Of a DNA stretch of 64,000 nucleotides, positions 1-64,000 are shown one piece after another. The notes beneath the pieces are model-generated. The model had not been told where the DNA came from. It worked only from the letters and a program-made list of their open reading frames with translations, and ran no database searches. Position numbers and translations under genes: made by a program. Location: contig PMSM01000009.1 of assembly GCA_003168335.1 (NCBI GenBank), positions 62,001 to 126,000 of the forward strand, in the 5' to 3' direction. The first letter of the stretch is position 1; every line of letters starts with the position of its first letter. The stretch comes from Blastocatellia bacterium. Lineage in GTDB: Bacteria > Acidobacteriota > Blastocatellia > Pyrinomonadales > Pyrinomonadaceae.

Positions 1-426
1 GCCGGTGATGACGGTCAAGCCCAGCACTGCCGTCAGGACATTCACCGACAAGGCGAGATACAACTCAGCAGCCAGGATAAGCGCAATTCCGAAACACAGC
101 GCCTCGAGGGGAAAAAGCCGGCCCGTCGGCAGCGGCCGCTCGGCAGTGCGATGCATCAGACCGTCGAGGTCGCGCTCCATAAATTGGTTCAGCGTCGCCA
201 GGCCGGATGAGAGCAAAGCGATCCCAATCATCGCGTGCGTGAAGGTCAGGTAATTGACCGCGCCGCGCGAGCCGAGGCAGAAGCCGGCGGCCGAAGTCAG
301 CACGATCAGGAAAGTGATCCGCGGCTTGGTCAGTTCAATATAGGCGGCTACGCGGGCCTTCGCGCGCGGTGGCGCGCCGGCTTCGGCAACAGCGTTTGGA
401 TGCAGCTCTATCGCAACAGTCTTCAT
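1..426 (-). CDS. ctaB: Protoheme IX farnesyltransferase (heme O synthase), partial
   Basis: Adds a farnesyl tail to heme b to give heme O, an integral-membrane step toward heme A for aa3-type oxidases. Translating the minus strand from the ATG at 426 gives 142 residues open to the window edge. They include TKPRITFLIVLTSAAGF and the prenyl-diphosphate binding signature NQFMERDLDGLMHRT, followed by RPLPTGR; these are hallmark UbiA/CtaB motifs. The C-terminal half lies beyond the left edge. It follows ctaA by about 70 bp on the same strand, so the two heme A genes are probably co-transcribed and oxidase genes may follow outside the window. The family assignment is firm. Confidence 0.93.
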   Translation of the reverse strand, partial: MKTVAIELHPNAVAEAGAPPRAKARVAAYIELTKPRITFLIVLTSAAGFCLGSRGAVNYLTFTHAMIGIALLSSGLATLNQFMERDLDGLMHRTAERPLPTGRLFPLEALCFGIALILAAELYLALSVNVLTAVLGLTVITG

Positions 427-495
427 AAAAACACTTACTTCTTACTTTTGGTTTCGAATGCTTGGAAAACTCTGAGAACCTTTTGCGCCGATCGC

Positions 496-1410
496 CTAAG
501 CCGGAGCGAGGACATATTCCTGGCGATCTATGCGCAGCAGCCGGAACACTCTCAATGTCAAAACGATCGTGGTGGCAAAAACCAGCGCCCCGCACGCGAC
601 GTGGGCCACCGTCACCGAGATCATCGGAGTAAGCGGCTGCGGATCGTAGGGCGATGCCGCGCGTGTAATGTATGCGGCCAGACCCAGGAGCAACTGAATA
701 AACAAAAACGTCACCGCGACCAACGCCGGCCTTGTCAGATATTTCTCAGTCCGGTGCCGCAACCACACAGTTGCTACAGTGGCCCCCAACACCAGTGTGA
801 CGACGATTGCGCCTCCCACATGAGCGAGCAGCAAAGCCGTCGGCAGATCCTGGTCCCACGTCGCTGAGTGGCGCAACGTTGCACCAAGCACCAGCTGGGT
901 AAGAATCACCGCCAAAGCCACCACGCACAACGCGCGAATCGAAACGCCCTCGCCGTCTTCGGTGACGCTGGAATCCGGTGTCACCCAACTGCGCGAGGTA
1001 AACACGGCCAGACTAACCGTAATGAGAAAGAACAGCTGCGCCAGCGTCGCGTGCGCCGCTGAAACAACCAGAGGCAAATTCATCTTCACCGTCAGACCGC
1101 CGAGCAATCCCTGGGCGATTACGCCACCCAACGCGATCCAGCCGAGGCGCTTCACCCACGAACGGCGCTCGCGCACCTGCAGGTAAATCGCCAGCGCGAT
1201 GGTTAGCAGCCCGACGGCCGTGGCTACTATGCGGTGGCCGTGCTCCCAAAAAAGATTGCCGACCATCTTGGGAAAGAATGTCCCGTTAGATCGCGGCCAA
1301 TCAGACGTAGCCAGGCCAGCGTCGTGACTGGTGACATTCGCACCCGCAATTATAAGAAAGAACGTCGCGCACGCTACCAGCAACGCGAAGCGATGAACAC
1401 CTTTGGACAT
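496..1410 (-). CDS. ctaA: Heme A synthase (COX15/CtaA family)
   Basis: Oxidises the C8 methyl of heme O to a formyl group to make heme A in the cytoplasmic membrane. The protein has 304 residues, usual for the family, and about eight hydrophobic helices. The N-terminus carries GLATSDWPRSNG and LFWEHGHRI (E56/H57), matching the conserved Glu-His of the first four-helix bundle. Further helix histidines occur in VSAAHATLAQ, LLLAHVGGA and TVAHVACGA, as expected for heme ligands. It lies between a cupredoxin lipoprotein and ctaB on the same strand. No truncation is visible. Confidence 0.93.
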   Translation of the reverse strand: MSKGVHRFALLVACATFFLIIAGANVTSHDAGLATSDWPRSNGTFFPKMVGNLFWEHGHRIVATAVGLLTIALAIYLQVRERRSWVKRLGWIALGGVIAQGLLGGLTVKMNLPLVVSAAHATLAQLFFLITVSLAVFTSRSWVTPDSSVTEDGEGVSIRALCVVALAVILTQLVLGATLRHSATWDQDLPTALLLAHVGGAIVVTLVLGATVATVWLRHRTEKYLTRPALVAVTFLFIQLLLGLAAYITRAASPYDPQPLTPMISVTVAHVACGALVFATTIVLTLRVFRLLRIDRQEYVLAPA

Positions 1411-1425
1411 AAAACTTTCGGATTG

Positions 1426-1483
1426 CGAATTTGCGATTGCGGATTGAAAAGCCGTTCAGCTCCAATCCGCAATTCGCAATTCG
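1426..1483. repeat. AT-rich inverted repeat in the ctaA leader
   Basis: Arms at 1426-1446 and 1463-1483 are near-complementary (about 19 of 21 positions) around a 16-base loop, and a further related half-copy follows at 1484-1496. It occupies nearly all of the gap between the cupredoxin lipoprotein and ctaA. It could act as a hairpin in a joint transcript, but it may be only a dispersed intergenic repeat. Similar AT-rich sequence lies at about 7230-7330 between the two cytochrome b genes. Confidence 0.6.
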
Positions 1484-1498
1484 AATTTCGCAATTATC

Positions 1499-2374
1499 TT
1501 AGTGCTTCATCGGCATCGGGAATTCGATTGCCGGCAACATCTGCAACGAACTGGGCTGTCCCAGAGCGCTGGCGCCGAACGAGAAGTCAGCCGGAGCCGA
1601 TCCCTTGGCCGGAACGGTCACTTCCATTGTCTTCTCAGTCCCGTTGGCTCCGCCTTCGTGCCATGCAACCACGGTGTACTTGCCTGGTGGCACGCCCTTG
1701 ATCGTGAAACTGCCATCCTCGGCGCTGACGGCAAAGAACGGATGCTTGGTCACGCCCACATAGGACTTCATCCACGGATGCTGATTACACTTGACCGGTA
1801 TCAGCACCTCGGCAACCGCCAGCTTGTGCGTCATCGACGCGGCGCCGTTGGGTTGCGACTGGTTCCAGTCGGGATTGTTCTTTGGGGTGAAGTGAATGTT
1901 GTGCGTGGTCGGATCGCTGTTCGTAATCGTGATTGGCTGATTAACCATCACGCCCAGGACGTGCGGCTTATAGTGACAGCCGTTCTGATCCAAAGCGGCC
2001 GGCGTTGCAGGCGTCTCGAATGTCCAGTCGCCGATCTTGCTGCCGTCAGCCAACGTTCCACTCTTGATGTACACATATGTGTTGGCCAGCTTGCCGTCCT
2101 TGATAGCCCAATCCTCCGTCGTCAGGTTGGGACTCTTGGCAGTACAAGCAGCATCGGCCGAAGTGTCGATCTTCTTGGCTTCCGGCGCGGCGCCAGTGTA
2201 CGAAATCTTACCGGTGATGGTGCCTTCGTCGCCCTTAGCGACGAATGGCTTCCCACTCTTGTCGCCCGTGTTCGTATTGTCGTCGGTCTTGGCCCCACCA
2301 CATGACGATGCCAGAGATAACAGACTCAGCGTGGCAATCAAGCCCAGCCACAATCGCGCGCGTTTGCTAAACAT
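1499..2374 (-). CDS. Cupredoxin-like lipoprotein with regulatory-like beta-sandwich
   Basis: Probable periplasmic copper electron carrier anchored by lipid. The N-terminus is a lipoprotein signal ending LASSC (Cys25), followed by a Thr/Asp/Gly linker. The core has a type-1 copper ligand pattern: His158 in TTHNIHF, then Cys196, His199 and Met202 in KCNQHPWMKSY. It runs into a carboxypeptidase-regulatory-like stretch (DGSFTIKGVPPGKYTV). The ATG at 2374 has a good Shine-Dalgarno (AAGGAG) just upstream. It sits between the octaheme cytochrome and ctaA, so a role passing electrons between complex 1 and an oxidase is plausible; that role is inference. A paralogous cupredoxin is encoded at 38510-39091. 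Confidence 0.8.
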   Translation of the reverse strand: MFSKRARLWLGLIATLSLLSLASSCGGAKTDDNTNTGDKSGKPFVAKGDEGTITGKISYTGAAPEAKKIDTSADAACTAKSPNLTTEDWAIKDGKLANTYVYIKSGTLADGSKIGDWTFETPATPAALDQNGCHYKPHVLGVMVNQPITITNSDPTTHNIHFTPKNNPDWNQSQPNGAASMTHKLAVAEVLIPVKCNQHPWMKSYVGVTKHPFFAVSAEDGSFTIKGVPPGKYTVVAWHEGGANGTEKTMEVTVPAKGSAPADFSFGASALGQPSSLQMLPAIEFPMPMKH

Positions 2375-2492
2375 AATTTCTTTACTCCTTCAGATTGAAA
2401 AATGACTTCAAATTTTGACGACCAAGCATACCCTAGTTAGTACGTGAGGGATAGCCTGAAACCCTCGATTAATATTCGTTCCCGAACCAGGA

Positions 2493-5400
2493 TCAATGCC
2501 GCCGATCTACTCGATGAGCGTGGCGCAGTTGCGCCAAAGTCCGTGGCCCTCGCCCCGATTGTGCGCGTCCAGCGATTACCCGGTCGTTACCGCTCCCGGT
2601 TCTGACACGGTTGCGACCCGTTTTCTGTGGCGCCGGTGGCGCAGCCGGCGCCTTTTGCGGCGCGGGGGACGCGGACAACAGGCGCTTTTGCTCATCAGGC
2701 GTCATCAAAAACATGTAACGCACCAATAGTCGTGCGTGATCGTTGTGATAACCAACCACATCCGACGGCGGGTTCGGCAGGTTGACCACCCAACGATCCT
2801 GATCCTTCTTGAACAAGCCTGACGGCATCGCGGTGCCCGGGGCAATCTGTGCGGGATCGAGCAACCAACGGAACGTCCACTCCGGCTTCAACCTTTGCGA
2901 AGCTAACAGGAAGTTCGGGGCGATGGCTTTCGCGTCGTGCGTTGGCTCGCCGGTGATGTGACACTTCAGACAGGGCGTGCCCGAAACGAAAATGTTGCGC
3001 GCGATCGACTTCTCAGAGTCGGTCATGGGATCCATCGGCTCCTTAATGTACGGATCGTTCTGCGACGAAACGGCCATAAAGAACCGCACCAGCACCCGCA
3101 ATTCGTTTGGCGAGAAGTTAAACGTCGGCATGTGCACTTGCAGATACGGGCGCACGCCGTTGCGATTCGCGCCGGGCTGTGGCTGCAACTTGCCGGCACT
3201 TTGATCGTTCGCGACCCCAGCCGGTTTAGCTGCCGCGGTCGTCGCCGGCGATGATGCCGGTGCGGCCGATGTCGATGAAGGCTGGGTCGATTTCTCACCT
3301 GCCTGCATCAACGAAGGGTCCTTCAGGAACTTCATCAACCAATCAGGATCGACCCGCGCGCCTTCGCTGGTGAGCTGCGGCGGCAGAAACTCCTTCTGAC
3401 TTTGGTAGAACGGCAGCGAATAGAGCCCCGCACCGCTCATCACCGTTGGGTCCGCGGAATTGTTATAGACGCTGACCTGTTGGCCCGGTTGCAGCACATG
3501 GCAACCCATGCAGTTGTATTTCTTGATTACCCACCAACCGTTTTGGATGTCCTGGCGACGCTGATCAGGCGGATTATAGAAGAGTGAGGCCGGCACATTC
3601 GCGCCTTCTGCACCCAGACTGCCGAGCAAAAGCGTCGTCAAGCCCGTCCGCCATTCCTCGGTAAGATACGGCTTCGGCATGCGCAGGCGATCTTTCGACT
3701 CGAGGTACTGCGACTTGCCGGTGTCATAGATTTTGGGATCGGACAGCTTGTGCTCAAAGAACCCGCGGTGGTTGTACCACTCCTGTTCTTTGTCCTTCGG
3801 ATGCAGCTTAAGCGGGTCGCGTCCATACTCGGCATCCTGGGTCAGCAAAGCAAAGTCGAGACGCTCGAGCGGAGTCGCACCTTCGGTCGTCAACTCTTTT
3901 CCAATCCGCTGTTCTTCCTCGAAGCCCTTGATTTCATGGCAGCCGGCGCAGCCATACTGTTTGATCTCGGCCTTCCCTTCCTCGGCCAACTTCGGATCAT
4001 CCATGTATGAAGTATCAGCGGCCGCAGCAGGAGACGAAAGCGAGAACAGATAGGTCGCGATGTCGCGCGCATCCTGTTCAGCGAGCCGCAGGTTCGGCAT
4101 CACGGTCATGTTCTGTACCTGGAGCTCGGCGCCGTCGTTCGGACACTTGGAATGCAGTTCGGTATCAAAGAGAAACGGCAGACCATGTTTCGAGTAATCT
4201 TCCGGCGTCAGGTCCCGGTGTTCTTTCGGGCAATAGGGGGCCCAACGTTCGCGCGGGTTATAAATCCACCGCACGATGTAATCATAGTTGTCCTTCTCGC
4301 CAACCTTGCTCAGGTTCGCGGCAAACGTGCCGCCCATCTTGTTGTCTTCTTCACCGATTGAGTGACAGGCGAGACAGCCGCGAGATTCGAACAACTCCTT
4401 ACCGTGGTTCTTGTCTCCCTGCTGTTGCGGCGGAACTTTGCCATCGAAACTTTGCTGCCACAGATAAGCCGCGACTGCCTTGAGATCATCGTCGCCATCT
4501 TCATCGACCGAGAAGCGCCAGAACGTCGGCATCTTCGTGCCCGGACGAAATGCCTGCGGCTCCTTCAGCCAGATCGGAATCCATTCCTTGCGCAATTTCA
4601 GCCGCACGTCCTTGAGATTAGGGCCGACCTTCTTCTGATCCTGCTGGAGGTAACGCGTCTGCAGGTTCAGTTCGTCAATCCGCGCGGCCAATTGACTGTT
4701 AGCCACCCGCAGCGAATCAGCATGGGCCAAAAGGCGCTGTACTTCCGTATCGTCGCTCGCGCCGGCACTGCCCTCAGTGTCCAGTCTGGCCTGGCGATCG
4801 TTGGCCGTAATCTGGTCCTGAAGCTGACTGATCATCTGGCGCGCGTTTGTCAGCGCATCACTCTCGCGATCGAAAGCTTCCATGCGATGACACCCGACGC
4901 AACCGCGCTGGTAGAACAAGTCCTTGCCCAGATTCAGGGTGTCGGCGCCCTGCGTCACGCGGTCGTTGGCATGGCACATCTGGCAGCCGGCCTCGGTGTT
5001 CTCTTTATGAAAGAGCGGATGCAGCCAGAACGGGTTCTGACCGTGGCCTTTGACGACGCCGGTGGTTGCGCGGCCATTGCCGCCATGACAAGCCGTACAG
5101 CCAAACTTCTCAGGGTTGTGAATCTGCAAGAGCTCTTTGCGCGGATGACTGACAAAAGCCGCCGCCAGATCGTCTGGCTTCTTGCCCGGCCCACCGGGCG
5201 CCATGTCAGACGCTTTGATGTTGATCGGTTCACGCGTGCCCAGATGGCAGACCTCACATCGATCGACTATGCCGTACTGGTTCACGTTGATCTGGTGACC
5301 AAGAATCGTGTAGTCGAAAGAGTTTTCGTTCTTCTTGATCAGGTCGTCGATGCTCCTTTGCGGCAGCAGGCTGACGTGGTTTTTCAGATATTCGTCGCGC

Positions 5401-6065
5401 TTCTTGGCCAACTCACTGGGCTGTTTCGTCAACTCGGCCTTTTGCCCCAGAACTTTCGCTTTTTCCTCTCGCAAACCATTAAACGTCTCTTCAAGCTGGG
5501 CATAGTTCATCTTCTGCGAAGTGGACTTGCCGCCTCCGTCCGCAGGCAGATCGACGGTAACGACTTCCTTCTTTTTCTCGTCGAGCTGGCTGGTGTAACG
5601 CTTGCGCCAGAAATCGCTGGGCGCCGTTTCTAACTTGTAAGTAATGACCACGATGCGGCCGCGCTGGTTCTGAAACGGCTCAGTTACCGAATCGAGCTTC
5701 GCCTGCACCTGCTTAACCCGCTGATCTTTTTCCGCGATTTCCGGTTTGACCTTATCGAGCGCAGCTTTGGCTTCTTCATCCAGTTGCTGATATTCAGGTG
5801 TTTCCTTTACGTCGGCTTCCGACTTGCCCGCGTCCCTGCGAATGCTCTTGAGGTAGGCCGTGTAACGCTTGACGAATTCCTGCTGCATACCTCTCCACGG
5901 ACGCTGGCCAAATCCCTCGTCGTACAGGGCCCAGCCGGCGGAGAAAATCAACAGCAACGTACAGACGAGGAGGATCGCACTCGTCGAACGGCTGACGATC
6001 GGATCGCGTTGCGGCTCCGCTTCTTTCTTTACCAGGGATTCGATCGGTTCCGGAGATTCTGCCAC
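2493..6065 (-). CDS. Membrane-anchored octaheme c-type cytochrome of Rieske/cyt b complex 1
   Basis: Very large (1190 residues) cytochrome c, probably the electron-accepting subunit of the adjacent quinol:cytochrome c reductase. One N-terminal transmembrane helix (about 29-47) precedes a charged coiled-coil-like stretch (about 90-230). Eight CXXCH sites follow at residues 270, 323, 361, 389, 564, 706, 852 and 1032. A second coiled-coil-like insert lies at about 400-475 and an Ala/Pro/Ser-rich linker at 925-965. Met-containing segments such as KMPTF and HMPTF could supply axial ligands. The last 35 or so residues are basic and low in complexity, so the true C-terminus may be disturbed. It follows subunit IV by 37 bp. 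A shorter octaheme paralogue with a similar first-four-heme layout is at 32415-34529. The exact family name is not known to me. Confidence 0.85.
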   Translation of the reverse strand: MAESPEPIESLVKKEAEPQRDPIVSRSTSAILLVCTLLLIFSAGWALYDEGFGQRPWRGMQQEFVKRYTAYLKSIRRDAGKSEADVKETPEYQQLDEEAKAALDKVKPEIAEKDQRVKQVQAKLDSVTEPFQNQRGRIVVITYKLETAPSDFWRKRYTSQLDEKKKEVVTVDLPADGGGKSTSQKMNYAQLEETFNGLREEKAKVLGQKAELTKQPSELAKKRDEYLKNHVSLLPQRSIDDLIKKNENSFDYTILGHQINVNQYGIVDRCEVCHLGTREPINIKASDMAPGGPGKKPDDLAAAFVSHPRKELLQIHNPEKFGCTACHGGNGRATTGVVKGHGQNPFWLHPLFHKENTEAGCQMCHANDRVTQGADTLNLGKDLFYQRGCVGCHRMEAFDRESDALTNARQMISQLQDQITANDRQARLDTEGSAGASDDTEVQRLLAHADSLRVANSQLAARIDELNLQTRYLQQDQKKVGPNLKDVRLKLRKEWIPIWLKEPQAFRPGTKMPTFWRFSVDEDGDDDLKAVAAYLWQQSFDGKVPPQQQGDKNHGKELFESRGCLACHSIGEEDNKMGGTFAANLSKVGEKDNYDYIVRWIYNPRERWAPYCPKEHRDLTPEDYSKHGLPFLFDTELHSKCPNDGAELQVQNMTVMPNLRLAEQDARDIATYLFSLSSPAAAADTSYMDDPKLAEEGKAEIKQYGCAGCHEIKGFEEEQRIGKELTTEGATPLERLDFALLTQDAEYGRDPLKLHPKDKEQEWYNHRGFFEHKLSDPKIYDTGKSQYLESKDRLRMPKPYLTEEWRTGLTTLLLGSLGAEGANVPASLFYNPPDQRRQDIQNGWWVIKKYNCMGCHVLQPGQQVSVYNNSADPTVMSGAGLYSLPFYQSQKEFLPPQLTSEGARVDPDWLMKFLKDPSLMQAGEKSTQPSSTSAAPASSPATTAAAKPAGVANDQSAGKLQPQPGANRNGVRPYLQVHMPTFNFSPNELRVLVRFFMAVSSQNDPYIKEPMDPMTDSEKSIARNIFVSGTPCLKCHITGEPTHDAKAIAPNFLLASQRLKPEWTFRWLLDPAQIAPGTAMPSGLFKKDQDRWVVNLPNPPSDVVGYHNDHARLLVRYMFLMTPDEQKRLLSASPAPQKAPAAPPAPQKTGRNRVRTGSGNDRVIAGRAQSGRGPRTLAQLRHAHRVDRRH

Positions 6066-6102
6066 TGTTTATGATTCCCTATTTATGATTCGTGAGCCGC
6101 GT

Positions 6103-7221
6103 TCAGACATTGAACCACGGAGTCACCCACACGTATTTGATCGTGAATACCAGACGCAAGAAAAGCTTGACGGGCATCGCCAGCAGCACGCTCACCGCAA
6201 AAAACTGGAACGTCATGTATTGCAGGATGCTGGTATTTGCCAGCAGCTTTAGCTCGAACGGATCAGGAAGCTTCGCCCAGGCCCAGAACCGTTTCGGTGA
6301 TATGAGATAGCTGAATCTAAACGGCCCCTTCCTCATCAACCAATGGAAGAACAAACCACCCAGAATGAAAAATCCACTCACCACCAGGAACCCGAAAATG
6401 CCTCTCACCCATGGCAGCAGGCTTAAATGATTTGCGAAGTTCTCGGGGGTTACCCCCAGTATTTCGTGCAGATCTCTATTGCGATCAAAGACCACTGTAT
6501 TGTGGTCCCAGGTCTGGCCGGGCCAGAACCAGATCCAGCCGGGCCCGCGAATAAACGTGCCGATCACGATCAGCAGAATCCACATCAGAAAGCCCCAGCT
6601 AAACATGTTCACCGCAAAGCGTCTCTGCCTGAGCGTGTAATATCCGTTGCCGAGCGGATTCGAGTCGACATACGGAAATACCATCAATCCGATCATGATA
6701 ATCGAGGGCATGACCACGCCGGCAATCCATGGATCGAAGTAGACAAGCATCTCCTGCAATCCCAGGAAATACCACGGCGCCTTCGACGGATTCATGGTCA
6801 GATTGGGATTGGCCGGTTCTTCCAGCGGGGCGTTCAGAGCGATCGACCAGACATATAAAATGACCGTCACTATGACGGCCGCCAAAAACTCAACGCGTAC
6901 CAGATAGGGCCAGACGTGCAGTTCCTTGGCCCAACCCGGCCGCCACGGCTCGACCTTGCGATGATGCGTCTTGGCCAGCTTGGCATCGCCTTCCAGTTCA
7001 ACGATCAAATTGTCATTAGATTTGGCTTGCTTGACTCCCAGCCAGGTAAAGAACGGAACCAGGAAAAGCATGGCCACGATGGGGACATTGTCAGGCGCGG
7101 AAACGATCTTCCAGATCTGATGCCAGTCCTGAACAGAGTAGACCCAAAGGCCGACCAGGACTACGGCCACAATCAGCCCGATCAGCTTGTTGCGACGCGA
7201 ATTTGGCTTTGGACTCTCCAT
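6103..7221 (-). CDS. Cytochrome b C-terminal domain / subunit IV-like protein, complex 1
   Basis: Carries the C-terminal half of cytochrome b, which helps form the quinol oxidation site. About 372 residues from the ATG at 7221 (MESPKPNSRR); an in-frame ATG at 7257 exists but adds only an unconserved leader. The quinol-site loop reads [16 protein letters not shown], standing where PEWY is found in b6f and bc1. At least six hydrophobic helices are present, more than the three of a minimal subunit IV, with the extra ones at the N- and C-termini. It lies between cyt b (upstream) and the octaheme cytochrome (downstream). Confidence 0.88.
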   Translation of the reverse strand: MESPKPNSRRNKLIGLIVAVVLVGLWVYSVQDWHQIWKIVSAPDNVPIVAMLFLVPFFTWLGVKQAKSNDNLIVELEGDAKLAKTHHRKVEPWRPGWAKELHVWPYLVRVEFLAAVIVTVILYVWSIALNAPLEEPANPNLTMNPSKAPWYFLGLQEMLVYFDPWIAGVVMPSIIMIGLMVFPYVDSNPLGNGYYTLRQRRFAVNMFSWGFLMWILLIVIGTFIRGPGWIWFWPGQTWDHNTVVFDRNRDLHEILGVTPENFANHLSLLPWVRGIFGFLVVSGFFILGGLFFHWLMRKGPFRFSYLISPKRFWAWAKLPDPFELKLLANTSILQYMTFQFFAVSVLLAMPVKLFLRLVFTIKYVWVTPWFNV

Positions 7222-7340
7222 AGTGACGTGTTTCAAATCTCGAATCTGAGATCTCAAACAAAAATCAGCCGTCTAATCTGAATCTCAGATTCCAAATCAA
7301 ATGTCCAATGACAAATCGAAAAATCTGAAATGGAAAATGT

Positions 7341-8264
7341 TCACTTCTTCTTCGGCGGTCTCATCTCAGACTCGAGCATCACCGGCGCCGGACCTGAGAT
7401 ACCGCCGTCCTTGCGTATGCGCCAGAAATGCACCGCCATAAAGATCGAAGCCACCAGCGGAATTCCGATGCAATGCCAGATATAGGCGCGCAGCAGTGCG
7501 TTTGCATCGACAATCGATCCCCCCAGAAGACCGAACCGCACATCGTTGTAAGGTGTCAGACCAAGTTGTGGGCCAAACGGTCCCTCATTACCAAACATCG
7601 GAGTCGCGCGGGCCATGTTGGTTCCAACCGTGACCGCCCAGAATCCAAGTTGATCGTCCGGCAACAGGTATCCGGTGAAAGAAAGCAACAGAGTCAGCAC
7701 CAGCAGCACAACCCCGACGCACCAGTTGAATTCGCGGGGCTTCTTGTAAGAACCAGTGAGCACCACGCGAAACATGTGCAGCCAGGTCGTAATCACCATC
7801 AAGTGCGCGGCCCACCGGTGCATGTTGCGGAGAAGTTTGCCGAATGGCACGTCGTGTTCGAGATAAAGAATGTCGGCAAAGGCCTGAATCTTGGTGGGGT
7901 GATAGTAGAACATCAGCAACACGCCGGTGAAGGTCAGCACAATGAAGAGATAAAACGTGATCCCACCCATGCCCCAGGTGTATTGATAGCGCACTGCGTC
8001 GCGATTAATTTTCGCCGGATGTAGATGAAGAAAGACGTTGGAAAGAATCGCCAGGCTCCGATTGCGCGGATCGGAACGTTGGTGGGAAACGCGAAAGATC
8101 GATTTCCAAACCTGAGTTTGCTGCGGGTCCTTGTAGTCCTTGGCCTCTTCGAGGGCGCGATCCTTCAATGCCGCCGCAGTTTCTTTGGCGCGCTCAACCA
8201 AACCGACATTGGCTTTCTCGCCGGTTAGCTGCTGGGTTTCTTTTTGATCCTTCTGGTCAGCCAT
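7341..8264 (-). CDS. Cytochrome b6-type N-terminal subunit, complex 1
   Basis: Heme-b-binding half of the quinol:cytochrome c reductase, 307 residues with about four transmembrane helices after a hydrophilic N-terminal extension of about 75 residues. Helix B holds HRWAAHLMVITTWLH (13 residues between the outer His). Helix D holds HCIGIPLVASIFMAVH with 14 residues between His, the b6f-type spacing. The loop after helix C reads GYLLPDDQ where LPWDQ is usual; the paralogue at 35216-35959 keeps LPWDQ. The Rieske gene lies 32 bp upstream, so the operon order is Rieske, cyt b, subunit IV, octaheme. Confidence 0.92.
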   Translation of the reverse strand: MADQKDQKETQQLTGEKANVGLVERAKETAAALKDRALEEAKDYKDPQQTQVWKSIFRVSHQRSDPRNRSLAILSNVFLHLHPAKINRDAVRYQYTWGMGGITFYLFIVLTFTGVLLMFYYHPTKIQAFADILYLEHDVPFGKLLRNMHRWAAHLMVITTWLHMFRVVLTGSYKKPREFNWCVGVVLLVLTLLLSFTGYLLPDDQLGFWAVTVGTNMARATPMFGNEGPFGPQLGLTPYNDVRFGLLGGSIVDANALLRAYIWHCIGIPLVASIFMAVHFWRIRKDGGISGPAPVMLESEMRPPKKK

Positions 8265-8296
8265 TGTTTAAGAGGGCGTCATTATAATTGCATCGG

Positions 8297-8914
8297 CTAG
8301 AGCGGGATGTATGCTCCCGGATCATCGAAGTGACCTACCTCGCCTTTCGGCTTTTGGAACAGACGGCTTACGTCCACCACGATCTGTCCTTCCGCGTTCA
8401 ACTCAACGTGCGCCCGATCCATCGGCCGCGGCGCCGGTCCTTCGAAATTAATCCCCTCGCTGTCATAACCGCTGCCGTGGCAGGGGCACTTGAACTTGTT
8501 CTCGCTCGCTTTCCAATCCGGCGTACAACCAAGGTGCGTACAGCGGGCGTAAATAACGAAGACCCGATCTGAAGTCTTATCTACCCAGATACGATATTGC
8601 TGCTGGTACTTGGTATCAACCCCCAGAGCATAATCGCTGGGAAAACCAACCTTAAAGGTGCTGGCCGGCTCAGTAATTGACCGCGGCAAAAAGAACCGGA
8701 TGAATGATAGAAAACAATATCCCAGGAAGGCAGCGACGCTCGCCCAAATGATCATTCGCCGGGTCTTGAAGACCTTCGGCTCGGGCGCGGATTCGACCAC
8801 GACCGCCGGAGGTCGTCCGGCAGGCTTAACCACAGCCTTCGGCGCCGGTGGCGTGACGGCGGTCGCCGGTGGCACGGCAACGGCTGAACTCTCGTCCTTC
8901 AAATTGCTCTCCAC
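8297..8914 (-). CDS. Rieske 2Fe-2S protein, complex 1
   Basis: Transfers electrons from quinol at the bc/b6f Qo site to cytochrome c. The protein has 205 residues: a Pro/Ala/Val-rich N-terminus, one transmembrane helix (about 50-75) and a soluble Rieske domain. Cluster ligands are CTHLGC and CPCHGSGYD, the standard C-x-H and C-x2-H pair plus the disulfide cysteines. It is the first gene of the minus-strand respiratory operon, with a candidate promoter upstream. A second Rieske gene is at 35969-36475. Confidence 0.95.
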   Translation of the reverse strand: MESNLKDESSAVAVPPATAVTPPAPKAVVKPAGRPPAVVVESAPEPKVFKTRRMIIWASVAAFLGYCFLSFIRFFLPRSITEPASTFKVGFPSDYALGVDTKYQQQYRIWVDKTSDRVFVIYARCTHLGCTPDWKASENKFKCPCHGSGYDSEGINFEGPAPRPMDRAHVELNAEGQIVVDVSRLFQKPKGEVGHFDDPGAYIPL

Positions 8915-8995
8915 TTACAGAAAACCTCCACCCCTGACCAATCGATTTCCGGCTGACGCTGCGCTCACACTTCAACGCCGGGGATTGCGTCGAAA

Positions 8996-9001
8996 ATTAT
9001 A
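8996..9001 (-). promoter_or_regulatory. Candidate -10 box for the complex 1 operon
   Basis: On the minus strand the sequence reads a perfect TATAAT preceded directly by TG, about 80 bases upstream of the Rieske start. No convincing -35 is seen at 17-18 bases, so it would act as a -10-dominated promoter. It lies in the 292-bp divergent gap between the Rieske and glutaredoxin-like genes, where nothing else was recognised. The consensus match alone is weak evidence. Confidence 0.3.
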
Positions 9002-9206
9002 CAATTCCCCGCGACACAGGGATTGATGTCTCTGTGAAAACCGATTTAGCCTTGTTCACTAGAAGTGCAGCCGCGCCCAATAGAGTTATAAACTGACGCA
9101 ACAGTCGACTTTTATACAACTTTCGCGGCGGCGTTGGCAAGAGGATAGTTAATATTATATCGACGCCCCCGTTCGGCAACCAATACCTAACCGAGGAGAA
9201 AAAGAA

Positions 9207-9470
9207 GTGGGACCGAGAGTGCGAGTAGTTCTTTACACCAAGCCCGGCTGTGGTCTTTGCGAAGAAATGAAGGACGAGATGAGCAACGCCGACTGCTTTG
9301 GACTCTATATGCTGGAGGAAATCAACATCGAGAGCGATCCCGAGTTGTTGGCGCGTTATCGCTACGAGATACCGGTCTTATTTATTAATGGCGTCGAGGC
9401 GTTTCGACACCGCCTGCGACGAGCTGAGTTCAAGGCTTACGTGACTGCCCTGGTTGATCAGTCGGGCTAG
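9207..9470 (+). CDS. Glutaredoxin-like thioredoxin-fold protein (DUF836 type)
   Basis: Small thiol-redox protein, 87 residues. The N-terminus VVLYTKPGCGLCEEMKDEM has the beta-strand plus CxxC active site (CGLC) of glutaredoxin-like DUF836 proteins, followed by EINIESDPELLARYRYEIPV with the cis-Pro strand. The start is GTG at 9207, supported by GAGGAG at 9193-9198. It is transcribed away from complex 1 and stands alone before a repeat and the convergent bchH N-half. Its partner is unknown. Confidence 0.85.
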   Translation: MGPRVRVVLYTKPGCGLCEEMKDEMSNADCFGLYMLEEINIESDPELLARYRYEIPVLFINGVEAFRHRLRRAEFKAYVTALVDQSG

Positions 9471-9490
9471 CCGGGAGACTAGCAACGTCA

Positions 9491-9619
9491 CGCTGGGAGC
9501 GCGGACAGTCTAGTCCGCACTGAGCGCAAAACGCGAAAGAATGATGATCTGAACGATCTAGGACGACGAAACGGTCTCGCCTCCGAGACGGTGCGGACGG
9601 GACGTCCGCGCTCCCAGCG
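9491..9619. repeat. Dispersed repeat with 16-bp terminal inverted arms, at the bchH-N 3' end
   Basis: Perfect arms at 9491-9506 (CGCTGGGAGCGCGGAC) and 9604-9619 enclose about 97 bases, including an inner GCGGAC/GTCCGC hairpin and the string TGAGCGCAAAACGCGAAAG. Related copies occur at 20178-20262 and 24234-24279. The right part overlaps the last 20 codons of the bchH N-half gene, so its final residues (about LGARTSRPHRLGGETVSS) and its stop codon come from the repeat. Confidence 0.75.
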
Positions 9620-11933
9620 CAATCTCTTCAGTTTCGGATAGACTGAAATTCAATTCTCGGCTGTGCTGCTGGATCGCTGCAAACAATTGCTCGCGGTCCG
9701 TTTCAACAGTCGCGCGCCGGTAGTTCCCTATCATCTCTTTCAGCGACGCCAGCCCTTGGTAGAGCCCGGCGTTCTCGATCGGCGGTGTCAAGTACGAAAT
9801 CAATCCCGCGTACGAACGTCGCTTGGCGATTGTCCCTTCGGAAGGGTTGTTCACGCTGTAGATGTAAACATTCGGCAGCTCGCCGATCAGTCGATCCGGC
9901 CAGCACGCATCTGATAAGCCGACCTGCTTGCCGGGCATGAACTCCAACGCTCCATGCGTCCCGACGTGGACTACGACGTCCGCCTGAAATACCTTTTCCA
10001 GGTACGTATAAAAAGCCGCGAAGCCATGATGCGGAGTGCCGCCCTTGGCCATCAGCAGTCGCATCGGATCATCTTCAAACCCAAAGGTCGGCTGCACCCC
10101 GATGAAGACGTTCCCGATCGTGATTCCCTGAATCAGCAAATCGCCGCCGAAAGAATTAATCGCGCCGGGGGCCGGCCCCCATTCAGCTTCGATCTCACTA
10201 ATGAATGGACACAGTCGCCGATATTCATCCACGCCCATGCGAGAGGCGACATTCGCGGTAGTGCCAAGGCCCTCAGAATTTCCGCCTAACAACATTTCGC
10301 GCAGAGCGTCTACGCTTTCGGGAACTTCCACGCGATAGCCCTCCTGCTTAATTCTATTGAGCACATCAAACAGACTGGCAAACACATCCAGGTCAGCGGC
10401 AGTGCCGATGTTTCCTTTGTTAGGCGGAAAGCAATAGAGCGTCAGGGCGAGCTTCAATTGATCTCGTGGGCCGGTTTGCAAACGGTGCCAACGTTTCAAG
10501 CGCCGCGCGATTCGCCGGCAACGATCTTCCAAAGGCGCCGGCTCAACTCCGCGCGCCGGAATTCCGCCAAATACAAACGGCTCAGTCGCACCGTCAATTT
10601 CCGGAATCGCTATTTGCATTCCGGTCTGGATCGGATTCAAGCCACTAAACGATTCCTGCCACGATTCGATTGTCTGCGTGTCGAGACTTACCATGGATCG
10701 AAACGGAACGTTGAGCCTGGTCAGAAACTCCGCCGCCGCCTCGCTGTCGTTCATCGCCGGCCCGCCTACAAAGCTGAAGCCCGTGAGAGAAACAATCTGG
10801 CTGACGCGAGGCTTGCTGTCAGTTGTAAGTTGTCCGTTGTCACTGGCCTTCGAGTGCCGGCCGTCGGACTTTGGACGTCGGGCTTTGGACTTCGTTTCGA
10901 TGAAAAACTTTCCACACGCTTCTCGATTATCCATCAGCGTCGAGATCGCGGGAATTACGCTCAGGCCTTCTGCCTCAATCGCTCGAATTAAGCCGTCGTA
11001 ATGCTTGCGCGCGTTGCTGACGATCTGCGGCCGCATCAGCAGCAGGCCGATGGTTGAGTTCGGATTCAGCGGTTTGCGATTGATCTTTGAACTTTGATCT
11101 TTGAACTTTGAACCGCGCTTCTTGTACCAGGTTTCGTAGCTGGCAAACGATTCAAACAACGCCGGGGCATCGGGATGATAGATGGCCACCGCGGGCATCG
11201 ACTCGGGCGGGGGGATCTTGATCTTCCCGACTCTCTCGTCGTCGACATAATGCTTCAATGCGTAAAGCAGCATCGACCGAATATTCGCGGGAGTGGGCTG
11301 CAGGAAGTAACAAAACATCATCAGGTAGTTCTTGACGTCGCGTAAGGCTCCCGCGCCGGGAATAAATCGCAGCACAGACGGCAGATGGTTGGTAAACTTC
11401 AGGTACTGCGCGCGACCATGACCCTTACTCTGACCGTTGGTTCCGCCGTTACCGCGCGCCTGCCGGCCAATCCATGAACCAACGGATCGCAGCAGGCCAG
11501 TCGCCTTCTCTGCCTGCGAGGCTTGCGCTGTCGCTCCTTCGCCGCTTTGCCCCTTTGCATTGCTTTGCGTCTTTGCGCCTTTGCGTGAACTAATTCCGGG
11601 AAGACGTTCAAAATCCAGCTTGCCCATCCGCGTCCGCTTCATCAACTCAGGCATGCAATTGATTACCACGATCGCGCGATGGCGATCCCCAGATCGATCA
11701 AGGAAGCTCAGCAAACGAGTGGCGTTCTCACTGTCCATCACATGAATGACGAACAAGATTTGCGCTGCGCGCAAATCACCTTCAATGGCCCGCCATTCTT
11801 CTTCCGTAAACGAGGCGCCAAAGTTCCAGGTCGCGACACTCAGATCAAGCCCGTGCTGTCGATTGATCTCGCGCTCAGCGTTTTTCAGAGGCGCGAGCAG
11901 ACTGGAACCGACGTAGAGAACCGTGACCTTCAT
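9558..11933 (-). CDS. bchH: Magnesium-chelatase H subunit, N-terminal half (split BchH-like)
   Basis: Porphyrin-binding subunit family that inserts a divalent metal, normally Mg into protoporphyrin IX. The 791 residues start with a DUF3479-like domain (about 1-110), which separates BchH/ChlH from CobN. They continue through the CobN/Mg-chelatase region, with the strongly conserved FMPGKQVGLSDACWPD and NNPSEGTIAKRRSYAG. The protein stops just after GLYQGLASLKEMIGNYR, where an intact BchH would run on for about 500 more residues. That remainder is encoded upstream, at 12087-13850. Three low-complexity inserts (about 113-140, 273-286, 347-376) look like repeat DNA read in frame. No chlI/chlD or other bacteriochlorophyll genes are in the window, so substrate and phototrophy are unproven. 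Confidence 0.85.
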   Translation of the reverse strand: MKVTVLYVGSSLLAPLKNAEREINRQHGLDLSVATWNFGASFTEEEWRAIEGDLRAAQILFVIHVMDSENATRLLSFLDRSGDRHRAIVVINCMPELMKRTRMGKLDFERLPGISSRKGAKTQSNAKGQSGEGATAQASQAEKATGLLRSVGSWIGRQARGNGGTNGQSKGHGRAQYLKFTNHLPSVLRFIPGAGALRDVKNYLMMFCYFLQPTPANIRSMLLYALKHYVDDERVGKIKIPPPESMPAVAIYHPDAPALFESFASYETWYKKRGSKFKDQSSKINRKPLNPNSTIGLLLMRPQIVSNARKHYDGLIRAIEAEGLSVIPAISTLMDNREACGKFFIETKSKARRPKSDGRHSKASDNGQLTTDSKPRVSQIVSLTGFSFVGGPAMNDSEAAAEFLTRLNVPFRSMVSLDTQTIESWQESFSGLNPIQTGMQIAIPEIDGATEPFVFGGIPARGVEPAPLEDRCRRIARRLKRWHRLQTGPRDQLKLALTLYCFPPNKGNIGTAADLDVFASLFDVLNRIKQEGYRVEVPESVDALREMLLGGNSEGLGTTANVASRMGVDEYRRLCPFISEIEAEWGPAPGAINSFGGDLLIQGITIGNVFIGVQPTFGFEDDPMRLLMAKGGTPHHGFAAFYTYLEKVFQADVVVHVGTHGALEFMPGKQVGLSDACWPDRLIGELPNVYIYSVNNPSEGTIAKRRSYAGLISYLTPPIENAGLYQGLASLKEMIGNYRRATVETDREQLFAAIQQHSRELNFSLSETEEIALGARTSRPHRLGGETVSSS

Positions 11934-12086
11934 TGTCCTGCCCTTATGAAATCCGCCATACGACGAATGAAATACTACGGTTAGTTCGCCTAGTTTCGTG
12001 TTGATTCGCGGATCGTCGACAGCTGTGATTGAGAGGACGATCCACGAAGCTACACGAAATAACGCGAATCGCGGAAGAGCCTTCCA

Positions 12087-13850
12087 CTAAACTACTCCCT
12101 CAAGTTGATCCTCGAGGTTGTCCACGAGATCCCGCAACTTCTCCAATATCTCCTCGTCCGGATTCCAGTATCCGCGATCATGCGCTTCGAGCAGGCGCTG
12201 CGTTAGCGAACGCACTGAATACGGATTTAGTTCCTGTAGGCGATTGAACATCGTCGAGTCCAGCAAGAAGGTCTTGGCAATGTCGGTGTAGATCCAGGGA
12301 TCCACGGCATCCGCCGTCGCGCTCCAGCCGAAAGTATTGAAAACATGATTTTCAATTTCAGCGACACCGCGGAAACCATGCTTGAGCATTCCTTCGTACC
12401 ACTTGGGATTCAGGGTCTTGGCGCGCGTCTCGAGGCGAATGGTCTCTTCCAATGAGCGGATCTTCGTTTGCGGTGAAAGCGAATCCGAGAGATAGATCGC
12501 CGGACGCGCCTGGGCGCGTTTTTCAACAGCCTTCGAAATGCCGCCGAGATATTCGAAGTAATGATCCACGTCAGTGATCCCGACTTCGAATGAATCGATG
12601 TTCTGGTAGGTGGCCTCGACGCGCGACAAAGCATGATCCATGAGATCACGTGCTTCACGACCCTCGATCGTCCGTCCCTTTGAGTCGCGGGTGTACGCAA
12701 AGCACTTGCGTGTGACGAAGAGATCGCCAAGCGTGTCACCCGTCTCCCACGCAGATTGCATCACCATGAAATTTACATTCGTGCCATAGTTGCCCGGCGC
12801 ATTTGAGAACACTCGCGCGACGGCGTCGTCAAACTCCCCACCGTCCACCTCGATCTTCTCCAGGACGTTGCGCCGCACGTAATTCATATCGAAGGGTTCG
12901 TCCAGCGCGGCAACTCGGCGAACTGCCTTATCGAGTAACGCCATCGTCGGCGCAAACAAATCGCGAAAGATTCCTGAGACCGTCATTACCACGTCGATGC
13001 GCGGGCGTTTCAGTTCGTCCAACGGAATTACTTCGATTTCAGTGGCGCGATTTAGTGCGTCACGGACCGGGCGAACCCCGAGCAAGTGAAGCGCCTGGGC
13101 GACGCCTTCACCTTGCGTCTTGATGTTGTCCAGGCCCCACAGCACCAACGCCATTGCGCGTGGATAGCGGCCGTGCTCTTCAAAATAACGACGAAGCAAA
13201 GCGTCGGCCGTGCCTTGCGCGCGCGCGAAAGCCATTTGTGAAGGAACTGCATAAGGATTGATCGCGTGAGTATTGCGGCCAGTTGGCAGGACGCTCGGGT
13301 TCTGCACAATGTCAGCACCGGGGCCCGGTGTGATGTACTCGCCGCGCAACGCGCGCATCAGCGACTCAATTTCGTGATTGGAATCAAGTTGTTCGGCAAT
13401 GTTCGCCAGCAGCAAAAAAACAGGGAGCGACTTTTCGCAATCAACACCCGCCCTGGAATTCAGCCACTTGACGGCCGCGTCTGCGCCGTCTTCACAAAAC
13501 TGCCGTACTGCTTCCGAGACGATTGAGTCGATTAAGTCTCTTGTCTCGCTTGCCGATGCCTCTTGAAGCAACGCGTCGTATCGATCGATGCCCAGCGCTT
13601 CCGCGACCAGTTTCGGTAGTGCGCGCGCGCCGTGCTCCGGCCGGTCAAACGACGCGACCATCCGTAGCAGGTCTGCCTTTTCAGAAAGCTCCGACGCGCG
13701 ACCAAATACGTGCAGGCCCGTGGGTATCAGCCGCTGTTCGATTTCAAGGAGCTGTTCATAGAGATCCAACACACGGCGATCTCGTTCAAGAGGGTCTGCG
13801 CGGCTCTCGGCACGCGGGTCCATTAACTGGTTAGTCTGGATATCAGGCAT
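12087..13850 (-). CDS. bchH: Magnesium-chelatase H subunit, C-terminal half (split BchH-like)
   Basis: Second half of the same chelatase subunit, 587 residues from the ATG at 13850 (MPDIQTNQ); a longer reading starting at 13901 is possible but unconserved. It begins near where the N-half stops: LEIEQRLIPTGLHVFG matches the internal BchH segment after the GLYKGL motif. It continues with GGRNTHAINPYAVPS-type sequence (seen as TGRNTHAINPYAVPS) and ends at the family C-terminus with WYEGMLKHG, NTFGWSATADAVDPW and EAHDRGYWNPDEE. Its own start, stop and length look intact. It lies upstream of the N-half with a 153-bp gap, so the gene order is the reverse of the domain order. The two products would have to assemble in trans. 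Confidence 0.85.
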   Translation of the reverse strand: MPDIQTNQLMDPRAESRADPLERDRRVLDLYEQLLEIEQRLIPTGLHVFGRASELSEKADLLRMVASFDRPEHGARALPKLVAEALGIDRYDALLQEASASETRDLIDSIVSEAVRQFCEDGADAAVKWLNSRAGVDCEKSLPVFLLLANIAEQLDSNHEIESLMRALRGEYITPGPGADIVQNPSVLPTGRNTHAINPYAVPSQMAFARAQGTADALLRRYFEEHGRYPRAMALVLWGLDNIKTQGEGVAQALHLLGVRPVRDALNRATEIEVIPLDELKRPRIDVVMTVSGIFRDLFAPTMALLDKAVRRVAALDEPFDMNYVRRNVLEKIEVDGGEFDDAVARVFSNAPGNYGTNVNFMVMQSAWETGDTLGDLFVTRKCFAYTRDSKGRTIEGREARDLMDHALSRVEATYQNIDSFEVGITDVDHYFEYLGGISKAVEKRAQARPAIYLSDSLSPQTKIRSLEETIRLETRAKTLNPKWYEGMLKHGFRGVAEIENHVFNTFGWSATADAVDPWIYTDIAKTFLLDSTMFNRLQELNPYSVRSLTQRLLEAHDRGYWNPDEEILEKLRDLVDNLEDQLEGVV

Positions 13851-14040
13851 GTTGACTATCTTCGAGTGGATTGTATCAGCGACAACCATGACCACGATCA
13901 CAGCGCTTCATGTTGAGACTCCTTTGTTTGGAAGCGACCGAACCAACAGCTTGCAAGGCTGGCGACGATATTACAAACAAGTAATGCGGTCAATTGTACG
14001 AGCATGCAGCGCGAAGCTAGCGGCGCGCTGGTTTGCACAC

Positions 14041-14046
14041 TATAAT
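14041..14046 (+). promoter_or_regulatory. Candidate -10 box for the toxin-antitoxin pair
   Basis: A perfect TATAAT lies 69 bases before the antitoxin ATG, in the divergent gap after the bchH C-half. No good -35 is visible at the usual distance. This is a weak call based on consensus match and position. Confidence 0.25.
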
Positions 14047-14115
14047 GTCCGTGTTGCGGATTACTCCGCAACGGATGAACAGAATTTATTGATACGCACC
14101 CGGAAGGTTCGCGAT

Positions 14116-14346
14116 ATGTCTCAAGCTGCAGAAGAACTAAAAGTCGAGCTCGCCAAGTTGCCAATTCCAGAACGGGCCGAACTGGCTCAATTCCTGATCC
14201 ACTCACTTGAAGACGGGTGGGACGTGGAAACTGAGGCTGCTTGGGACGCCGAATTGGCGCGACGAGCCACAGAGATTAAGAAGGGCGATGCCAAGGGAGA
14301 ACCAGCGCAAATTGTGTTTGATACATTGCGCGAGAAGTATTCGTGA
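14116..14346 (+). CDS. Antitoxin, putative addiction module component family
   Basis: Small acidic protein of 76 residues that would neutralise the ParE-like toxin encoded next. The sequence ELAKLPIPERAELAQFLIHS followed by a DVETEAAWDAEL segment is typical of the family TIGR calls addiction module component. The ATG at 14116 was chosen because upstream in-frame codons lack family similarity. The stop overlaps the toxin start (GTGA at 14343-14346), indicating translational coupling. Confidence 0.85.
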   Translation: MSQAAEELKVELAKLPIPERAELAQFLIHSLEDGWDVETEAAWDAELARRATEIKKGDAKGEPAQIVFDTLREKYS

Positions 14347-14651
14347 GGCCGATTATCTTTCACGATGACGCCCAGGCTGAGTTCGATGCCGCGATTGCAC
14401 ATTATGAGATGCGAGAGACAGGTCTGGGTTTGAGGTTCCACACAGACGTGGAGCGAGCCGCTAGGTTAGTCAACCAGTATCCGCGAATCGGCTGTCAATA
14501 CAAGTCCACAGAGTTTCGTCGTTACGTAATTGGGCGTTTTCCATATAGTATTTTCTATCTTGAATTCGAGGACGCAATCTGGATCGTTTCCATCGCTCAC
14601 AACACGCGCAGACCCGATTATTGGAAGGGGCGGCAATTTGACCGCGAGTGA
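14343..14651 (+). CDS. RelE/ParE-type toxin
   Basis: Toxin of 102 residues with the ParE fold pattern: DDAQAEFDAAIAHYE in the first helix, then RFHTDVERAARLV, and the C-terminal strands RRYVIGRFPYSIFY and IWIVSIAHNTRRPDYW. The GTG start overlaps the antitoxin stop. ParE toxins usually act on gyrase and RelE toxins cleave mRNA; the sequence does not decide which. The pair sits between bchH and the ccm operon. Confidence 0.88.
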   Translation: MRPIIFHDDAQAEFDAAIAHYEMRETGLGLRFHTDVERAARLVNQYPRIGCQYKSTEFRRYVIGRFPYSIFYLEFEDAIWIVSIAHNTRRPDYWKGRQFDRE

Positions 14652-14704
14652 GATCGTTCTCGTATCGATTTTCCTTTCCAACCAGTCTCACCCATGAATC
14701 CGCC

Positions 14705-15322
14705 ATGCTAGAAGTAATCAACCTTAGCTGCGTCCGCGGCACTCGCCGCCTGTTTACGGCGCTGAACTTCGCTGTCAATCCCGGCGAGTTAATCGAACTG
14801 CGCGGCGCGAATGGCAGCGGGAAGACCAGCTTACTTCGCATACTGTCCGGATTGGCGACGCCCGCGGAAGGTGAAGTTCGCTGGGCAGGAAAGAATATCC
14901 GATCGCTGGGCGAGGAGTATTCCGGGACGGTCGCTTATCTGGCGCATCAGAATGGGGTGAAAGATGAACTGAGCGCGCTTGAGAATCTGCGCATCGCCTG
15001 TGGCGTCGCCGGCAATGACCTGAGCAAGGTCGACGCGCGAGCGATTCTCGCGCAAGTAGGCTTAAGTCGACAACAGAACCTGCCCGCCCGTTCGCTTTCC
15101 GCCGGACAAAGACGAAGGCTGGCGCTGGCCAGGTTGCTGACATCAAAGGCCACGCTTTGGATACTCGACGAAGTTTTGACGTCACTCGACGACACGGCGA
15201 TCAGGCTCTCGCGCCAGTTTATCGGTGGCCACTTAAATAAAGGCGGCATGGCAATCATTGCCACGCACCAGGAACTCGAGTTGTCCGCGGATCGAATGCA
15301 GCGAATCGAACTTTCCAAGTGA
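14705..15322 (+). CDS. ccmA: Heme exporter ATP-binding subunit CcmA
   Basis: ATPase of the CcmABCD complex that releases holo-CcmE during cytochrome c maturation. From the ATG at 14705 it has 205 residues, the usual size. Walker A is GANGSGKTS, the ABC signature is LSAGQRRRLALARLL and Walker B is LWILDEVLTSLD. First gene of a nine-gene ccm operon. It overlaps ccmB by GTGA at the stop. Confidence 0.95.
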   Translation: MLEVINLSCVRGTRRLFTALNFAVNPGELIELRGANGSGKTSLLRILSGLATPAEGEVRWAGKNIRSLGEEYSGTVAYLAHQNGVKDELSALENLRIACGVAGNDLSKVDARAILAQVGLSRQQNLPARSLSAGQRRRLALARLLTSKATLWILDEVLTSLDDTAIRLSRQFIGGHLNKGGMAIIATHQELELSADRMQRIELSK

Positions 15323-16002
15323 GCGCGCATCCATTCCACTCAATGTTTGGCTGGCTGGTTTGGCGAGACTTGATTCTCGCCTGGCGGCGACGCGCCGACG
15401 TACTCGCCACAGTCTTCTTTTTTGTGATTGTGGTCAGCCTCTTCCCGCTTGGCATCGGCCCGGAGAGAGAGACCCTGCGAACGATAGCGCCGGGTGTGGT
15501 TTGGGTTGCGGCTTTGCTGGCTTCAATGCTCTCGTTGGGAAGAATTTTCGGGAATGATTATCAGGATGGGACACTTGAACAGCTTCTATTGACGCCTCAA
15601 TCCACGTACCTGATAGTCCTGGGAAAAATATTGGCGCACTGGCTGGTCTCTGAGGTTCCGCTGGTAATCATCGCGCCGCTACTTGGACTTCAGTTCGGTT
15701 TGTCGCAGAATAGTCTGGCGATAATGGTTTTGTCTCTCTTGCTGGGAACACCGGTCCTGAGCTTAATCGGATCAATCGGCGCCGCACTGACTCTGGGACT
15801 GCGCGCCGCAAATGTTTTGATTGCTTTGCTCGTCTTGCCTCTTTATATTCCGGTGCTCATCTTCGGAACTGGCGCGGTCCAGGCCAGCGTTGGTGGCACG
15901 AGTCCGCAGCCTTATCTATTGTTGCTCGGAGCCACGCTGGTTCTATCATTGGTGTTCGCACCATGGGCAACGAGCGCGGCGTTACGGATATCTGTGGAAT
16001 GA
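15319..16002 (+). CDS. ccmB: Heme exporter permease CcmB
   Basis: Membrane partner of CcmA, 227 residues with six hydrophobic helices. LVWRDLILAWRRRADVLATV and the segment FGNDYQDGTLEQLLLTP are family hallmarks. The GTG start at 15319 overlaps the ccmA stop codon, so translation is coupled. Length and context are normal. Confidence 0.95.
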   Translation: MSAHPFHSMFGWLVWRDLILAWRRRADVLATVFFFVIVVSLFPLGIGPERETLRTIAPGVVWVAALLASMLSLGRIFGNDYQDGTLEQLLLTPQSTYLIVLGKILAHWLVSEVPLVIIAPLLGLQFGLSQNSLAIMVLSLLLGTPVLSLIGSIGAALTLGLRAANVLIALLVLPLYIPVLIFGTGAVQASVGGTSPQPYLLLLGATLVLSLVFAPWATSAALRISVE

Positions 16003-16057
16003 AAGTTGTTTCTGCGACACATACCGACGCCGGCAGAGACGGTCTGACGAATATCAA

Positions 16058-16795
16058 ATGAGTTCACAACGGATAAACTGGTACAAATACGCAGCGCCTG
16101 CGAATTTCTACCCACTCGCGGGTAAAATGATCCCCTGGTTCGCTGTTTTGACGGCTCTGCTTTTCATTGCCGGCCTCTACGTTGGGTTTTTTGTCGCACC
16201 AACTGATTTCCAGCAGGGCGAATCGTATCGGATTCTATTCATCCATGTGCCCGCGGCCTGGATGGGGATGTTCCTCTATGTACTGATGGCGGTCTACGCA
16301 GGCATCGGGTGGGCATTCAATGCGCGGCTGGCCTCGATGATGGCCACCGCAATTTCCACGACCGGCGCAATTTTCACCTTCATCTCGCTCGTGACAGGCT
16401 CCTTGTGGGGCCGGCCCGCGTGGGGAGTCTGGTGGGTTTGGGATGCGCGGCTCACTTCAACCCTGATCCTGTTGTTTCTTTACATCGGATTCATTTCGTT
16501 GCAATCGTCAATTGACGAACCGCGCCGAGCTGATCGAGCGGGAGCAGTACTGGCTCTGGTCGGCTTAATCAATGTTCCGATTATCTATTTTTCGGTGCAG
16601 TGGTGGAACAGTCTGCACCAGGGCGCCACGATCACCGCCAAGAGTTTCAAGATGGCGCCCTCGATGCTGGCCTCAATGTTGATCCTGCTGGCGGCCTGCT
16701 GGATGTATTCGATCGCCGTGGTGTTGGTGCGGGTGCGCTACATTATTAGAGAGCGGGAGCGCGAAGCGCCGTGGTTGGCTGAGGCGGTTGCGTAG
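16058..16795 (+). CDS. ccmC: Heme-handling membrane protein CcmC
   Basis: Presents heme to CcmE in the periplasm. It has 245 residues from the ATG at 16058; the open frame extends further upstream but into ccmB. Six helices are seen. The tryptophan-rich WWD loop is SLWGRPAWGVWWVWDARLTS, and conserved His occur in FIHVPAAWMGM and NSLHQGATI. The stop codon itself lies inside the inverted repeat at 16792-16854. Confidence 0.95.
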   Translation: MSSQRINWYKYAAPANFYPLAGKMIPWFAVLTALLFIAGLYVGFFVAPTDFQQGESYRILFIHVPAAWMGMFLYVLMAVYAGIGWAFNARLASMMATAISTTGAIFTFISLVTGSLWGRPAWGVWWVWDARLTSTLILLFLYIGFISLQSSIDEPRRADRAGAVLALVGLINVPIIYFSVQWWNSLHQGATITAKSFKMAPSMLASMLILLAACWMYSIAVVLVRVRYIIREREREAPWLAEAVA

Positions 16796-16854
16796 GGGCA
16801 GGGCTTGTCCCTGCCCGAATTGGAAGCACGGGCAGCCACGAGGGCTGTCCCTAC
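16792..16854. repeat. Inverted repeat beginning at the ccmC stop codon
   Basis: Imperfect 26-base arms at 16792-16817 and 16829-16854 (about 20 matches) begin GTAGGG and end CTGCCCG. The TAG stop of ccmC is part of the left arm. It fills the ccmC-ccmD gap and would form a strong mRNA hairpin, which may lower expression of downstream genes or protect the upstream message. Confidence 0.75.
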
Positions 16855-16864
16855 AACTAAACAG

Positions 16865-17062
16865 ATGAACTGGTCAAAGTTTTTTTTCATGGGTGGTTAC
16901 GGACTGTACGTTTGGGGATCGTATGGCGTGACCTTTGTGTTGCTCGGCGCCGAAGTACTGATGCTGCTGAAGCGCAAACGAAATCTGGCGAGAAGAGAAA
17001 ACCCTGAACAGTTCGCCGCTGGTAACTCGGAACTGGAGAGTTCGTTCCCGGAGAATCAATGA
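16865..17062 (+). CDS. ccmD: Small membrane protein CcmD
   Basis: Short single-helix subunit that helps release heme-loaded CcmE. It has 65 residues from the ATG at 16865: [20 protein letters not shown] forms the helix, followed by a basic KRKRNLARR cytoplasmic tail, as in known CcmD. An earlier in-frame start at 16805 would lie in the repeat and is rejected. The end overlaps ccmE by ATGA. Confidence 0.85.
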
Positions 17063-17535
17063 AGAAGCGTCATAAAAGAATTATCTTTATCATGTGCAGC
17101 TTGGCCGCGCTTGGTTTAGCCACGTGGCTGGTGCTGGGTGCATTTCGAAATAATCTCGTCTTCTTTTTTAGTCCAACGCAGATTGCTACCAAGGAAGCAC
17201 CGGTTGGCCGCACGTTCCGCATCGGTGGCCTGGTTGAAACGGGGAGTCTGAAGCGAGAAACCGATGGCCTGACTATTCGCTTTACCGTTACCGATACCGC
17301 CAACACCATTCCGGTTGTTTACAAAGGAATCCTGCCGGACCTTTTCAAGGAAGGCCGCGGCTGCGTGGCCCAGGGCAAGGTAGGTCCGGACGGAGTATTT
17401 TACGCCGATCAAATTATGGCGAAGCACGACGAGAACTACATGCCGCCGGAAGCTGCGCGCGCACTCGACCAGGCGAAAGATATGCAGAAGGTTAAGAACT
17501 CAGCGAATGAAGCGGCAAAGACGTTGTCGAAGTAG
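17059..17535 (+). CDS. ccmE: Heme chaperone CcmE
   Basis: Periplasmic carrier that binds heme covalently through a histidine. It has 158 residues: one N-terminal anchor helix, the beta-barrel segment [14 protein letters not shown], and the heme site [11 protein letters not shown] with His123 and Tyr127, the HxxxY type. The start overlaps the ccmD stop. The tail after the heme site is about 30 residues longer than the minimal form and rich in Ala and Lys. Confidence 0.95.
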
Positions 17536-17541
17536 GACTTC

Positions 17542-17615
17542 TTGGAGTGCGGCGACTTGTCGCCGCTTTGTTTTGATATCTGAAGCGAAAGCGCTGACAG
17601 GTCAGCGCACTCCAA
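17542..17615. repeat. Double-hairpin inverted repeat between ccmE and ccmF
   Basis: Outer arms TTGGAGTGCG (17542-17551) and CGCACTCCAA (17606-17615) enclose two perfect 8-bp hairpins, GCGGCGAC-TT-GTCGCCGC and GCGCTGAC-AG-GTCAGCGC. It starts six bases after the ccmE stop and ends just before the ccmF start. The structure suggests a REP-like element or an mRNA processing signal. Confidence 0.75.
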
Positions 17616-17624
17616 AGGAAAACT

Positions 17625-19646
17625 ATGATTCCTGAAATTGGACAAATCGCGCTGATCCTGGCGCTCATGCTCGCAATAACGCAGGCCACGCTGCCATTGA
17701 TCGGCGCGGCCCGCGGCGTCCCGCAGCTGATTGCGCTGGCCCGTCCCACAGCTCAGGCCCAATTTATTTTTGTGGCCATCGCCTTCTGTTGCCTCGCCTA
17801 CTCATTCATCAACAATGATTTTTCGGTGTTGAACGTCGCCACCAATTCCAATTCGCAATTGCCGCTTCAATATCGGTTGGCCGCCACCTGGGGATCGCAC
17901 GAAGGCTCGCTCCTGCTTTGGACGTTCATGCTCACTATCTGGATGGTAGCTGTAACGTTGTTCAGCAATCATCTACCTAACGAAATGGTCGCGCGCGTCC
18001 TTTCAGTGATGGCCATCATCAGCACGGGCTTTCTCCTGTTCATGTTGTTGACGTCGAATCCGTTTGCGCGTCTGTTTCCGATTCCGCCCGACGGACGCGA
18101 TTTGAATCCACTGCTGCAGGACCCGGCGATGGTCGTGCATCCGCCGATGCTTTACATGGGTTACGTCGGCATGTGTGTCGCTTTCGCGTTCGCGATTTCC
18201 GCGCTGATTGGCGGCCGGCTCGATGCGACGTGGGCCCGCTGGTCGCGGCCATGGACGACAGTCGCCTGGATGTTTCTCACCTGCGGCATCGCGCTGGGAA
18301 GTTTCTGGGCCTACTACGAACTCGGTTGGGGCGGCTGGTGGTTCTGGGATCCGGTCGAGAACGCTTCGTTCATGCCCTGGCTGGTTGGCACGGCCCTGAT
18401 TCATTCGCTCGCCGTCACTGAGAAGCGTGGTGGATTCAAAAGCTGGACCGTGCTGTTGGCAATCACCGCCTTCTCTTTGAGTTTGCTCGGGACCTTTCTG
18501 GTTCGTTCCGGAGTTCTTAGTTCAGTACATGCCTTCGCCAGTGATCCGAAGCGCGGAATATTCATTCTCGGATTTCTGACCTTTGTCATCGGCGGTTCGC
18601 TGGCCCTGTATGCCTGGCGCGCAAAGCAGGTTGGTCTGGGTTCCAAATTCGAGATCCTTTCGCGCGAGTCACTTTTGCTAACGAACAATGTGCTGCTGGT
18701 GGTCGCGGCGGGATCGGTTTTGCTGGGCACTTTGTATCCGCTGTTTGTCGACGCGCTCAATCTGGGAAAACTTTCCGTCGGCCCACCGTACTTCAACAGC
18801 GTGTTCGTGCCGCTGATGGCGCCGGCGGCGTTCCTGATTGGCGTCGGACCCATCGCCCGCTGGAAACAGGCAAAACTTCCTGAACTCGCCGTCCGTTTGC
18901 GTTGGGCATTCGCGCTGAGTCTGGTGACGGCGGCCCTTCTGCCTTTTGTAATTGGCGGATGGAAATGGCGCGCCAGCCTGGGACTGCTGCTGACGTGTTG
19001 GATCGTCGCCGCCTCGGCGCAGAACATTTGGAGTAGAGTGCGCAGCCAATCCGGCGAGTCGAGCCTGCTGAGTAGATTGAGGGCGCCATCGCGCAGCTAT
19101 TACGGCATGCATCTCGCCCACATCGGCGTGGCCGTGTTCATTGCGGGAGTGACCGTCGTCACCAGTTACCAGACCGAGAAGGACGTCAAGATGAACGTCG
19201 GCGATACGGTGAGCGTCGGCGGTTACGATTTCCGCTTGAACAATCTCTCCCAATATCAGGGACCGAATTATCAAGCCGTGCGCGCAGACGTAGAAGTCAC
19301 CAGGAACGGGGCGCAGGTCGCAACGTTGAATCCTGAGAAGCGCTCTTTTACCACCGCGCAGAGCGTCACGTCCGAGACCGCAATCGATCGCAGTATCTGG
19401 CGCGATTTATATGTGTCGCTGGGCGACGAAGTGGGCGACGGCGCCTGGACTGTGCGCGTGTATCACAAGCCGCTGGTTAACTGGATCTGGGGTGGCGCTC
19501 TGTTGATGGCAATCGGCGGAGGATTCGCGGTCACCGATCGTCGTTACTCCCTGGCTTCACGCAAGCTGGCCCGCGAGACGCCGTCCGGCAAACCGGAACC
19601 GGTGGCAAAAGTGGTGACGACCGCAGCATCTTCCGCCGTCGAGTAG
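17625..19646 (+). CDS. ccmF: Cytochrome c heme lyase subunit CcmF
   Basis: Large membrane protein of 673 residues that joins heme from CcmE to apocytochrome CXXCH sites. Many transmembrane helices are present. The WWD domain is GWGGWWFWDPVENASFMPW (about 235-253), with flanking conserved histidines such as WGSHEGSLLLW and VVHPPMLYMGY. A periplasmic loop follows, then a last helix near the C-terminus. Size and motifs are standard. Confidence 0.96.
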   Translation: MIPEIGQIALILALMLAITQATLPLIGAARGVPQLIALARPTAQAQFIFVAIAFCCLAYSFINNDFSVLNVATNSNSQLPLQYRLAATWGSHEGSLLLWTFMLTIWMVAVTLFSNHLPNEMVARVLSVMAIISTGFLLFMLLTSNPFARLFPIPPDGRDLNPLLQDPAMVVHPPMLYMGYVGMCVAFAFAISALIGGRLDATWARWSRPWTTVAWMFLTCGIALGSFWAYYELGWGGWWFWDPVENASFMPWLVGTALIHSLAVTEKRGGFKSWTVLLAITAFSLSLLGTFLVRSGVLSSVHAFASDPKRGIFILGFLTFVIGGSLALYAWRAKQVGLGSKFEILSRESLLLTNNVLLVVAAGSVLLGTLYPLFVDALNLGKLSVGPPYFNSVFVPLMAPAAFLIGVGPIARWKQAKLPELAVRLRWAFALSLVTAALLPFVIGGWKWRASLGLLLTCWIVAASAQNIWSRVRSQSGESSLLSRLRAPSRSYYGMHLAHIGVAVFIAGVTVVTSYQTEKDVKMNVGDTVSVGGYDFRLNNLSQYQGPNYQAVRADVEVTRNGAQVATLNPEKRSFTTAQSVTSETAIDRSIWRDLYVSLGDEVGDGAWTVRVYHKPLVNWIWGGALLMAIGGGFAVTDRRYSLASRKLARETPSGKPEPVAKVVTTAASSAVE

Positions 19647-19649
19647 CCC

Positions 19650-20177
19650 ATGAATCGATTTCTCCTATTACCATTGGTGCTGTTCATTGGCCTGGTTGCG
19701 TTCCTGCTGGTTGGCCTGCATCGCGATCCGCATGAGGTGCCGTCGCCGCTCATCAACAAGCCGGCCCCTGACTTCAAACTAAGTCAATTAAAAGAGCCGG
19801 CCAGGACCTTCTCTCCTCAGGAGATGCGCGGCAAAGTGTGGATCTTGAATTTCTGGGGCACATGGTGTGTCGCATGTCGCGAAGAGCATCCGCTGCTGCT
19901 TGAGTTCTCCAAGACCGGCGCGGTGCCAATTTATGGCGTGGATTATAAAGATGACCCGGCAGCCGCAAAGCAAATGCTCGCGGAAGAGGGCAATCCGTAT
20001 GCAATGACCGTGTCCGATCCTGACGGTCGCACTTCGATTGATTACGGTGTCTATGGCGCGCCGGAGAGCTACTTGATCGATCGCAACGGGGTGATTCGAT
20101 TCAAACAAATTGGGCCGATTACCGAAGAAGTGTGGCAGAAGGAAATTCTGCCGCGGGCAAAACAGTTGAATCAATGA
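19650..20177 (+). CDS. ccmG: Thiol:disulfide oxidoreductase CcmG/DsbE
   Basis: Membrane-tethered thioredoxin that reduces CXXCH cysteines before heme ligation. It has 175 residues: a signal anchor (about 4-22) and a thioredoxin domain with FWGTWCVACREEHP (Cys73, Cys76) and the Gly-Ala-Pro-Glu loop YGAPESYLID containing the cis-Pro. The active site reads CVAC, where CVPC is more common. It starts four bases after the ccmF stop. Confidence 0.93.
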   Translation: MNRFLLLPLVLFIGLVAFLLVGLHRDPHEVPSPLINKPAPDFKLSQLKEPARTFSPQEMRGKVWILNFWGTWCVACREEHPLLLEFSKTGAVPIYGVDYKDDPAAAKQMLAEEGNPYAMTVSDPDGRTSIDYGVYGAPESYLIDRNGVIRFKQIGPITEEVWQKEILPRAKQLNQ

Positions 20178-20262
20178 AGCTGGAAGCGCGGACGGGCGGG
20201 GTCCCCAGCGGGGCAGCCCCGTTGGGGTGCTCGACTCGTCCGCATTGAGCGCGCAGCGCGAA
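20178..20262. repeat. Dispersed repeat, second copy of the GCGCGGAC family
   Basis: This 85-bp segment fills the ccmG-ccmH gap. It begins with GCTGGAAGCGCGGACGGG right after the ccmG stop, contains a GGGGTCC/GGGGCAG stem region, and ends CGTCCGCATTGAGCGCGCAG followed by CGCGAAA. It matches the block at 9491-9535 apart from the inserted middle. It is another case of a repeat lodged directly behind a stop codon. Confidence 0.65.
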
Positions 20263-20266
20263 AAGT

Positions 20267-20740
20267 ATGTACAAGGTTATGAAACGCGGGGTGTTTCTTT
20301 GGGCAATCGTTCTCGTATTTTCGGGCACGATGATCGCGAAAGAGGCGCAGCCTAACGAAGACCCGCAAATCGAGCAGCGCATGAAAGCGTTGACCGAGCA
20401 GTTGCGTTGCCTGGTTTGCCAGAACGAAACGCTCGCCGATTCGCGCGCTGACCTGGCCGAGGATTTGCGCCGCGAGATTCGCGAACAAATGAAGGCGGGC
20501 AAAAGCGATCAGGAGATCATCGCGTTTCTGACTGCCCGCTACGGCGATTTCGTGCTGTACAACCCGCCGGTGAAAAGGATTACATATCTACTCTGGTTCG
20601 GGCCGTTCATTCTCTTGATCGCCGGCACGGCCGTGCTCTATCGCTATCTGAAACAGCGCCGTGAGCTGATTTCTGACCAGCCGCTCAGCGCGGATGAGCG
20701 TAAGCGCGCCGCAGAGATCCTGCGGAACGAGATTGGATAA
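20267..20740 (+). CDS. ccmH: Cytochrome c maturation thiol protein CcmH/CcmL
   Basis: Periplasmic membrane-anchored protein that resolves disulfides on apocytochrome c. It has 157 residues with an N-terminal signal, the motif LRCLVCQNETLADS (Cys48, Cys51), the three-helix bundle EIREQMKAGKSDQEIIAFLT, RYGDFVLYNPP, and a C-terminal transmembrane helix (about 106-125). An alternative ATG lies at 20279. All family hallmarks are intact. Confidence 0.94.
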   Translation: MYKVMKRGVFLWAIVLVFSGTMIAKEAQPNEDPQIEQRMKALTEQLRCLVCQNETLADSRADLAEDLRREIREQMKAGKSDQEIIAFLTARYGDFVLYNPPVKRITYLLWFGPFILLIAGTAVLYRYLKQRRELISDQPLSADERKRAAEILRNEIG

Positions 20741-20746
20741 TTCGCA

Positions 20747-21625
20747 ATGTTAACCTTCTGGATAATTGCCGCTCTGTTTGTGCTGTTTGCACTGTGGTTT
20801 GTGCTCCCGCCATTGGTGCGAAAGACTGTCGATGACCAGGGGGACGACCGGCGCGCCGCCAATGTGCTCATCTATCAGGACCAGTTTAAGGAGATGGAAA
20901 CTGATCTGAAGAACGGACTGATGAGCGAGGAACAGTATCAGCAGGACAAAGAGGAGCTCGAGCGCCGTCTGCTCGAAGACTTCAACCGGCCCAGCCCGGA
21001 CTCGACAGCCGCAGCGCCGTCGACGCGAAAGTTTGTGTACGGCGTTGGCATGGCCATCCCCGTCGGCGTCATCGCTTTCTATTTCATAGTCGGCAATCCA
21101 AAAGCGCTCTCCCCTTCCCTGCCGACTGCGGGAATGGCTCCACCGGCTACTCAACAGGGCGGCCCGATGAGTGATCAGCAGATCGCCGCAAACGTCGACA
21201 AGCTGGCCAAACGACTCGAGCAGAACCCGAACGACGCCCAGGGTTGGTTGATGCTGGCGCACAGCTACACTTCGATGGAACGCTTTTCAGAAGCGGCGTC
21301 CGCCTTTGAGCGCGCCACCGCCTTAAACGGCAACGACGCCGGCATCTGGGCCGACTATGCCGAAGCTTTGGCGCTCTCCAGCGGCCGGCGCCTCGCCGGT
21401 AAGCCAGCCGAGGCAATCAACCGGGCCCTGCAAATAGATCCGAAGAATCAGAAGGCCCTGGCGCTGGCCGGGAGCGCCGCGTTTGAAGCGGGTGATTACC
21501 AGAAGGCGGTTGACTACTGGCAGAAGCTGCTGCCGCTATTGCCACCCGGTTCTGACATTGCGCAGACCGTGACCGAGGAGATCGCCAAGGCAAAGAAGTT
21601 GGCTGGTGATAAGGGCTCGAAGTAA
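20747..21625 (+). CDS. ccmI: Cytochrome c biogenesis TPR protein CcmI
   Basis: Holds apocytochrome c for the heme ligation complex. It has 292 residues: one helix at the N-terminus (about 2-20), a leucine-zipper-like cytoplasmic loop (DQFKEMETDLKNGLMSEEQY), a second helix (about 97-115), then periplasmic TPR repeats (about 145-285) with NPNDAQGWLMLAHSYTSMER. The layout matches the N-terminal CcmI plus TPR design. Last gene of the ccm operon. Confidence 0.9.
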   Translation: MLTFWIIAALFVLFALWFVLPPLVRKTVDDQGDDRRAANVLIYQDQFKEMETDLKNGLMSEEQYQQDKEELERRLLEDFNRPSPDSTAAAPSTRKFVYGVGMAIPVGVIAFYFIVGNPKALSPSLPTAGMAPPATQQGGPMSDQQIAANVDKLAKRLEQNPNDAQGWLMLAHSYTSMERFSEAASAFERATALNGNDAGIWADYAEALALSSGRRLAGKPAEAINRALQIDPKNQKALALAGSAAFEAGDYQKAVDYWQKLLPLLPPGSDIAQTVTEEIAKAKKLAGDKGSK

Positions 21626-21668
21626 GCTTGGGTCCGGCAAACTTTAGTTTGTCGATAACTTGCTCATC

Positions 21669-21722
21669 GGTTTAGAGTCGGGCTACCGCCCGACCAAGCG
21701 GGCGGTAGCCCGCTTCTAAACC
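21669..21722. repeat. Inverted repeat behind ccmI
   Basis: 24-base arms at 21669-21692 and 21699-21722 are near-complementary around a 6-base loop; the stem includes GGGCTACCGCCCG against CGGGCGGTAGCCC. It may serve as a terminator-like hairpin for the ccm operon, although no T-tract follows. Confidence 0.75.
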
Positions 21723-21751
21723 ATTTGAAAAATCTCCGGAGGAACCTAATC

Positions 21752-21940
21752 ATGTCAGATAGAAAAGCGATCGATTGCCGGGACCACCCGAGCGACAAAG
21801 GCTGCACCTTACGGGTCGAAGGCACCGAAGAGGAAGTGCTCGACGCCGCGGTCAGCCACGCCGTTACGAGTCATGGCCACACCGAAAATCCCGAACTGCG
21901 AGAGCAGATTCGCGGGTTGCTGAAAGATGCCGAGAAATAG
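21752..21940 (+). CDS. DUF1059 small protein
   Basis: Protein of 62 residues of unknown function. The pattern (CRDHPSDKGCTLRVEGTEEE, then AVSHAVTSHGHTE) fits the DUF1059 family, which carries conserved Cys and a His-rich end of the helix. The ATG at 21752 follows a strong ribosome site (CCGGAGGAAC). It lies between the ccm operon and a TPR protein on the same strand. Confidence 0.75.
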   Translation: MSDRKAIDCRDHPSDKGCTLRVEGTEEEVLDAAVSHAVTSHGHTENPELREQIRGLLKDAEK

Positions 21941-21965
21941 ACCGGCGCTTAACTGAAAAATAAAG

Positions 21966-22586
21966 ATGACTAGAGACAACCTGCTGTTTGCGATCATCGG
22001 TATCCTGATCGGATTTATCATTGGCTTCATGCTGGCCAATTCAATCCTCACCCGTGAGGCAGCCTTGCGCGCTACACCTTTGTCTGCCGCACAACAGAGT
22101 GGGAACCTTCCGCCAAATCATCCGCCGGTTGCCGGCGGTGACCAAAGCGGAGACGGCCAGGGTCAGCAAATGCTCGGTCAGGTCCAGGAAGCCATGAAGC
22201 AGGCCCGCGAGCAGCCGAATAATTTTGAGGCCCAGCTCACGGCCGCCAAGCTCGAATACCAGATCCAACGCTTTGATCAGGCAATCGAGTACCTGCTGAT
22301 AGCCAACAAGCTGAAGCCCGATGACTTTGATGTGCTGGGAATGTTGGGCGTGGCAAACATGGATGGCGGACATTTCGACGCCGCCGAAAAGTGGTACCGG
22401 GCCGCGCTCATCAAGAAGCCCCAGGACATACCCGTCCTCGACGGTCTCTGCGCAGTCTTGCTGAGTAAGGGAGACGCCAAAGGGGCGGAGGAAGCCATCA
22501 ACAAACTCGCGAAGATAGATCCCACGAACCAGGACCTGTCGCAGTTCAAAGACAAGGTGACAGAGTTGAAGTCGGCGAAGAAGTAG
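21966..22586 (+). CDS. Membrane-anchored TPR protein
   Basis: 206 residues: an N-terminal transmembrane helix (LLFAIIGILIGFIIGFMLAN), a Gln/Gly/Pro-rich linker, and three or so tetratricopeptide repeats (about 85-195). These resemble the CcmI periplasmic domain, so an accessory chaperone role in cytochrome maturation is possible but inferred. The last 310 bases overlap, on the other strand, the extended end of the diheme cytochrome gene. Confidence 0.75.
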   Translation: MTRDNLLFAIIGILIGFIIGFMLANSILTREAALRATPLSAAQQSGNLPPNHPPVAGGDQSGDGQGQQMLGQVQEAMKQAREQPNNFEAQLTAAKLEYQIQRFDQAIEYLLIANKLKPDDFDVLGMLGVANMDGGHFDAAEKWYRAALIKKPQDIPVLDGLCAVLLSKGDAKGAEEAINKLAKIDPTNQDLSQFKDKVTELKSAKK

Positions 22587-24079
22587 TTTGGCTGACTTTG
22601 CGTCCGGGCGGCTCGCGTGAGATTTGTTTCAAGGAGCGTAGCGAAGTCAGTACCACCTGCGTCAGCGGGTGGGTGCTCGCTCAAGCAACGGTACAGACTT
22701 TCATCACCTTCAAGGCTGAGTGTCTGATCCACCCGCTCACGCAGGTGGTACTGACCTCCTCGCCGCGAAGCACCGACCTTCGAATCACTCACCGGCGATC
22801 GACGACGACCTAACAGCCACGCCTTGAGAATCCCCGGATTTGCCTCGTCAATCGCGAAATACTCCTGAATCAGTTTCTGATATAGCCGGTTGCGTTCGAC
22901 TTGCTGAAGTTTATACCCGAAAGGCATTTGCCCACCTTTCACGAACGAGCTAATCAGTGTCCGATCCATGGGCCAGTTCAGCGCGCCTAATCCGTTCGGT
23001 TGATGACAAGCACCACACTTCACTCGAGCTGCTCCAACCGTCGACTTGGTTCCAGCCGGAATCAATCCGCTCGAACTGTCGGCGCCGAGACCCGGTCCCA
23101 GCTTGCTCGCGTCCAGGTACTTATCAAAACGGGGTTTGCTGTATTTGAGGAAACGCTCGTTGACTATCGGCACCATCGCCTGCTCGTCGCGGCTCACGCT
23201 GCCGGCAACGGGAAAGATTGGCAGAATGCCGCTCTTGTGACACATGGCACAGTTGTCGTCACCTTCCCCAAGTTCCCAACGTCCCTCGATCGTGATCGAT
23301 CCGTTCCGGCGAAAGGTTCGGAAATAGTCTTTGAAGTACGCATTGGTCGTGCCTTCCGGGCCAGGCACGACAGCGACAACCGAAATGTTTCGCACCGGCG
23401 CGCGCGCGCGTGGATCGGGTACACCGAATTGCACCCACTTCTCCGGAGTATGCTGCGCCGCATTTTTTGGCACGACGATCAGTAACCGCCGGAAGCTCTC
23501 CGGCGTATCAGGCGTCCCCAGGTGCCGGGACTCATAGCTGAAGAATAAAAGCCGGTCATCAACGGATCTGTGGGCATTGAGTTCCTGCAGGATGGCCTTT
23601 GCCTGCGGCAAAGTTTCATAACGACTAACCGCGCGCAGAAACGTCGGAGTCAAAAGGAAATCGGGAATCGCCACGTACGGGCGCGTCTCGGAAAAGTAAA
23701 CGCTGTCAGGAACGCTGAAACCGAGTTCGTGATCCGGTTGGCGGTCGAGAGACAGTGTCTTGATGTACTCGACGAATTCAGGATAGCGGGCCACGAAAGT
23801 TTTTTCCTGCGACAGTCGACACTGCTGCATCGTGAGGGCGATGCCATCGAGCACGCGCTCGTAAGCCTTCTGCGCCCGGTCGTTCTCATACGCGCCTCGC
23901 GCTGCGAGTACGAGGGCATTAACTCTGCCAACTACCCAGGCATCGCTCTGAGACCTAATCCCGTCACACGGCGCGGACGGCCGCCCCGATGCGCCGGCGG
24001 TACCTGGCAAGACGCACAGCACGACGACGATTGTTCGCAAGCATAAGGGGAGAGTCTTTTGACGGTGGATTGAATTCAT
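22277..24079 (-). CDS. Periplasmic diheme c-type cytochrome-like protein with repeat-extended C-terminus
   Basis: An exported protein (signal about 1-30) with two CXXCH sites: CAMCH at 277-281 and CGACH at 355-359. The latter is followed by GLGALNWPMDRTLISSF and KGGQMPFGYKL, where a Met could be an axial ligand. The conserved-looking part ends near residue 430 (WLLGRRRSP). From about 442 to 478 the frame runs through the 27-bp-arm inverted repeat (22646-22755), then continues antisense to the TPR gene until 22277. The native stop was probably lost when the repeat arrived; the functional end is likely near 22780. No named family recognised. Confidence 0.7.
   Translation of the reverse strand: MNSIHRQKTLPLCLRTIVVVLCVLPGTAGASGRPSAPCDGIRSQSDAWVVGRVNALVLAARGAYENDRAQKAYERVLDGIALTMQQCRLSQEKTFVARYPEFVEYIKTLSLDRQPDHELGFSVPDSVYFSETRPYVAIPDFLLTPTFLRAVSRYETLPQAKAILQELNAHRSVDDRLLFFSYESRHLGTPDTPESFRRLLIVVPKNAAQHTPEKWVQFGVPDPRARAPVRNISVVAVVPGPEGTTNAYFKDYFRTFRRNGSITIEGRWELGEGDDNCAMCHKSGILPIFPVAGSVSRDEQAMVPIVNERFLKYSKPRFDKYLDASKLGPGLGADSSSGLIPAGTKSTVGAARVKCGACHQPNGLGALNWPMDRTLISSFVKGGQMPFGYKLQQVERNRLYQKLIQEYFAIDEANPGILKAWLLGRRRSPVSDSKVGASRRGGQYHLRERVDQTLSLEGDESLYRCLSEHPPADAGGTDFATLLETNLTRAARTQSQPNYFFADFNSVTLSLNCDRSWFVGSIFASLLMASSAPLASPLLSKTAQRPSRTGMSWGFLMSAARYHFSAASKCPPSMFATPNIPSTSKSSGFSLLAISRYSIA
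22646..22755. repeat. Stem-loop repeat with 27-bp arms
   Basis: Arms at 22646-22672 and 22729-22755 match in 26 of 27 positions around a 56-base centre. The arms include CAGTACCACCTGCG and its complement. It sits at the 3' end of the diheme cytochrome gene and is read in frame by it. It resembles a small non-autonomous (MITE- or REP-like) element, with no coding capacity of its own. Confidence 0.8.
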
Positions 24080-24233
24080 TGCTTTGGCATCATTATCAGA
24101 GCTTTCAGAGAGCTGTCAAAGTATTTGTGTGGGAGGTCAGTTTCAAGTTCTACTCGGAACGCGGCGGCCCTTGCCGACACAGCGTGCGCAGCACGCTCAA
24201 ATCTTCACATTGGATGACTTCAAGAAGCGAGTG

Positions 24234-24279
24234 TTCGCGCTTTGCGCTCAACGCGGGCGAGGGCACGCGCGTTCCCAGC
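24234..24279. repeat. Dispersed repeat, third (partial) copy of the GCGCGGAC family
   Basis: Reads TTCGCGCTTTGCGCTCAACG then CGGGCGAGGGCACGCGCG and TTCCCAGC, matching the reverse complement of the blocks at 9491-9535 and 20178-20262. It lies in the 326-bp divergent gap between the diheme cytochrome and a membrane protein, where nothing else was recognised. Confidence 0.55.
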
Positions 24280-24405
24280 AACGAGTTGTGCCTGAACCTT
24301 CAGCTTGACGAACTCTCCGGAGTTTTTGTGAGCTTACGAACCAACTGTTCGTGGTATTCTCCCTCCCGCTTTCCACGATTGCCATAACGTTGGAAGTAGA
24401 GATCG

Positions 24406-24873
24406 ATGGAAACGAGTCTTACGCGGGCATTTCGCACCATCCTTGGCGGCGGTCTGATCGCGGGCACGCTGGATATCAGCTACGCCTGCATCTTCAGCTA
24501 CATTCGGCGCGGGACCAGCCCGGTTAGAGTCTTGCAATCGGTCGCCAGCGGTGCCCTGGGCCGGAGTGCTTTTGAGGGCGGCGCCAAGACGGCTGCGCTT
24601 GGTCTTGTCTTCCACTTTCTGATTGCGACTATCGCTGCGGCTGTTTACTACCTCGCGAGTCGCCCCCTACGCTTTCTCGTGAATCAGGCAATCATCTGCG
24701 GACCTCTTTATGGCGTTGGCGTTTATCTCTTCATGAACTTCGTCGTGCTGCCGCTTTCAGCTATTGGATCAAGGCCGCCGCTTCCCCTGCCCGTACTCAT
24801 AGGAGGATTGCTAATCCACATGTTCGGGATCGGACTGCCGATTGCTCTGGTAGTGCGCAGGTATTCAAAATAG
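24406..24873 (+). CDS. Conserved integral membrane protein of unknown function
   Basis: 155 residues, mostly hydrophobic, with about four transmembrane helices: FRTILGGGLIAGTLDISYAC, GLVFHFLIATIAAAVYYLAS, IICGPLYGVGVYLFMNFVVL and GGLLIHMFGIGLPIALVV. Similar short four-helix proteins are common in soil bacteria, but I know no function. It stands alone between repeat-bearing gaps. Confidence 0.7.
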   Translation: METSLTRAFRTILGGGLIAGTLDISYACIFSYIRRGTSPVRVLQSVASGALGRSAFEGGAKTAALGLVFHFLIATIAAAVYYLASRPLRFLVNQAIICGPLYGVGVYLFMNFVVLPLSAIGSRPPLPLPVLIGGLLIHMFGIGLPIALVVRRYSK

Positions 24874-24945
24874 GAACGCGGGTTCGCGCTTGGGGTGCAA
24901 CTTTGATAGGAAATGCGGGCCTGCTGCTACCGCGAAGCGGTTATG

Positions 24946-25102
24946 TCTCAAAGCCCAGGGTTGCTTCAACCCTGGGGTGTTAGGTGGAGATCGTTATCAA
25001 CCCGGAACGGGTTGCGCCAGTGGACGCAACCGCCTTGCGGTTGATTTGGTCACTCAATCTTCTAACCCAGGGTAGCCGAACCGGCAACCCTGGGCTTTGA
25101 GA
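24946..25102. repeat. Inverted repeat with perfect 19-bp arms
   Basis: Arms at 24946-24964 (TCTCAAAGCCCAGGGTTGC) and 25084-25102 are perfectly complementary and enclose about 119 bases. Several short GC stems lie inside and around them (AACCCTGG, CAACCG/CGGTTG in multiple copies). The element fills most of the gap behind the membrane protein, whose stop is at 24871-24873, and probably belongs to a genome-wide intergenic repeat family. Confidence 0.78.
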
Positions 25103-25206
25103 TGCAACCGCTTTGCGGTTGAAGCGGTTAGAAGCAGAAGGCTACCGAGATAGTTTTCAAATGTTCTGTGTTGCACTTCGAAATTGAATTCGCGGAGCGA
25201 CCAACC

Positions 25207-25743
25207 ATGCAAATGAACGAAATCACTTTGGAGACTGAACGTCTCTTGCTGCGATGGCTCCGTGAAGACGACTTTGAGCAGTACGCAAAGATGTGCCGCG
25301 ACCCTGAAGTAATGCGTTTTCTTGGAGGGCAAACGCTCAGTGATATCGAAGTATGGCGGCAGATGACTTCCTTTATGGGCCACTGGTACTTTCGTGGATA
25401 TGGAATATGGGCGGTCGAAGAAAAGATCACCGGCAAGCTGGTGGGAAGAATCGGGTTCCTCAACCCGATCGGTTGGCCGGGTTTTGAGTTGGGTTGGACT
25501 CTGAGTCGTGAAAGTTGGGGCAAAGGCTACGCGACCGAAGGTGCGCGGCGGGCGCTCGCGTATGCGTTCACTGAGATGGGTCGCGATCACGTCATCAGTT
25601 TGATTGCTCCGGCGAATGTCGCATCGGCTAAAGTTGCCGAACGCCTCGGTGAAAAGGTTGAAGGCCAGACTGAACTGTTCGGAAATGAGATTCTCATCTA
25701 CGGCATCGGACGCGATCAGTGGTCCAAATCGCAAAGCAAATAG
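25207..25743 (+). CDS. GNAT-family N-acetyltransferase (RimJ/RimL-like)
   Basis: Acetyl-CoA-dependent transferase of 178 residues from the ATG at 25207. It begins ITLETERLLLRWLREDDFEQY and contains WGKGYATEGARRALAYAF, the acetyl-CoA pyrophosphate-binding motif A of this group. It ends with the usual NVASAKVAERLGEKVEG. The substrate cannot be told. An ATG at 25213 is an equally possible start. Confidence 0.9.
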   Translation: MQMNEITLETERLLLRWLREDDFEQYAKMCRDPEVMRFLGGQTLSDIEVWRQMTSFMGHWYFRGYGIWAVEEKITGKLVGRIGFLNPIGWPGFELGWTLSRESWGKGYATEGARRALAYAFTEMGRDHVISLIAPANVASAKVAERLGEKVEGQTELFGNEILIYGIGRDQWSKSQSK

Positions 25744-25758
25744 CATTGAGGACGAAAA

Positions 25759-26181
25759 ATGAAGAGAGCCATCGTCTTATGTTTGTCGTTAGCCATTTTA
25801 GCAACCGCCGCCCGAGTGCCGTTTGTCTCAGCCCAGAACGATCCATCGCTGGAAGCCTTTTGGACTAAGTTCAAAACGGCCGTCTTTAAGAGCGATAAGA
25901 CCAGCGTCGCAGCAATGTCACAGTTTCCGATTGAGATGCCTTATGGCGTGCCTGCGGTCAAGGCAAGCGCTCAGCTAATCAAACGCTATCGACAGGTCTT
26001 TAACGGAGAGGCTAAGGCCGCGGAGTGCTTCGGTGCAGCACGTCCCGTCATCGATCCCGACAACCGGAAGCGGTTTACGGTTGGCTGCAAGAACGCCGCG
26101 GGCGATGAGGTTATTGTCTACAGCTTCGTTCGCACCAGGGCCGGCTGGAGATTCAAGTCGCTGGACAATATTAACGAATAG
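25759..26181 (+). CDS. Small secreted protein of unknown function
   Basis: 140 residues with a clear signal peptide (MKRAIVLCLSLAILATAARV, cleavage likely near VSAQ). The mature part has two Cys (ECFGAARP, VGCKNAAG) that could form a disulfide, and ends GWRFKSLDNINE, like the NTF2/SnoaL-style secreted proteins common in environmental genomes. That fold resemblance is only an impression. It starts 15 bases after the GNAT gene. Confidence 0.65.
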   Translation: MKRAIVLCLSLAILATAARVPFVSAQNDPSLEAFWTKFKTAVFKSDKTSVAAMSQFPIEMPYGVPAVKASAQLIKRYRQVFNGEAKAAECFGAARPVIDPDNRKRFTVGCKNAAGDEVIVYSFVRTRAGWRFKSLDNINE

Positions 26182-26201
26182 AAAAAGGATGCCGCAGCTA
26201 T

Positions 26202-27242
26202 CTACGGCTCAATCGCCATTCGGGCGACCGCGGACATGGGGATGCGTTCGATCTTTCCCGTCTTGAGCACGATTACGATCATTCCGCCTTCGACTACCAC
26301 CCGGCGCACGGTCGACATCGGACGATCGATTTTGGTTCCGTCCTTTGACTCAATGATCAGATGGGCTCCAGCGAGCGGCGCTTCCTGTGCATTTGGTTTA
26401 GCAGGTGTTTCTGACTTGGCTGATTCGGTCCCAGACTTCTCTTCTCCCGCCGCGCCGGTTTCTTTCCTGGTTTCTTCTGTCTTCGCTGCAGAGGTCTTTG
26501 CGGCTTCAGTGTCGGACGTCGCCGGCGCGGGCTTTCGTGGTGCGGGCCGGGCGCGGCCACGGGTATTGCGCGTCGACCTCGCGTTCGCGGGTTTTGGCGC
26601 CGTTGATTTCTTGGCCGCCGCTGGATCTGCCGCAGGTTTCTCGTTATCGGCGGTTGGTTTTGGCTCGGCGACAACCGGCGGAGTGTCGACGACTGGCTCT
26701 GCGATGGTCGCGCCCGCGGAAGACAATCGTTTGCCTCCTCGACTCGGGCGCGTGGCGTCTTCCTGCGGTGCAGTGTTCTCGGCGACGGGAATACCGCCGC
26801 TGAAGGGCTCGAAACTTCCGCCAAAGCGGATGTGATATGCGCCGTCGTCGTCGTTTGGTGTGCGCGCTTCGACACGCAGAATCAGGATCTGGCGCCTCCG
26901 TAGATAAATCCCTTTGGTCACCTCGCCCGACTGCGAATTCGCGTAGATGCTGGTCTTCATCAGCGGTCTGAACGTAACCGCGGTGAAGATATCCATGTCG
27001 CCATTCAGATTCTTGCCGTCAATCGTGATCAGGAGATCACCCGGTGTCCCTTCGAAGGCATAAAAGTGACGGGTCAATCGCGCGTCGCCAGGATCAAGCG
27101 CCGTGATTCTTCCGTTGATCTCGTTTGCAAGTACGGGTGTGGGCAGACTCTGGTCAGAGGACTGGGCGAATCCCGCCGGGGTAATCGCGCACAAAAGCAC
27201 AAACAGTACGAGCGCGACAAATAACTGTTGACGGAACCTCAC
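26202..27242 (-). CDS. Secreted protein with PPC-like domain and Pro/Ala/Lys-rich linker
   Basis: 346 residues from a GTG start at 27242. After the signal peptide (cleavage near GFAQS) comes a beta-rich part (about 35-155) with HFYAFEGTPGDLLITIDG, which resembles pre-peptidase C-terminal (PPC) domains. A long low-complexity linker follows (about 160-290, Ala/Pro/Lys/Thr/Glu). The small C-terminal beta domain includes GGMIVIVLKTGKIERIPMSA. No enzyme motif is seen. Convergent with the gene before it, with a 20-bp gap. Confidence 0.65.
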   Translation of the reverse strand: MRFRQQLFVALVLFVLLCAITPAGFAQSSDQSLPTPVLANEINGRITALDPGDARLTRHFYAFEGTPGDLLITIDGKNLNGDMDIFTAVTFRPLMKTSIYANSQSGEVTKGIYLRRRQILILRVEARTPNDDDGAYHIRFGGSFEPFSGGIPVAENTAPQEDATRPSRGGKRLSSAGATIAEPVVDTPPVVAEPKPTADNEKPAADPAAAKKSTAPKPANARSTRNTRGRARPAPRKPAPATSDTEAAKTSAAKTEETRKETGAAGEEKSGTESAKSETPAKPNAQEAPLAGAHLIIESKDGTKIDRPMSTVRRVVVEGGMIVIVLKTGKIERIPMSAVARMAIEP

Positions 27243-27522
27243 GATTAATCACCAGAGGCAAAACTGAAGTGTTAGCTTGAGCGGCAATGTTTGCTTGAGA
27301 ATGCAGCCGCCTGGCCTCTTCCCGGCTCTCTGCAAGCTCAGTCAATCAACACGGATTTAGAGTAACAGATTTGTCCGCAGGATCGAACCCGAAGGGGCTT
27401 GGCGGGAAAAGCCTATTCGTCCGGCTCTTTACTTAATCTGAAAATTGAATAGGATGAGGAGCCAGACTCCCCGGTACGGAGAAATTGCAAACGTCGCCCG
27501 GCAACGATTGGATTAGACTCTT

Positions 27523-29019
27523 ATGAACGCGCTACTCATCTATCCGGAATTTCCAGATACCTTCTGGAGCTTTCGGCACGCCCTTAAGTTTATCGGCAAG
27601 AAATCTGCCTTTCCGCCGCTCGGACTCCTGACGATCTCGTCGATGCTGCCAGGGACCTGGAACCGGCGACTGGTTGACATGAACGTTCGTCCGCTCACGA
27701 CGGCTGATCTCCAATGGGCGGATGTCGTCTTCGCCAGCGCGATGTATGTTCAGAAGGAGTCGCTCAAAGAAGTCATCAGCTTATGTAAAGCTCAAGGAAA
27801 AACCGTTGTCATGGGTGGCCCCTACGCTTCGATGGGCCTGAACGATGCGATCGAGGCCGATCACGTTTTCGTCGGCGAAGTCGAGACGACATTTGCCGGG
27901 TTCCTGGATGACTTTGAGCGTGGCGAGGCGAAAGCCGTTTACCAGGCTCCAGAGCGGCCGGCGCTCTCTTTGACGCCGATTCCGGATTTCAGGCTGGCCG
28001 AGCTCGCCCAGTACAGCGACATGTCCGTACAGTACTCACGCGGCTGTCCATTCAATTGTGAGTTCTGCGACATCATAGAGATTTACGGTCGGGTCCCGCG
28101 CACGAAGAGCAATCAGCAAATTCTCGCCGAATTGGACGAGCTGCTGCGTATTGGCTGGCGTGGTGAGGTCTTCATCGTTGACGACAATTTTATTGGTAAC
28201 AAGAAAAACGTCCGTACGCTGATGCCGGAACTGGCCGCATGGTCTGCGCGCAATAAGTATCCGTTCTCATTTACTACCGAAGCCAGCGTCAACCTTGCTG
28301 ATGACGATGAGTTGCTGGACCAGATGCGAACGGCGGGATTCAGGCAGGTTTTTATCGGCATCGAAACACCGGTTGTGGAAAGTTTGAAAGAGGCGCAGAA
28401 GGGTCAGAACACGCGCCGCGATCTCATAGACTCGGTAAGGCACGTGCAGAGTTACGGGATGGAGGTGCTGGGCGGCTTCATCGTCGGATTTGATAATGAC
28501 CCGGATGATATCTTCGAGCGGCAGATGGACTTCATTCGTGAAAGCGCAATACCGGTCGCAATGGTCGGCTTACTGGCGGCAATCCCCGACACGCAACTCT
28601 GGCGGCGACTGGAGCGCGAAGGGCGGCTCACGGGGGTCGAGGATCATACTGGAAGCAATACGGATTGCGTGCTCAACTTTGTGCCGAAGATGGAGGCCAG
28701 CCGCTTGATTGAGGGTTATAAATCAATCATCCGAAATATCTACAGCCCCCGCGAGTATTACGACCGTTCGCTCGACAGCCTTGGCCGCGTAACCCGTGAT
28801 GGTGCGCCGCAGATTGGCGCAAGTGGACTGAAGCGAGAAGACATTACCGCCTTTGTGCGCATCATTCTGGCGCTGGGTGTGCGTGATCGGTCGCGCGGAG
28901 AGTTCTGGCGCTTCATGGGACGGGTTGTCTCCGAGCACCGGGACAAGATTGAAGATGGTTTGATGCTGGCGGCCCTTGGCTATCATTTTCGGAAACTGAC
29001 GGAAGTTTATTGTAATTAG
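27523..29019 (+). CDS. B12-binding radical SAM protein with DUF4070-type C-terminus
   Basis: 498 residues: an N-terminal cobalamin-binding-like Rossmann domain (about 1-140, with VVMGGPYASM), then a radical SAM core with the cluster motif CPFNCEFC (Cys175, Cys179, Cys182) preceded by QYSRG. The C-terminal part (about 380-498) is like DUF4070. Members of this layout include methyltransferases such as the hopanoid C-2 methylase HpnP, and cyclases such as BchE. The start MNALLIYPEFPDTFWSF and internal VDDNFIGNKK are shared features of the wider group. I cannot assign a substrate. An SDR gene follows 37 bp downstream. Confidence 0.85.
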   Translation: MNALLIYPEFPDTFWSFRHALKFIGKKSAFPPLGLLTISSMLPGTWNRRLVDMNVRPLTTADLQWADVVFASAMYVQKESLKEVISLCKAQGKTVVMGGPYASMGLNDAIEADHVFVGEVETTFAGFLDDFERGEAKAVYQAPERPALSLTPIPDFRLAELAQYSDMSVQYSRGCPFNCEFCDIIEIYGRVPRTKSNQQILAELDELLRIGWRGEVFIVDDNFIGNKKNVRTLMPELAAWSARNKYPFSFTTEASVNLADDDELLDQMRTAGFRQVFIGIETPVVESLKEAQKGQNTRRDLIDSVRHVQSYGMEVLGGFIVGFDNDPDDIFERQMDFIRESAIPVAMVGLLAAIPDTQLWRRLEREGRLTGVEDHTGSNTDCVLNFVPKMEASRLIEGYKSIIRNIYSPREYYDRSLDSLGRVTRDGAPQIGASGLKREDITAFVRIILALGVRDRSRGEFWRFMGRVVSEHRDKIEDGLMLAALGYHFRKLTEVYCN

Positions 29020-29056
29020 AGAATGAAGAATAATTGACTGTTGGGAGAGCAGAGAG

Positions 29057-29803
29057 ATGGCCCAGGACTTCGCCCGGCGTGTTGTGCTGATCACAGGTGC
29101 GGCACGCGGGCTGGGTCGTGCGACTGCCGAGCGTTTTCTCGCCCTTGGCGCACATGTCGCCGTTAATGTTCGCACGCAAGATCGCGCGGAAGCTCTGGCA
29201 GAGGAATTAGGCGGCAATGCTCACCCGGCGCCCGGCAACATCAGAGACTCTCAAGTCGTGCGGGCCCTCGTCTCCGATATCGTCGAACGTTTTGGGCGCC
29301 TGGACGTGCTCGTCAATAATGCGGCTCTCGCTTCCGGGACACGCTTTGAGCAGCTTACGGAAGAGGAATGGCGCGCGACGCTTGATACGAATTTAACAGC
29401 CGCCTTCTTTTGCATCCAATCGGTCGTTGCTGTAATGAAGAGTCAGGGCTACGGGCGCATCATCAACGTCTCATCTTTGGCCGGGCGTAGCGTCAGCACT
29501 CTCGGGGGTGCTCACTATACAGCGTCGAAAGCCGGGATGCTGGGCTTGACGCGCGCCGCCGCCAAAGAGCTGGGAGTTTATGGCATCACCGTCAATGCCG
29601 TGTGCCCCGGCTTATTTGATACTGAACTCACGCGTGCCAATGCCACTCAGGAACGCCTTGACGCCGTCAGCCAAACCTTTCCCATAGCCCGCCTCGGTAA
29701 GCCCGAAGAAGTCGCTGAGCTGATCTGCTTTCTCGCTTCAGAGTCAGCAGGCTACCTTACCGGAGCGTCGTTTGACATTAACGGCGGCAGTTTAATGATC
29801 TAG
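29057..29803 (+). CDS. Short-chain dehydrogenase/reductase (FabG-like)
   Basis: NAD(P)H-dependent oxidoreductase of 248 residues. Cofactor motif TGAARGLG (13-20), NNAA at 87-90 and the catalytic Ser140, Tyr154, Lys158 (NVSS, YTASK) are all present. It ends SFDINGGSLMI, the classic C-terminus. It is close to 3-oxoacyl-ACP reductases, but many SDRs of this type act on other substrates. A GGAGAG ribosome site precedes the ATG. Probably co-transcribed with the radical SAM gene. Confidence 0.9.
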   Translation: MAQDFARRVVLITGAARGLGRATAERFLALGAHVAVNVRTQDRAEALAEELGGNAHPAPGNIRDSQVVRALVSDIVERFGRLDVLVNNAALASGTRFEQLTEEEWRATLDTNLTAAFFCIQSVVAVMKSQGYGRIINVSSLAGRSVSTLGGAHYTASKAGMLGLTRAAAKELGVYGITVNAVCPGLFDTELTRANATQERLDAVSQTFPIARLGKPEEVAELICFLASESAGYLTGASFDINGGSLMI

Positions 29804-29860
29804 AGCAACGATCGTTTTAAGAGGGAGTGCGTCTGCAGCGCTGTCGCCTGTGTTGCTGAA

Positions 29861-30076
29861 TTATTCAGATCCCCTGGTCGCTCGATCCAGCGCGATCTGG
29901 GCGCATTCTCTACACAGCTCGCGGTCAGTTGGTCTGGTGGTTGTCAACTGGAGCCATGAGGTCTTCACCAGGCCGCACAAGGTAGAGTCCGTCTCAGCCT
30001 CAATAAGCAGGTGATAAGCATCGCTTGAAGAGCTTGTGGCGTACATAGGATGGATTCCGTTGCCGTGCCCTTGCAT
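29861..30076 (-). CDS. Small putative metal-binding protein (His-Cys-Cys-Cys)
   Basis: 71 residues with His22, Cys34, Cys55 and Cys58 arranged H-x11-C-x20-C-x2-C, which fits a small zinc-binding fold. The conserved-looking core is HLLIEAETDSTLCG and RELCRECAQIALDR. The first ATG sits directly on a GGGGAGG with no spacer, so the real start may be the ATG at 30046. It could be a chance open frame; the spacing of Cys and His is the main support. Confidence 0.45.
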   Translation of the reverse strand: MQGHGNGIHPMYATSSSSDAYHLLIEAETDSTLCGLVKTSWLQLTTTRPTDRELCRECAQIALDRATRGSE

Positions 30077-30155
30077 CCTCCCCTTCAGTTAGAGGCAAGA
30101 GAAATGCTGCGAGGCTGAGACCCCCGCCGCTCTTTTTCAAAGACTTGTCCCTCGG

Positions 30156-30572
30156 CTATTCGCACCCACTTATGCTGGATAACATTATTATGCAGCCGTC
30201 CTGGGTTTCACCGCCGTCAACGCTATAGTAAGTATTCGCCGAACGGCTGCAGTCGTTGCAATCCACACCTTCACAGCGTCTAAACAGCTTCTTGGGTGGG
30301 TCGGATATGTAGAGGTCCAGGCAGCGCTCTTCTGAGGAGCCAATCTTGTTAGGATTGTTGGTTACGTATGAGACCGGGCCTTCGCACCACCTTGCGCACG
30401 GCTCGCTTCTCACCTGCGCCGCTTTTCGGGCGGCGACCATTTCCGCTTCAGTGACGAAGTCGCCACGGACAACCGCTCCGGGAGGCTTCGACTTGGTTGC
30501 GCGACACAAAGCGGACACTCCGGCGAGCAACGCGAACGCCAGAAGCAGAGTGCCGATCACAGGACGTTTCAT
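30156..30572 (-). CDS. Secreted Cys-rich small protein
   Basis: 138 residues from the ATG at 30572, which has a good ribosome site (AAAGGAG). Signal peptide MKRPVIGTLLLAFALLAGVS, then a mature part with about ten Cys, including CARWCEG, RRCEGVDCNDC and a terminal SGCE, pointing to a disulfide-rich exported protein. No family recognised. Last gene of the minus-strand run that includes respiratory cluster 2; whether it belongs to that operon is unclear. Confidence 0.6.
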   Translation of the reverse strand: MKRPVIGTLLLAFALLAGVSALCRATKSKPPGAVVRGDFVTEAEMVAARKAAQVRSEPCARWCEGPVSYVTNNPNKIGSSEERCLDLYISDPPKKLFRRCEGVDCNDCSRSANTYYSVDGGETQDGCIIMLSSISGCE

Positions 30573-30622
30573 GGGCGTGAGTCTCCTTTCAAAGCAAGAG
30601 TCTGCGGCCAGACCGGATTCGA

Positions 30623-31924
30623 TCACTCCACCTGTTGGAGGTTCAAGTTGATCCGCACACCGTTGACCAAGATAATGCTTTGGTTGATTAGCTCCTGGTT
30701 TGTAATATCCGCCTCGGCGAATTTCCGTATGGCCCTGAGCGGACACACGAACTCCACCGCTTCGGACGAGTGTCCAGCAGTTCCAGTCAAGTCATCCAGA
30801 ACGGTGATGTCGAGACCGCCAAGTTCTGCGTCATCCGGGATGCGTTCAAGGATTGACTTCAGTTGCGGCGCCAGAAAAAGATCAAAACTACGTGCTGCTC
30901 GCTTGTAGATCGACGTAGCTTCCTGGTCGAAAGTATTCGGATTGCGGAGCGTCAACTGAAGAACTATCTGGTTGCGGAAAACCGCAAATGACGGTGGCGC
31001 ATACGGCACAAAATGATAGGTGGACTGCCCTGCAGTGGCCAGGGCATCGAGTTGGGACTTGTATTTCGTTTCGAGACGTTCGGCGTCGCCTCGAGTACGC
31101 ACCACCGTCGCTATCGCTGGTGTCTGCATGCTGGCGGTTTCAGAAGTAGCACTCTCGTCCTGCCCCGTTCGCGCAAAATTCGCCGGGTCAGACGAAGGTG
31201 AAGGGGCACCTTGCCTTTGGTTTGCGGCCGTTGCCGGTTGCTTCACCGATCGTTGAAGTGTGGCAACGTCTAAGGGCTCACTTCCGCTCAGCGCCAAACC
31301 AAATGGCTTTCCGTTGAGGAATATCTCTGAGCGGTTCAGCAGTTCCTGCCGCTCTGAGTCGGTTGGTGCTTTGGCATAGCGCAAAGCATCGGCCTTACTT
31401 AGAACTGCGACCAGGATTTCCTTCCCTTCGTATTCATAGGGCGCGGCCTTTCTGAGTACGTGATAACAGATCTCGAAGCCAACTGCGTCAAAGCCATCAG
31501 AGGCTGAAAAGTACCCGGGTAAGATCTCCAGAAACTGGTAGACGACATCATTGAAGACCCGGCTGCTGCGTTGATTGGATGTCAGACGATCGGCATCGAA
31601 CGCGGCCTGGTAGTTTCCCGTCACCTTCAAGACTGTTTGATCGTGGAAGTTGACAAACTCCAAGCCGCGCCCATCGACGCCGGTTGGCGATTTAGGATCC
31701 GAGTTGACATAACGGTTCAGCGAAAAAGGAAAGGGATAGGTCAGTAACGGGACCGTACGATTAATGGCGATAAGTTTACTCAGGTGTGCCTGCTCGAGGA
31801 CCTTGAGACCAGGGTTGGAAATTTCTGCGGGACTAACCTGCGCAAAGCTGCGCGCCGGCCCAAAGAGCAGTAAGAGTGTGCAGGTGGCAACGAACGCGAC
31901 AGTTGATCGGCTGTTTGATTTCAT
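30623..31924 (-). CDS. Secreted protein of unknown function next to cluster 2
   Basis: 433 residues with a signal peptide ending near SFAQV. The two halves have related elements: an N-terminal part (about 60-205, FEICYHVLRKAAPYEY and KEILVAVLSKADALRY) and a C-terminal part (about 310-433, LGGLDITVLDDLTG and INQSIILVNGVRINLNL). They are joined by a Gln/Ser/Thr-rich linker (about 225-280). No cysteine or heme motif. It starts 14 bases after the monoheme cytochrome gene, so it is probably co-transcribed with the cluster. Confidence 0.6.
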   Translation of the reverse strand: MKSNSRSTVAFVATCTLLLLFGPARSFAQVSPAEISNPGLKVLEQAHLSKLIAINRTVPLLTYPFPFSLNRYVNSDPKSPTGVDGRGLEFVNFHDQTVLKVTGNYQAAFDADRLTSNQRSSRVFNDVVYQFLEILPGYFSASDGFDAVGFEICYHVLRKAAPYEYEGKEILVAVLSKADALRYAKAPTDSERQELLNRSEIFLNGKPFGLALSGSEPLDVATLQRSVKQPATAANQRQGAPSPSSDPANFARTGQDESATSETASMQTPAIATVVRTRGDAERLETKYKSQLDALATAGQSTYHFVPYAPPSFAVFRNQIVLQLTLRNPNTFDQEATSIYKRAARSFDLFLAPQLKSILERIPDDAELGGLDITVLDDLTGTAGHSSEAVEFVCPLRAIRKFAEADITNQELINQSIILVNGVRINLNLQQVE

Positions 31925-31938
31925 GGCTATGGCTCCGG

Positions 31939-32418
31939 TTATTGTGACGCAGGCCGAGCTGAGGCTTTGTACGGCGGTTGAGCGACCGCGCGAGCGTAAG
32001 CCAGGACAGCTCGAATCTCGTCTGGCGTTAGCGTTTGACCCCAGGGTGGCATGATGGCGGATTTTCCCATTGCGCTGCCGCCAAGCGTGATCGTGTTCCG
32101 CATAAGGTCATCACTCAGCGAATTAAACGTTTCTCCGTCAGTAAAAAGCGGGGGCGTGGGAGTCAAGTTAGATCGGTTGGAGGGTCCGGCTGGAGTCGAG
32201 TCGGCATGGCACCAGACACAGTTATTGTTGAATACGCGCTTGCCTTGCGCTTGCTGGTAATTGAGCGGGATCAGGCGTTGTGGATCAGTTGAACTCTGCT
32301 CTACATCATAGGCGTTCAAGAGCGGATTGGCTGGTGCGGCCGCCGGTTTGTGTTGACACGATGAGAGGATCGCGATCGATGGAATGATCAAGAACAGAAT
32401 AAGATCTCGCCGTTTCAT
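31939..32418 (-). CDS. Monoheme c-type cytochrome lipoprotein, cluster 2
   Basis: 159 residues with a lipobox ending LSSC (Cys21), a linker, and a class I cytochrome c domain: heme site CVWCH (67-71) after GKRVFNNN, and the Met ligand in IMPPWGQ, followed by LTPDEIRAVLAYARA. Its ATG overlaps the stop of the octaheme gene (ATGA at 32415-32418). Likely soluble-side electron acceptor or donor for the second Rieske/cyt b complex. Confidence 0.9.
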   Translation of the reverse strand: MKRRDLILFLIIPSIAILSSCQHKPAAAPANPLLNAYDVEQSSTDPQRLIPLNYQQAQGKRVFNNNCVWCHADSTPAGPSNRSNLTPTPPLFTDGETFNSLSDDLMRNTITLGGSAMGKSAIMPPWGQTLTPDEIRAVLAYARAVAQPPYKASARPASQ

Positions 32419-34529
32419 TGCGCTCCTCCTGCCGTGGTCCCAGCACTGCCAGGGGCTTTCTGTTTGAGCGTCAACACATACGCGGTCAAAGCTTGCACTT
32501 CTTGCTCGGTCAAGCTACGACGCGGTTCGATTGTTCCCGGGACAAGCGCCTGTGGATTCTTGAGCCACTCTTCAATCCACGCGGCATTCAACCAATTCCC
32601 TGCGTTGCTCAAGTTGGGCCCAACATAGCCGCCCGCAGAACCGATCGTATGACAAGCGTTACATTGATATTTCACTTCGTAGAGTTGCTTGCCCATTTCC
32701 GCCATCTGAGGCGTGAACTGCTTTTGGTCAACAGCCGACAGCTTCACGGCAGCACTCTGCGTGACCATGCCTAAGTAATCAGCAATTACGGATGCGTCCT
32801 GGTCTGTTAGGTTGAATTGCGGCATCCGAAAGATCAGTGTTGGCCGCAGCGTTTGAGGATTCTTCAGGAAATCCATGATCCACTGACGTTGTGCTCTGCT
32901 CCCTTCAAACGACAGCTCGGGCGCGAGATTTCCGCCATCTCCATTGAAGCGATGACAGGCGGCACACTTGTAACGGTCGGAAAGTTCGCCAAAGGCGCCG
33001 GCGGGATGAAACGCACCCTGGGCTCGCGGCACTATGAGTCGCGCGAGGCTGCTGTTGGCAGGGCTGCCTGTCATGCCAAGCAGCGCAGTTGTAATCGCGT
33101 CCAGGTCTGTTGGGGTCAGACGATATTGCGGCATGCGTGCCGCTGGATTGACCGACAGCGGATCAGTAATCTTGGCCTGAATGTAGGAAATGATATTCCG
33201 CGGAATACTCGAATTGCCGAATTCGAGTTGTGAAACGTTCTTGCTGCCGAGAATCGCCAGGTCGGGGCCGAAATCCTTTTGGGGGCTGACACCTTGAATC
33301 ACGTGACAACTGGCACAGCCCTTTTCCAGGAACAAACGCTGGCCCAGGCGGATCTCTTCTTGCGCCGGCTCCTCAAGTGGCGGGACGTTGCTCAGGAGCT
33401 CGGGGTCAGTCAATCTCGTGTTGATGTACTGCGTGACTTTGTAAAGGTCTTGATCCGACCAGCGATAACGTGGCATCAACGCGTGCGGCAGATAGCTTTG
33501 CGGATCGCGCAACCAGGCAACCAACCAATCGGGATTGATTTTGCTGCCGACCTTTGTAAGTTCTGGGCCAATGTTTCCGCCAATCAATTTGGTTTCGTCG
33601 CCTTGGGTGACGGCGAGAGAGTGGCAAGTCGTGCAGAACATTTGCCGAAAACGAACTTCACCCTGGTCTGCCAGGTCGGGGCTCTTTTGCAAACTCGCTA
33701 CTACACCCTGATCGAATTTCGCTGGCTCTATGGGCTGACCTTTGAGCGTCGTCAGATAGGCTGACAGGGCCTTGATTTCTGGATCAGTCAGACGGAACTG
33801 AGGCATCCGCGGCTCTTCTACGGTCTCGTAACCGTCTACAACTGTGTTGCCTGAACTATCCACAACCGTATGCGGCTCTTTCAGCCACTTGTAAATCCAC
33901 TGGCGCGTCAGCTTGTTGCCTACGTTGCTCAGGTCCGGACCCAGCATCGCTGGCCGCTCGATGTCTTGCAGGTGGTGGCAGCCCGAGCAGTTTAGTTGAG
34001 ACAAGAGCTCCCGGCCTCGATTGAGCTTAGGGGTTTGCGGCAGATCCGCACGATGGCACACGCCGCACGACGCCTGGATAAATCTGATCGGCAACAGTGG
34101 TTGTTCCCAGGCCAGAGTTGTTTCGTGCGCCTCTGATATCTCGGTCGCCGGCCCCTGGCCGCGGTGACAGACTACACAACCCCATTTTTTGACATCGTGT
34201 GGGATGGCTGGATGAGCTCGAAAGGGTTGGGGCACTGATGCGTCGCTGAGACTGGTTTGCGAAATGCCCTGATGGCAGGTAGTGCAACGATCAAGCACTC
34301 GCATTTCAGGCAGCCAGATTTGATCGATGCCGGGATGAAAATCTGCCAGCAGGCGTTTAGTGTCTGGCCGGGTCTGCGCGTAGCTAACGTAATTCTTCTC
34401 ATATCGCTTCCAGGACTGGAAGAAATCCCTAACGGGTGATACCGCGAGGACTGCGACAAAAGCTACGCTCACCAGCGCGAATATCGCTCGCAGCCGCGTT
34501 GAAATCTCTCCCATCTTCTTCGCCGTCAT
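32415..34529 (-). CDS. Membrane-anchored octaheme c-type cytochrome, cluster 2
   Basis: 704 residues: an N-terminal transmembrane helix (about 12-31) and eight CXXCH sites at residues 82, 118, 155, 181, 299, 405, 522 and 623. The later ones lie in repeated cytochrome c modules with MPQFRLTD- or MPQYRLTP-type Met segments. The spacing of the first four hemes parallels the larger octaheme protein at 2493-6065, so the two are likely paralogues, but this one lacks the coiled-coil inserts. Starts one base after the subunit IV stop (TGAAATG). Confidence 0.9.
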   Translation of the reverse strand: MTAKKMGEISTRLRAIFALVSVAFVAVLAVSPVRDFFQSWKRYEKNYVSYAQTRPDTKRLLADFHPGIDQIWLPEMRVLDRCTTCHQGISQTSLSDASVPQPFRAHPAIPHDVKKWGCVVCHRGQGPATEISEAHETTLAWEQPLLPIRFIQASCGVCHRADLPQTPKLNRGRELLSQLNCSGCHHLQDIERPAMLGPDLSNVGNKLTRQWIYKWLKEPHTVVDSSGNTVVDGYETVEEPRMPQFRLTDPEIKALSAYLTTLKGQPIEPAKFDQGVVASLQKSPDLADQGEVRFRQMFCTTCHSLAVTQGDETKLIGGNIGPELTKVGSKINPDWLVAWLRDPQSYLPHALMPRYRWSDQDLYKVTQYINTRLTDPELLSNVPPLEEPAQEEIRLGQRLFLEKGCASCHVIQGVSPQKDFGPDLAILGSKNVSQLEFGNSSIPRNIISYIQAKITDPLSVNPAARMPQYRLTPTDLDAITTALLGMTGSPANSSLARLIVPRAQGAFHPAGAFGELSDRYKCAACHRFNGDGGNLAPELSFEGSRAQRQWIMDFLKNPQTLRPTLIFRMPQFNLTDQDASVIADYLGMVTQSAAVKLSAVDQKQFTPQMAEMGKQLYEVKYQCNACHTIGSAGGYVGPNLSNAGNWLNAAWIEEWLKNPQALVPGTIEPRRSLTEQEVQALTAYVLTLKQKAPGSAGTTAGGAQ

Positions 34530-34530
34530 T

Positions 34531-35232
34531 TCATCTCCACGGCCAGACCCAGGACCAACCGGGCCCTCGGAAAAAAGTTCCCACCACGGTTAGAGTCAGC
34601 GCGACCGCAATAAACCAGGTCATCACCCACCAGGACAGAGGCCGCGTTTGCAGGAAGGTGATCAAACGGTGCGGTCTTTTCAATTGGAAGAAAGAGACAA
34701 TGGTCAGCCCGGCGATGGCTACTGTGGGCACGAGGACAGTCCAGGCTCGGTAAAGACCTAAAAACACAAGCAACAATCCAACGGACGCTATGAAGCTCAG
34801 AAATCGTCGGGAACGATCTGCCGCCCAGACCGGTTCCCCTTTGATGTTCACGTTGAAGTACGGAATTACCACCAGGGCCACCACGACAAATCCGGGAATC
34901 ACGATGCCGGCTACCAGCGGTGGAAAATAGTGAAGCAATTCCTGCAAGCCCAAAAAATACCAGGGGGCTTTGGCGGGATTCGGCGTTAGCAGCGGGTTGG
35001 CCAACTGTTCAAGCGGCGCATCCCAAACAAGCGCCACGACCACCAGCAGGATAGTTAACACCTCAAAGGCAATCAGCTCGCGCAGCATGAGGTGCGGATA
35101 GGACATTAATTGCCTGTCCGACCTTTCTTTGACCTGGGCGGAGGTCTTCGGAGTAATAAAGACCACCCGCTGCGGGGCCTTGAGCGCGTTTGATTTGATT
35201 CCGGCCTCGAATTTATTATTTGTCTCGCTCAT
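34531..35232 (-). CDS. Cytochrome b C-terminal / subunit IV-like protein, cluster 2
   Basis: About 233 residues from the ATG at 35232 ([11 protein letters not shown]). The quinol-site loop is [16 protein letters not shown]. About six helices follow, ending [15 protein letters not shown], a segment also present in the complex 1 paralogue (GTFIRGPGWIWFWPG). Overlaps the end of cyt b by 17 bp, which suggests coupled translation. Confidence 0.9.
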
Positions 35233-35959
35233 TACTCTCCCCAACCGTCAGGCCGCCATCTTTCCGAATGCGCCAGAAGTGGACTGCGATCAACAGAGCG
35301 GCCAGCAACGGAAGGATGACGCAGTGCAGAACATAGAACCGCAGCAGCGCGTTCTCGCCCACAAGATTTCCGCCCAGCAGCAGGTAGCGGAGCTGCGGTC
35401 CCACAAAAGGCGCTGAAGAGAGGATGTTGGTACCGACCGTAATTGCCCAGAAGGCCAGTTGGTCCCACGGCAGCAAGTAGCCCGTGTAGCTCAACAAGAG
35501 TGTGAGCAGCAGTAGCACTACGCCGATTGCCCAATTGAATTCGTGTGGTGGCCGGTAACCTCCGCGATAGAAAACGTGAAACATATGCCAGAACACGGCA
35601 ATCACCATGATGTGCGCCGCCACCCGATGCATATTGCGCAGAAAGACGCCGTTTGAAACGACGAACCTGAGATCTTTCATATCCAGGTACGCCTGCGGCG
35701 CCGCGGGATGGTAGTAGAACATCAGGAAAATTCCCGTCAGGGTCAGCACCACGAACATGAAGAAACTAATTGTGCCAAGGTAGTAGGTGGCGCGTACCCG
35801 CAGCGATTGCTCGCGCACCTTAACTGGCAGGAGATGCAGGAAAACATTACCGAAGATCGCCAGACTGCGCGTCCGGTTTGTGCGAGCTGGGCCACGACGG
35901 AAAATGGACATCCAGGCCCGCGTAGCGCGCAAACGATTCAGCATTTCTTCGGTAGTCAT
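35216..35959 (-). CDS. Cytochrome b6-type N-terminal subunit, cluster 2
   Basis: 247 residues with four helices. Helix B has [15 protein letters not shown]; helix D has [16 protein letters not shown] (14 residues between His, the b6 type). [19 protein letters not shown] is the standard loop that in complex 1 reads LPDDQ. It follows the Rieske gene by 9 bp. Pairs with subunit IV to give a complete cytochrome b. Confidence 0.93.
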
Positions 35960-35968
35960 AGTCAGCTC

Positions 35969-36475
35969 TCAGACTCTCAACGCCTGTCCGGGCTTTATCG
36001 TTTCGAGCTTGTCCACCAAGAGTTCACCGTCAGGTGTAAGCGTGATCGCAAAGTGAGGGAGCGATCGGGGCGCCGGACCTTCAACCTTGGTACCATCACT
36101 TTTGAATTTGCTTCCGTGGCACGGACAAGCGATCAGATTTGCTTCCGGCTTCCACTGTGTATTGCAACCCAAGTGAGTGCAGACCGCTGATACTGCATAA
36201 AAGCCATCTGCGGTGCGCACGATATAGACCTGCTGATCGGGCATATAGGTAACCGAATCCAGTGGATAGAGATCTGGTGTACCGGCGCGAAAATTCATGG
36301 ACGGCTCGAACAAAGCATTCGGCAAGAGGTATCGATAAGTCACAACCAGGGCGCCGAGTCCGGCAATACCAAACGCGCCCGCCGCAATTGCGTTGAAGAA
36401 ATCACGGCGTCCGATTTCTCCACGCCCAGATTCCTCTGGCCTTCCGGCTATAGTTGTCGCCAGAACGTCACTCAT
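35969..36475 (-). CDS. Rieske 2Fe-2S protein, cluster 2
   Basis: 168 residues from the ATG at 36475, which overlaps the flavoprotein stop (ATGA). N-terminal GRRDFFNAIAAGAFGIAGLG looks like a twin-arginine-type or membrane-anchor segment, although only RR-D-F-F is seen, not a full Tat motif. Cluster ligands are CTHLGC and CPCHGSKF. It closes with EGPAPRSLPHF, the usual Rieske end. Confidence 0.94.
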   Translation of the reverse strand: MSDVLATTIAGRPEESGRGEIGRRDFFNAIAAGAFGIAGLGALVVTYRYLLPNALFEPSMNFRAGTPDLYPLDSVTYMPDQQVYIVRTADGFYAVSAVCTHLGCNTQWKPEANLIACPCHGSKFKSDGTKVEGPAPRSLPHFAITLTPDGELLVDKLETIKPGQALRV

Positions 36476-38421
36476 ACCGCTCGCACCTCCAGCAACGATT
36501 GGTTTGGGTCTCGATCGAACACCTGAAACGCTTCCATCGTAATTGTGTGGGCGGGACAGCGAACGGCGCAGAGTCCACAACGGATGCAAATCGTTTCGTC
36601 CTTTAACATCATCGAGCCATGAGTCGCCGGCAGGTCCGTCGGGTGCAGGTGTTGCAGACTCGTCTTATGAAATTGAGCCTCACTAACAAGTTGCGCTTTT
36701 ACTTCCTCCGAAATTGTTAATTGGCTGAGAGGTATCAGTTGCAGGCAATTCTCCGGACAGACATCCACACACCCGCCGCACAAAATACATTCCGTTCCTG
36801 TCGACTCATTACCTTCAAAGATCGTGTTGATCCAACATTGCAGGCAACGGGTGGCCTCGCGACGCGCTTCGTCTTCCGTGTAGCCTGCTTCCACTTCTAC
36901 CACTCCGGTCCGCCGGTCAATCGGAATTACCGGAACTGCAAGCCGAGAGTACTCGTCGTAGGATTCGGCCATCTGGTGATGATCGAGAACTGTGATTTGC
37001 ACAAACCGCGGCCGCGGTTTCCATTCTCCTCCTCGCAGATAGTGATCGATGTTTTCTGCCGCCTTTTTGCCGTCAGCAACCGCACTGATGATCAGACGCG
37101 GACCAAAGGCAATATCCCCGGCGGCGAAGACTCCGGGCACGCTGCTCATCAGCGTGTCTTCATCTATCTTGATCGTGCCCTGGCGAGTAATCTCAATCTC
37201 ATCAGCCTGAGTAAGAAAAGAAAGATCGGATGCCTGACCGATGGCTAGAATGACGGTATCGCAGTCGATCACTGCTTCTGTCCCCTGTTCGAACGTAGGA
37301 TTGAAACGGTGGTCCGAGTCGAAAACCGAGGTGCAGCGAATTGTCTCGACTCCGGTCACTTTGCCGTCTCTGCCGAGGAACCCTTGCGGGCCCAGCGAAG
37401 GATGCAGCTTCAACCCTTCCAGCTGGCCCTCCTCGATTTCTTCCCCGAAAGCGGGCATTTCTGCGCGCGACTCCAGACAGATCAGGTGGACTTCGCGCGC
37501 GCCGAGGCGCAAGGCAGCGCGCGAAACATCCATCATCTCTTTCATTGCCACCTGTTGCGCACCGGCGCTTAAGCTCTCTGGCAATTCCTGGGTGGTAAGG
37601 TCTTCGAGCATCAAGCGCTGCTGCTCACGCAGGGCAGAGCGCGCCACGTCGATGGCCACATTGCCGCCGCCGATCACAACTACTTTTTGACCGATCGAAA
37701 AGCGATAGCCAAGATTGACGTTCAACAGAAAATCTATGCCTTTGATTACGCCATCAAGCTCGTGGCCCGGCACCGTCAGGTCACGGCTCCGATGCAGACC
37801 GAGCGCCAGCAGAACAGCCTTGAAACCCTGAGCGCGGAGATCTGTAAGCGAAAAATCCCGGCCCAGGCGGGCGTTAAGTTTAAGCGTGATACCCAGGTCC
37901 AGGATTTCCCGAATTTGCGCGTTCAGCACATCACGCGGCAAACGATACTCAGGAATACCCAGATGGAGCATGCCACCGGGAATCGGGGCGGCATCGAAAA
38001 TCGTTACTGGGTAACCCAGCAAAGCCAGATCGTGTGCGGCGGCGAGTCCGGCCGGTCCGGAACCAATTATCGCCACCTGGTCCGGGCGTGAAACTGAAGG
38101 CTTGTCGGGAAATACGTCGATGGGGTTACGCGACTCTGGTCCGTAACGCTCTGTCAGAAAGCGTTTGAGGGCGCGAATGGAGATCGGCGCGTCAAGTTGG
38201 CCGCGCCGACAGTCGGTTTCACACGGATGCCCGCAGACCCGGCCACAGATAGAAGCCAGTGGGTTGGGCCGGCGGGCATAACGGTACGCCTCTTCGTAGC
38301 GCCCTTCCGCGATCAAGGCGACGTAGCGTCCGGCTTCCGTGTGAACAGGGCAGGCCTGCATACACGGGAAGTTAGACTCCAGCCATTCGAGATCGACGAG
38401 TTTTGAGTGTGATCGCTCCAC
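36472..38421 (-). CDS. Fe-S flavoprotein oxidoreductase, GltD-like with extra ferredoxin domain
   Basis: 649 residues. An N-terminal GltD-type 4Fe-4S region has CMQACPVHTEAG and ICGRVCGHPCETDCRRG (about 20-72). Then the FAD motif IGSGPAGLAAAHDL, GGMLHLGIPEYRLPRDVL, and an NAD(P)H-site GGGNVAIDVARSALR. At the C-terminus two more 4Fe-4S sites follow, CILCGGCVDVCPENC and CIRCGLCAVRCP. Known relatives move electrons between NAD(P)H and ferredoxin-like centres. Here it is fused by overlap to a Rieske/cyt b operon instead of a glutamate synthase large subunit, so it probably links NAD(P)H to the quinone/cytochrome chain. No export signal, so it should face the cytoplasm. Partner and direction are inference. 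Confidence 0.88.
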   Translation of the reverse strand: MERSHSKLVDLEWLESNFPCMQACPVHTEAGRYVALIAEGRYEEAYRYARRPNPLASICGRVCGHPCETDCRRGQLDAPISIRALKRFLTERYGPESRNPIDVFPDKPSVSRPDQVAIIGSGPAGLAAAHDLALLGYPVTIFDAAPIPGGMLHLGIPEYRLPRDVLNAQIREILDLGITLKLNARLGRDFSLTDLRAQGFKAVLLALGLHRSRDLTVPGHELDGVIKGIDFLLNVNLGYRFSIGQKVVVIGGGNVAIDVARSALREQQRLMLEDLTTQELPESLSAGAQQVAMKEMMDVSRAALRLGAREVHLICLESRAEMPAFGEEIEEGQLEGLKLHPSLGPQGFLGRDGKVTGVETIRCTSVFDSDHRFNPTFEQGTEAVIDCDTVILAIGQASDLSFLTQADEIEITRQGTIKIDEDTLMSSVPGVFAAGDIAFGPRLIISAVADGKKAAENIDHYLRGGEWKPRPRFVQITVLDHHQMAESYDEYSRLAVPVIPIDRRTGVVEVEAGYTEDEARREATRCLQCWINTIFEGNESTGTECILCGGCVDVCPENCLQLIPLSQLTISEEVKAQLVSEAQFHKTSLQHLHPTDLPATHGSMMLKDETICIRCGLCAVRCPAHTITMEAFQVFDRDPNQSLLEVRAV

Positions 38422-38509
38422 GCGCTGCTCGCTTTCTTAGAGGCAGACGAATGACGTTGTTCAGGGTCCAAAACTGAACGAGTTAGCCGAACGCTTTAAC
38501 GATGCACGG

Positions 38510-39091
38510 TCAGAACTCGACGTTAGTAGTTCCGCCGCCGACATCGACGTCTTTCGATTTGGACGCGCCACCCATGGTCCTGAGCGTCACATGGCCCTGC
38601 GGGACACCTCTGATCACAAAACTCCCATCAGCTTTGGTTTGAGCGTAAAAAGGTGTCGGTACCACATATATGAGTCCCGACATTTCTGGGTGGACATTGC
38701 AGAACAATGTCACCACTCCCGCGTCCCAAAACGCGAAGGATTTCGTTTCGCCTTGTGGCCAAGTGCCCAAATTATTTGGCTTGGGGGATTTCCAGTAAAC
38801 GTTGTGGCCGACCGCATCGCTGTTTAGGAAGTCGACAGTGGTCCCTCTCAGCACGATGAGAGAGTGGGGAATGAACTTCATCCCCCTCTGATCGATTTTG
38901 ACGTGCTTGCCCTCGCCCTTATAGTCCTGGCCCTTGATCCAATCGACGTAAACGAGGGTCCCGGCGCGGACGCCGCTTACCTTGCCCTGGATCTCCTGAG
39001 CCATGCTGACGCTGGCTAACGCCGCTACAATTACCAGGAATTCAAGAACGGATACGACGGACAGTAGCGGTTTATGAAGTAACGATTTCAT
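38510..39091 (-). CDS. Exported cupredoxin-like copper protein
   Basis: 193 residues from the ATG at 39091, set by a strong ribosome site (AAAGGAG). Signal peptide ends near SMAQE. The type-1 copper ligands are His96 (AVGHNVYW), Cys131, His134 and Met137 (FCNVHPEMSG). A short regulatory-like tail follows (DGSFVIRGVPQG). It lies between the porin-cytochrome and the flavoprotein, which suggests a periplasmic shuttle between outer and inner membrane. That role is inferred from position. Its counterpart in complex 1 is the lipoprotein at 1499-2374. Confidence 0.82.
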   Translation of the reverse strand: MKSLLHKPLLSVVSVLEFLVIVAALASVSMAQEIQGKVSGVRAGTLVYVDWIKGQDYKGEGKHVKIDQRGMKFIPHSLIVLRGTTVDFLNSDAVGHNVYWKSPKPNNLGTWPQGETKSFAFWDAGVVTLFCNVHPEMSGLIYVVPTPFYAQTKADGSFVIRGVPQGHVTLRTMGGASKSKDVDVGGGTTNVEF

Positions 39092-39155
39092 TGCGATGAT
39101 TCTCCTTTCAAGAGAGCACATGTTTAGTTCCGGGGGACCGGCGTTAGTCCGTAAA

Positions 39156-40583
39156 TTAGAAGACGTAGTCGAGCCCGAATACGAAGCCGTTGGCCCGGAA
39201 ACGTCCCGACGGATCCACCTGTTGCTGCCAGCGCCGCTGATACTCGAAGACCGCTTTGATATTGCCGCGGATAAGTATCTGGACGCCTGGCGAAAAACGG
39301 TTGCGCGTGTTGTGTACAGAAGCGCCGTTCAGAAAATCTGTGGGTGAGTTCACGACGTCGTATCTCATGATTCCGATCACCCACGGATAAAACCAATATT
39401 GCGCCTGGGCGAACCCTCCGGTGAACGTGACCGGGGTCCCTTTCTCCACCAGCCCAGTCGTGTCGTTAGGGATCAGGTTTTGATCACGCCCGTGCATCCC
39501 GAGCCCATAGACTTCGAACTTGCGATACTTGAAACGAAAGTCGCCGCCGGCGCGGTAGAAAGGCTCACGGATGGTTCCAAATCCCGGAAAGAGTGTGCCG
39601 TCGAGATTAAGTTCGTTGCGGCCGTAGTAGTAAAAAGCTCCCACCCGAAGCGACGTATGATCGCGCGGTCCAGCAGCGCTGGCGGCCTGCACGTCTTTGC
39701 GGTTCTTTGGGTCGCGCTCTAAATTGAACCGCTGAGCCACGCGCACGTAGATGTCCTTTGAGTTGCGCATGGTCGCGGTACTATTCGTTCCATTGACCAA
39801 AGCAACAGACCAATTGAAATTCCCGTCGTTCGGGTAACCCCCGATTTCAATACCACGCTGGGGCGCGCCAAACATGAACGGATTGTTGGTGGTGCCCAGC
39901 CCTCCGGCGACGCTGGCTTGATCGTAGATATCGTAACTGGTCGGATTTATGCTGCGCGCTTGCGTGAAAGGCAAATCCAATTCGAATTGCCCAAAGCGGA
40001 GGTTGAGGGCATCCTTCGGCAAGCCGAGGTGGTGGCCCAGATCGTTTACCTTCAGATAGCCGTCGCCCAATCCGCCATCAGCTCCCGACCCACCTGTTGA
40101 GATGTCGTCGTCTACCCAGAAGGAGAGGTTCTGTCCGAAGCTGCCGGCGGCAATGATCGTGAACGTATTTGGCTGGAATAGATCTGTCCGCGGGACAACG
40201 CCTGCCGACAGTGGTTGCTTGTTGTTGTAGACAGCGAATCCCGAATAGCGAAAGGATATGGGAATCGTTCCCGGGATCTCGCCTGGGTAAATGACTTTGG
40301 GAAAGTTCTCGCGTTGGGCCTCGGCTCCCAACATTACTGGCGGCTCTTTGACAAAAGTCTCGTCGTCCTTGGGAAACTTGAAGCCGTTCTTCTTGAACGC
40401 TTCGCCGAAATCATTCAGCTCGGGAGGATTGCTGTGACAAGTCTGGCAAGAAGTTTGGTACTTCCGAGCAAATGCCGGAATGGCAAAGGCCTTTGGTGCC
40501 GGCTTCAGCAGTATGAACAGGAGCAATGGAGCACCGGTGAGGATGAAGGCTTTAACCAAATTAGTGCTTCGCTTATGAAACAT
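39156..40583 (-). CDS. Fused monoheme cytochrome-porin, Cyc2-like outer-membrane protein
   Basis: 475 residues. A signal peptide (about 1-34) is followed by a short heme domain with CQTCH at 46-50 in the context SNPPELNDFGEAFKKNGF. The remainder (about 100-475) has alternating polar and aromatic strands typical of an outer-membrane barrel and ends in Phe (LDYVF). A single heme N-terminal to a barrel is the design of Cyc2-type iron oxidases, and the sequence after the heme site resembles theirs as I recall it. Other non-iron porins share this N-terminus, so Fe(II) oxidation is a hypothesis. It is preceded by an AAAGGAG ribosome site and a palindrome at 40631-40650. Confidence 0.72.
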   Translation of the reverse strand: MFHKRSTNLVKAFILTGAPLLLFILLKPAPKAFAIPAFARKYQTSCQTCHSNPPELNDFGEAFKKNGFKFPKDDETFVKEPPVMLGAEAQRENFPKVIYPGEIPGTIPISFRYSGFAVYNNKQPLSAGVVPRTDLFQPNTFTIIAAGSFGQNLSFWVDDDISTGGSGADGGLGDGYLKVNDLGHHLGLPKDALNLRFGQFELDLPFTQARSINPTSYDIYDQASVAGGLGTTNNPFMFGAPQRGIEIGGYPNDGNFNWSVALVNGTNSTATMRNSKDIYVRVAQRFNLERDPKNRKDVQAASAAGPRDHTSLRVGAFYYYGRNELNLDGTLFPGFGTIREPFYRAGGDFRFKYRKFEVYGLGMHGRDQNLIPNDTTGLVEKGTPVTFTGGFAQAQYWFYPWVIGIMRYDVVNSPTDFLNGASVHNTRNRFSPGVQILIRGNIKAVFEYQRRWQQQVDPSGRFRANGFVFGLDYVF

Positions 40584-40933
40584 CTGAGAAGTCTCCTTTC
40601 GTCACTTGCCGACCAGGAAGTTGGCTGCCTATGCGTCAACTCCGACGCATCAGAAATTCAGTCAACGGAGTGAAGTAAAACGACTGGCAGCCGAGTACTA
40701 ATCAATTTGCGCGCCGCAAAGCGGTTGGCGACCGTGGCCTCGCCTTAATTATCAGTGAATCAAAAGGTTAACGGGATACTGACCGTTCAGTAAAAAAGCT
40801 TGAGATAGGGCGATCTGTTTACCTGGGTATACAGCGAGAGACTGAGACTAACGAGATCTCTTAGGAAATCCGGGAAAATGCAGGTGTGCGCAATGGAAAC
40901 AGTGGGACTAGGTGCCTCGACTCACCGACACTG
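40584..40933. other. 350-bp leader between the response regulator and the porin-cytochrome
   Basis: Contains the porin ribosome site, the palindrome at 40631-40650 and otherwise AT-richer sequence without open frames of note. I looked on the minus strand for a sigma-54 promoter (TGGCAC-N5-TTGC type) and found no convincing match. A promoter is expected here, since the downstream cluster starts after this gap. Confidence 0.4.
40631..40650. promoter_or_regulatory. Candidate operator palindrome upstream of the porin-cytochrome
   Basis: Perfect 7-bp inverted repeat, ATGCGTC and GACGCAT, with a 6-base spacer, located 48-67 bases before the porin ATG. The shape resembles binding sites of NtrC-type dimeric activators, and such a regulator is encoded directly upstream. 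The link to that regulator is inference. Confidence 0.4.
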
Positions 40934-42301
40934 TCAACGAAACTGGCCAAGATCGAAGCTGAATCTCTTGGCGAGACGATAGATGGTCTTGCGAGAGAGC
41001 TTGGCCTCGGCGGCGGCCTTAGAGATATTGCCGTGGTGCTTTCTGAGCAAGTCCTCCAGAAAAGGCTTCTCGACGTTCTCGGCCTCTTTATCACGGACCT
41101 CAAGAAACGATAGTTCCGCGCAAGAACCAGGCTGCATGTATTCCGGGAGATCACAAAGCCCAATAGATTTACTCTCCGCCATCAAGACAGCATGTTGGAT
41201 GACATTCTGAAGCTCGCGGACATTTCCTGGCCACTCATAGACCGAGAAAAGCTTGCTTACCTCAGAACAAACTTCGGGCGGCGTGAGCTGATACTCCTGG
41301 CAGTAGTAACTCAAGAAGTGGTTGGCCAAAATTGGAATGTCATTCTGGCGATCTCGGAGCGGAGGCAAACTCACGGTTACTGCGTTCAACCGGTAGTATA
41401 ATTCCTGGCGAAATTTGCTTGCGACAATCTCATTCCGCAGATTGCGGCTCGTAGCTGAGATGACTCGAATGTCCACCAGGATCTGACGTTCGCTTCCCAG
41501 CCTCCGAAATTCGCGCTCTTGCAACACCCGCAGAAGCTTGGCCTGAAGCGCAAAGGAGAGTTCGCCGATTTCATCCAGGAAGAGCGTTCCCGTATGAGCC
41601 AGCTCCAACTGGCCTCGTTTAAGCCGATCGGCGCCGGTGAATGCGCCTTTTTCGTGCCCGAAGAGTTCACTCTCCAGCAAATTCTCCGGTAAAGCGGCAC
41701 AATCGACTGCCAGGAATGGCATATCTCGGCGAAAACTGTGCGCATGAATAGTACGCGCCACCAAATCCTTGCCGGTACCGGTCTCCCCCTGGATCAAAAT
41801 ATTCGCATTCGTACGAACGACTTTTTGGAGCGTGCCAGAGAGTTTCTGCATTGCCTCACTCGTACCCAGGATCTTGTCAAACCCAAGGTCGTTAGTTGGC
41901 TGTTCGCGCAGATTGAACTTTTCCTCCAGCAGTTGTTTTTGTCGCAAACTCTGCTCAACCGCAGAACGGAGCTGATCGGCAGTGAAGGGCTTGGCCAGGT
42001 AGTCAAAAACACCACGCTTTACGGCTTCAACGGCTGTTTGAATCGTCGCGTAGGCGGTGAACATAAGGATCATCAGCGTGGGATCGGCTTGCCGCGCCAG
42101 GCTTACCGTTTCCAAGCCGCTCAGGCCGGGCATTAGCATGTCCACCAGGAACAGATCATAGTGTCTGGATTTCAGGAGGTTCAGCGCTGAGTCACCATCG
42201 GGTGCTGTCGTGACTTCATGACCGTCGTGCTCGAGGATTTTTCGGCACGTGCGCAGGATCGCCTGGTCATCGTCCGCCACTAGAATTCGTGTCGCGTGCA
42301 T
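40934..42301 (-). CDS. Sigma-54-dependent response regulator (NtrC family)
   Basis: 455 residues from the ATG at 42301, two bases after the kinase stop (TGAAATG). Receiver domain with phospho-acceptor Asp54 (LFLVDMLMPG); AAA+ domain with Walker A GETGTGKD, the sigma-54 contact loop GAFTGA, and FLDEIGELS; C-terminal Fis-type helix-turn-helix ISKAAAEAKLSRKTIYRLAK. It would activate RNA polymerase holding sigma-54 when phosphorylated. The cluster downstream on the same strand is the likely target. Confidence 0.95.
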   Translation of the reverse strand: MHATRILVADDDQAILRTCRKILEHDGHEVTTAPDGDSALNLLKSRHYDLFLVDMLMPGLSGLETVSLARQADPTLMILMFTAYATIQTAVEAVKRGVFDYLAKPFTADQLRSAVEQSLRQKQLLEEKFNLREQPTNDLGFDKILGTSEAMQKLSGTLQKVVRTNANILIQGETGTGKDLVARTIHAHSFRRDMPFLAVDCAALPENLLESELFGHEKGAFTGADRLKRGQLELAHTGTLFLDEIGELSFALQAKLLRVLQEREFRRLGSERQILVDIRVISATSRNLRNEIVASKFRQELYYRLNAVTVSLPPLRDRQNDIPILANHFLSYYCQEYQLTPPEVCSEVSKLFSVYEWPGNVRELQNVIQHAVLMAESKSIGLCDLPEYMQPGSCAELSFLEVRDKEAENVEKPFLEDLLRKHHGNISKAAAEAKLSRKTIYRLAKRFSFDLGQFR

Positions 42302-42302
42302 T

Positions 42303-44294
42303 TCAGCCCTCAGTCGGTAGGACAATTGTGAACTTGGTGCCCCGGCCAAGCTGACTCTCTATAGTAATCGTTCCTTGATGCTCTTTGACAATGCCGTGGA
42401 CGAGCGACAGCCCTAAACCCGTACCTTTGCCTACTTCCTTGGTGGTGAAAAACGGATCGAAGACTCGATCCATGTGGTCTTCCCGGACACCCGTTCCAGT
42501 ATCAGCAATCTCCAGTCGTACCCGCTTGCGCATTCGGTCTTCCCAGAAAACACCTATGCTCAAAACCCCGCCTCGCGGCATTGCGTCGATGGCATTGCGG
42601 TAGAGATTCTCCAGCGCGCGGACCAGGCTATCTTCGTCGCCTCGCACGCGTATCATCTCTCGCGGGAGGTCCTTTTCCACCGAGATCCTGTTGGCAGTCA
42701 GCAAATCATCGACTAACCGCAAGCTAAGATTAATAACGCGATCAAGCGGAATTGGCTTCATCTCTAATATTTGTGGACGAGAGAACTCGAGCAACGAGGT
42801 AGTGATTCGGGCGATACGTTGGGCCTGAGTCATCACCTCCCTCAAATCTTCCGGGTCGACGGCAACCGGTTTTCCGGCGTTTTGCGATACCCAGAAGCTC
42901 GACAAACTAAGGATCGTAGTCGCTGGGTTGTTGATCTCGTGGGCCACGCCCGCGGCCAGTTCCCCGACCGCTGCAAGTTTGGAAGATTGGTAGAGTTGCT
43001 TCTGGGCCTTTTCGATCTCTCCGGTTTGTTCTCGAATCTTCGCGCTCGCGCCCCGCACCACCAATCCAATCATCAGAGTAGAAAGAGCAACCGTTGCCGT
43101 AAAGAGCGAAAAGATAAGAACAATCTGTCGCCGTATATGCTGGTCAAGAAATTCGCGACTGCCATAAAACGCAACTTTCCCGGTTGAAGTTGTTTTCAGA
43201 GGAAGCTCATGAATGAGGAAGTACTCCTCTGGGTCGAGTCGGATTGATGGTGAGACTGACTGCAGGCTGCGGGGCGCGGAAACTTCTCCGTTGTCAGCAA
43301 TTTGTAAGGTGACGATCTGGTTATCAGCGGAAATGCGAACGATCTTCAATTCAGGCAGGTTGTCAAACTCACCGATTGCCTTTGGCAGATCCTCTCGAGC
43401 AACGATGGCAGCCAAAGGCTCGTTTTGTTGTCTAAGGCTGTCTACATTTTGGCGCACAAGCTCCGCCAGTTGATCGGCGCGTCCACGAATGCTCGCGAAG
43501 TAGTCCGCCTTTTCGCTCTGGGTGATCACCAGCAGCATAAGGCTGGCCAGGAGGATAAATGTGATCTGTAGCCGCACAAACACTTTGTCGGACAAGTTTC
43601 GACTGGTTTCACCAATCGCCAGGGCACAGGTAAATAAGGAGAACGACCACGCAAACTGTTCCAAGTTCCAGAGGATGAGGGACGTGTTATCTCCCCAATT
43701 CAACGAAGAGACAAAGTGAAGCGAAGCAGCCGCGAAAACCAGAGCCAGAGCGCCGGCAGCATAGCGCCGGCCGCCGAGGGGGCTGCGATAAACATGAACA
43801 AGAGTGAAAGCTATCAGGACCACGTTCGCCAAATCCAAGAACATCATCAGTTTCGGAGTGAGATTGCCGAGCGAACCGGACAGAAAGAGCAAAGCGGGAA
43901 GCGAGAGCAGCAACAAGAAGAGCAGCCATTGACCGGGTATTAGTACTCTTGACTGGCGCAGCCTTGGAAATGGATATGCGCTGGCCGCCAACAGGAGCCA
44001 CGCACCCGCCTGAAACATGTGAAACACTGATTCGAAGGATGCTACCGGCAGTCGGTAGCGAAAGAAAATAAAAGCACCGGAAGAAAGTGCCTTCGTGGCG
44101 AAAGATGCGCCCAGGGAGGAAAATGCAAGAAGAAGGAGGAGCTGATTTCGGACGGGAATCGTCTTTGTCTGCGCCCGCCATGCCCTCAAGATCACCAGGA
44201 CGATAATCCCGCACAAGAGCACATCGAACAGATTGAATATGAACCTGTTCTCAAATGTTCGCGAGAAAAGCTCTAGTTTTCCCAGAGGCTCCAT
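42303..44294 (-). CDS. Membrane sensor histidine kinase (NtrB-like output)
   Basis: 663 residues. About eight transmembrane helices in the N-terminal 250 residues form an unassigned membrane sensor, then a periplasmic or membrane-proximal segment (about 260-385) and another helix (about 388-408). The output has a coiled coil, HisKA with the phospho-His in ELAAGVAHEINNPATTI, and HATPase_c with N (ALENLYRNAIDAM), G1 (IADTGTGV) and G2 (GKGTGLGLSLVHGIV) boxes. It is paired with the downstream sigma-54 regulator. The signal sensed is unknown; quinone or redox state is a natural guess given the neighbours. Confidence 0.93.
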   Translation of the reverse strand: MEPLGKLELFSRTFENRFIFNLFDVLLCGIIVLVILRAWRAQTKTIPVRNQLLLLLAFSSLGASFATKALSSGAFIFFRYRLPVASFESVFHMFQAGAWLLLAASAYPFPRLRQSRVLIPGQWLLFLLLLSLPALLFLSGSLGNLTPKLMMFLDLANVVLIAFTLVHVYRSPLGGRRYAAGALALVFAAASLHFVSSLNWGDNTSLILWNLEQFAWSFSLFTCALAIGETSRNLSDKVFVRLQITFILLASLMLLVITQSEKADYFASIRGRADQLAELVRQNVDSLRQQNEPLAAIVAREDLPKAIGEFDNLPELKIVRISADNQIVTLQIADNGEVSAPRSLQSVSPSIRLDPEEYFLIHELPLKTTSTGKVAFYGSREFLDQHIRRQIVLIFSLFTATVALSTLMIGLVVRGASAKIREQTGEIEKAQKQLYQSSKLAAVGELAAGVAHEINNPATTILSLSSFWVSQNAGKPVAVDPEDLREVMTQAQRIARITTSLLEFSRPQILEMKPIPLDRVINLSLRLVDDLLTANRISVEKDLPREMIRVRGDEDSLVRALENLYRNAIDAMPRGGVLSIGVFWEDRMRKRVRLEIADTGTGVREDHMDRVFDPFFTTKEVGKGTGLGLSLVHGIVKEHQGTITIESQLGRGTKFTIVLPTEG

Positions 44295-45347
44295 GTAGCT
44301 CCCTGACTAGTGGGCTGACCGACAAAGTCCATCGGAACGCTCTCGAGCAAGTCGGGCGAGAATCGACATTGCTTGCTTCTGAAGCAAGCGAAATAAGTGT
44401 TGAGGTAATCCAACTCCGCTTTAGAGGCTCGGCGAAGTTCGGCGAAAATCGAGCCGTTCGGTCAGTTCAAAAATCCTGGGTAGATCACTCCTCCTGCTCA
44501 CGTTCAAGACAGCAACGGCGGTACTTTGGAGTTGTCTGATCCCCACTGAACTTCCTCACCGGCCAACGAAATCGAAAATCGCATGCGATTTCGTGGCCCG
44601 ATCCGGGCAAATTTAACGCCACGACGCTTCCCGACTTGAGTGCGGGCTAGAGGCTGTGGGGCGAGAGGCCCGGTTTTAGAGGATCTTTGCGGGAGCTACC
44701 GGGCCGTTAGTCCCTCTTGTCCCGGTGGACAAGTCCGTCACCCATGCCTGGATCTTCACGAACTCGCCGGCTCTTTTGCGGACTTCTCCGCACTCGCTGG
44801 TCATATTGCGCAAACTTCACGGCCCGAGACAAGAAAATTACCTGTCCCTCCCGAAAATATCATCCAGCCTTTGAATACTTGCACAGGGTTGACGGTGCCC
44901 CCGCCGAAAGGTACTCGAGCCTTGCTGGCGCACGGTCTGTTCGTTGCAGCCGGTCGGAAGGACGCAAAGAGTTATCTCGGATAAGGTCTGACGTGGTCAG
45001 CTACAACAGCACAAGTGTTCGGCCACGAATGTGCGGGAGAGAACCCGGGAACTTCATTGCCGGGATCGATCGGTCCTGGATTGGAAGAACACAGCTCCTC
45101 AATTAAGGGCGCAAACGAAATCCGAATTTAGAACGCTATTTTGTACCTTACGGGTGGCTGAATAAACTCCTCAACGGCTGCAAGAGATGCTAACCTTCAG
45201 TCCCTCCGGGGCGAGATCATTATCTTGCCCGGTCGGAGCCCGACGGCATTGCTGTCGAGGCCAACAAGACATGCATTGTTGCACGATCTTTCATGAACGA
45301 TTCACTGGCGCTCGCGATCGTTGGGGTCGCCTCCCGATAGCAATTAA
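44295..45347. other. Gene-poor interval of about 1 kb
   Basis: Divergent gap between the kinase and the cation efflux gene. The open frames here (for example 44640-44984 and 44717-45106) have no recognisable domain, signal peptide or ribosome site, and read as low-quality translations rich in Arg, Ser and Cys. A short palindromic stretch around CGCATGCGATTTCG lies at about 44578-44593. It could be decayed coding sequence. I see no tRNA. Confidence 0.4.
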
Positions 45348-46262
45348 GTGAACACCAATATGGCTCTCCCGCCAAGCATTCAATCAAGCGCCGCTGGAGA
45401 AACGGCCATGAAAAATTCGGCGGCACGACTCTCGATCGTCGTCGCCGTCTTCCTGATTGCACTCAAAGGCACGTCGGGCTGGCTGACAGGCTCCATTAGC
45501 GTTTGGGCTTCGCTGCTCGATTCCGTGCTCGACCTGTTCGCCTCTACATTGAACTTCATCGCCGTGCGTGCCTCATCGCAACCAGCCGACGAAGACCATG
45601 CCTATGGACACGGTAAAGCAGAATCTCTGACGAGCCTCTTCCAGGCGATTGTCATCGGCGCCTCCGGCATGTTCATCGTCTGGGAAGCGGTCCACAGGAT
45701 TAGAGAGCCACATCAGACCCGCTCCGAATTGATTGGGATTGCTAGCATGATTGTGGCCATCACGGCGAGCGTATGGCTGGTGAGAAGACTGCGACGTGCC
45801 GCACATGAGACGGACTCGCCGGCGCTGAGCTCGGATGCACTCCATTACATGGCGGACATCTATATCAACGCTGGCGTGCTCGTTGCGCTTCTGCTTACAG
45901 CGTTGACTCATTGGACCCTGGCCGACCCGTTGATCTCGCTGGCGATTGCGCTCTACATACTTAAGTCAGCGTTCGCGCTGGGGCGCGAATCGATAAACGT
46001 CCTGATGGACCGAAGGCTGCCGGTCGAAGTAGACGATAAGGTAGCCGAGATAGTGGCCCGCTACCAGAATGAAGGCGTGCAGGGCTTCCATGACTTGCGT
46101 ACGCGGCGGTCGGGGTCACAACGGTTCGTCGACTTACATTTAGAAGTCGATCGGAACCAGCGGTTCGAAGACGCTCATAATCTAACAGTGAAAATATTAC
46201 GAGCGATCGAAGCGGAAATCCCTCGCACCAAAGCGCACATCCACACCGATCCAACCGAGTAG
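45348..46262 (+). CDS. Cation diffusion facilitator (metal efflux) protein
   Basis: Proton-coupled exporter of divalent metals (Zn, Fe, Mn, Co) in the inner membrane. 304 residues from a GTG at 45348; an ATG at 45360 is an alternative. Six helices; metal site in helix 2 ASLLDSVLDLF (DxxxD), DEDHAYGHGKAE after helix 2, and HYMADIYINAG (HxxxD) in helix 5. The C-terminal cytoplasmic ferredoxin-like domain carries GVQGFHDLRTRRSG and HLEVDRN. Metal choice cannot be read. If the neighbouring cluster oxidises Fe(II), iron or manganese efflux would fit, but that is speculation. Confidence 0.93.
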   Translation: MNTNMALPPSIQSSAAGETAMKNSAARLSIVVAVFLIALKGTSGWLTGSISVWASLLDSVLDLFASTLNFIAVRASSQPADEDHAYGHGKAESLTSLFQAIVIGASGMFIVWEAVHRIREPHQTRSELIGIASMIVAITASVWLVRRLRRAAHETDSPALSSDALHYMADIYINAGVLVALLLTALTHWTLADPLISLAIALYILKSAFALGRESINVLMDRRLPVEVDDKVAEIVARYQNEGVQGFHDLRTRRSGSQRFVDLHLEVDRNQRFEDAHNLTVKILRAIEAEIPRTKAHIHTDPTE

Positions 46263-46470
46263 CCGGATACTGTTGCCAAACTATGCTGCCAAAAACAATG
46301 CTGCCCTTCCGGTTCTTTGATGACCGCATTGCTTCAGTGACGCTTCCCGCTAATCGCATACGCATGGCCGAGATGTCCAACACGGGCGGCTTGATCGCGG
46401 TCCGGGCGTCCTGACCAAACCCGCAATCGAGAGCGAGCGATTCGGGAATGATGAATCCGCTTTAGCCGCG

Positions 46471-49400
46471 TCACTCCACCACCCTGATTCGTATTTCTGC
46501 GCCATTTGTCCGGATCTCCGGAACGTACATCGCGTGACCCAGCACGGGCAGCGCATGAAACGCGCCCGGACTCTCAGCTCTCATTTCATAACTAATCTGC
46601 CAGACACCTTCCGGCAGATGATCGATGAATAGAGCAACTTTGCGATCGCGCAGTTCCTGATAAACCCATTGGGTGCGGCCCGTGAAATCGACAGCCGAGG
46701 TGAAATTCATGAGCGTCGAGTTCTTGCTCCGGAGCGCGCCGGACTTGAGCTCCTTAGCGTACACATTCTCACCGCTGCGCAGCTGGACGGCCTCAAGGCC
46801 AGCCGGTTTCAGGTCCTCGAAAAGCAGATAATCATAGTTGTTCTTCGCTTCAATGGTGAGCACCGTCTCGACTCGTTCACCGCTCTTCACCGTTTCCCCA
46901 TCGTTTAGCGGGACGCGTTCTGAGACGTAGCCTTTCAGCAGCGTCTGATGATTGACGAGTTTGAAATATTGACGACGCACGAAGATCTCGTTGCCCGCGG
47001 GCGTGATCGGTTCTTCCAGGCTGAAGAATTTAGTCTGCGCTGAGAAATAGATCGGTCCGGTGCCGCTCCGGCGACGGATCGTGATCTCGTTTTGACCGTC
47101 GCGAATGACTTCGCGGGGAATGTCGAACTGGGTGGGCGCGCTGATCGCATCATCCGCGCCGATCTGTTTCGTGGCAATTGAGTTTCCGTTTACCAGCAAC
47201 TCGTATCCCATCTGCGGCTGGATTTCCCTGGTGATGCGCAGGTATTCATCCAGCGTCAACACCACAATCGCCGTGTCCCGAGTGTTGCTCCACTGTGCGC
47301 CGCGCCGGTTCTTGATCAGCCAGTTGGTAACGGGTTCGATCAGTTTGTTCCCGGGATCAATTTCCAGCATCGCGCGCAGCGCAAACGAAGTTGCTTCGAT
47401 GCCGCCATCGGACCAGCGCCAGTAAATACCATCTTCGCCCCAGTGCGCCGTGCCGATTACCGATGGATCGGAAGTTTGCGCGCCGGTTTGGACGACCGAG
47501 GTGTCGGGCGTCGCATCGATCTTCACGCCATTTTCCAGATTCTGGACCAGCGTCTTCGCCTGTTCGTGATAACCGAACCCGTGCGCCGAAAGGGCCAGCA
47601 ATGCCCGGGTGTAAGCGTTGAGCTTGTCGCGATTGGTCCAAAGGTTATTGAAAGCTTTGGTTTGAAACGCACTAATCTCCGCATTACGCCCTCCCTCACG
47701 GTCGGGCTTCTGCCCGGAGTGATTGACCGCGAGCGCGTACAGCATCCAGGCCTGCACGTCATAGTTGGTTTCCTCTTCGACCAGTTCCTTGTCCAGGTAA
47801 CTTGTCGCGCGCGAAATCACGTCAGGTTTCACCTCGACGCCGGCCTCTTGCGCCAGGGTCATGCCCCAGATGACATAAGCAGTCATGAAGTGATCGCTGT
47901 CGCCGTCTTTCCACCAGCCCCAACCGCCATCGGAGTGCTGGAAATTGTAGAGACGATCCAGGCTCTGTTTAGTGATCGCGTCGAGCTCACTCAGATCATG
48001 TTTCCCCTTCGGATGAGTCGCCGCCGCAGTCGACTGTTCAATCCCGCCGAAGATCTTATTCATCGCGGTTTCCGGTTTTAGTCCGAGATCACGCAGCGTC
48101 CTGGCTGTGATCGCGGCCGGCAGAAAGCGGCTCATTGTCTGCTCCGTGCAACCGTACGGATAGTCGACGAGGTAAGGCAGCGCATCGAGCATCGTGGTCG
48201 CCATGCTGGGCGCGACCTGGACCGAAAGCGTGGTCGAGTCAGGTCGCCGTTCTTTGGGAATATCGAGCTTCACCGTGACGCTGTCGCCGCGCATCTTGCC
48301 GGAGCGCGACACGAATTTTTCAATGCCATGTTCGTAAACGGTGAAAGTCTTCTCCATCGCGTCGGCATACTTCTCTCCGCGCGCTTCAACTTTCAACTTA
48401 GCTTCGGTCGCTTGCACGGCGTTAACCAGCCAGTCAACTCGCGCCTCGCTGTTGGCTTTAACTTCGACGGGCCCTTGCTCGCCTTTTACCGGCTTGCCGT
48501 CGACGACCAGACCTGAAACTGTCAGTCCCTCGGCGATTAACCTGGGAGCAACCCGCATGGGCTGATCGGTGTTGTTATTGATCACGCCCGAAACGGTGAC
48601 CTGATCTCCAACCACAAAAAAGCGCGGCGCTTCGAGCCGCACGATGAGTGGTTGTTTGGTGCGCGTAGAGGTATTGCCGATGCCGAACTGGTTGCCCGTC
48701 GTAACCACTCGAGCTGTTGCCGACCAGGTGGTCAGCGAGTCGGGATACTTCACTTTCACCGTAGCCATGCCGTTGTCGTCTGTCTTAACGTCGGGCTGCC
48801 AGAAAATGGTCGAGCGGAAATCGTTGCGAACCTGGACCGCGGGCTCCTGGCCCGGTGGCGGTGCCGGTGCTTCGGGTGCTCCAGCATTCCGGGCGCCACC
48901 TACAACGACCGTCGACTCGGCGGACTTTGCGAAAGCTCGCGGTTCGCTGGCCGACAGACCGTCCATCGTAAGCGTACCGGAAGGGCGGCTAAGGTCTGCC
49001 AGAATTTGAAGGCGTTCAAAGGGGCTATCTTTGTCATCACTACCAGCGGATCGATCACGCAAGCGCTGCTGCGCCAGCACCTTCTCATCAATCAATTCCT
49101 TGTTCACTCCTTCAATCAGTCGCGCATAAGACTTTTGATTGAACGTGCTCTGCGTCTGAACCGTCTGCGCGCGTTTGGTGCCGTAATAGAATTGTCGCGG
49201 GTCACCCGCGTAATCCTGCTGAATATATTTCACTGACTCGTCGATCAATCCCAGTGCGATCTCAGCCGAGATTGGCTTGCCGTTGGCGTCTCGCGTAGTG
49301 ATCGAAAGCGATCCTTCTTCTCGCGGTTGGTATTGCTCGCGATCGGCCTTGACGTCTACTGAGAGAAACTGCTGCACCGGCGGCACGACGACCTGCTTGG

Positions 49401-52400
49401 TATCAACGAACATTTGACCGTCGCTCACCATCGTTCCCGTGAGATAAATGTTGGGGACATGCTTTTCCTCAATCGGCAGCTCGATAAGTTTCGCCGTCCC
49501 GGTCACGTGAACGAGCTGATAGCTGTACAGATCCTCGCCTTCGACACTGAACAGGACATAGCGGTCGGCCGTGGGCACGGAAATCATTACCGGCGCCGTT
49601 TGCCCGGCGCGGAAGGTGTCTTTGTCGACGACGATCTCGACGCCCCCCGGACGATAGCCGAGTTCGGTCGACGCATTGGTGGCAACGAAAACGGTGGTTT
49701 CAGCTTTGATTGGCGGCAAGAAACGATCGCGCCGGGCGCTGCCCTGGCTGCTCTCCCAGGTTATTCGATAATACCCATCGCGTTCGGGATTGAAGATCAG
49801 TTGAGCCGAACCCTCAACATCGGTCTTCACGTTTTGAGTAAGGATGTCATCGTGGTGATAGCCGCGATACTTGAGTTGCCACGGCTTCTGCCCTGTGCTC
49901 AACGCCGGCGGAAATGACTTTTCACGCAGCGCGCGCAGCTCTTCGCCTTTGACCTCACGCCCGTTTGGGTCGAGCCAGACTTCGTCCCAGTAATCGCGGG
50001 TGACTTTGACGGTGCCTTCAGTCACAACGGGCTGCTCATTGGCATCCAGCGCTTTAATGTCGACCGTGACTTTGTCTTTCGGCCGATAAATATTGCGCTC
50101 AGGACGAGGATAGACGTAGTAGCGTTGCCGCGTAACGCGGACGGTATCGCTCGCGATAATCTCCCGGCGCGATGAATCGGTAACGCGGGCTTCGATACGA
50201 TATTGGAAATCCTGGTTGTAGTTCTCGCGCGGCGTGTCGAAAGTAAGGGTGGCCTTGCCGGTTGCGTCTGTCTTGATCGTTTCGCGTTTGACGGTTTGCC
50301 CCTGGCCGCCATAGTTATACCGCCCCTGCCGCTCGATATCGTCGTAGTACCAGGCGTAATCATGGCGCGGATACCAATAGTGATAGAAAGGGTTCTGATA
50401 AACGACGACTTCGACGGCGGCGTTACTAACGGGTCCGCCGAAATAATAATCAGCCTGGATATTGACTTCTACTTTCTCCCCCAATCGAAAAGACTTTCTC
50501 TTGCCGTCTTCCTCCGGAGTTTTCACGGACACTTTGAATTCGGGCAGCTTGTATTCTTCCAGCCGAAATAGTTTTGCGTCGCCGATGTGGTTGGCGCGGC
50601 CCTGGTCCCAGAACTGTATCTGGTACTCGCCGAGCGGCAATGTTTCGGCTAACTCCAACGCGCCCCAGGCGCTGCCGAACGCGTTGAGGATCGAGGTGCC
50701 CTCGCTCACCTTGGTTCCGTGAGGATCGTTGATCTGATATTCGACGACTTGATTGGCGGGCGTTGAGTAAACGCCGTCGGCGAAACGACGCGCGATAAAT
50801 TTCCACTGGACTGTTTCTTTCGGGCGGTAAGCCGGGCGATCGGTGAAGGCGTAAATGCGCCAAGCCTGATCGTTGCGGTTGTAACCATTCGCAGAGCCGC
50901 TCGAGAAGGCCTGTCGATCGCTACTGACAGCGGCAGCGAACAGAGTGCGAAAATTATCATTTCCTTTCAGTGCAAATGGCGCCAGTCCGTCGTGGTTCGT
51001 TGTCTGCCGGAGTTTGCGCCAGTGCCACTTATCGTTGACGTAGTAACTTTCCCACAGCGCCACCTCGGCGTTGGCAATTGGCGCGCCGGTCTGCGCGTTA
51101 CAGAAATAGACAAGCGCCTGCTTCGCCGATGATTTGAGCACGATCGATGCGTCGGTAACCATGACGACGTCGCGCGCAGACAAGCCGCCGCTTTTCGCCT
51201 CGAGCAGATAAGCACCGACCGGCAGCTTGCCTTCGATGCGCACCTGATCGTTGACGGGTTTGTGATCGTCCTGGTTCTTCAGATCTCTCGTCCACGCTTT
51301 GACCGGAGCGCGTCCGGCTGTTTGCAGGTGCCGGATCCAGTTGCCGTCAGCGTCCCCTTCGCCTTCCTCTTCGCCGGCGACTCTCGTGAACCGTACGTCC
51401 TGAGTCAGATCGACTTTATAGAGCGCAAAATCAACTCGCCTGAGGTTGCGCGCGCTCAAAGCGAATTGAAGTTCCGAATCGGGAAGAAAAATATTTGACA
51501 CCCCAACGCTGATGGTTGGCTCGGTGATGTTCTTGACTTGCTGAAGAGCCTGGTCGTAGTAGCGGGTTTCGCCTTTGACGAATTCCCTTATCAGCCGACG
51601 ATACAGCTCGAGCGCTTTGACATAGTCAGGCTCTTGTTGCCACTGGCCCGGGGCGATCTGTCTGACGGTGCCGTTATTGCTCATCCATTCGGCGTAGTAG
51701 AAGAGCGCGTCATCATACCAATCCGTTTGTTTGCCCGATTTGAGCGCCGCTTCAAACTCGTCCGGCACGCGTTCGCGTACTTCCCAATCACCACCGCCGG
51801 TGGCGCGCATCGTCATGGCGATGAGAAAGTGCAAATGGGCCCGGTCGTTTTCCTGCGCGCTGATCTTGAGAGCGTTCTCAAGGACAACCAGTGGGATGTA
51901 GTTGCCGTAATAGGTGTAGTAGTAATACTCGTTTGCCTGCTGTGGCTCCGCCGCTTTGAAAACAATCTTGAGATAGCGAGCACGAGCACGATCGAGGTCG
52001 CGTTGACCGGCCCACCACTCGAGTGCCTGCTGGTAGTGCGGCCAGGCCATTCCCCAGTTCATCTGATTTCGCCGCGTCCAATAGAGATCGGCAAGCGACT
52101 CCTGAGATTCGGCCCACACCAGATCGCGATCATCTTCCTTGTCGTTCGTGCGAATCAGTTCCTCGAGTTGCTTTTGGGCCTGCTCAGACTTGGTCGTGTC
52201 GGATGTTTGGGTTCCGGCTTGCGCCCGCCAAGAGGTGTCGGCCAGACGGAATTCCACCCAGCGCGCTTCCGCGGCGGGCAATCCGGCCTTGTTCACTTTG
52301 GCATAGACCTCGTTGGCGCGAGCGTACGAGCCGGAATCATAGGCTCGCTCAGCTTCGGCTCTGACCTGTGCATAGTCCGTCTGCTGAGCCGACACGATCT

Positions 52401-52503
52401 GAGATCCGAAATGTGAGACATGAAGCAGGAGCCCCAGCAGCGCGACCGAAGCGGTCATCAACGCAAAGGAGAATGTGGTCCGCAGTGTCGAGATGATTTT
52501 CAT
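46471..52503 (-). CDS. Bacterial alpha-2-macroglobulin family protein
   Basis: 2010-residue exported protein that traps or inhibits proteases, usually in the periplasm or on the cell envelope. N-terminal signal MKIISTLRTTFSFALMTASV, a helical TPR-like region (about 45-330), then macroglobulin MG domains. These include FTDRPAYRPKETVQWKF, the PRPERNIYRPKDKVTVDI segment and the PDSLTTWSATARVV A2M core. The thioester motif is YGCTEQTMSRF with Cys1452 and Gln1455, so bait trapping by thioester is possible. A complement-like alpha/alpha toroid follows (about 1480-1740) and a C-terminal MG/receptor-like domain. No PBP1C gene is adjacent, unlike in Proteobacteria. A 30-bp stretch (47686-47715) is shared with the giant adhesin gene. 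Confidence 0.92.
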   Translation of the reverse strand: MKIISTLRTTFSFALMTASVALLGLLLHVSHFGSQIVSAQQTDYAQVRAEAERAYDSGSYARANEVYAKVNKAGLPAAEARWVEFRLADTSWRAQAGTQTSDTTKSEQAQKQLEELIRTNDKEDDRDLVWAESQESLADLYWTRRNQMNWGMAWPHYQQALEWWAGQRDLDRARARYLKIVFKAAEPQQANEYYYYTYYGNYIPLVVLENALKISAQENDRAHLHFLIAMTMRATGGGDWEVRERVPDEFEAALKSGKQTDWYDDALFYYAEWMSNNGTVRQIAPGQWQQEPDYVKALELYRRLIREFVKGETRYYDQALQQVKNITEPTISVGVSNIFLPDSELQFALSARNLRRVDFALYKVDLTQDVRFTRVAGEEEGEGDADGNWIRHLQTAGRAPVKAWTRDLKNQDDHKPVNDQVRIEGKLPVGAYLLEAKSGGLSARDVVMVTDASIVLKSSAKQALVYFCNAQTGAPIANAEVALWESYYVNDKWHWRKLRQTTNHDGLAPFALKGNDNFRTLFAAAVSSDRQAFSSGSANGYNRNDQAWRIYAFTDRPAYRPKETVQWKFIARRFADGVYSTPANQVVEYQINDPHGTKVSEGTSILNAFGSAWGALELAETLPLGEYQIQFWDQGRANHIGDAKLFRLEEYKLPEFKVSVKTPEEDGKRKSFRLGEKVEVNIQADYYFGGPVSNAAVEVVVYQNPFYHYWYPRHDYAWYYDDIERQGRYNYGGQGQTVKRETIKTDATGKATLTFDTPRENYNQDFQYRIEARVTDSSRREIIASDTVRVTRQRYYVYPRPERNIYRPKDKVTVDIKALDANEQPVVTEGTVKVTRDYWDEVWLDPNGREVKGEELRALREKSFPPALSTGQKPWQLKYRGYHHDDILTQNVKTDVEGSAQLIFNPERDGYYRITWESSQGSARRDRFLPPIKAETTVFVATNASTELGYRPGGVEIVVDKDTFRAGQTAPVMISVPTADRYVLFSVEGEDLYSYQLVHVTGTAKLIELPIEEKHVPNIYLTGTMVSDGQMFVDTKQVVVPPVQQFLSVDVKADREQYQPREEGSLSITTRDANGKPISAEIALGLIDESVKYIQQDYAGDPRQFYYGTKRAQTVQTQSTFNQKSYARLIEGVNKELIDEKVLAQQRLRDRSAGSDDKDSPFERLQILADLSRPSGTLTMDGLSASEPRAFAKSAESTVVVGGARNAGAPEAPAPPPGQEPAVQVRNDFRSTIFWQPDVKTDDNGMATVKVKYPDSLTTWSATARVVTTGNQFGIGNTSTRTKQPLIVRLEAPRFFVVGDQVTVSGVINNNTDQPMRVAPRLIAEGLTVSGLVVDGKPVKGEQGPVEVKANSEARVDWLVNAVQATEAKLKVEARGEKYADAMEKTFTVYEHGIEKFVSRSGKMRGDSVTVKLDIPKERRPDSTTLSVQVAPSMATTMLDALPYLVDYPYGCTEQTMSRFLPAAITARTLRDLGLKPETAMNKIFGGIEQSTAAATHPKGKHDLSELDAITKQSLDRLYNFQHSDGGWGWWKDGDSDHFMTAYVIWGMTLAQEAGVEVKPDVISRATSYLDKELVEEETNYDVQAWMLYALAVNHSGQKPDREGGRNAEISAFQTKAFNNLWTNRDKLNAYTRALLALSAHGFGYHEQAKTLVQNLENGVKIDATPDTSVVQTGAQTSDPSVIGTAHWGEDGIYWRWSDGGIEATSFALRAMLEIDPGNKLIEPVTNWLIKNRRGAQWSNTRDTAIVVLTLDEYLRITREIQPQMGYELLVNGNSIATKQIGADDAISAPTQFDIPREVIRDGQNEITIRRRSGTGPIYFSAQTKFFSLEEPITPAGNEIFVRRQYFKLVNHQTLLKGYVSERVPLNDGETVKSGERVETVLTIEAKNNYDYLLFEDLKPAGLEAVQLRSGENVYAKELKSGALRSKNSTLMNFTSAVDFTGRTQWVYQELRDRKVALFIDHLPEGVWQISYEMRAESPGAFHALPVLGHAMYVPEIRTNGAEIRIRVVE
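47686..47715. repeat. 30-bp dispersed repeat inside the macroglobulin gene
   Basis: On the minus strand it begins GGGCAGAAGCCCGACCGT and ends GAGGGAGGGCGT. It matches 61329-61358 in 28 of 30 positions (differences at positions 7 and 19). It encodes about GQKPDREGGR in the macroglobulin. Two unrelated genes carrying the same 30-mer in frame suggests a mobile short repeat. Confidence 0.7.
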
Positions 52504-53153
52504 AGTTGTTGGCTTAATTGTTTTCAGGGCTGTTTTCAGTCGGTTATGAGTTCTCGTGGCCGGGCGAGCGGACGAGACGCCCTCAGTCTATCCCTTTTAC
52601 GGGCCACGCAGCATCCGCACTGAAGTTAGCCCTTAGAACTGCCAACCACGCTCTGCAGTTGCTCCCGGTTCCGTTAAATGAACGAGCCGGTCGCGACGAC
52701 TTGCGCGAAAGACGTGGGCGCTGCCAAGTAAGACTAGTCATTTATCAATTGAGCGGATCGAAGTACTTCACCTAACAGAGTAACGCGTTCTTTCGGGTAG
52801 CGTTCCGGCAATTCCACATGGGCCCATAACTCACCGGCCTGTAATTCGCCAACGAGGCCTTCTTTGATTAGGCCTGCAACAATAGTCAACATGTGGGTGG
52901 TAGATGAAGATTCTGCTCACGGGAAAACTACCATCCAACAAACCCGCGGGGCTATAAGTTAAGCGACAATGCGTTGACTCAAGGCTGCGGTTGCCGTAGG
53001 TTTCTCCCCTCAACAGGCTTGACTCGCAAAGAGGTCCTGCTGTCTGCTGAGACCGCGCTAGTCTCTCTCGAATCTTGTCCTGATCCAAGGTTGGAAGGAG
53101 TTGGAAGGACATTCATCATGGGGTATCACCACCTTCATCTTTAGGAGAATCTA
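52504..53153. other. 650-bp divergent intergenic region
   Basis: Between the macroglobulin and the WD40-caspase gene. The only longer open frame (52831-53112, minus) lacks a ribosome site or any recognisable motif. A GGTTGGAAGGAGTTGGAAGGA direct repeat-like stretch lies near 53091-53110, just before the caspase leader. No other structure was recognised. Confidence 0.4.
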
Positions 53154-56100
53154 ATGGTTCGCACTAGTCGGTCAACAAGCAACGACTCTGCTGATAAACA
53201 GGTAGCCTTAGACGTTTCACTTTTAGCCCTGCGGCGGCGGCGAACAATATCAGCGGTGATACTTTTGCTATCGGTGATCTGCGCGCCCGTTCGGGGCCTG
53301 GCGCAATCGAAGGAGCCGTCACGAGGGATCGGAATTCAGCCAGGTCCCACGCCAACACCCGCGTCCGCGACACCCGCCACTCCGGGCGATAAACCGGAGT
53401 TGATTCTGCAAACGGGACACACAAGATCCGCGAACGCAGTAGCCTTCAGCCCCGACAATCGCTGGCTGGCCTCGGGCGGCAAAGACAACGTCATAAAGAT
53501 TTGGGATCTCGCGAATGGAAACGTTTTACGAACGCTTTACGGTCACACGAGCAACGTTAACGCCCTCGCCGTCAGCCCCGATGGGAAACTGTTAGCCTCG
53601 GGGAGCGGAGATATTAATGACCAGCGAGATTTAGGGACCTTCACTCTGGGAGGCGTGGTCGGCGGGGCGGAAGATAATACGGTAAGGATCTGGAGCGTTC
53701 AGACGGGACAACAGTTGCAGGTTCTTCGCGGCCACGAACTGCCCGTGGGCGCCGTCGCTTTCAGTAACGACGGCCACTCGCTAACGAGTGTGGGCGGGGA
53801 TGCGGTCAAAGTTTGGGACGTTTCGGCGGGCACAGAGTTGCGTTCGCAAAAAACACAATATGGAAAAAGCGGCATGGAAAAGCTCAACTCAATGCCCTCA
53901 TTTTCGCTTATGGGTGGTGGAGACAAGCAACAGAAACAAGAGGCGCAACGCTTAAAGAATTTCAAAATGTCGGCGTCGAAAATAGCAGTCAGTTCGAACG
54001 GGCAATTAGCAGCGGTCGGGCAACCTGATAAAGCAATAAAGATTTATGACGCACAAGGGGGGCGCGAACTGCGGGACTTGGCTCTCAAAGCGATCCCGGA
54101 AGCGGAAAACTCGAGCCTCGCATTTAGCGCGGATGCGCGCCTCGTTGCCTTTGCCAAAGCGAGCGAGACGGTCAGCGTCCAGGAGGCCGCCACGGGCCGC
54201 GAGCTCTACAGCATCAATACCGGATTCAGCAAGACGCCCCAGCGTGTGCAATTCAGCGCCGATGGGCGATTCCTGGTTACGGCTACGGATAACAACGCGG
54301 GTGCCGCGATGAAGTTGTGGGACGCTACGACGGGTCAACTGATACGCGAGCTAAAAACGAGCGGCGAAGCTCTCATGAGCGTCCGAGTGATTAGTTTCAA
54401 TCGTGACGGCAACCTGATTGCGGTGGTCGCGGCGGGAGCCAAAGCAATCAGAGTCATTGAGTCCGCAACGGGGCACGAATCCCGCATTCTGCAAACGGGA
54501 ACGACGGACGAAGTGGGGCGAGCCGAGCAAGCGGCGTTCATTAAGGCCATCGATCCTAAGACGATGGCCACACTTCAGAAGCGGGATATCACGACGCCCG
54601 AACAAATCATTGAGGCCGTCGAAGCGATGGGAACCATTTCCAGCGAAAAGCTTCAGGCTGGGGGTGCCGTAAGTTTCAGCCCCGACGGTCACTTCCTGAT
54701 TTCGAGTCACGTGCTTTTAAAAACTCTGGCGACCGAAGTGTGGGATACCACTGCGGGAACGCTCGTGCGGGGTAACGACGACGACGCGCTGCGGGACCGT
54801 GGCAAGCCTTTCTTTAGTCCGGACGGACGCTTCAGGGCAGCCCCGTTCTTCCCGATGAAGGACTTCTACAACCCTTCTGCCGGCGAAGTTCTAAATCCGT
54901 TTAATCTCAATGTCTATAAAGATGTCTACAAGCAGAAAATAGATCTGTACGACGGCAAATCCGACCAACGTTTGCGAGAGTTGGACGGAGGTAAGGCCCC
55001 CCAGGTGGGTATCGTTCCGGCGGCGGGTTTTAGTTTCGACGGCAAGCTCATGGCGATGACCGGCTTCGAAAAGAAAGAACGTTCCGTACTTGTTTACGAG
55101 ACGGAAAGCGGGCGTAAGGTCAACAGTTTTCAGATCAACGATACGGAACAAAGCGGGGCGGTGACAACTCTCTGCCTCAGCGCGGACGCGCGTCTGTTGG
55201 CCGCAGGATACGCTACTAAGATCGATATATTTGAAGTTGCCTCAGGCAAAACAGTGCGCACCTTGCCACACGCTGGACGGATAGTTTCTCTCAGCTTCAG
55301 TCCTGACGGGCGTGTTCTCGTAGCCCTTGGAGAAAACAACGACAAGTATATTTGGGACGCTTCGTCGGGCGAACAACTTGCCACTCTCGTAAATCTCGGC
55401 GGCGCTCTCAACAGCCGCGGCAGCGATTGGTTAGTTGTCACTCCCGACGGCTTATTCGACGGCTCACCTGCTGCATGGAAGCAAATCCTCTGGCGGTTTG
55501 GAGGCAACACATTTGATATCATGCCTGCCGAAACCTTCTTCAACGAATTCTACTATCCCGGGCTGCTCGCCGAGGTGATGGCCGGGAAAAAGCCTCGCGC
55601 TCCGAAAAACATATCGCAACTTGACCGCCGCCAACCCGAATTAAGATTTATGACTCAGGGCGGACAAGTCGGCGCCGCCAGTACGGAAAGCACGTCAGAG
55701 CGCAACCTCTTGGTAAAGATTGAAGTAACTGAAAAGCCGGCCGACAAAGATCATGCGGCGGGAAGCGGAGCGCGCGATGTGCGGCTATTCCGTAACGGTG
55801 CGCTCGTAAAAGTCTGGCGCGGCGATGTGCTGAAAGGCCAAACGGCGACAACCCTGGAAACCAACATCACAATCGTTGCCGGAGAGAACCGTCTGGCGGC
55901 TTACGCGTTCAATCGTGACAACGTCAAGAGCAAGGATGCGAGCTTCAGTCTCACCGGCGCGGATAGCCTCAAGCGGCCCGGTACCGCTTACATTCTGGCC
56001 ATCGGTGTCAACGCCTATTCCAACACCCAATACAATCTCAAGTACGCCGTCGCGGACGCCACAGCGTTTGGCGAAGAGGTGCGACACCAACAACAGCAGA

Positions 56101-56909
56101 TTGCGCACTACGAGCATATTGAAGTCGTGCCGCTGCTGGACGAACAGGCCACGAAAGTAAATATTCTAAGGGCACTAAAACGGCTCGCCGGAACCGAAGG
56201 AACCGCGGCCCCGGACGCGCCTGCGGCACTCGAAAAGCTGAAGGCTACTCAGCCGGAAGATGCAGTCTTCATCTACTTCGCGGGGCACGGAACCGCTCAG
56301 GGGCAGCGGTTTTATCTATTGCCGCACGACCTGGGCTACGCGGGTGAGCGAACCGCGCTTGATGCCGCAGGTTTGCAAACTATCCTCGAACATGGCATCT
56401 CGGATGAGGAGTTAGAGCGGGCGGTTGAGGGAATCGATGCGGACAAATTTCTGATGGTCATCGATGCTTGCAATTCCGGGCAGGCACTGGAAGCCGAGGA
56501 GCGGCGGCGCGGTCCGATGAACTCAAAGGGTTTGGCACAACTGGCTTACGAGAAGGGGATGTACATCCTGACGGCGGCGCAGAGTTATCAGGCGGCACAG
56601 GAGGCATCAACACTGGGTCACGGGCTGTTGACCTACGCGCTCGTCGAGGAAGGACTGAAGCAGGCTGCGGCAGATAGTGATCCCAAAGACGGTGAAGTAT
56701 CGGTGCGTGAATGGTTCGACTATGCGAGCACGCGCGTGCCCAACATGCAACTCGAGAAAATGAAGGCGGCACGTGGCGTGGGCCTCAATCTTTCCTTCGT
56801 CGAAGGCGAAAAACGCGTTCCAGACTCGGAGCGGCGCGTTACACAGACACCGCGAGTCTTTTACCGACGCGAATCAGAAGGACGGCCACTAATCGTTGCA
56901 AAACGATGA
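53154..56909 (+). CDS. Secreted WD40-repeat protein with C-terminal caspase (C14) domain
   Basis: 1251 residues. The ATG at 53154 has an AGGAGA ribosome site. A basic N-terminus leads to a hydrophobic segment (about 32-50) ending GLAQS, so export is likely. Residues about 80-760 hold WD40 repeats, for example NRWLASGGKDNVIKIWDLAN and GRFLVTATDNNAGAAMKLWD. A linker and a beta domain (about 790-940) follow. The caspase-like domain begins at YILAIGVNAYSN (about 944), with catalytic His1045 (FAGHGT) and Cys1106 (VIDACNSGQ) intact. Known relatives are Arg/Lys-specific or Asp-specific cysteine peptidases; the specificity here is not readable. The next gene is a giant adhesin and the previous a protease inhibitor, but functional linkage is unproven. 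Confidence 0.92.
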   Translation: MVRTSRSTSNDSADKQVALDVSLLALRRRRTISAVILLLSVICAPVRGLAQSKEPSRGIGIQPGPTPTPASATPATPGDKPELILQTGHTRSANAVAFSPDNRWLASGGKDNVIKIWDLANGNVLRTLYGHTSNVNALAVSPDGKLLASGSGDINDQRDLGTFTLGGVVGGAEDNTVRIWSVQTGQQLQVLRGHELPVGAVAFSNDGHSLTSVGGDAVKVWDVSAGTELRSQKTQYGKSGMEKLNSMPSFSLMGGGDKQQKQEAQRLKNFKMSASKIAVSSNGQLAAVGQPDKAIKIYDAQGGRELRDLALKAIPEAENSSLAFSADARLVAFAKASETVSVQEAATGRELYSINTGFSKTPQRVQFSADGRFLVTATDNNAGAAMKLWDATTGQLIRELKTSGEALMSVRVISFNRDGNLIAVVAAGAKAIRVIESATGHESRILQTGTTDEVGRAEQAAFIKAIDPKTMATLQKRDITTPEQIIEAVEAMGTISSEKLQAGGAVSFSPDGHFLISSHVLLKTLATEVWDTTAGTLVRGNDDDALRDRGKPFFSPDGRFRAAPFFPMKDFYNPSAGEVLNPFNLNVYKDVYKQKIDLYDGKSDQRLRELDGGKAPQVGIVPAAGFSFDGKLMAMTGFEKKERSVLVYETESGRKVNSFQINDTEQSGAVTTLCLSADARLLAAGYATKIDIFEVASGKTVRTLPHAGRIVSLSFSPDGRVLVALGENNDKYIWDASSGEQLATLVNLGGALNSRGSDWLVVTPDGLFDGSPAAWKQILWRFGGNTFDIMPAETFFNEFYYPGLLAEVMAGKKPRAPKNISQLDRRQPELRFMTQGGQVGAASTESTSERNLLVKIEVTEKPADKDHAAGSGARDVRLFRNGALVKVWRGDVLKGQTATTLETNITIVAGENRLAAYAFNRDNVKSKDASFSLTGADSLKRPGTAYILAIGVNAYSNTQYNLKYAVADATAFGEEVRHQQQQIAHYEHIEVVPLLDEQATKVNILRALKRLAGTEGTAAPDAPAALEKLKATQPEDAVFIYFAGHGTAQGQRFYLLPHDLGYAGERTALDAAGLQTILEHGISDEELERAVEGIDADKFLMVIDACNSGQALEAEERRRGPMNSKGLAQLAYEKGMYILTAAQSYQAAQEASTLGHGLLTYALVEEGLKQAAADSDPKDGEVSVREWFDYASTRVPNMQLEKMKAARGVGLNLSFVEGEKRVPDSERRVTQTPRVFYRRESEGRPLIVAKR

Positions 56910-56964
56910 GAAGATGAGTTCTCGGAGAACTCAAACGCGACGCCAGGGAAAAGTTGGCGCTTAG

Positions 56965-57462
56965 ATGGCGCGCAAGTTGACAACGCACATCTACGCCAAC
57001 ATATCGTCTGGTATGCGGCAAATTCCAACTGACACTTCCGACATGTCAGACGACACGTGCCGTAAATCAACTGGTACGCCACGGATACCGTTCGACATGC
57101 GCCGCAGGTCAGACGGCACGTGGCACATGTCATCTAACACGCGGCACATGTCATCTAACACGCGGCACATGTCATCTAACACGCGGCACATGTCATCTAA
57201 CACGTGGCATATGTCATCTGACACGCGGCACATGTCGTCTGACACGCGGCAACCATTGTCTGACACCCGGCAACTATTGTCTGACATTTGGCACATATCG
57301 TCTGACATACGTGCCGTGTCAACTGACATTCGCAAAAGGTTAGCTGAGATTGTCCGACTTCCATTCATTCCAGGGTTTTCTGCCCCGTTACCCACTATCG
57401 CAATTTGTGTTGACGGGTTTGCGGAACGTGTACTACTCTGTCCGTCATATTTTGACTCGTAG
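56965..57462 (+). CDS. Possible repeat protein encoded by the 21-bp array
   Basis: This plus-strand frame of 165 residues covers the 21-bp repeat and reads heptads such as HMSSNTR, with Asp/Ser/Thr/Arg in the flanking units. The minus strand is also open over the same array (56991-57395, heptads like RVLDDMC), as expected for a 21-bp repeat without stops. There is no clear ribosome site, and no known domain. It may well be non-coding. Confidence 0.25.
   Translation: MARKLTTHIYANISSGMRQIPTDTSDMSDDTCRKSTGTPRIPFDMRRRSDGTWHMSSNTRHMSSNTRHMSSNTRHMSSNTWHMSSDTRHMSSDTRQPLSDTRQLLSDIWHISSDIRAVSTDIRKRLAEIVRLPFIPGFSAPLPTIAICVDGFAERVLLCPSYFDS
56996..57352. repeat. Tandem array of seventeen 21-bp units
   Basis: Seventeen units in perfect 21-bp phase, with no insertion or deletion. 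The central four (57122-57205) are nearly identical: each starts GGCACATGTC and ends ATCTAACACGC or ...CGT. Outer units drift but keep TGTC-N3-TGACA-like elements, as in 57206-57310. The array sits in the gap between the caspase and the giant adhesin gene. A period of 21 bp is two turns of B-DNA, so it could present binding sites on one face, or encode a heptad-repeat protein. Confidence 0.9.
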
Positions 57463-57549
57463 TCATCTTTCCTGCTGGGCCGATTGATTCAAAGTAGAAT
57501 TACCATTCGCTGCTGATAACTGAAGTCTGCACTCGAGGTACCAATAGTT

Positions 57550-60500
57550 TTGAAGCAATTCCTCCACCCCTCGCCCGGAGTCCTGAGAGCTTTTGTTGCC
57601 TGCTTACTCTCTTTCACGATTCTGATCACACCTATTGCGGCCGTGGCGGCGCCTTCGATCGCCAAAGCATCGACAGTAAAGAATAAGGACGGGGAGAAGC
57701 GCGACCCGGCTAAGTCAGCCGCAGCAGAACTATTCGTTAATCCGCCCAGTGCGATGTTGGCTTCGGCGTTGCCTGGTCCGCAACCGCAACCGCAACCGGC
57801 TCCCGAACCGCTGACGCCAACGCCTCCACCGCCCGCCGCAGTGACGGCCACGATGGCCGGGCTCCTCGTGGATAAGGACGCCGATGCGAAGCTCGATCCG
57901 ACGACCGGAGTTCCGACGACAACTGAAAGGGTCGACTACACCGTTCAACTGAGCAACACCAGCGGAGCGCCGGCCACCGGACTCAACTTCAACGTTCCCT
58001 TAGACTCGCATACGACGCTCGTTCCGGGTTCACTAAACAGCACTCCCATTGCGTTTGACCAGAATGGCCTCAACGGCACAGTCGCAGTAACAACGAACGA
58101 GGACACGCCGGTTAGCATCACCATATCTGGTCAGGATCCTGATGGCAGCAATCTAACCTTCAACAACATCAGCTCACCGGCAAGCGGGGCGCTCGGAAGT
58201 TTCAGTGCTCCCAGTTGCACGGTGGGGGGCGTATGCTCAAGCACCGCGACCTACACCCCGAACGCCAACTACAACGGGCCGGACAGTTTTACCTTCAAGG
58301 TCAACGACGGAACGGCAAATTCCAATCAGTCAGGAGCAGTCTCGATCACCGTGAACGCCGTCAACGACGCGCCGACGTTTAGCGGGAGCGGCAATCCGGG
58401 GGCAGTAAACGAAGATGCCGGAGCCCAGTCGGTGGCGAACTTTCGTACCAGCATCAGCCCGGGGCCGGCTAACGAATCGGGACAAACCGTTAGTTTTGTC
58501 ATCACCGGCAACACGAATCCAAGTCTCTTCTCGTCCGCGCCGGCGCTCAACGTCAGCGGGACAAATGCCACGCTCACATACACCTCGGCCGCGAACCAGA
58601 ACGGCACGGCGACGATCACCTATCACGCGCACGACACCGGGGGCACAGCGAACGGCGGCGTCGATAACTCTGCCGATGCGACTTTCGTTATCACGGTTAA
58701 CGCGGTGAATGATCCGCCGGTGGTAGTTGCGCCCGCGGCCTTCGCGGTCCAGGCCAACATGAAGAGGACCGGACTCACCGGTTTGCTCGGCAATGTGAAT
58801 GACAATGCCGACAATGGAGTGAATGGATGCAGCTCAACTACCTTTACGGTCACGAGCGGCAGCATCAGCGCGACGACTCCCGCCGGTGGCACGATTTCTA
58901 ACGTGAACTTGAGCACCGGCACTTTTGATTTCGATCCGCCGCCTGGTGTCACCGGTGATGTGACCTTCACCTATACAGTGAGTGACACTGGCTGCGGTTC
59001 GGGCACACCAGCCATCAGCACTCCGGCAACAACCGTTCATGTCACCGTCAGCGGCCCGGTGATCTGGTTTGTGAATCCTGCTGCGGGCAGCAACGGGACT
59101 GGCACGCTGAATAGTCCATTCAACCTCCTGGCTTCAGCGAACACTGCCATGGGTCTCAACGCCGGCCAGCGAATCTTTGTCTATTCAGGGACCACGACAT
59201 CTACCGTCGGGGTGACACTTACTACGTCGCAGTGGCTGGTCGGGCAGGGAGCCACTGATAGTAATGACAATGGCACGACGACCTTTGACACAGTGATGGG
59301 AATCTCGCCGCCCGCGAACACCATCGCGCGGCCGTCGGTTAGAGGAACGAAGCCGACAATCCAGGGCCGGGTCCAGATGAACGCCAGTAACACTCGCGTT
59401 CAGGGCATTGCCATCGCGCCACCGGCAGGCACACAGGGCTTGACGGGCACCAGCGCCTCCGCGATGACTGGCATGCAGGTGGGTGTGTCGGCAACTAAGA
59501 GCGATGTCACGGTCAGCACGACAGGCGTAAGCGGAACCAACGCCATGGGCGTGAGTCTGAACAATGCGGGCGGGGTGTTTTCGTTAATAAGCGTCAACGT
59601 CAATCAGGACGCGGTTCCTAACAAGCCTGCGGGGGGCATCGCACTAACCAGCACTACCGGCAGTTTCACCGTCCTGGGCGATGGCTCGACTGCCGGCAGC
59701 GGTGGAACGATTCAGAAGACAACTGGCAACGCCATCGATATGACGAACACTGGGGTCGTCAGTCTCTCCTGGATGATCGTCCAGAACAGCACGCACCTGG
59801 GCATCAACGGAACAACACTAGGCGGTTTCACGCTCAGCAATTGCTCAGTGCTCAACAACGGCACCGTGGCGAACGTAGACCATGGTGTCAAACTTCTTGA
59901 CGTCAGCGGTACCGCGACGTTCACCAACGACACGGTGACGGGTAACCACGTCACAAACCTGTTTTTCGGGGGGACCGTCAGCTCAACCACCGTCACGAAT
60001 TTGCTAACGGTAAGCGGTGGCACTTACGGCAGCAGCGCCACCAACAGCGGAATCCAGGTGGGCATGACGCATACGTCCACTTTGAAAACAGCGACCTTCA
60101 CAAACGTAACGTTCTCAAGCAACGCCTCTACAGGTCTGCAGGTACAGTCCAACGACAACTCGATTGTCGGAGATGGAGTAGGCACGCCCGGCACTGGGAC
60201 TGTAACGGTAAGCGGCTGCACCTTCACCAACAACGCCGGCAACACGGCGATCGACATCGATCAGGGCGGGGGCAACGGTGCGGGCCAGATGTACGCTCGC
60301 ATTATGAACAACTTGACGATTACTGGAAACGGCGGTCCGGCCATCAATGTCTTCGAATCGTCGAGTGCGACTGGTGGAACGATGAAGGTTCGTATCGACG
60401 GCAACCACGTCGGGAACGCAGCCGTGAGCGGCTCGGGGACGACTCTCGATTCGGGTATCCGAGTAAGCCTGCAGGGCAAGACGACCAGCACCGTGACCCT

Positions 60501-63500
60501 CGTCAACAACATCGTCAGGCAGACCCCGGGCTCGCGCGGTATCGACGTGGAGGCCCGCGGCCCAACGGTGGGTTCTCAGCCGACGACCGTCGCCGACGTC
60601 GTGATCACCGGGAACGACGTCGACACCAACGATGAGAACAATCCTAGCGGATCGCTTGATGCGATCTATGTAGCAGCTGACGATCAGGGCTCTCCGGCGC
60701 AGATCAACGCGGAGATCCACAATAACACAATACCCTCCGCCACTGGGGCTCATGGCTGTTTCGACTGGCCGACGTTCGACGGCAATGCGCCATGGCTCTA
60801 CTACAGAATTGCCACGTCCGGTGGAGTGGCGAAGCTCTTCAACCACGCCGGACATGCCAACGCGAATGCCGAGATCTCAGCCACCCAAACTCTCGGCACT
60901 GCAGGTGCTGACATTACCAACTTTGGTGGCGTGCAGCTTACTGCGGTTGCCGTCAACTCGGTGGCGCGGCTCATCACGCCCGACCGCCCATCGAACGCTC
61001 CGAATGTTTTGGCCCTGCTGACGAGGTTCGACTCTCGTCAGTTGTCACGAAGTGGCGAATCGTCCGATAGCAAGTCTGATTTTGAGTGCATCAATAATAT
61101 TACGCCATCTATCTCTCCTGTACTGACCGTCGACAAGGCTTTCTCATCGCAGATCGTCGCCGGAGTGCACGGCGTGCGCGAAAGTTCTGAGTTCCGCGTT
61201 AAGACAGAAGAAACTAACCGGAAGGTCGAATTGATTCGACCCGTTCAGGGTCGTGAGGCATTTATCGATCGCCTTCCGGTGGCGTTGCCACCGGCTATTG
61301 AATCTAACGCCTTCGGCGTGAGCGATCGGGGCAGTAGCCCGACCGTCAGGGAGGGCGTTGAGCCGCAGAGCGGCGCAATGTTTATAGCCAGTGAAGCGCA
61401 AAAGAACTCCCAGCTCCGTAGGAGCGAAATATTCCCGGCGACGGATACGAACATCGCGCTCCTACGGAGCGCTGGAACCGAGTTGGGTGCGCCGGTCTAT
61501 AAACATTCCGTCCCTACGGGACGAAGAGAACTGAGATCAGAGGTCGGAGATCGGAATTCAGAGATCAGACTGAATCACGCTCGGCGCACTCCGAAGACCA
61601 TCAGCAGCGCGACGACGAATGCAGCCGTCGCGCCGATGATGTTGATGTCTCCCCCGCCGGGCACTTTCCCGGTCAACGGAACGGGTTCGGGCTTCAGCAT
61701 GCCCAACGGCAAGACGATCACGATCACCTTCAGCGTGACGCTCAATAATCCGCCCAACCTGGCCGGCGTGGTGCCGCCGAGAGTCTCGCAGCAAGGCACG
61801 CTCTCGGGTGCCTTCTCCGGCAATCCGATCGTGACCGACGATCCCAACACTGGAGCGGCAAACGATGCGACGGTGACGCTGGTTGACCTGCCAGATACGA
61901 CGACTACGGTCAGCTCGTCTCAGAATCCGTCATTCGTCGGCCAGAACGTGAAGTTCACGGCCACGGTCAGTTCCCCGGGTGGCGTGCCGACCGGCTCTGT
62001 GCAATTCAGGGACGGACCAACGCTCACCGGCACGGCTCTGGGCGCGCCGATCACGCTCACCACCGGTGTAGGTTGTCCGGTGGGAAGTGCGTGTGCGACC
62101 ACGCCGAACATTTCCAGTCTGACCTCCGGCAATCACACAATCACGGCAGACTACACAAATGCGGACGGCAATTTTGATTCGGGTACAGGTAAGCTGTTGC
62201 CCGATCCACCGGGCCAGACAGTCAACAACAAGACAGCGCCGACGACGACGGTCCTTTCGTCACTTAATCCATCGAATGTTGGCGACGCGGTAACTTTCAC
62301 GGCCCAGGTCAACTCGGCGTTGGCCACGGGCACGGTGCAATTCTGGGATGGGCTATCCGGTACGGGTACGCCTTTAGGTTCGCCGGTGACGTTAACGACC
62401 GGCGGCAGTTGTCCGGGAGCATGCGCCAGCACTGCGGCAATTTCCAATCTTACGGCGGGCACGCACACAATCACCGCGGATTACAGCGGCGATGTGCAGT
62501 TCAACGCGAGCACCGGTACCCTGTCTGGCGGCCAGGTAGTCAACAAGAAGGCCACCACGACTACGGTGAGCTCGGCGCCGAATCCGTCTAACCTCGGACA
62601 GGCGGTGACCTTCACGGCCCACGTCTCGGGTGCTGGTGGAACTCCGACTGGTACAGTCCAGTTTTGGGACGGCGCATCGGGAAGCACGGCTCTGGGCACA
62701 CCACAAACTGTGAATGGCAGTGGCAACGCGACTTTCGTGACCTCTTCGCTCAGTGCCGGCACGCACAATCCGATCACGGCCGACTACAGCGGCGATTCCC
62801 AGTTTGCCGCGAGTTCCGGCACAGAGGGCGGCGGCGGACATGTGGTTAACACGTGCGCGGCTTCGATCGTTGTGGCCAACACAAATGACGCTGGTTCCGG
62901 TTCCCTGCGCGATGCGATCGCCGCGATCTGCGACGGCGGCACGATCACGTTTGACCCGGTGGCGTTCGCTCCGGGCGGAGGTCCTTACACGATTAGCCTT
63001 TTGGATGCGAACGGCGAGTTGCTTGTCGGTAAGAGCATGACCATCACGGGTCCCGGCGCCAGCGTGCTAACGGTTAAGAGAGCCGTCGCCGCGGCGACTA
63101 ACTTCCGCGTGTTCGAGATTGCCTCCAATAGTCCTAATCCACCATTTATCGTCACGATCTCCGGAATGACGATCAGCAATGGAAACCTGGTTGGGAATGC
63201 GGGGCTGGCTGGGTCTCCAACCGGCTCGTCTGGTGGCTCAGTGACGGGCGGCGGCATTTCGAATGACGGCAGTCTCACTTTGCTGAACGTGATCGTGAGC
63301 GGCAATCACATCGCCGGCGGCGTTGGTGGTGCAGGTACCGGCGCAGGTGACAATGGCGGCGGCGGTGGCGACGCGAACGGCGGCGGTATCTTCAATACCG
63401 GCACTTTGGCGCTGACGAACTCGACCGTAAGCGGGAACACGGCGACTGGCGGCAAGGGCGGCAATTCGGACACGGCACCAGGTTCGGGAGGATCTGCCCG

Positions 63501-64000
63501 CGGCGGCGGTGCCTACAACTTTGATCTAACCACGGGTGCGTTGACGATCAAGAATTCGACTCTGGCGACGAACGCGGCGAATGCGGGAGCGGGCGGCGAC
63601 AATACTTTTAGTCCTACTCCAGGCCCCGCGGGCAGTCCGGGAGGATCTGCGGGTGGCGGCGTGTATAGCAGTGGCATTGCACCGGAGACGGCACTGACGA
63701 TCAGCGGCAGTACCTTCAACGGGAACAGCGTCACCGGTCCCTTCGCCGAAGGCGGTGGCATTGACAGTGAAGGCGGCACGCTGACCCTCAACAACAGCAC
63801 CATCAGCGGCAACAGCTCTGATGGGAACGGTGGAGGCTTGCTCAACTGCGGTGCGTCCACGTCGATCCTGACCAGTGTCACGATTACCGGTAACCATGGC
63901 TTTGCTACTAACAATACCGGGACAGTCCTGGGGGGCGCAGGCGGCGGCATTTATGTCATGAGCGCCCCGGTCACCCTAAGCAACACAATCGTGGCCGGCA
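57550..64000 (+). CDS. Giant secreted adhesin-like protein, partial
   Basis: At least 2150 residues, open to the right edge. Start is TTG at 57550, supported by GAGGT at 57535-57539; a TAA at 57517 blocks earlier starts other than CTG at 57520. The signal peptide is VLRAFVACLLSFTILITPIA, then a Pro-rich stretch and a DUF11-like domain (about 97-155). Cadherin- or Ig-like repeats follow (VNAVNDAPTF, VNAVNDPPVV), then a right-handed beta-helix region (about 500-1130). An unusual segment of repeat-derived sequence occupies about 1155-1345. Then come three Ig-like domains of the TTTTVSSSQNPSFVGQ type (61899-62855), and a second beta-helix region opening NTNDAGSGSLRDAI. I checked the frame at several points across the gene and found no stop. 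Likely surface-exposed or secreted; function unknown. Confidence 0.85.
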   Translation, partial: MKQFLHPSPGVLRAFVACLLSFTILITPIAAVAAPSIAKASTVKNKDGEKRDPAKSAAAELFVNPPSAMLASALPGPQPQPQPAPEPLTPTPPPPAAVTATMAGLLVDKDADAKLDPTTGVPTTTERVDYTVQLSNTSGAPATGLNFNVPLDSHTTLVPGSLNSTPIAFDQNGLNGTVAVTTNEDTPVSITISGQDPDGSNLTFNNISSPASGALGSFSAPSCTVGGVCSSTATYTPNANYNGPDSFTFKVNDGTANSNQSGAVSITVNAVNDAPTFSGSGNPGAVNEDAGAQSVANFRTSISPGPANESGQTVSFVITGNTNPSLFSSAPALNVSGTNATLTYTSAANQNGTATITYHAHDTGGTANGGVDNSADATFVITVNAVNDPPVVVAPAAFAVQANMKRTGLTGLLGNVNDNADNGVNGCSSTTFTVTSGSISATTPAGGTISNVNLSTGTFDFDPPPGVTGDVTFTYTVSDTGCGSGTPAISTPATTVHVTVSGPVIWFVNPAAGSNGTGTLNSPFNLLASANTAMGLNAGQRIFVYSGTTTSTVGVTLTTSQWLVGQGATDSNDNGTTTFDTVMGISPPANTIARPSVRGTKPTIQGRVQMNASNTRVQGIAIAPPAGTQGLTGTSASAMTGMQVGVSATKSDVTVSTTGVSGTNAMGVSLNNAGGVFSLISVNVNQDAVPNKPAGGIALTSTTGSFTVLGDGSTAGSGGTIQKTTGNAIDMTNTGVVSLSWMIVQNSTHLGINGTTLGGFTLSNCSVLNNGTVANVDHGVKLLDVSGTATFTNDTVTGNHVTNLFFGGTVSSTTVTNLLTVSGGTYGSSATNSGIQVGMTHTSTLKTATFTNVTFSSNASTGLQVQSNDNSIVGDGVGTPGTGTVTVSGCTFTNNAGNTAIDIDQGGGNGAGQMYARIMNNLTITGNGGPAINVFESSSATGGTMKVRIDGNHVGNAAVSGSGTTLDSGIRVSLQGKTTSTVTLVNNIVRQTPGSRGIDVEARGPTVGSQPTTVADVVITGNDVDTNDENNPSGSLDAIYVAADDQGSPAQINAEIHNNTIPSATGAHGCFDWPTFDGNAPWLYYRIATSGGVAKLFNHAGHANANAEISATQTLGTAGADITNFGGVQLTAVAVNSVARLITPDRPSNAPNVLALLTRFDSRQLSRSGESSDSKSDFECINNITPSISPVLTVDKAFSSQIVAGVHGVRESSEFRVKTEETNRKVELIRPVQGREAFIDRLPVALPPAIESNAFGVSDRGSSPTVREGVEPQSGAMFIASEAQKNSQLRRSEIFPATDTNIALLRSAGTELGAPVYKHSVPTGRRELRSEVGDRNSEIRLNHARRTPKTISSATTNAAVAPMMLMSPPPGTFPVNGTGSGFSMPNGKTITITFSVTLNNPPNLAGVVPPRVSQQGTLSGAFSGNPIVTDDPNTGAANDATVTLVDLPDTTTTVSSSQNPSFVGQNVKFTATVSSPGGVPTGSVQFRDGPTLTGTALGAPITLTTGVGCPVGSACATTPNISSLTSGNHTITADYTNADGNFDSGTGKLLPDPPGQTVNNKTAPTTTVLSSLNPSNVGDAVTFTAQVNSALATGTVQFWDGLSGTGTPLGSPVTLTTGGSCPGACASTAAISNLTAGTHTITADYSGDVQFNASTGTLSGGQVVNKKATTTTVSSAPNPSNLGQAVTFTAHVSGAGGTPTGTVQFWDGASGSTALGTPQTVNGSGNATFVTSSLSAGTHNPITADYSGDSQFAASSGTEGGGGHVVNTCAASIVVANTNDAGSGSLRDAIAAICDGGTITFDPVAFAPGGGPYTISLLDANGELLVGKSMTITGPGASVLTVKRAVAAATNFRVFEIASNSPNPPFIVTISGMTISNGNLVGNAGLAGSPTGSSGGSVTGGGISNDGSLTLLNVIVSGNHIAGGVGGAGTGAGDNGGGGGDANGGGIFNTGTLALTNSTVSGNTATGGKGGNSDTAPGSGGSARGGGAYNFDLTTGALTIKNSTLATNAANAGAGGDNTFSPTPGPAGSPGGSAGGGVYSSGIAPETALTISGSTFNGNSVTGPFAEGGGIDSEGGTLTLNNSTISGNSSDGNGGGLLNCGASTSILTSVTITGNHGFATNNTGTVLGGAGGGIYVMSAPVTLSNTIVAG
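61329..61358. repeat. 30-bp dispersed repeat inside the giant gene
   Basis: Plus-strand copy of the 30-mer found on the minus strand at 47686-47715, with 28 of 30 identical bases. It encodes about GSSPTVREGV here. It lies 19 bases before the 131-bp inverted-repeat element at 61377-61507. Confidence 0.7.
61377..61507. repeat. Nested inverted-repeat element read in frame by the giant gene
   Basis: Outer arms AATGTTTATAGCC (61377-61389) and GGTCTATAAACATT (61494-61507), inner perfect 14-bp arms GCTCCGTAGGAGCG (61413-61426) and CGCTCCTACGGAGC (61457-61470). These nested stems are typical of intergenic miniature elements rather than adhesin coding sequence, yet the frame stays open through all 131 bp. 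It encodes about MFIASEAQKNSQLRRSEIF and ALLRSAGTELG. Confidence 0.78.

Follow-up and report, generated by a model that had tools for sequence, protein, structure and literature searches.

Many Cyc2 homologs occur in organisms not known to oxidise iron and have gone uninterpreted, and the Cyc2 authors state that confidence in the function of such a protein depends on its context (PMC8406198). A gene of this kind, here called CYC, lies in the 64,000-nucleotide stretch of a Blastocatellia bacterium that we analysed (hereafter the window; contig PMSM01000009.1, positions 62,001 to 126,000), and it raises the question of what a Cyc2-like protein does in this acidobacterium and in which direction it would pass electrons. 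An earlier note, made from the sequence alone, had recognised a monoheme cytochrome fused to an outer-membrane barrel. Its reading of the architecture was correct overall; the operon around the gene was not named there. What the present analysis adds is a divergent Cyc2-family member within a conserved respiratory operon (Table 1), and the operon is more informative than the architecture.

Table 1. Genes of the CYC operon and its upstream regulators, in window coordinates
Feature	Coordinates	Strand	Remarks
Membrane histidine kinase, upstream, overlaps regulator	42303..44294	-	
Sigma-54-type response regulator, upstream of CYC	40934..42349	-	
CYC, Cyc2-type monoheme cytochrome fused to predicted 16-stranded outer-membrane barrel	39156..40583	-	475 aa
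Exported type-1 copper protein (plastocyanin/amicyanin-like)	38510..39121	-	Pfam PF00127 7.9e-07, amicyanin PDB matches
GltD/NfnA-like Fe-S flavoprotein, putative NAD(P) oxidoreductase	36472..38421	-	Pfam Fer4_20, Pyr_redox_2, Fer4; PDB NfnA and related
Rieske 2Fe-2S protein	35969..36589	-	nearest PDB chains 9rk4/9rk3
Cytochrome b6-like subunit	35216..35959	-	four hydrophobic segments; best NCBIfam ExtP, below cut-off
Subunit-IV-like cytochrome b C-terminal protein	34531..35244	-	best NCBIfam ExtQ, below cut-off
Octaheme c-type cytochrome	32415..34529	-	eight CXXCH sites
Monoheme c-type cytochrome	31939..32418	-	
Exported protein without known family, operon end	30623..31924	-	AF2 pLDDT 81.6, pTM 0.53

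The cytochrome-porin and its kinship to Cyc2

The CYC open reading frame is real and is read on the minus strand (40583 to 39156), which the earlier note had left unstated. A signal-like hydrophobic segment at residues 8-26 (simple hydrophobicity scan) is followed by AIPAFARKYQTSCQTCHSNPPELNDFGEAFKKNGF, and the first heme cysteine, C46, lies about 12 residues past the likely cleavage near residues 33/34 (judged by eye), a spacing that had been given correctly, as had the C-terminal Phe of a chain that finishes in ...FGLDYVF. Set beside the Cyc2 criteria of one heme c, more than 365 aa and a signal peptide, CYC has exactly one CXXCH, 475 aa and this N-terminal segment. The published Cyc2 signature, AXPXFAR[Q/K][T/Y] - CXXCH - PXL (PMC8406198), is present exactly as AIPAFARKY-QTS-CQTCH-SNP-PEL and nowhere else in the window's six reading frames. 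A relaxed form of the pattern also has a single match in the window, and none in 300 base shuffles of it. Many near relatives read FSR instead of FAR. No Pfam or NCBIfam model matches CYC, the PDB holds no credible sequence relative (best E 0.64) and the gene is present as a single copy in its own genome.

Conservation was followed in an alignment (A1) of the window protein and 21 homologs, down to 26% identity, these being 21 of 26 listed homologs (L010, L019 and L023-L025 left out; L003, L014 and L027 outside that list). Invariant columns number 24, one of them the start Met, and include C46, C49, H50, P54, L56, G60 and G67; residues 1-100 hold 17 of the 24, making the heme domain the most conserved part, and no His or Met that could serve as sixth heme ligand is conserved across the 22 rows. 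That CYC might be a plain porin whose heme motif is degenerate or arose by chance has virtually no probability, and is ruled out by the invariance of the motif and its surrounding columns in these 22 divergent proteins and by its absence from the 300 shuffles.

A genome scan with A1 and the pattern YxTSC[QTS]TCH yielded 316 stretches, of which 248 were confirmed and the best 80 kept. These best 80 comprise 79 Acidobacteriota MAGs (Blastocatellia, Terriglobia, Bryobacterales and others) and one Ignavibacteria MAG (L128) whose CYC copy is interrupted by a stop; the closest among them is 'Chloracidobacterium sp. UBA6041' at 89% identity. Intact CYC reading frames were found at 74 of the 80 loci, with a terminal F or Y in 73 and a single CXXCH in all 74, a count biased by selection because the scan pattern itself contained the heme motif. 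CYC matches at E<=0.001 occur in 84 of 297 sampled Acidobacteriota genomes (own genome counted), many of them short and confined to the heme region, which points to other Cyc2-like proteins. The distribution of the gene is patchy, as the 18 other genomes of the same genus or family are all without a match, and no plasmid homologs were found. The presence of cyc2 in Acidobacteriota MAGs is already in print, for four of six MAGs (PMC10367259).

An AF2 model of CYC was built from 72 rows (alignment A2: the window and 71 of the 74 intact reading frames, leaving out L116, L121 and L126), with a mean pLDDT of 71.3 and a pTM of 0.71. It contains the predicted barrel with the 16 strands expected for Cyc2, counted by DSSP as strands of at least six residues from 109-120 to 466-474 and spanning residues 109-474; two four-residue strands (370-373 and 378-381) were left out of the count. 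The model carries no heme, and the heme region (residues 28-61 and 66-106) has pLDDT under 50. Foldseek returned 16-stranded porins, the best fold matches being OprP (Z 25.0, rmsd 3.4, 315 aligned) and OprO (Z 24.9), with the other listed porins at Z 21.7-23.1. OprO and OprP are also the templates reported for Cyc2PV-1; a fold in common with them says nothing on function.

Chlorobi Cyc2 references were chosen by motif and FmoA, not by name, from the phylum of the Ignavibacteria genome mentioned above (G297), which was sampled at 395 genomes; FmoA scored over its cut-off in 94 of these and A1 found matches in 114. Five loci from FmoA-bearing genomes (L197, L198, L199, L207 and L208) encode FARQT/YARQV-type Cyc2 proteins, and a published set of Chlorobi Cyc2 includes that of Chlorobium luteolum DSM 273 (PMC12442345). 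CYC is about 24 to 27.5% identical to the five along the chain. Aligned by hhalign against them, it gave E 1.7e-17 over residues 23-164 with a broad alignment and E 7e-12, over the heme domain only, with a narrower one. The proteins thus share descent in the heme domain and, on the broad profile, in the first strands too. In this phylum many genomes with FmoA also have Cyc2-like genes of the FARKY type, as many as four matched stretches being found in one genome. Surveys based on FARQT may miss FARKY-type genes as cyc2.

The tree comprised 82 proteins and 418 of 774 columns, with an arbitrary root. Its intake was six of the 74 intact scan reading frames, 16 proteins of the G297 phylum and the reference set minus L228 and L229 (more than one heme); it held no Cluster 2, Cluster 3 or other Cluster 1 Cyc2 members. 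A further alignment, A3, consisted of 50 of 54 rows plus the window. CYC falls in a clade with 13 Acidobacteriota proteins (100/100), and apart from it stands the Chlorobi Cyc2 set (100/100), on a reference side that carries a long-branch warning; the set groups there, at the far side of the tree, with a further FARQT group (99/96). Chlorobi-type genomes also contribute FARKY proteins, which make up a clade of their own (100/100). All A1 rows and six scan rows carried the label 'acido_operon', including L021, L022, L026 and L028-L030, which received it without operon genes being sought or found; proteins so labelled do not form one clade (7 changes, at least 4 forced), and this scatter means that the operon is either old or has moved.

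The exact signature, the 16-strand model, the OprP/OprO match and the profile homology together identify CYC, as far as sequence and model can, as a Cyc2-family cytochrome-porin lying outside the Chlorobi Cyc2 set. The same four lines of evidence support the earlier call of a monoheme cytochrome with an outer-membrane barrel, and its Cyc2 architecture and homology stand; as a member of an Acidobacteriota clade apart from Chlorobi Cyc2, CYC is at most a candidate iron oxidase. Neither of the results that would have spoken against the earlier call was obtained: the model has a barrel, and the heme motif is intact and conserved. Like Cyc2PV-1 of Mariprofundus, which has a potential of about +200 mV, and the Cyc2 of Acidithiobacillus and Chlorobi, CYC has a signal-like start, one heme c within the signature and an OprO/OprP-like 16-strand barrel; unlike FARQT-form Cyc2, it has the FARKY form. 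Among Cyc2 clusters, the function of Cluster 3 is described by the Cyc2 authors as the most uncertain (PMC8406198), and a cave study placed all Cyc2 from 25 MAGs in that cluster (PMC13264449).

A respiratory operon around CYC

The genes 3' of CYC, all on the minus strand, follow in the order copper protein, flavoprotein, Rieske protein, b6-like subunit, subunit IV, octaheme cytochrome, monoheme cytochrome and exported protein. The copper protein scores below the cut-off of the NCBIfam amicyanin model, and its C-terminal part resembles CarboxypepD_reg, again below cut-off; 54-55 of the 55 copper proteins in the alignment share its ligands H106, C141, H144 and M147, a conservation that indicates a type-1 copper site. 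The flavoprotein ends in 4Fe-4S domains, and the subunit-IV-like protein has four hydrophobic segments in a simple scan and a possible fifth by eye. The last exported protein returned no PDB fold match at E<=0.001, no NCBIfam match and a single sub-cut-off Pfam match (SAVED); its AF2 secondary structure suggests two similar alpha/beta halves.

Among the best 80 scan loci, counting for each gene only those whose sequence extends far enough downstream, the copper protein is present in 73/73, the flavoprotein in 61/68, the Rieske protein in 60/67, b6 in 57/63, subunit IV in 55/58, the octaheme cytochrome in 53/54, the monoheme cytochrome in 50/51 and the exported protein in 43/46. CYC, copper protein, flavoprotein, Rieske, b6 and octaheme cytochrome occur as a complete six-gene set in 56 of the 80 loci, many of whose contigs end early, and in 15 of 20 loci of a separate Acidobacteriota set, at least four contigs of which are common to both. 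None of the 30 largest other families (antisense ORFs aside) appears in more than 13 of the 80 loci. Upstream of CYC the kinase is found in 3 and the regulator in 2 of 59 scan loci, and regulator homologs in 7 of 20 loci of the separate set.

The linkage is weak outside Acidobacteriota. Among 20 loci of the G297 phylum, whose genomes may be MAGs, the copper protein was found at 8, Rieske and b6 at 3 and the flavoprotein at 1; the six-gene set is complete at one (L181), and L177 and L195 are without the flavoprotein. Forty further Cyc2-like loci (3.2-16 kb) contain copper-protein homologs in 7 cases and Rieske homologs in 3. L195, from an FmoA-bearing genome (G386), has a tandem pair of CYC-like genes at 668-3778 before the Rieske, cytochrome b, subunit IV and cytochrome genes.

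A minimal form, with CYC and the copper protein and without flavoprotein, Rieske and b6, was seen in the fetched sequence of 10 of the 100 loci of the scan and the separate set, some of these sequences being short (L043, L048 and L050; L068, L076, L082, L090, L091, L109 and L128), and L068 retains the octaheme gene. This form makes CYC plus copper protein look like the unit, as with Cyc2 and rusticyanin. A diheme cytochrome family is present in 8 of the 80 scan loci and lies beside CYC in L076, L082, L090, L091 and L109 (Pfam was run on two).

The flavoprotein offers a view of the linkage from the other side. A search of the 297 genomes at E<=1e-100 found 73 places in 67 genomes. At 54% identity or above, a threshold chosen after inspection of the list, 26 of 27 places (own genome counted) lie within 8 kb of a CYC match, the 27th being on a different contig from its CYC, and below 54% only 3 of 46 do; at six of the 26 linked places the neighbour resembles CYC in the heme region only. 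This flavoprotein subtype therefore goes with Cyc2-like genes, while other such flavoproteins do not. Upstream of CYC homologs no sigma-54 promoter signal was seen (3/73 vs 53/2000 random stretches), and base composition, at 55.1% GC in the operon and 56.0% in the window, gave no sign of a recent transfer. We found no description of this operon in open-licence PMC literature, a body of text that holds no preprints and lacks most subscription papers.

The Rieske protein has its best PDB matches in 9rk4 (2.9e-26) and 9rk3 (5.4e-21), which are Kuste4569 and Kustd1480 of Kuenenia (PMC12954380). In the same paper the Kuenenia complexes combine an NAD(P) oxidoreductase with hexa/octaheme cytochromes, a b6-like cytochrome and a protein resembling subunit IV, and quinol electron bifurcation is put forward as their way of producing NAD(P)H (PMC12954380). 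The CYC operon has the same component list as Kustd1480-1485 and Kuste4569-4574, the Rieske protein alone having been compared by sequence; by our own reading its CPCHGSKF has Ser and Phe at the tuning positions, like Kustd1480. Kuste4569-4574 includes an HAO-like octaheme protein, and the consulted passages on these complexes mention no Cyc2-type porin (PMC12954380). A second likeness is to the extHIJKLMNOPQS cluster of Geobacter, described for selenite/tellurite reduction, which also brings together a porin, a Rieske protein, a cytochrome b, a membrane protein and c-type cytochromes. All Ext scores stay below the NCBIfam cut-offs (ExtP 252.4 of 290 bits, ExtQ 55.8/150, ExtS 67.4/100, ExtJ 20.0/52.5); Geobacter ExtI is described as porin-like, and CYC matches no NCBIfam model. 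The own genome has three ExtP-like cytochrome b genes. On the minus strand of the window there is a second Rieske gene (8297-8914) with a cytochrome b (7341-8264) and a large c-type cytochrome protein (2493-6065), a group near a CtaA-like gene (496-1410).

A possible electron route and its direction

Most likely, the system carries electrons between a redox partner outside the cell and the NAD(P)-linked Rieske/b complex of the operon. In the reading that we prefer, to which we give a probability of about 0.6, CYC is the outer terminal of a dedicated electron-transfer chain with inward flow, to quinol and NAD(P)H. Its heme, at the periplasmic mouth of the barrel, would exchange electrons with a dissolved redox partner inside the pore, and the copper protein would ferry them through the periplasm in the role that rusticyanin has for Cyc2. 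From there the monoheme and octaheme cytochromes could hand electrons to the Rieske/b complex, which together with the cytoplasmic flavoprotein would couple them to the quinone pool and NAD(P). Used inwardly, such a chain would oxidise an extracellular reductant and provide a heterotroph with quinol and NAD(P)H, with Fe(II) as the first candidate substrate of CYC. No RuBisCO match was found in the own genome (controls matched in 5 of 14), which argues against Calvin-cycle autotrophy, not against mixotrophy.

The blue copper protein beside CYC recalls the rus operon of At. ferrooxidans; where the latter has an aa3 oxidase, the CYC operon has a Rieske/b complex and an NAD(P)-type flavoprotein. 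In At. ferrooxidans electrons are described as passing from Cyc2 to rusticyanin and uphill via CycA1 and bc1 to NADH-1 (PMC8790237). Here, by contrast, the uphill parts and the NAD(P) enzyme would sit in one operon. A bolder version of inward flow, which we think unlikely, is a one-piece uphill route in which a Cyc2-type oxidase, a copper shuttle and the Rieske/b complex carry electrons from an extracellular donor, Fe(II) for example, to quinol and NAD(P)H and bypass separate bc1 and complex I steps. If true, such a route would be common among those Acidobacteriota of soil and peat from which iron oxidation is not known.

Could the same chain run the other way? Quinol would then be oxidised by the Rieske/b complex and its electrons bifurcated: one would reach NAD(P)+ by way of the flavoprotein, and the other would travel along the cytochromes, the copper protein and CYC to reduce Fe(III), Mn(IV), humics or a similar acceptor outside the cell. 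We rate this as rather unlikely and favour inward over outward flow by about two to one. Type-1 copper proteins, the potentials of which are usually high, speak against it, as does the argument made for Cyc2 that a single heme in a small pore suits dissolved Fe2+ and not solids (PMC8406198). Outward flow nevertheless has several points in its favour, since quinol electron bifurcation towards NAD(P)H has been proposed for the Kuenenia complexes (PMC12954380), Cyc2 has been proposed as the terminal Fe(III) reductase in anoxic At. ferrooxidans (PMC8790237), Fe(III) reducers are reported among Acidobacteriota (PMC6137239), and the b subunits score best, albeit below cut-offs, with ExtP/ExtQ of the Geobacter selenite/tellurite cluster.

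A redox-gated or redox-sensing porin, whose heme controls anion or metal uptake beside a complex with another purpose, would fit phosphate porins being the best fold matches of CYC, and most Chlorobi copies are without a respiratory operon within the fetched sequence. We nonetheless consider it quite improbable because in Acidobacteriota CYC is tightly linked to the type-1 copper protein and the Rieske/b genes and because the heme domain is the most conserved part of the protein.

These results connect one branch of Cyc2 with a particular respiratory complex, one that has NAD(P) chemistry, and copper protein, Rieske/b complex and flavoprotein form a proposed chain that is testable. Should the inward reading hold, soil and peat Acidobacteriota become candidate Fe(II) users; should flow be outward, they would use extracellular acceptors and bifurcate electrons to NAD(P)H. 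Either direction informs how cyc2 is read in metagenomes and what NAD(P)-linked Rieske/b complexes do.

Other features of the window

Two ORFs on the minus strand (9558-13901, 153 nt apart) match the two halves of magnesium chelatase subunit H/CobN in swapped order, the C-terminal half (12087-13901) lying upstream of the N-terminal half (9558-11933). This BchH-like pair suggested photoferrotrophy, which is not supported: the own genome gave no PsaA/PsaB match, in a search whose control matched in Synechococcus only and which distant type-I centres may escape, and no BchL over the cut-off, with three weak matches below it. An FmoA search of the own genome returned nothing either, but its controls gave no match, and it carries no weight by itself. 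Upstream of the kinase is a gene for a cation efflux protein (CDF; 45348-46262, +); L197 and L198 have a homolog of it about 3.5 kb away from their Cyc2 gene, possibly by coincidence. About 9 kb from the operon end is a cytochrome c maturation cluster (CcmB, CcmC, CcmE, CcmF, a thioredoxin-like protein, CcmH and CcmI; 15319-21625, +).
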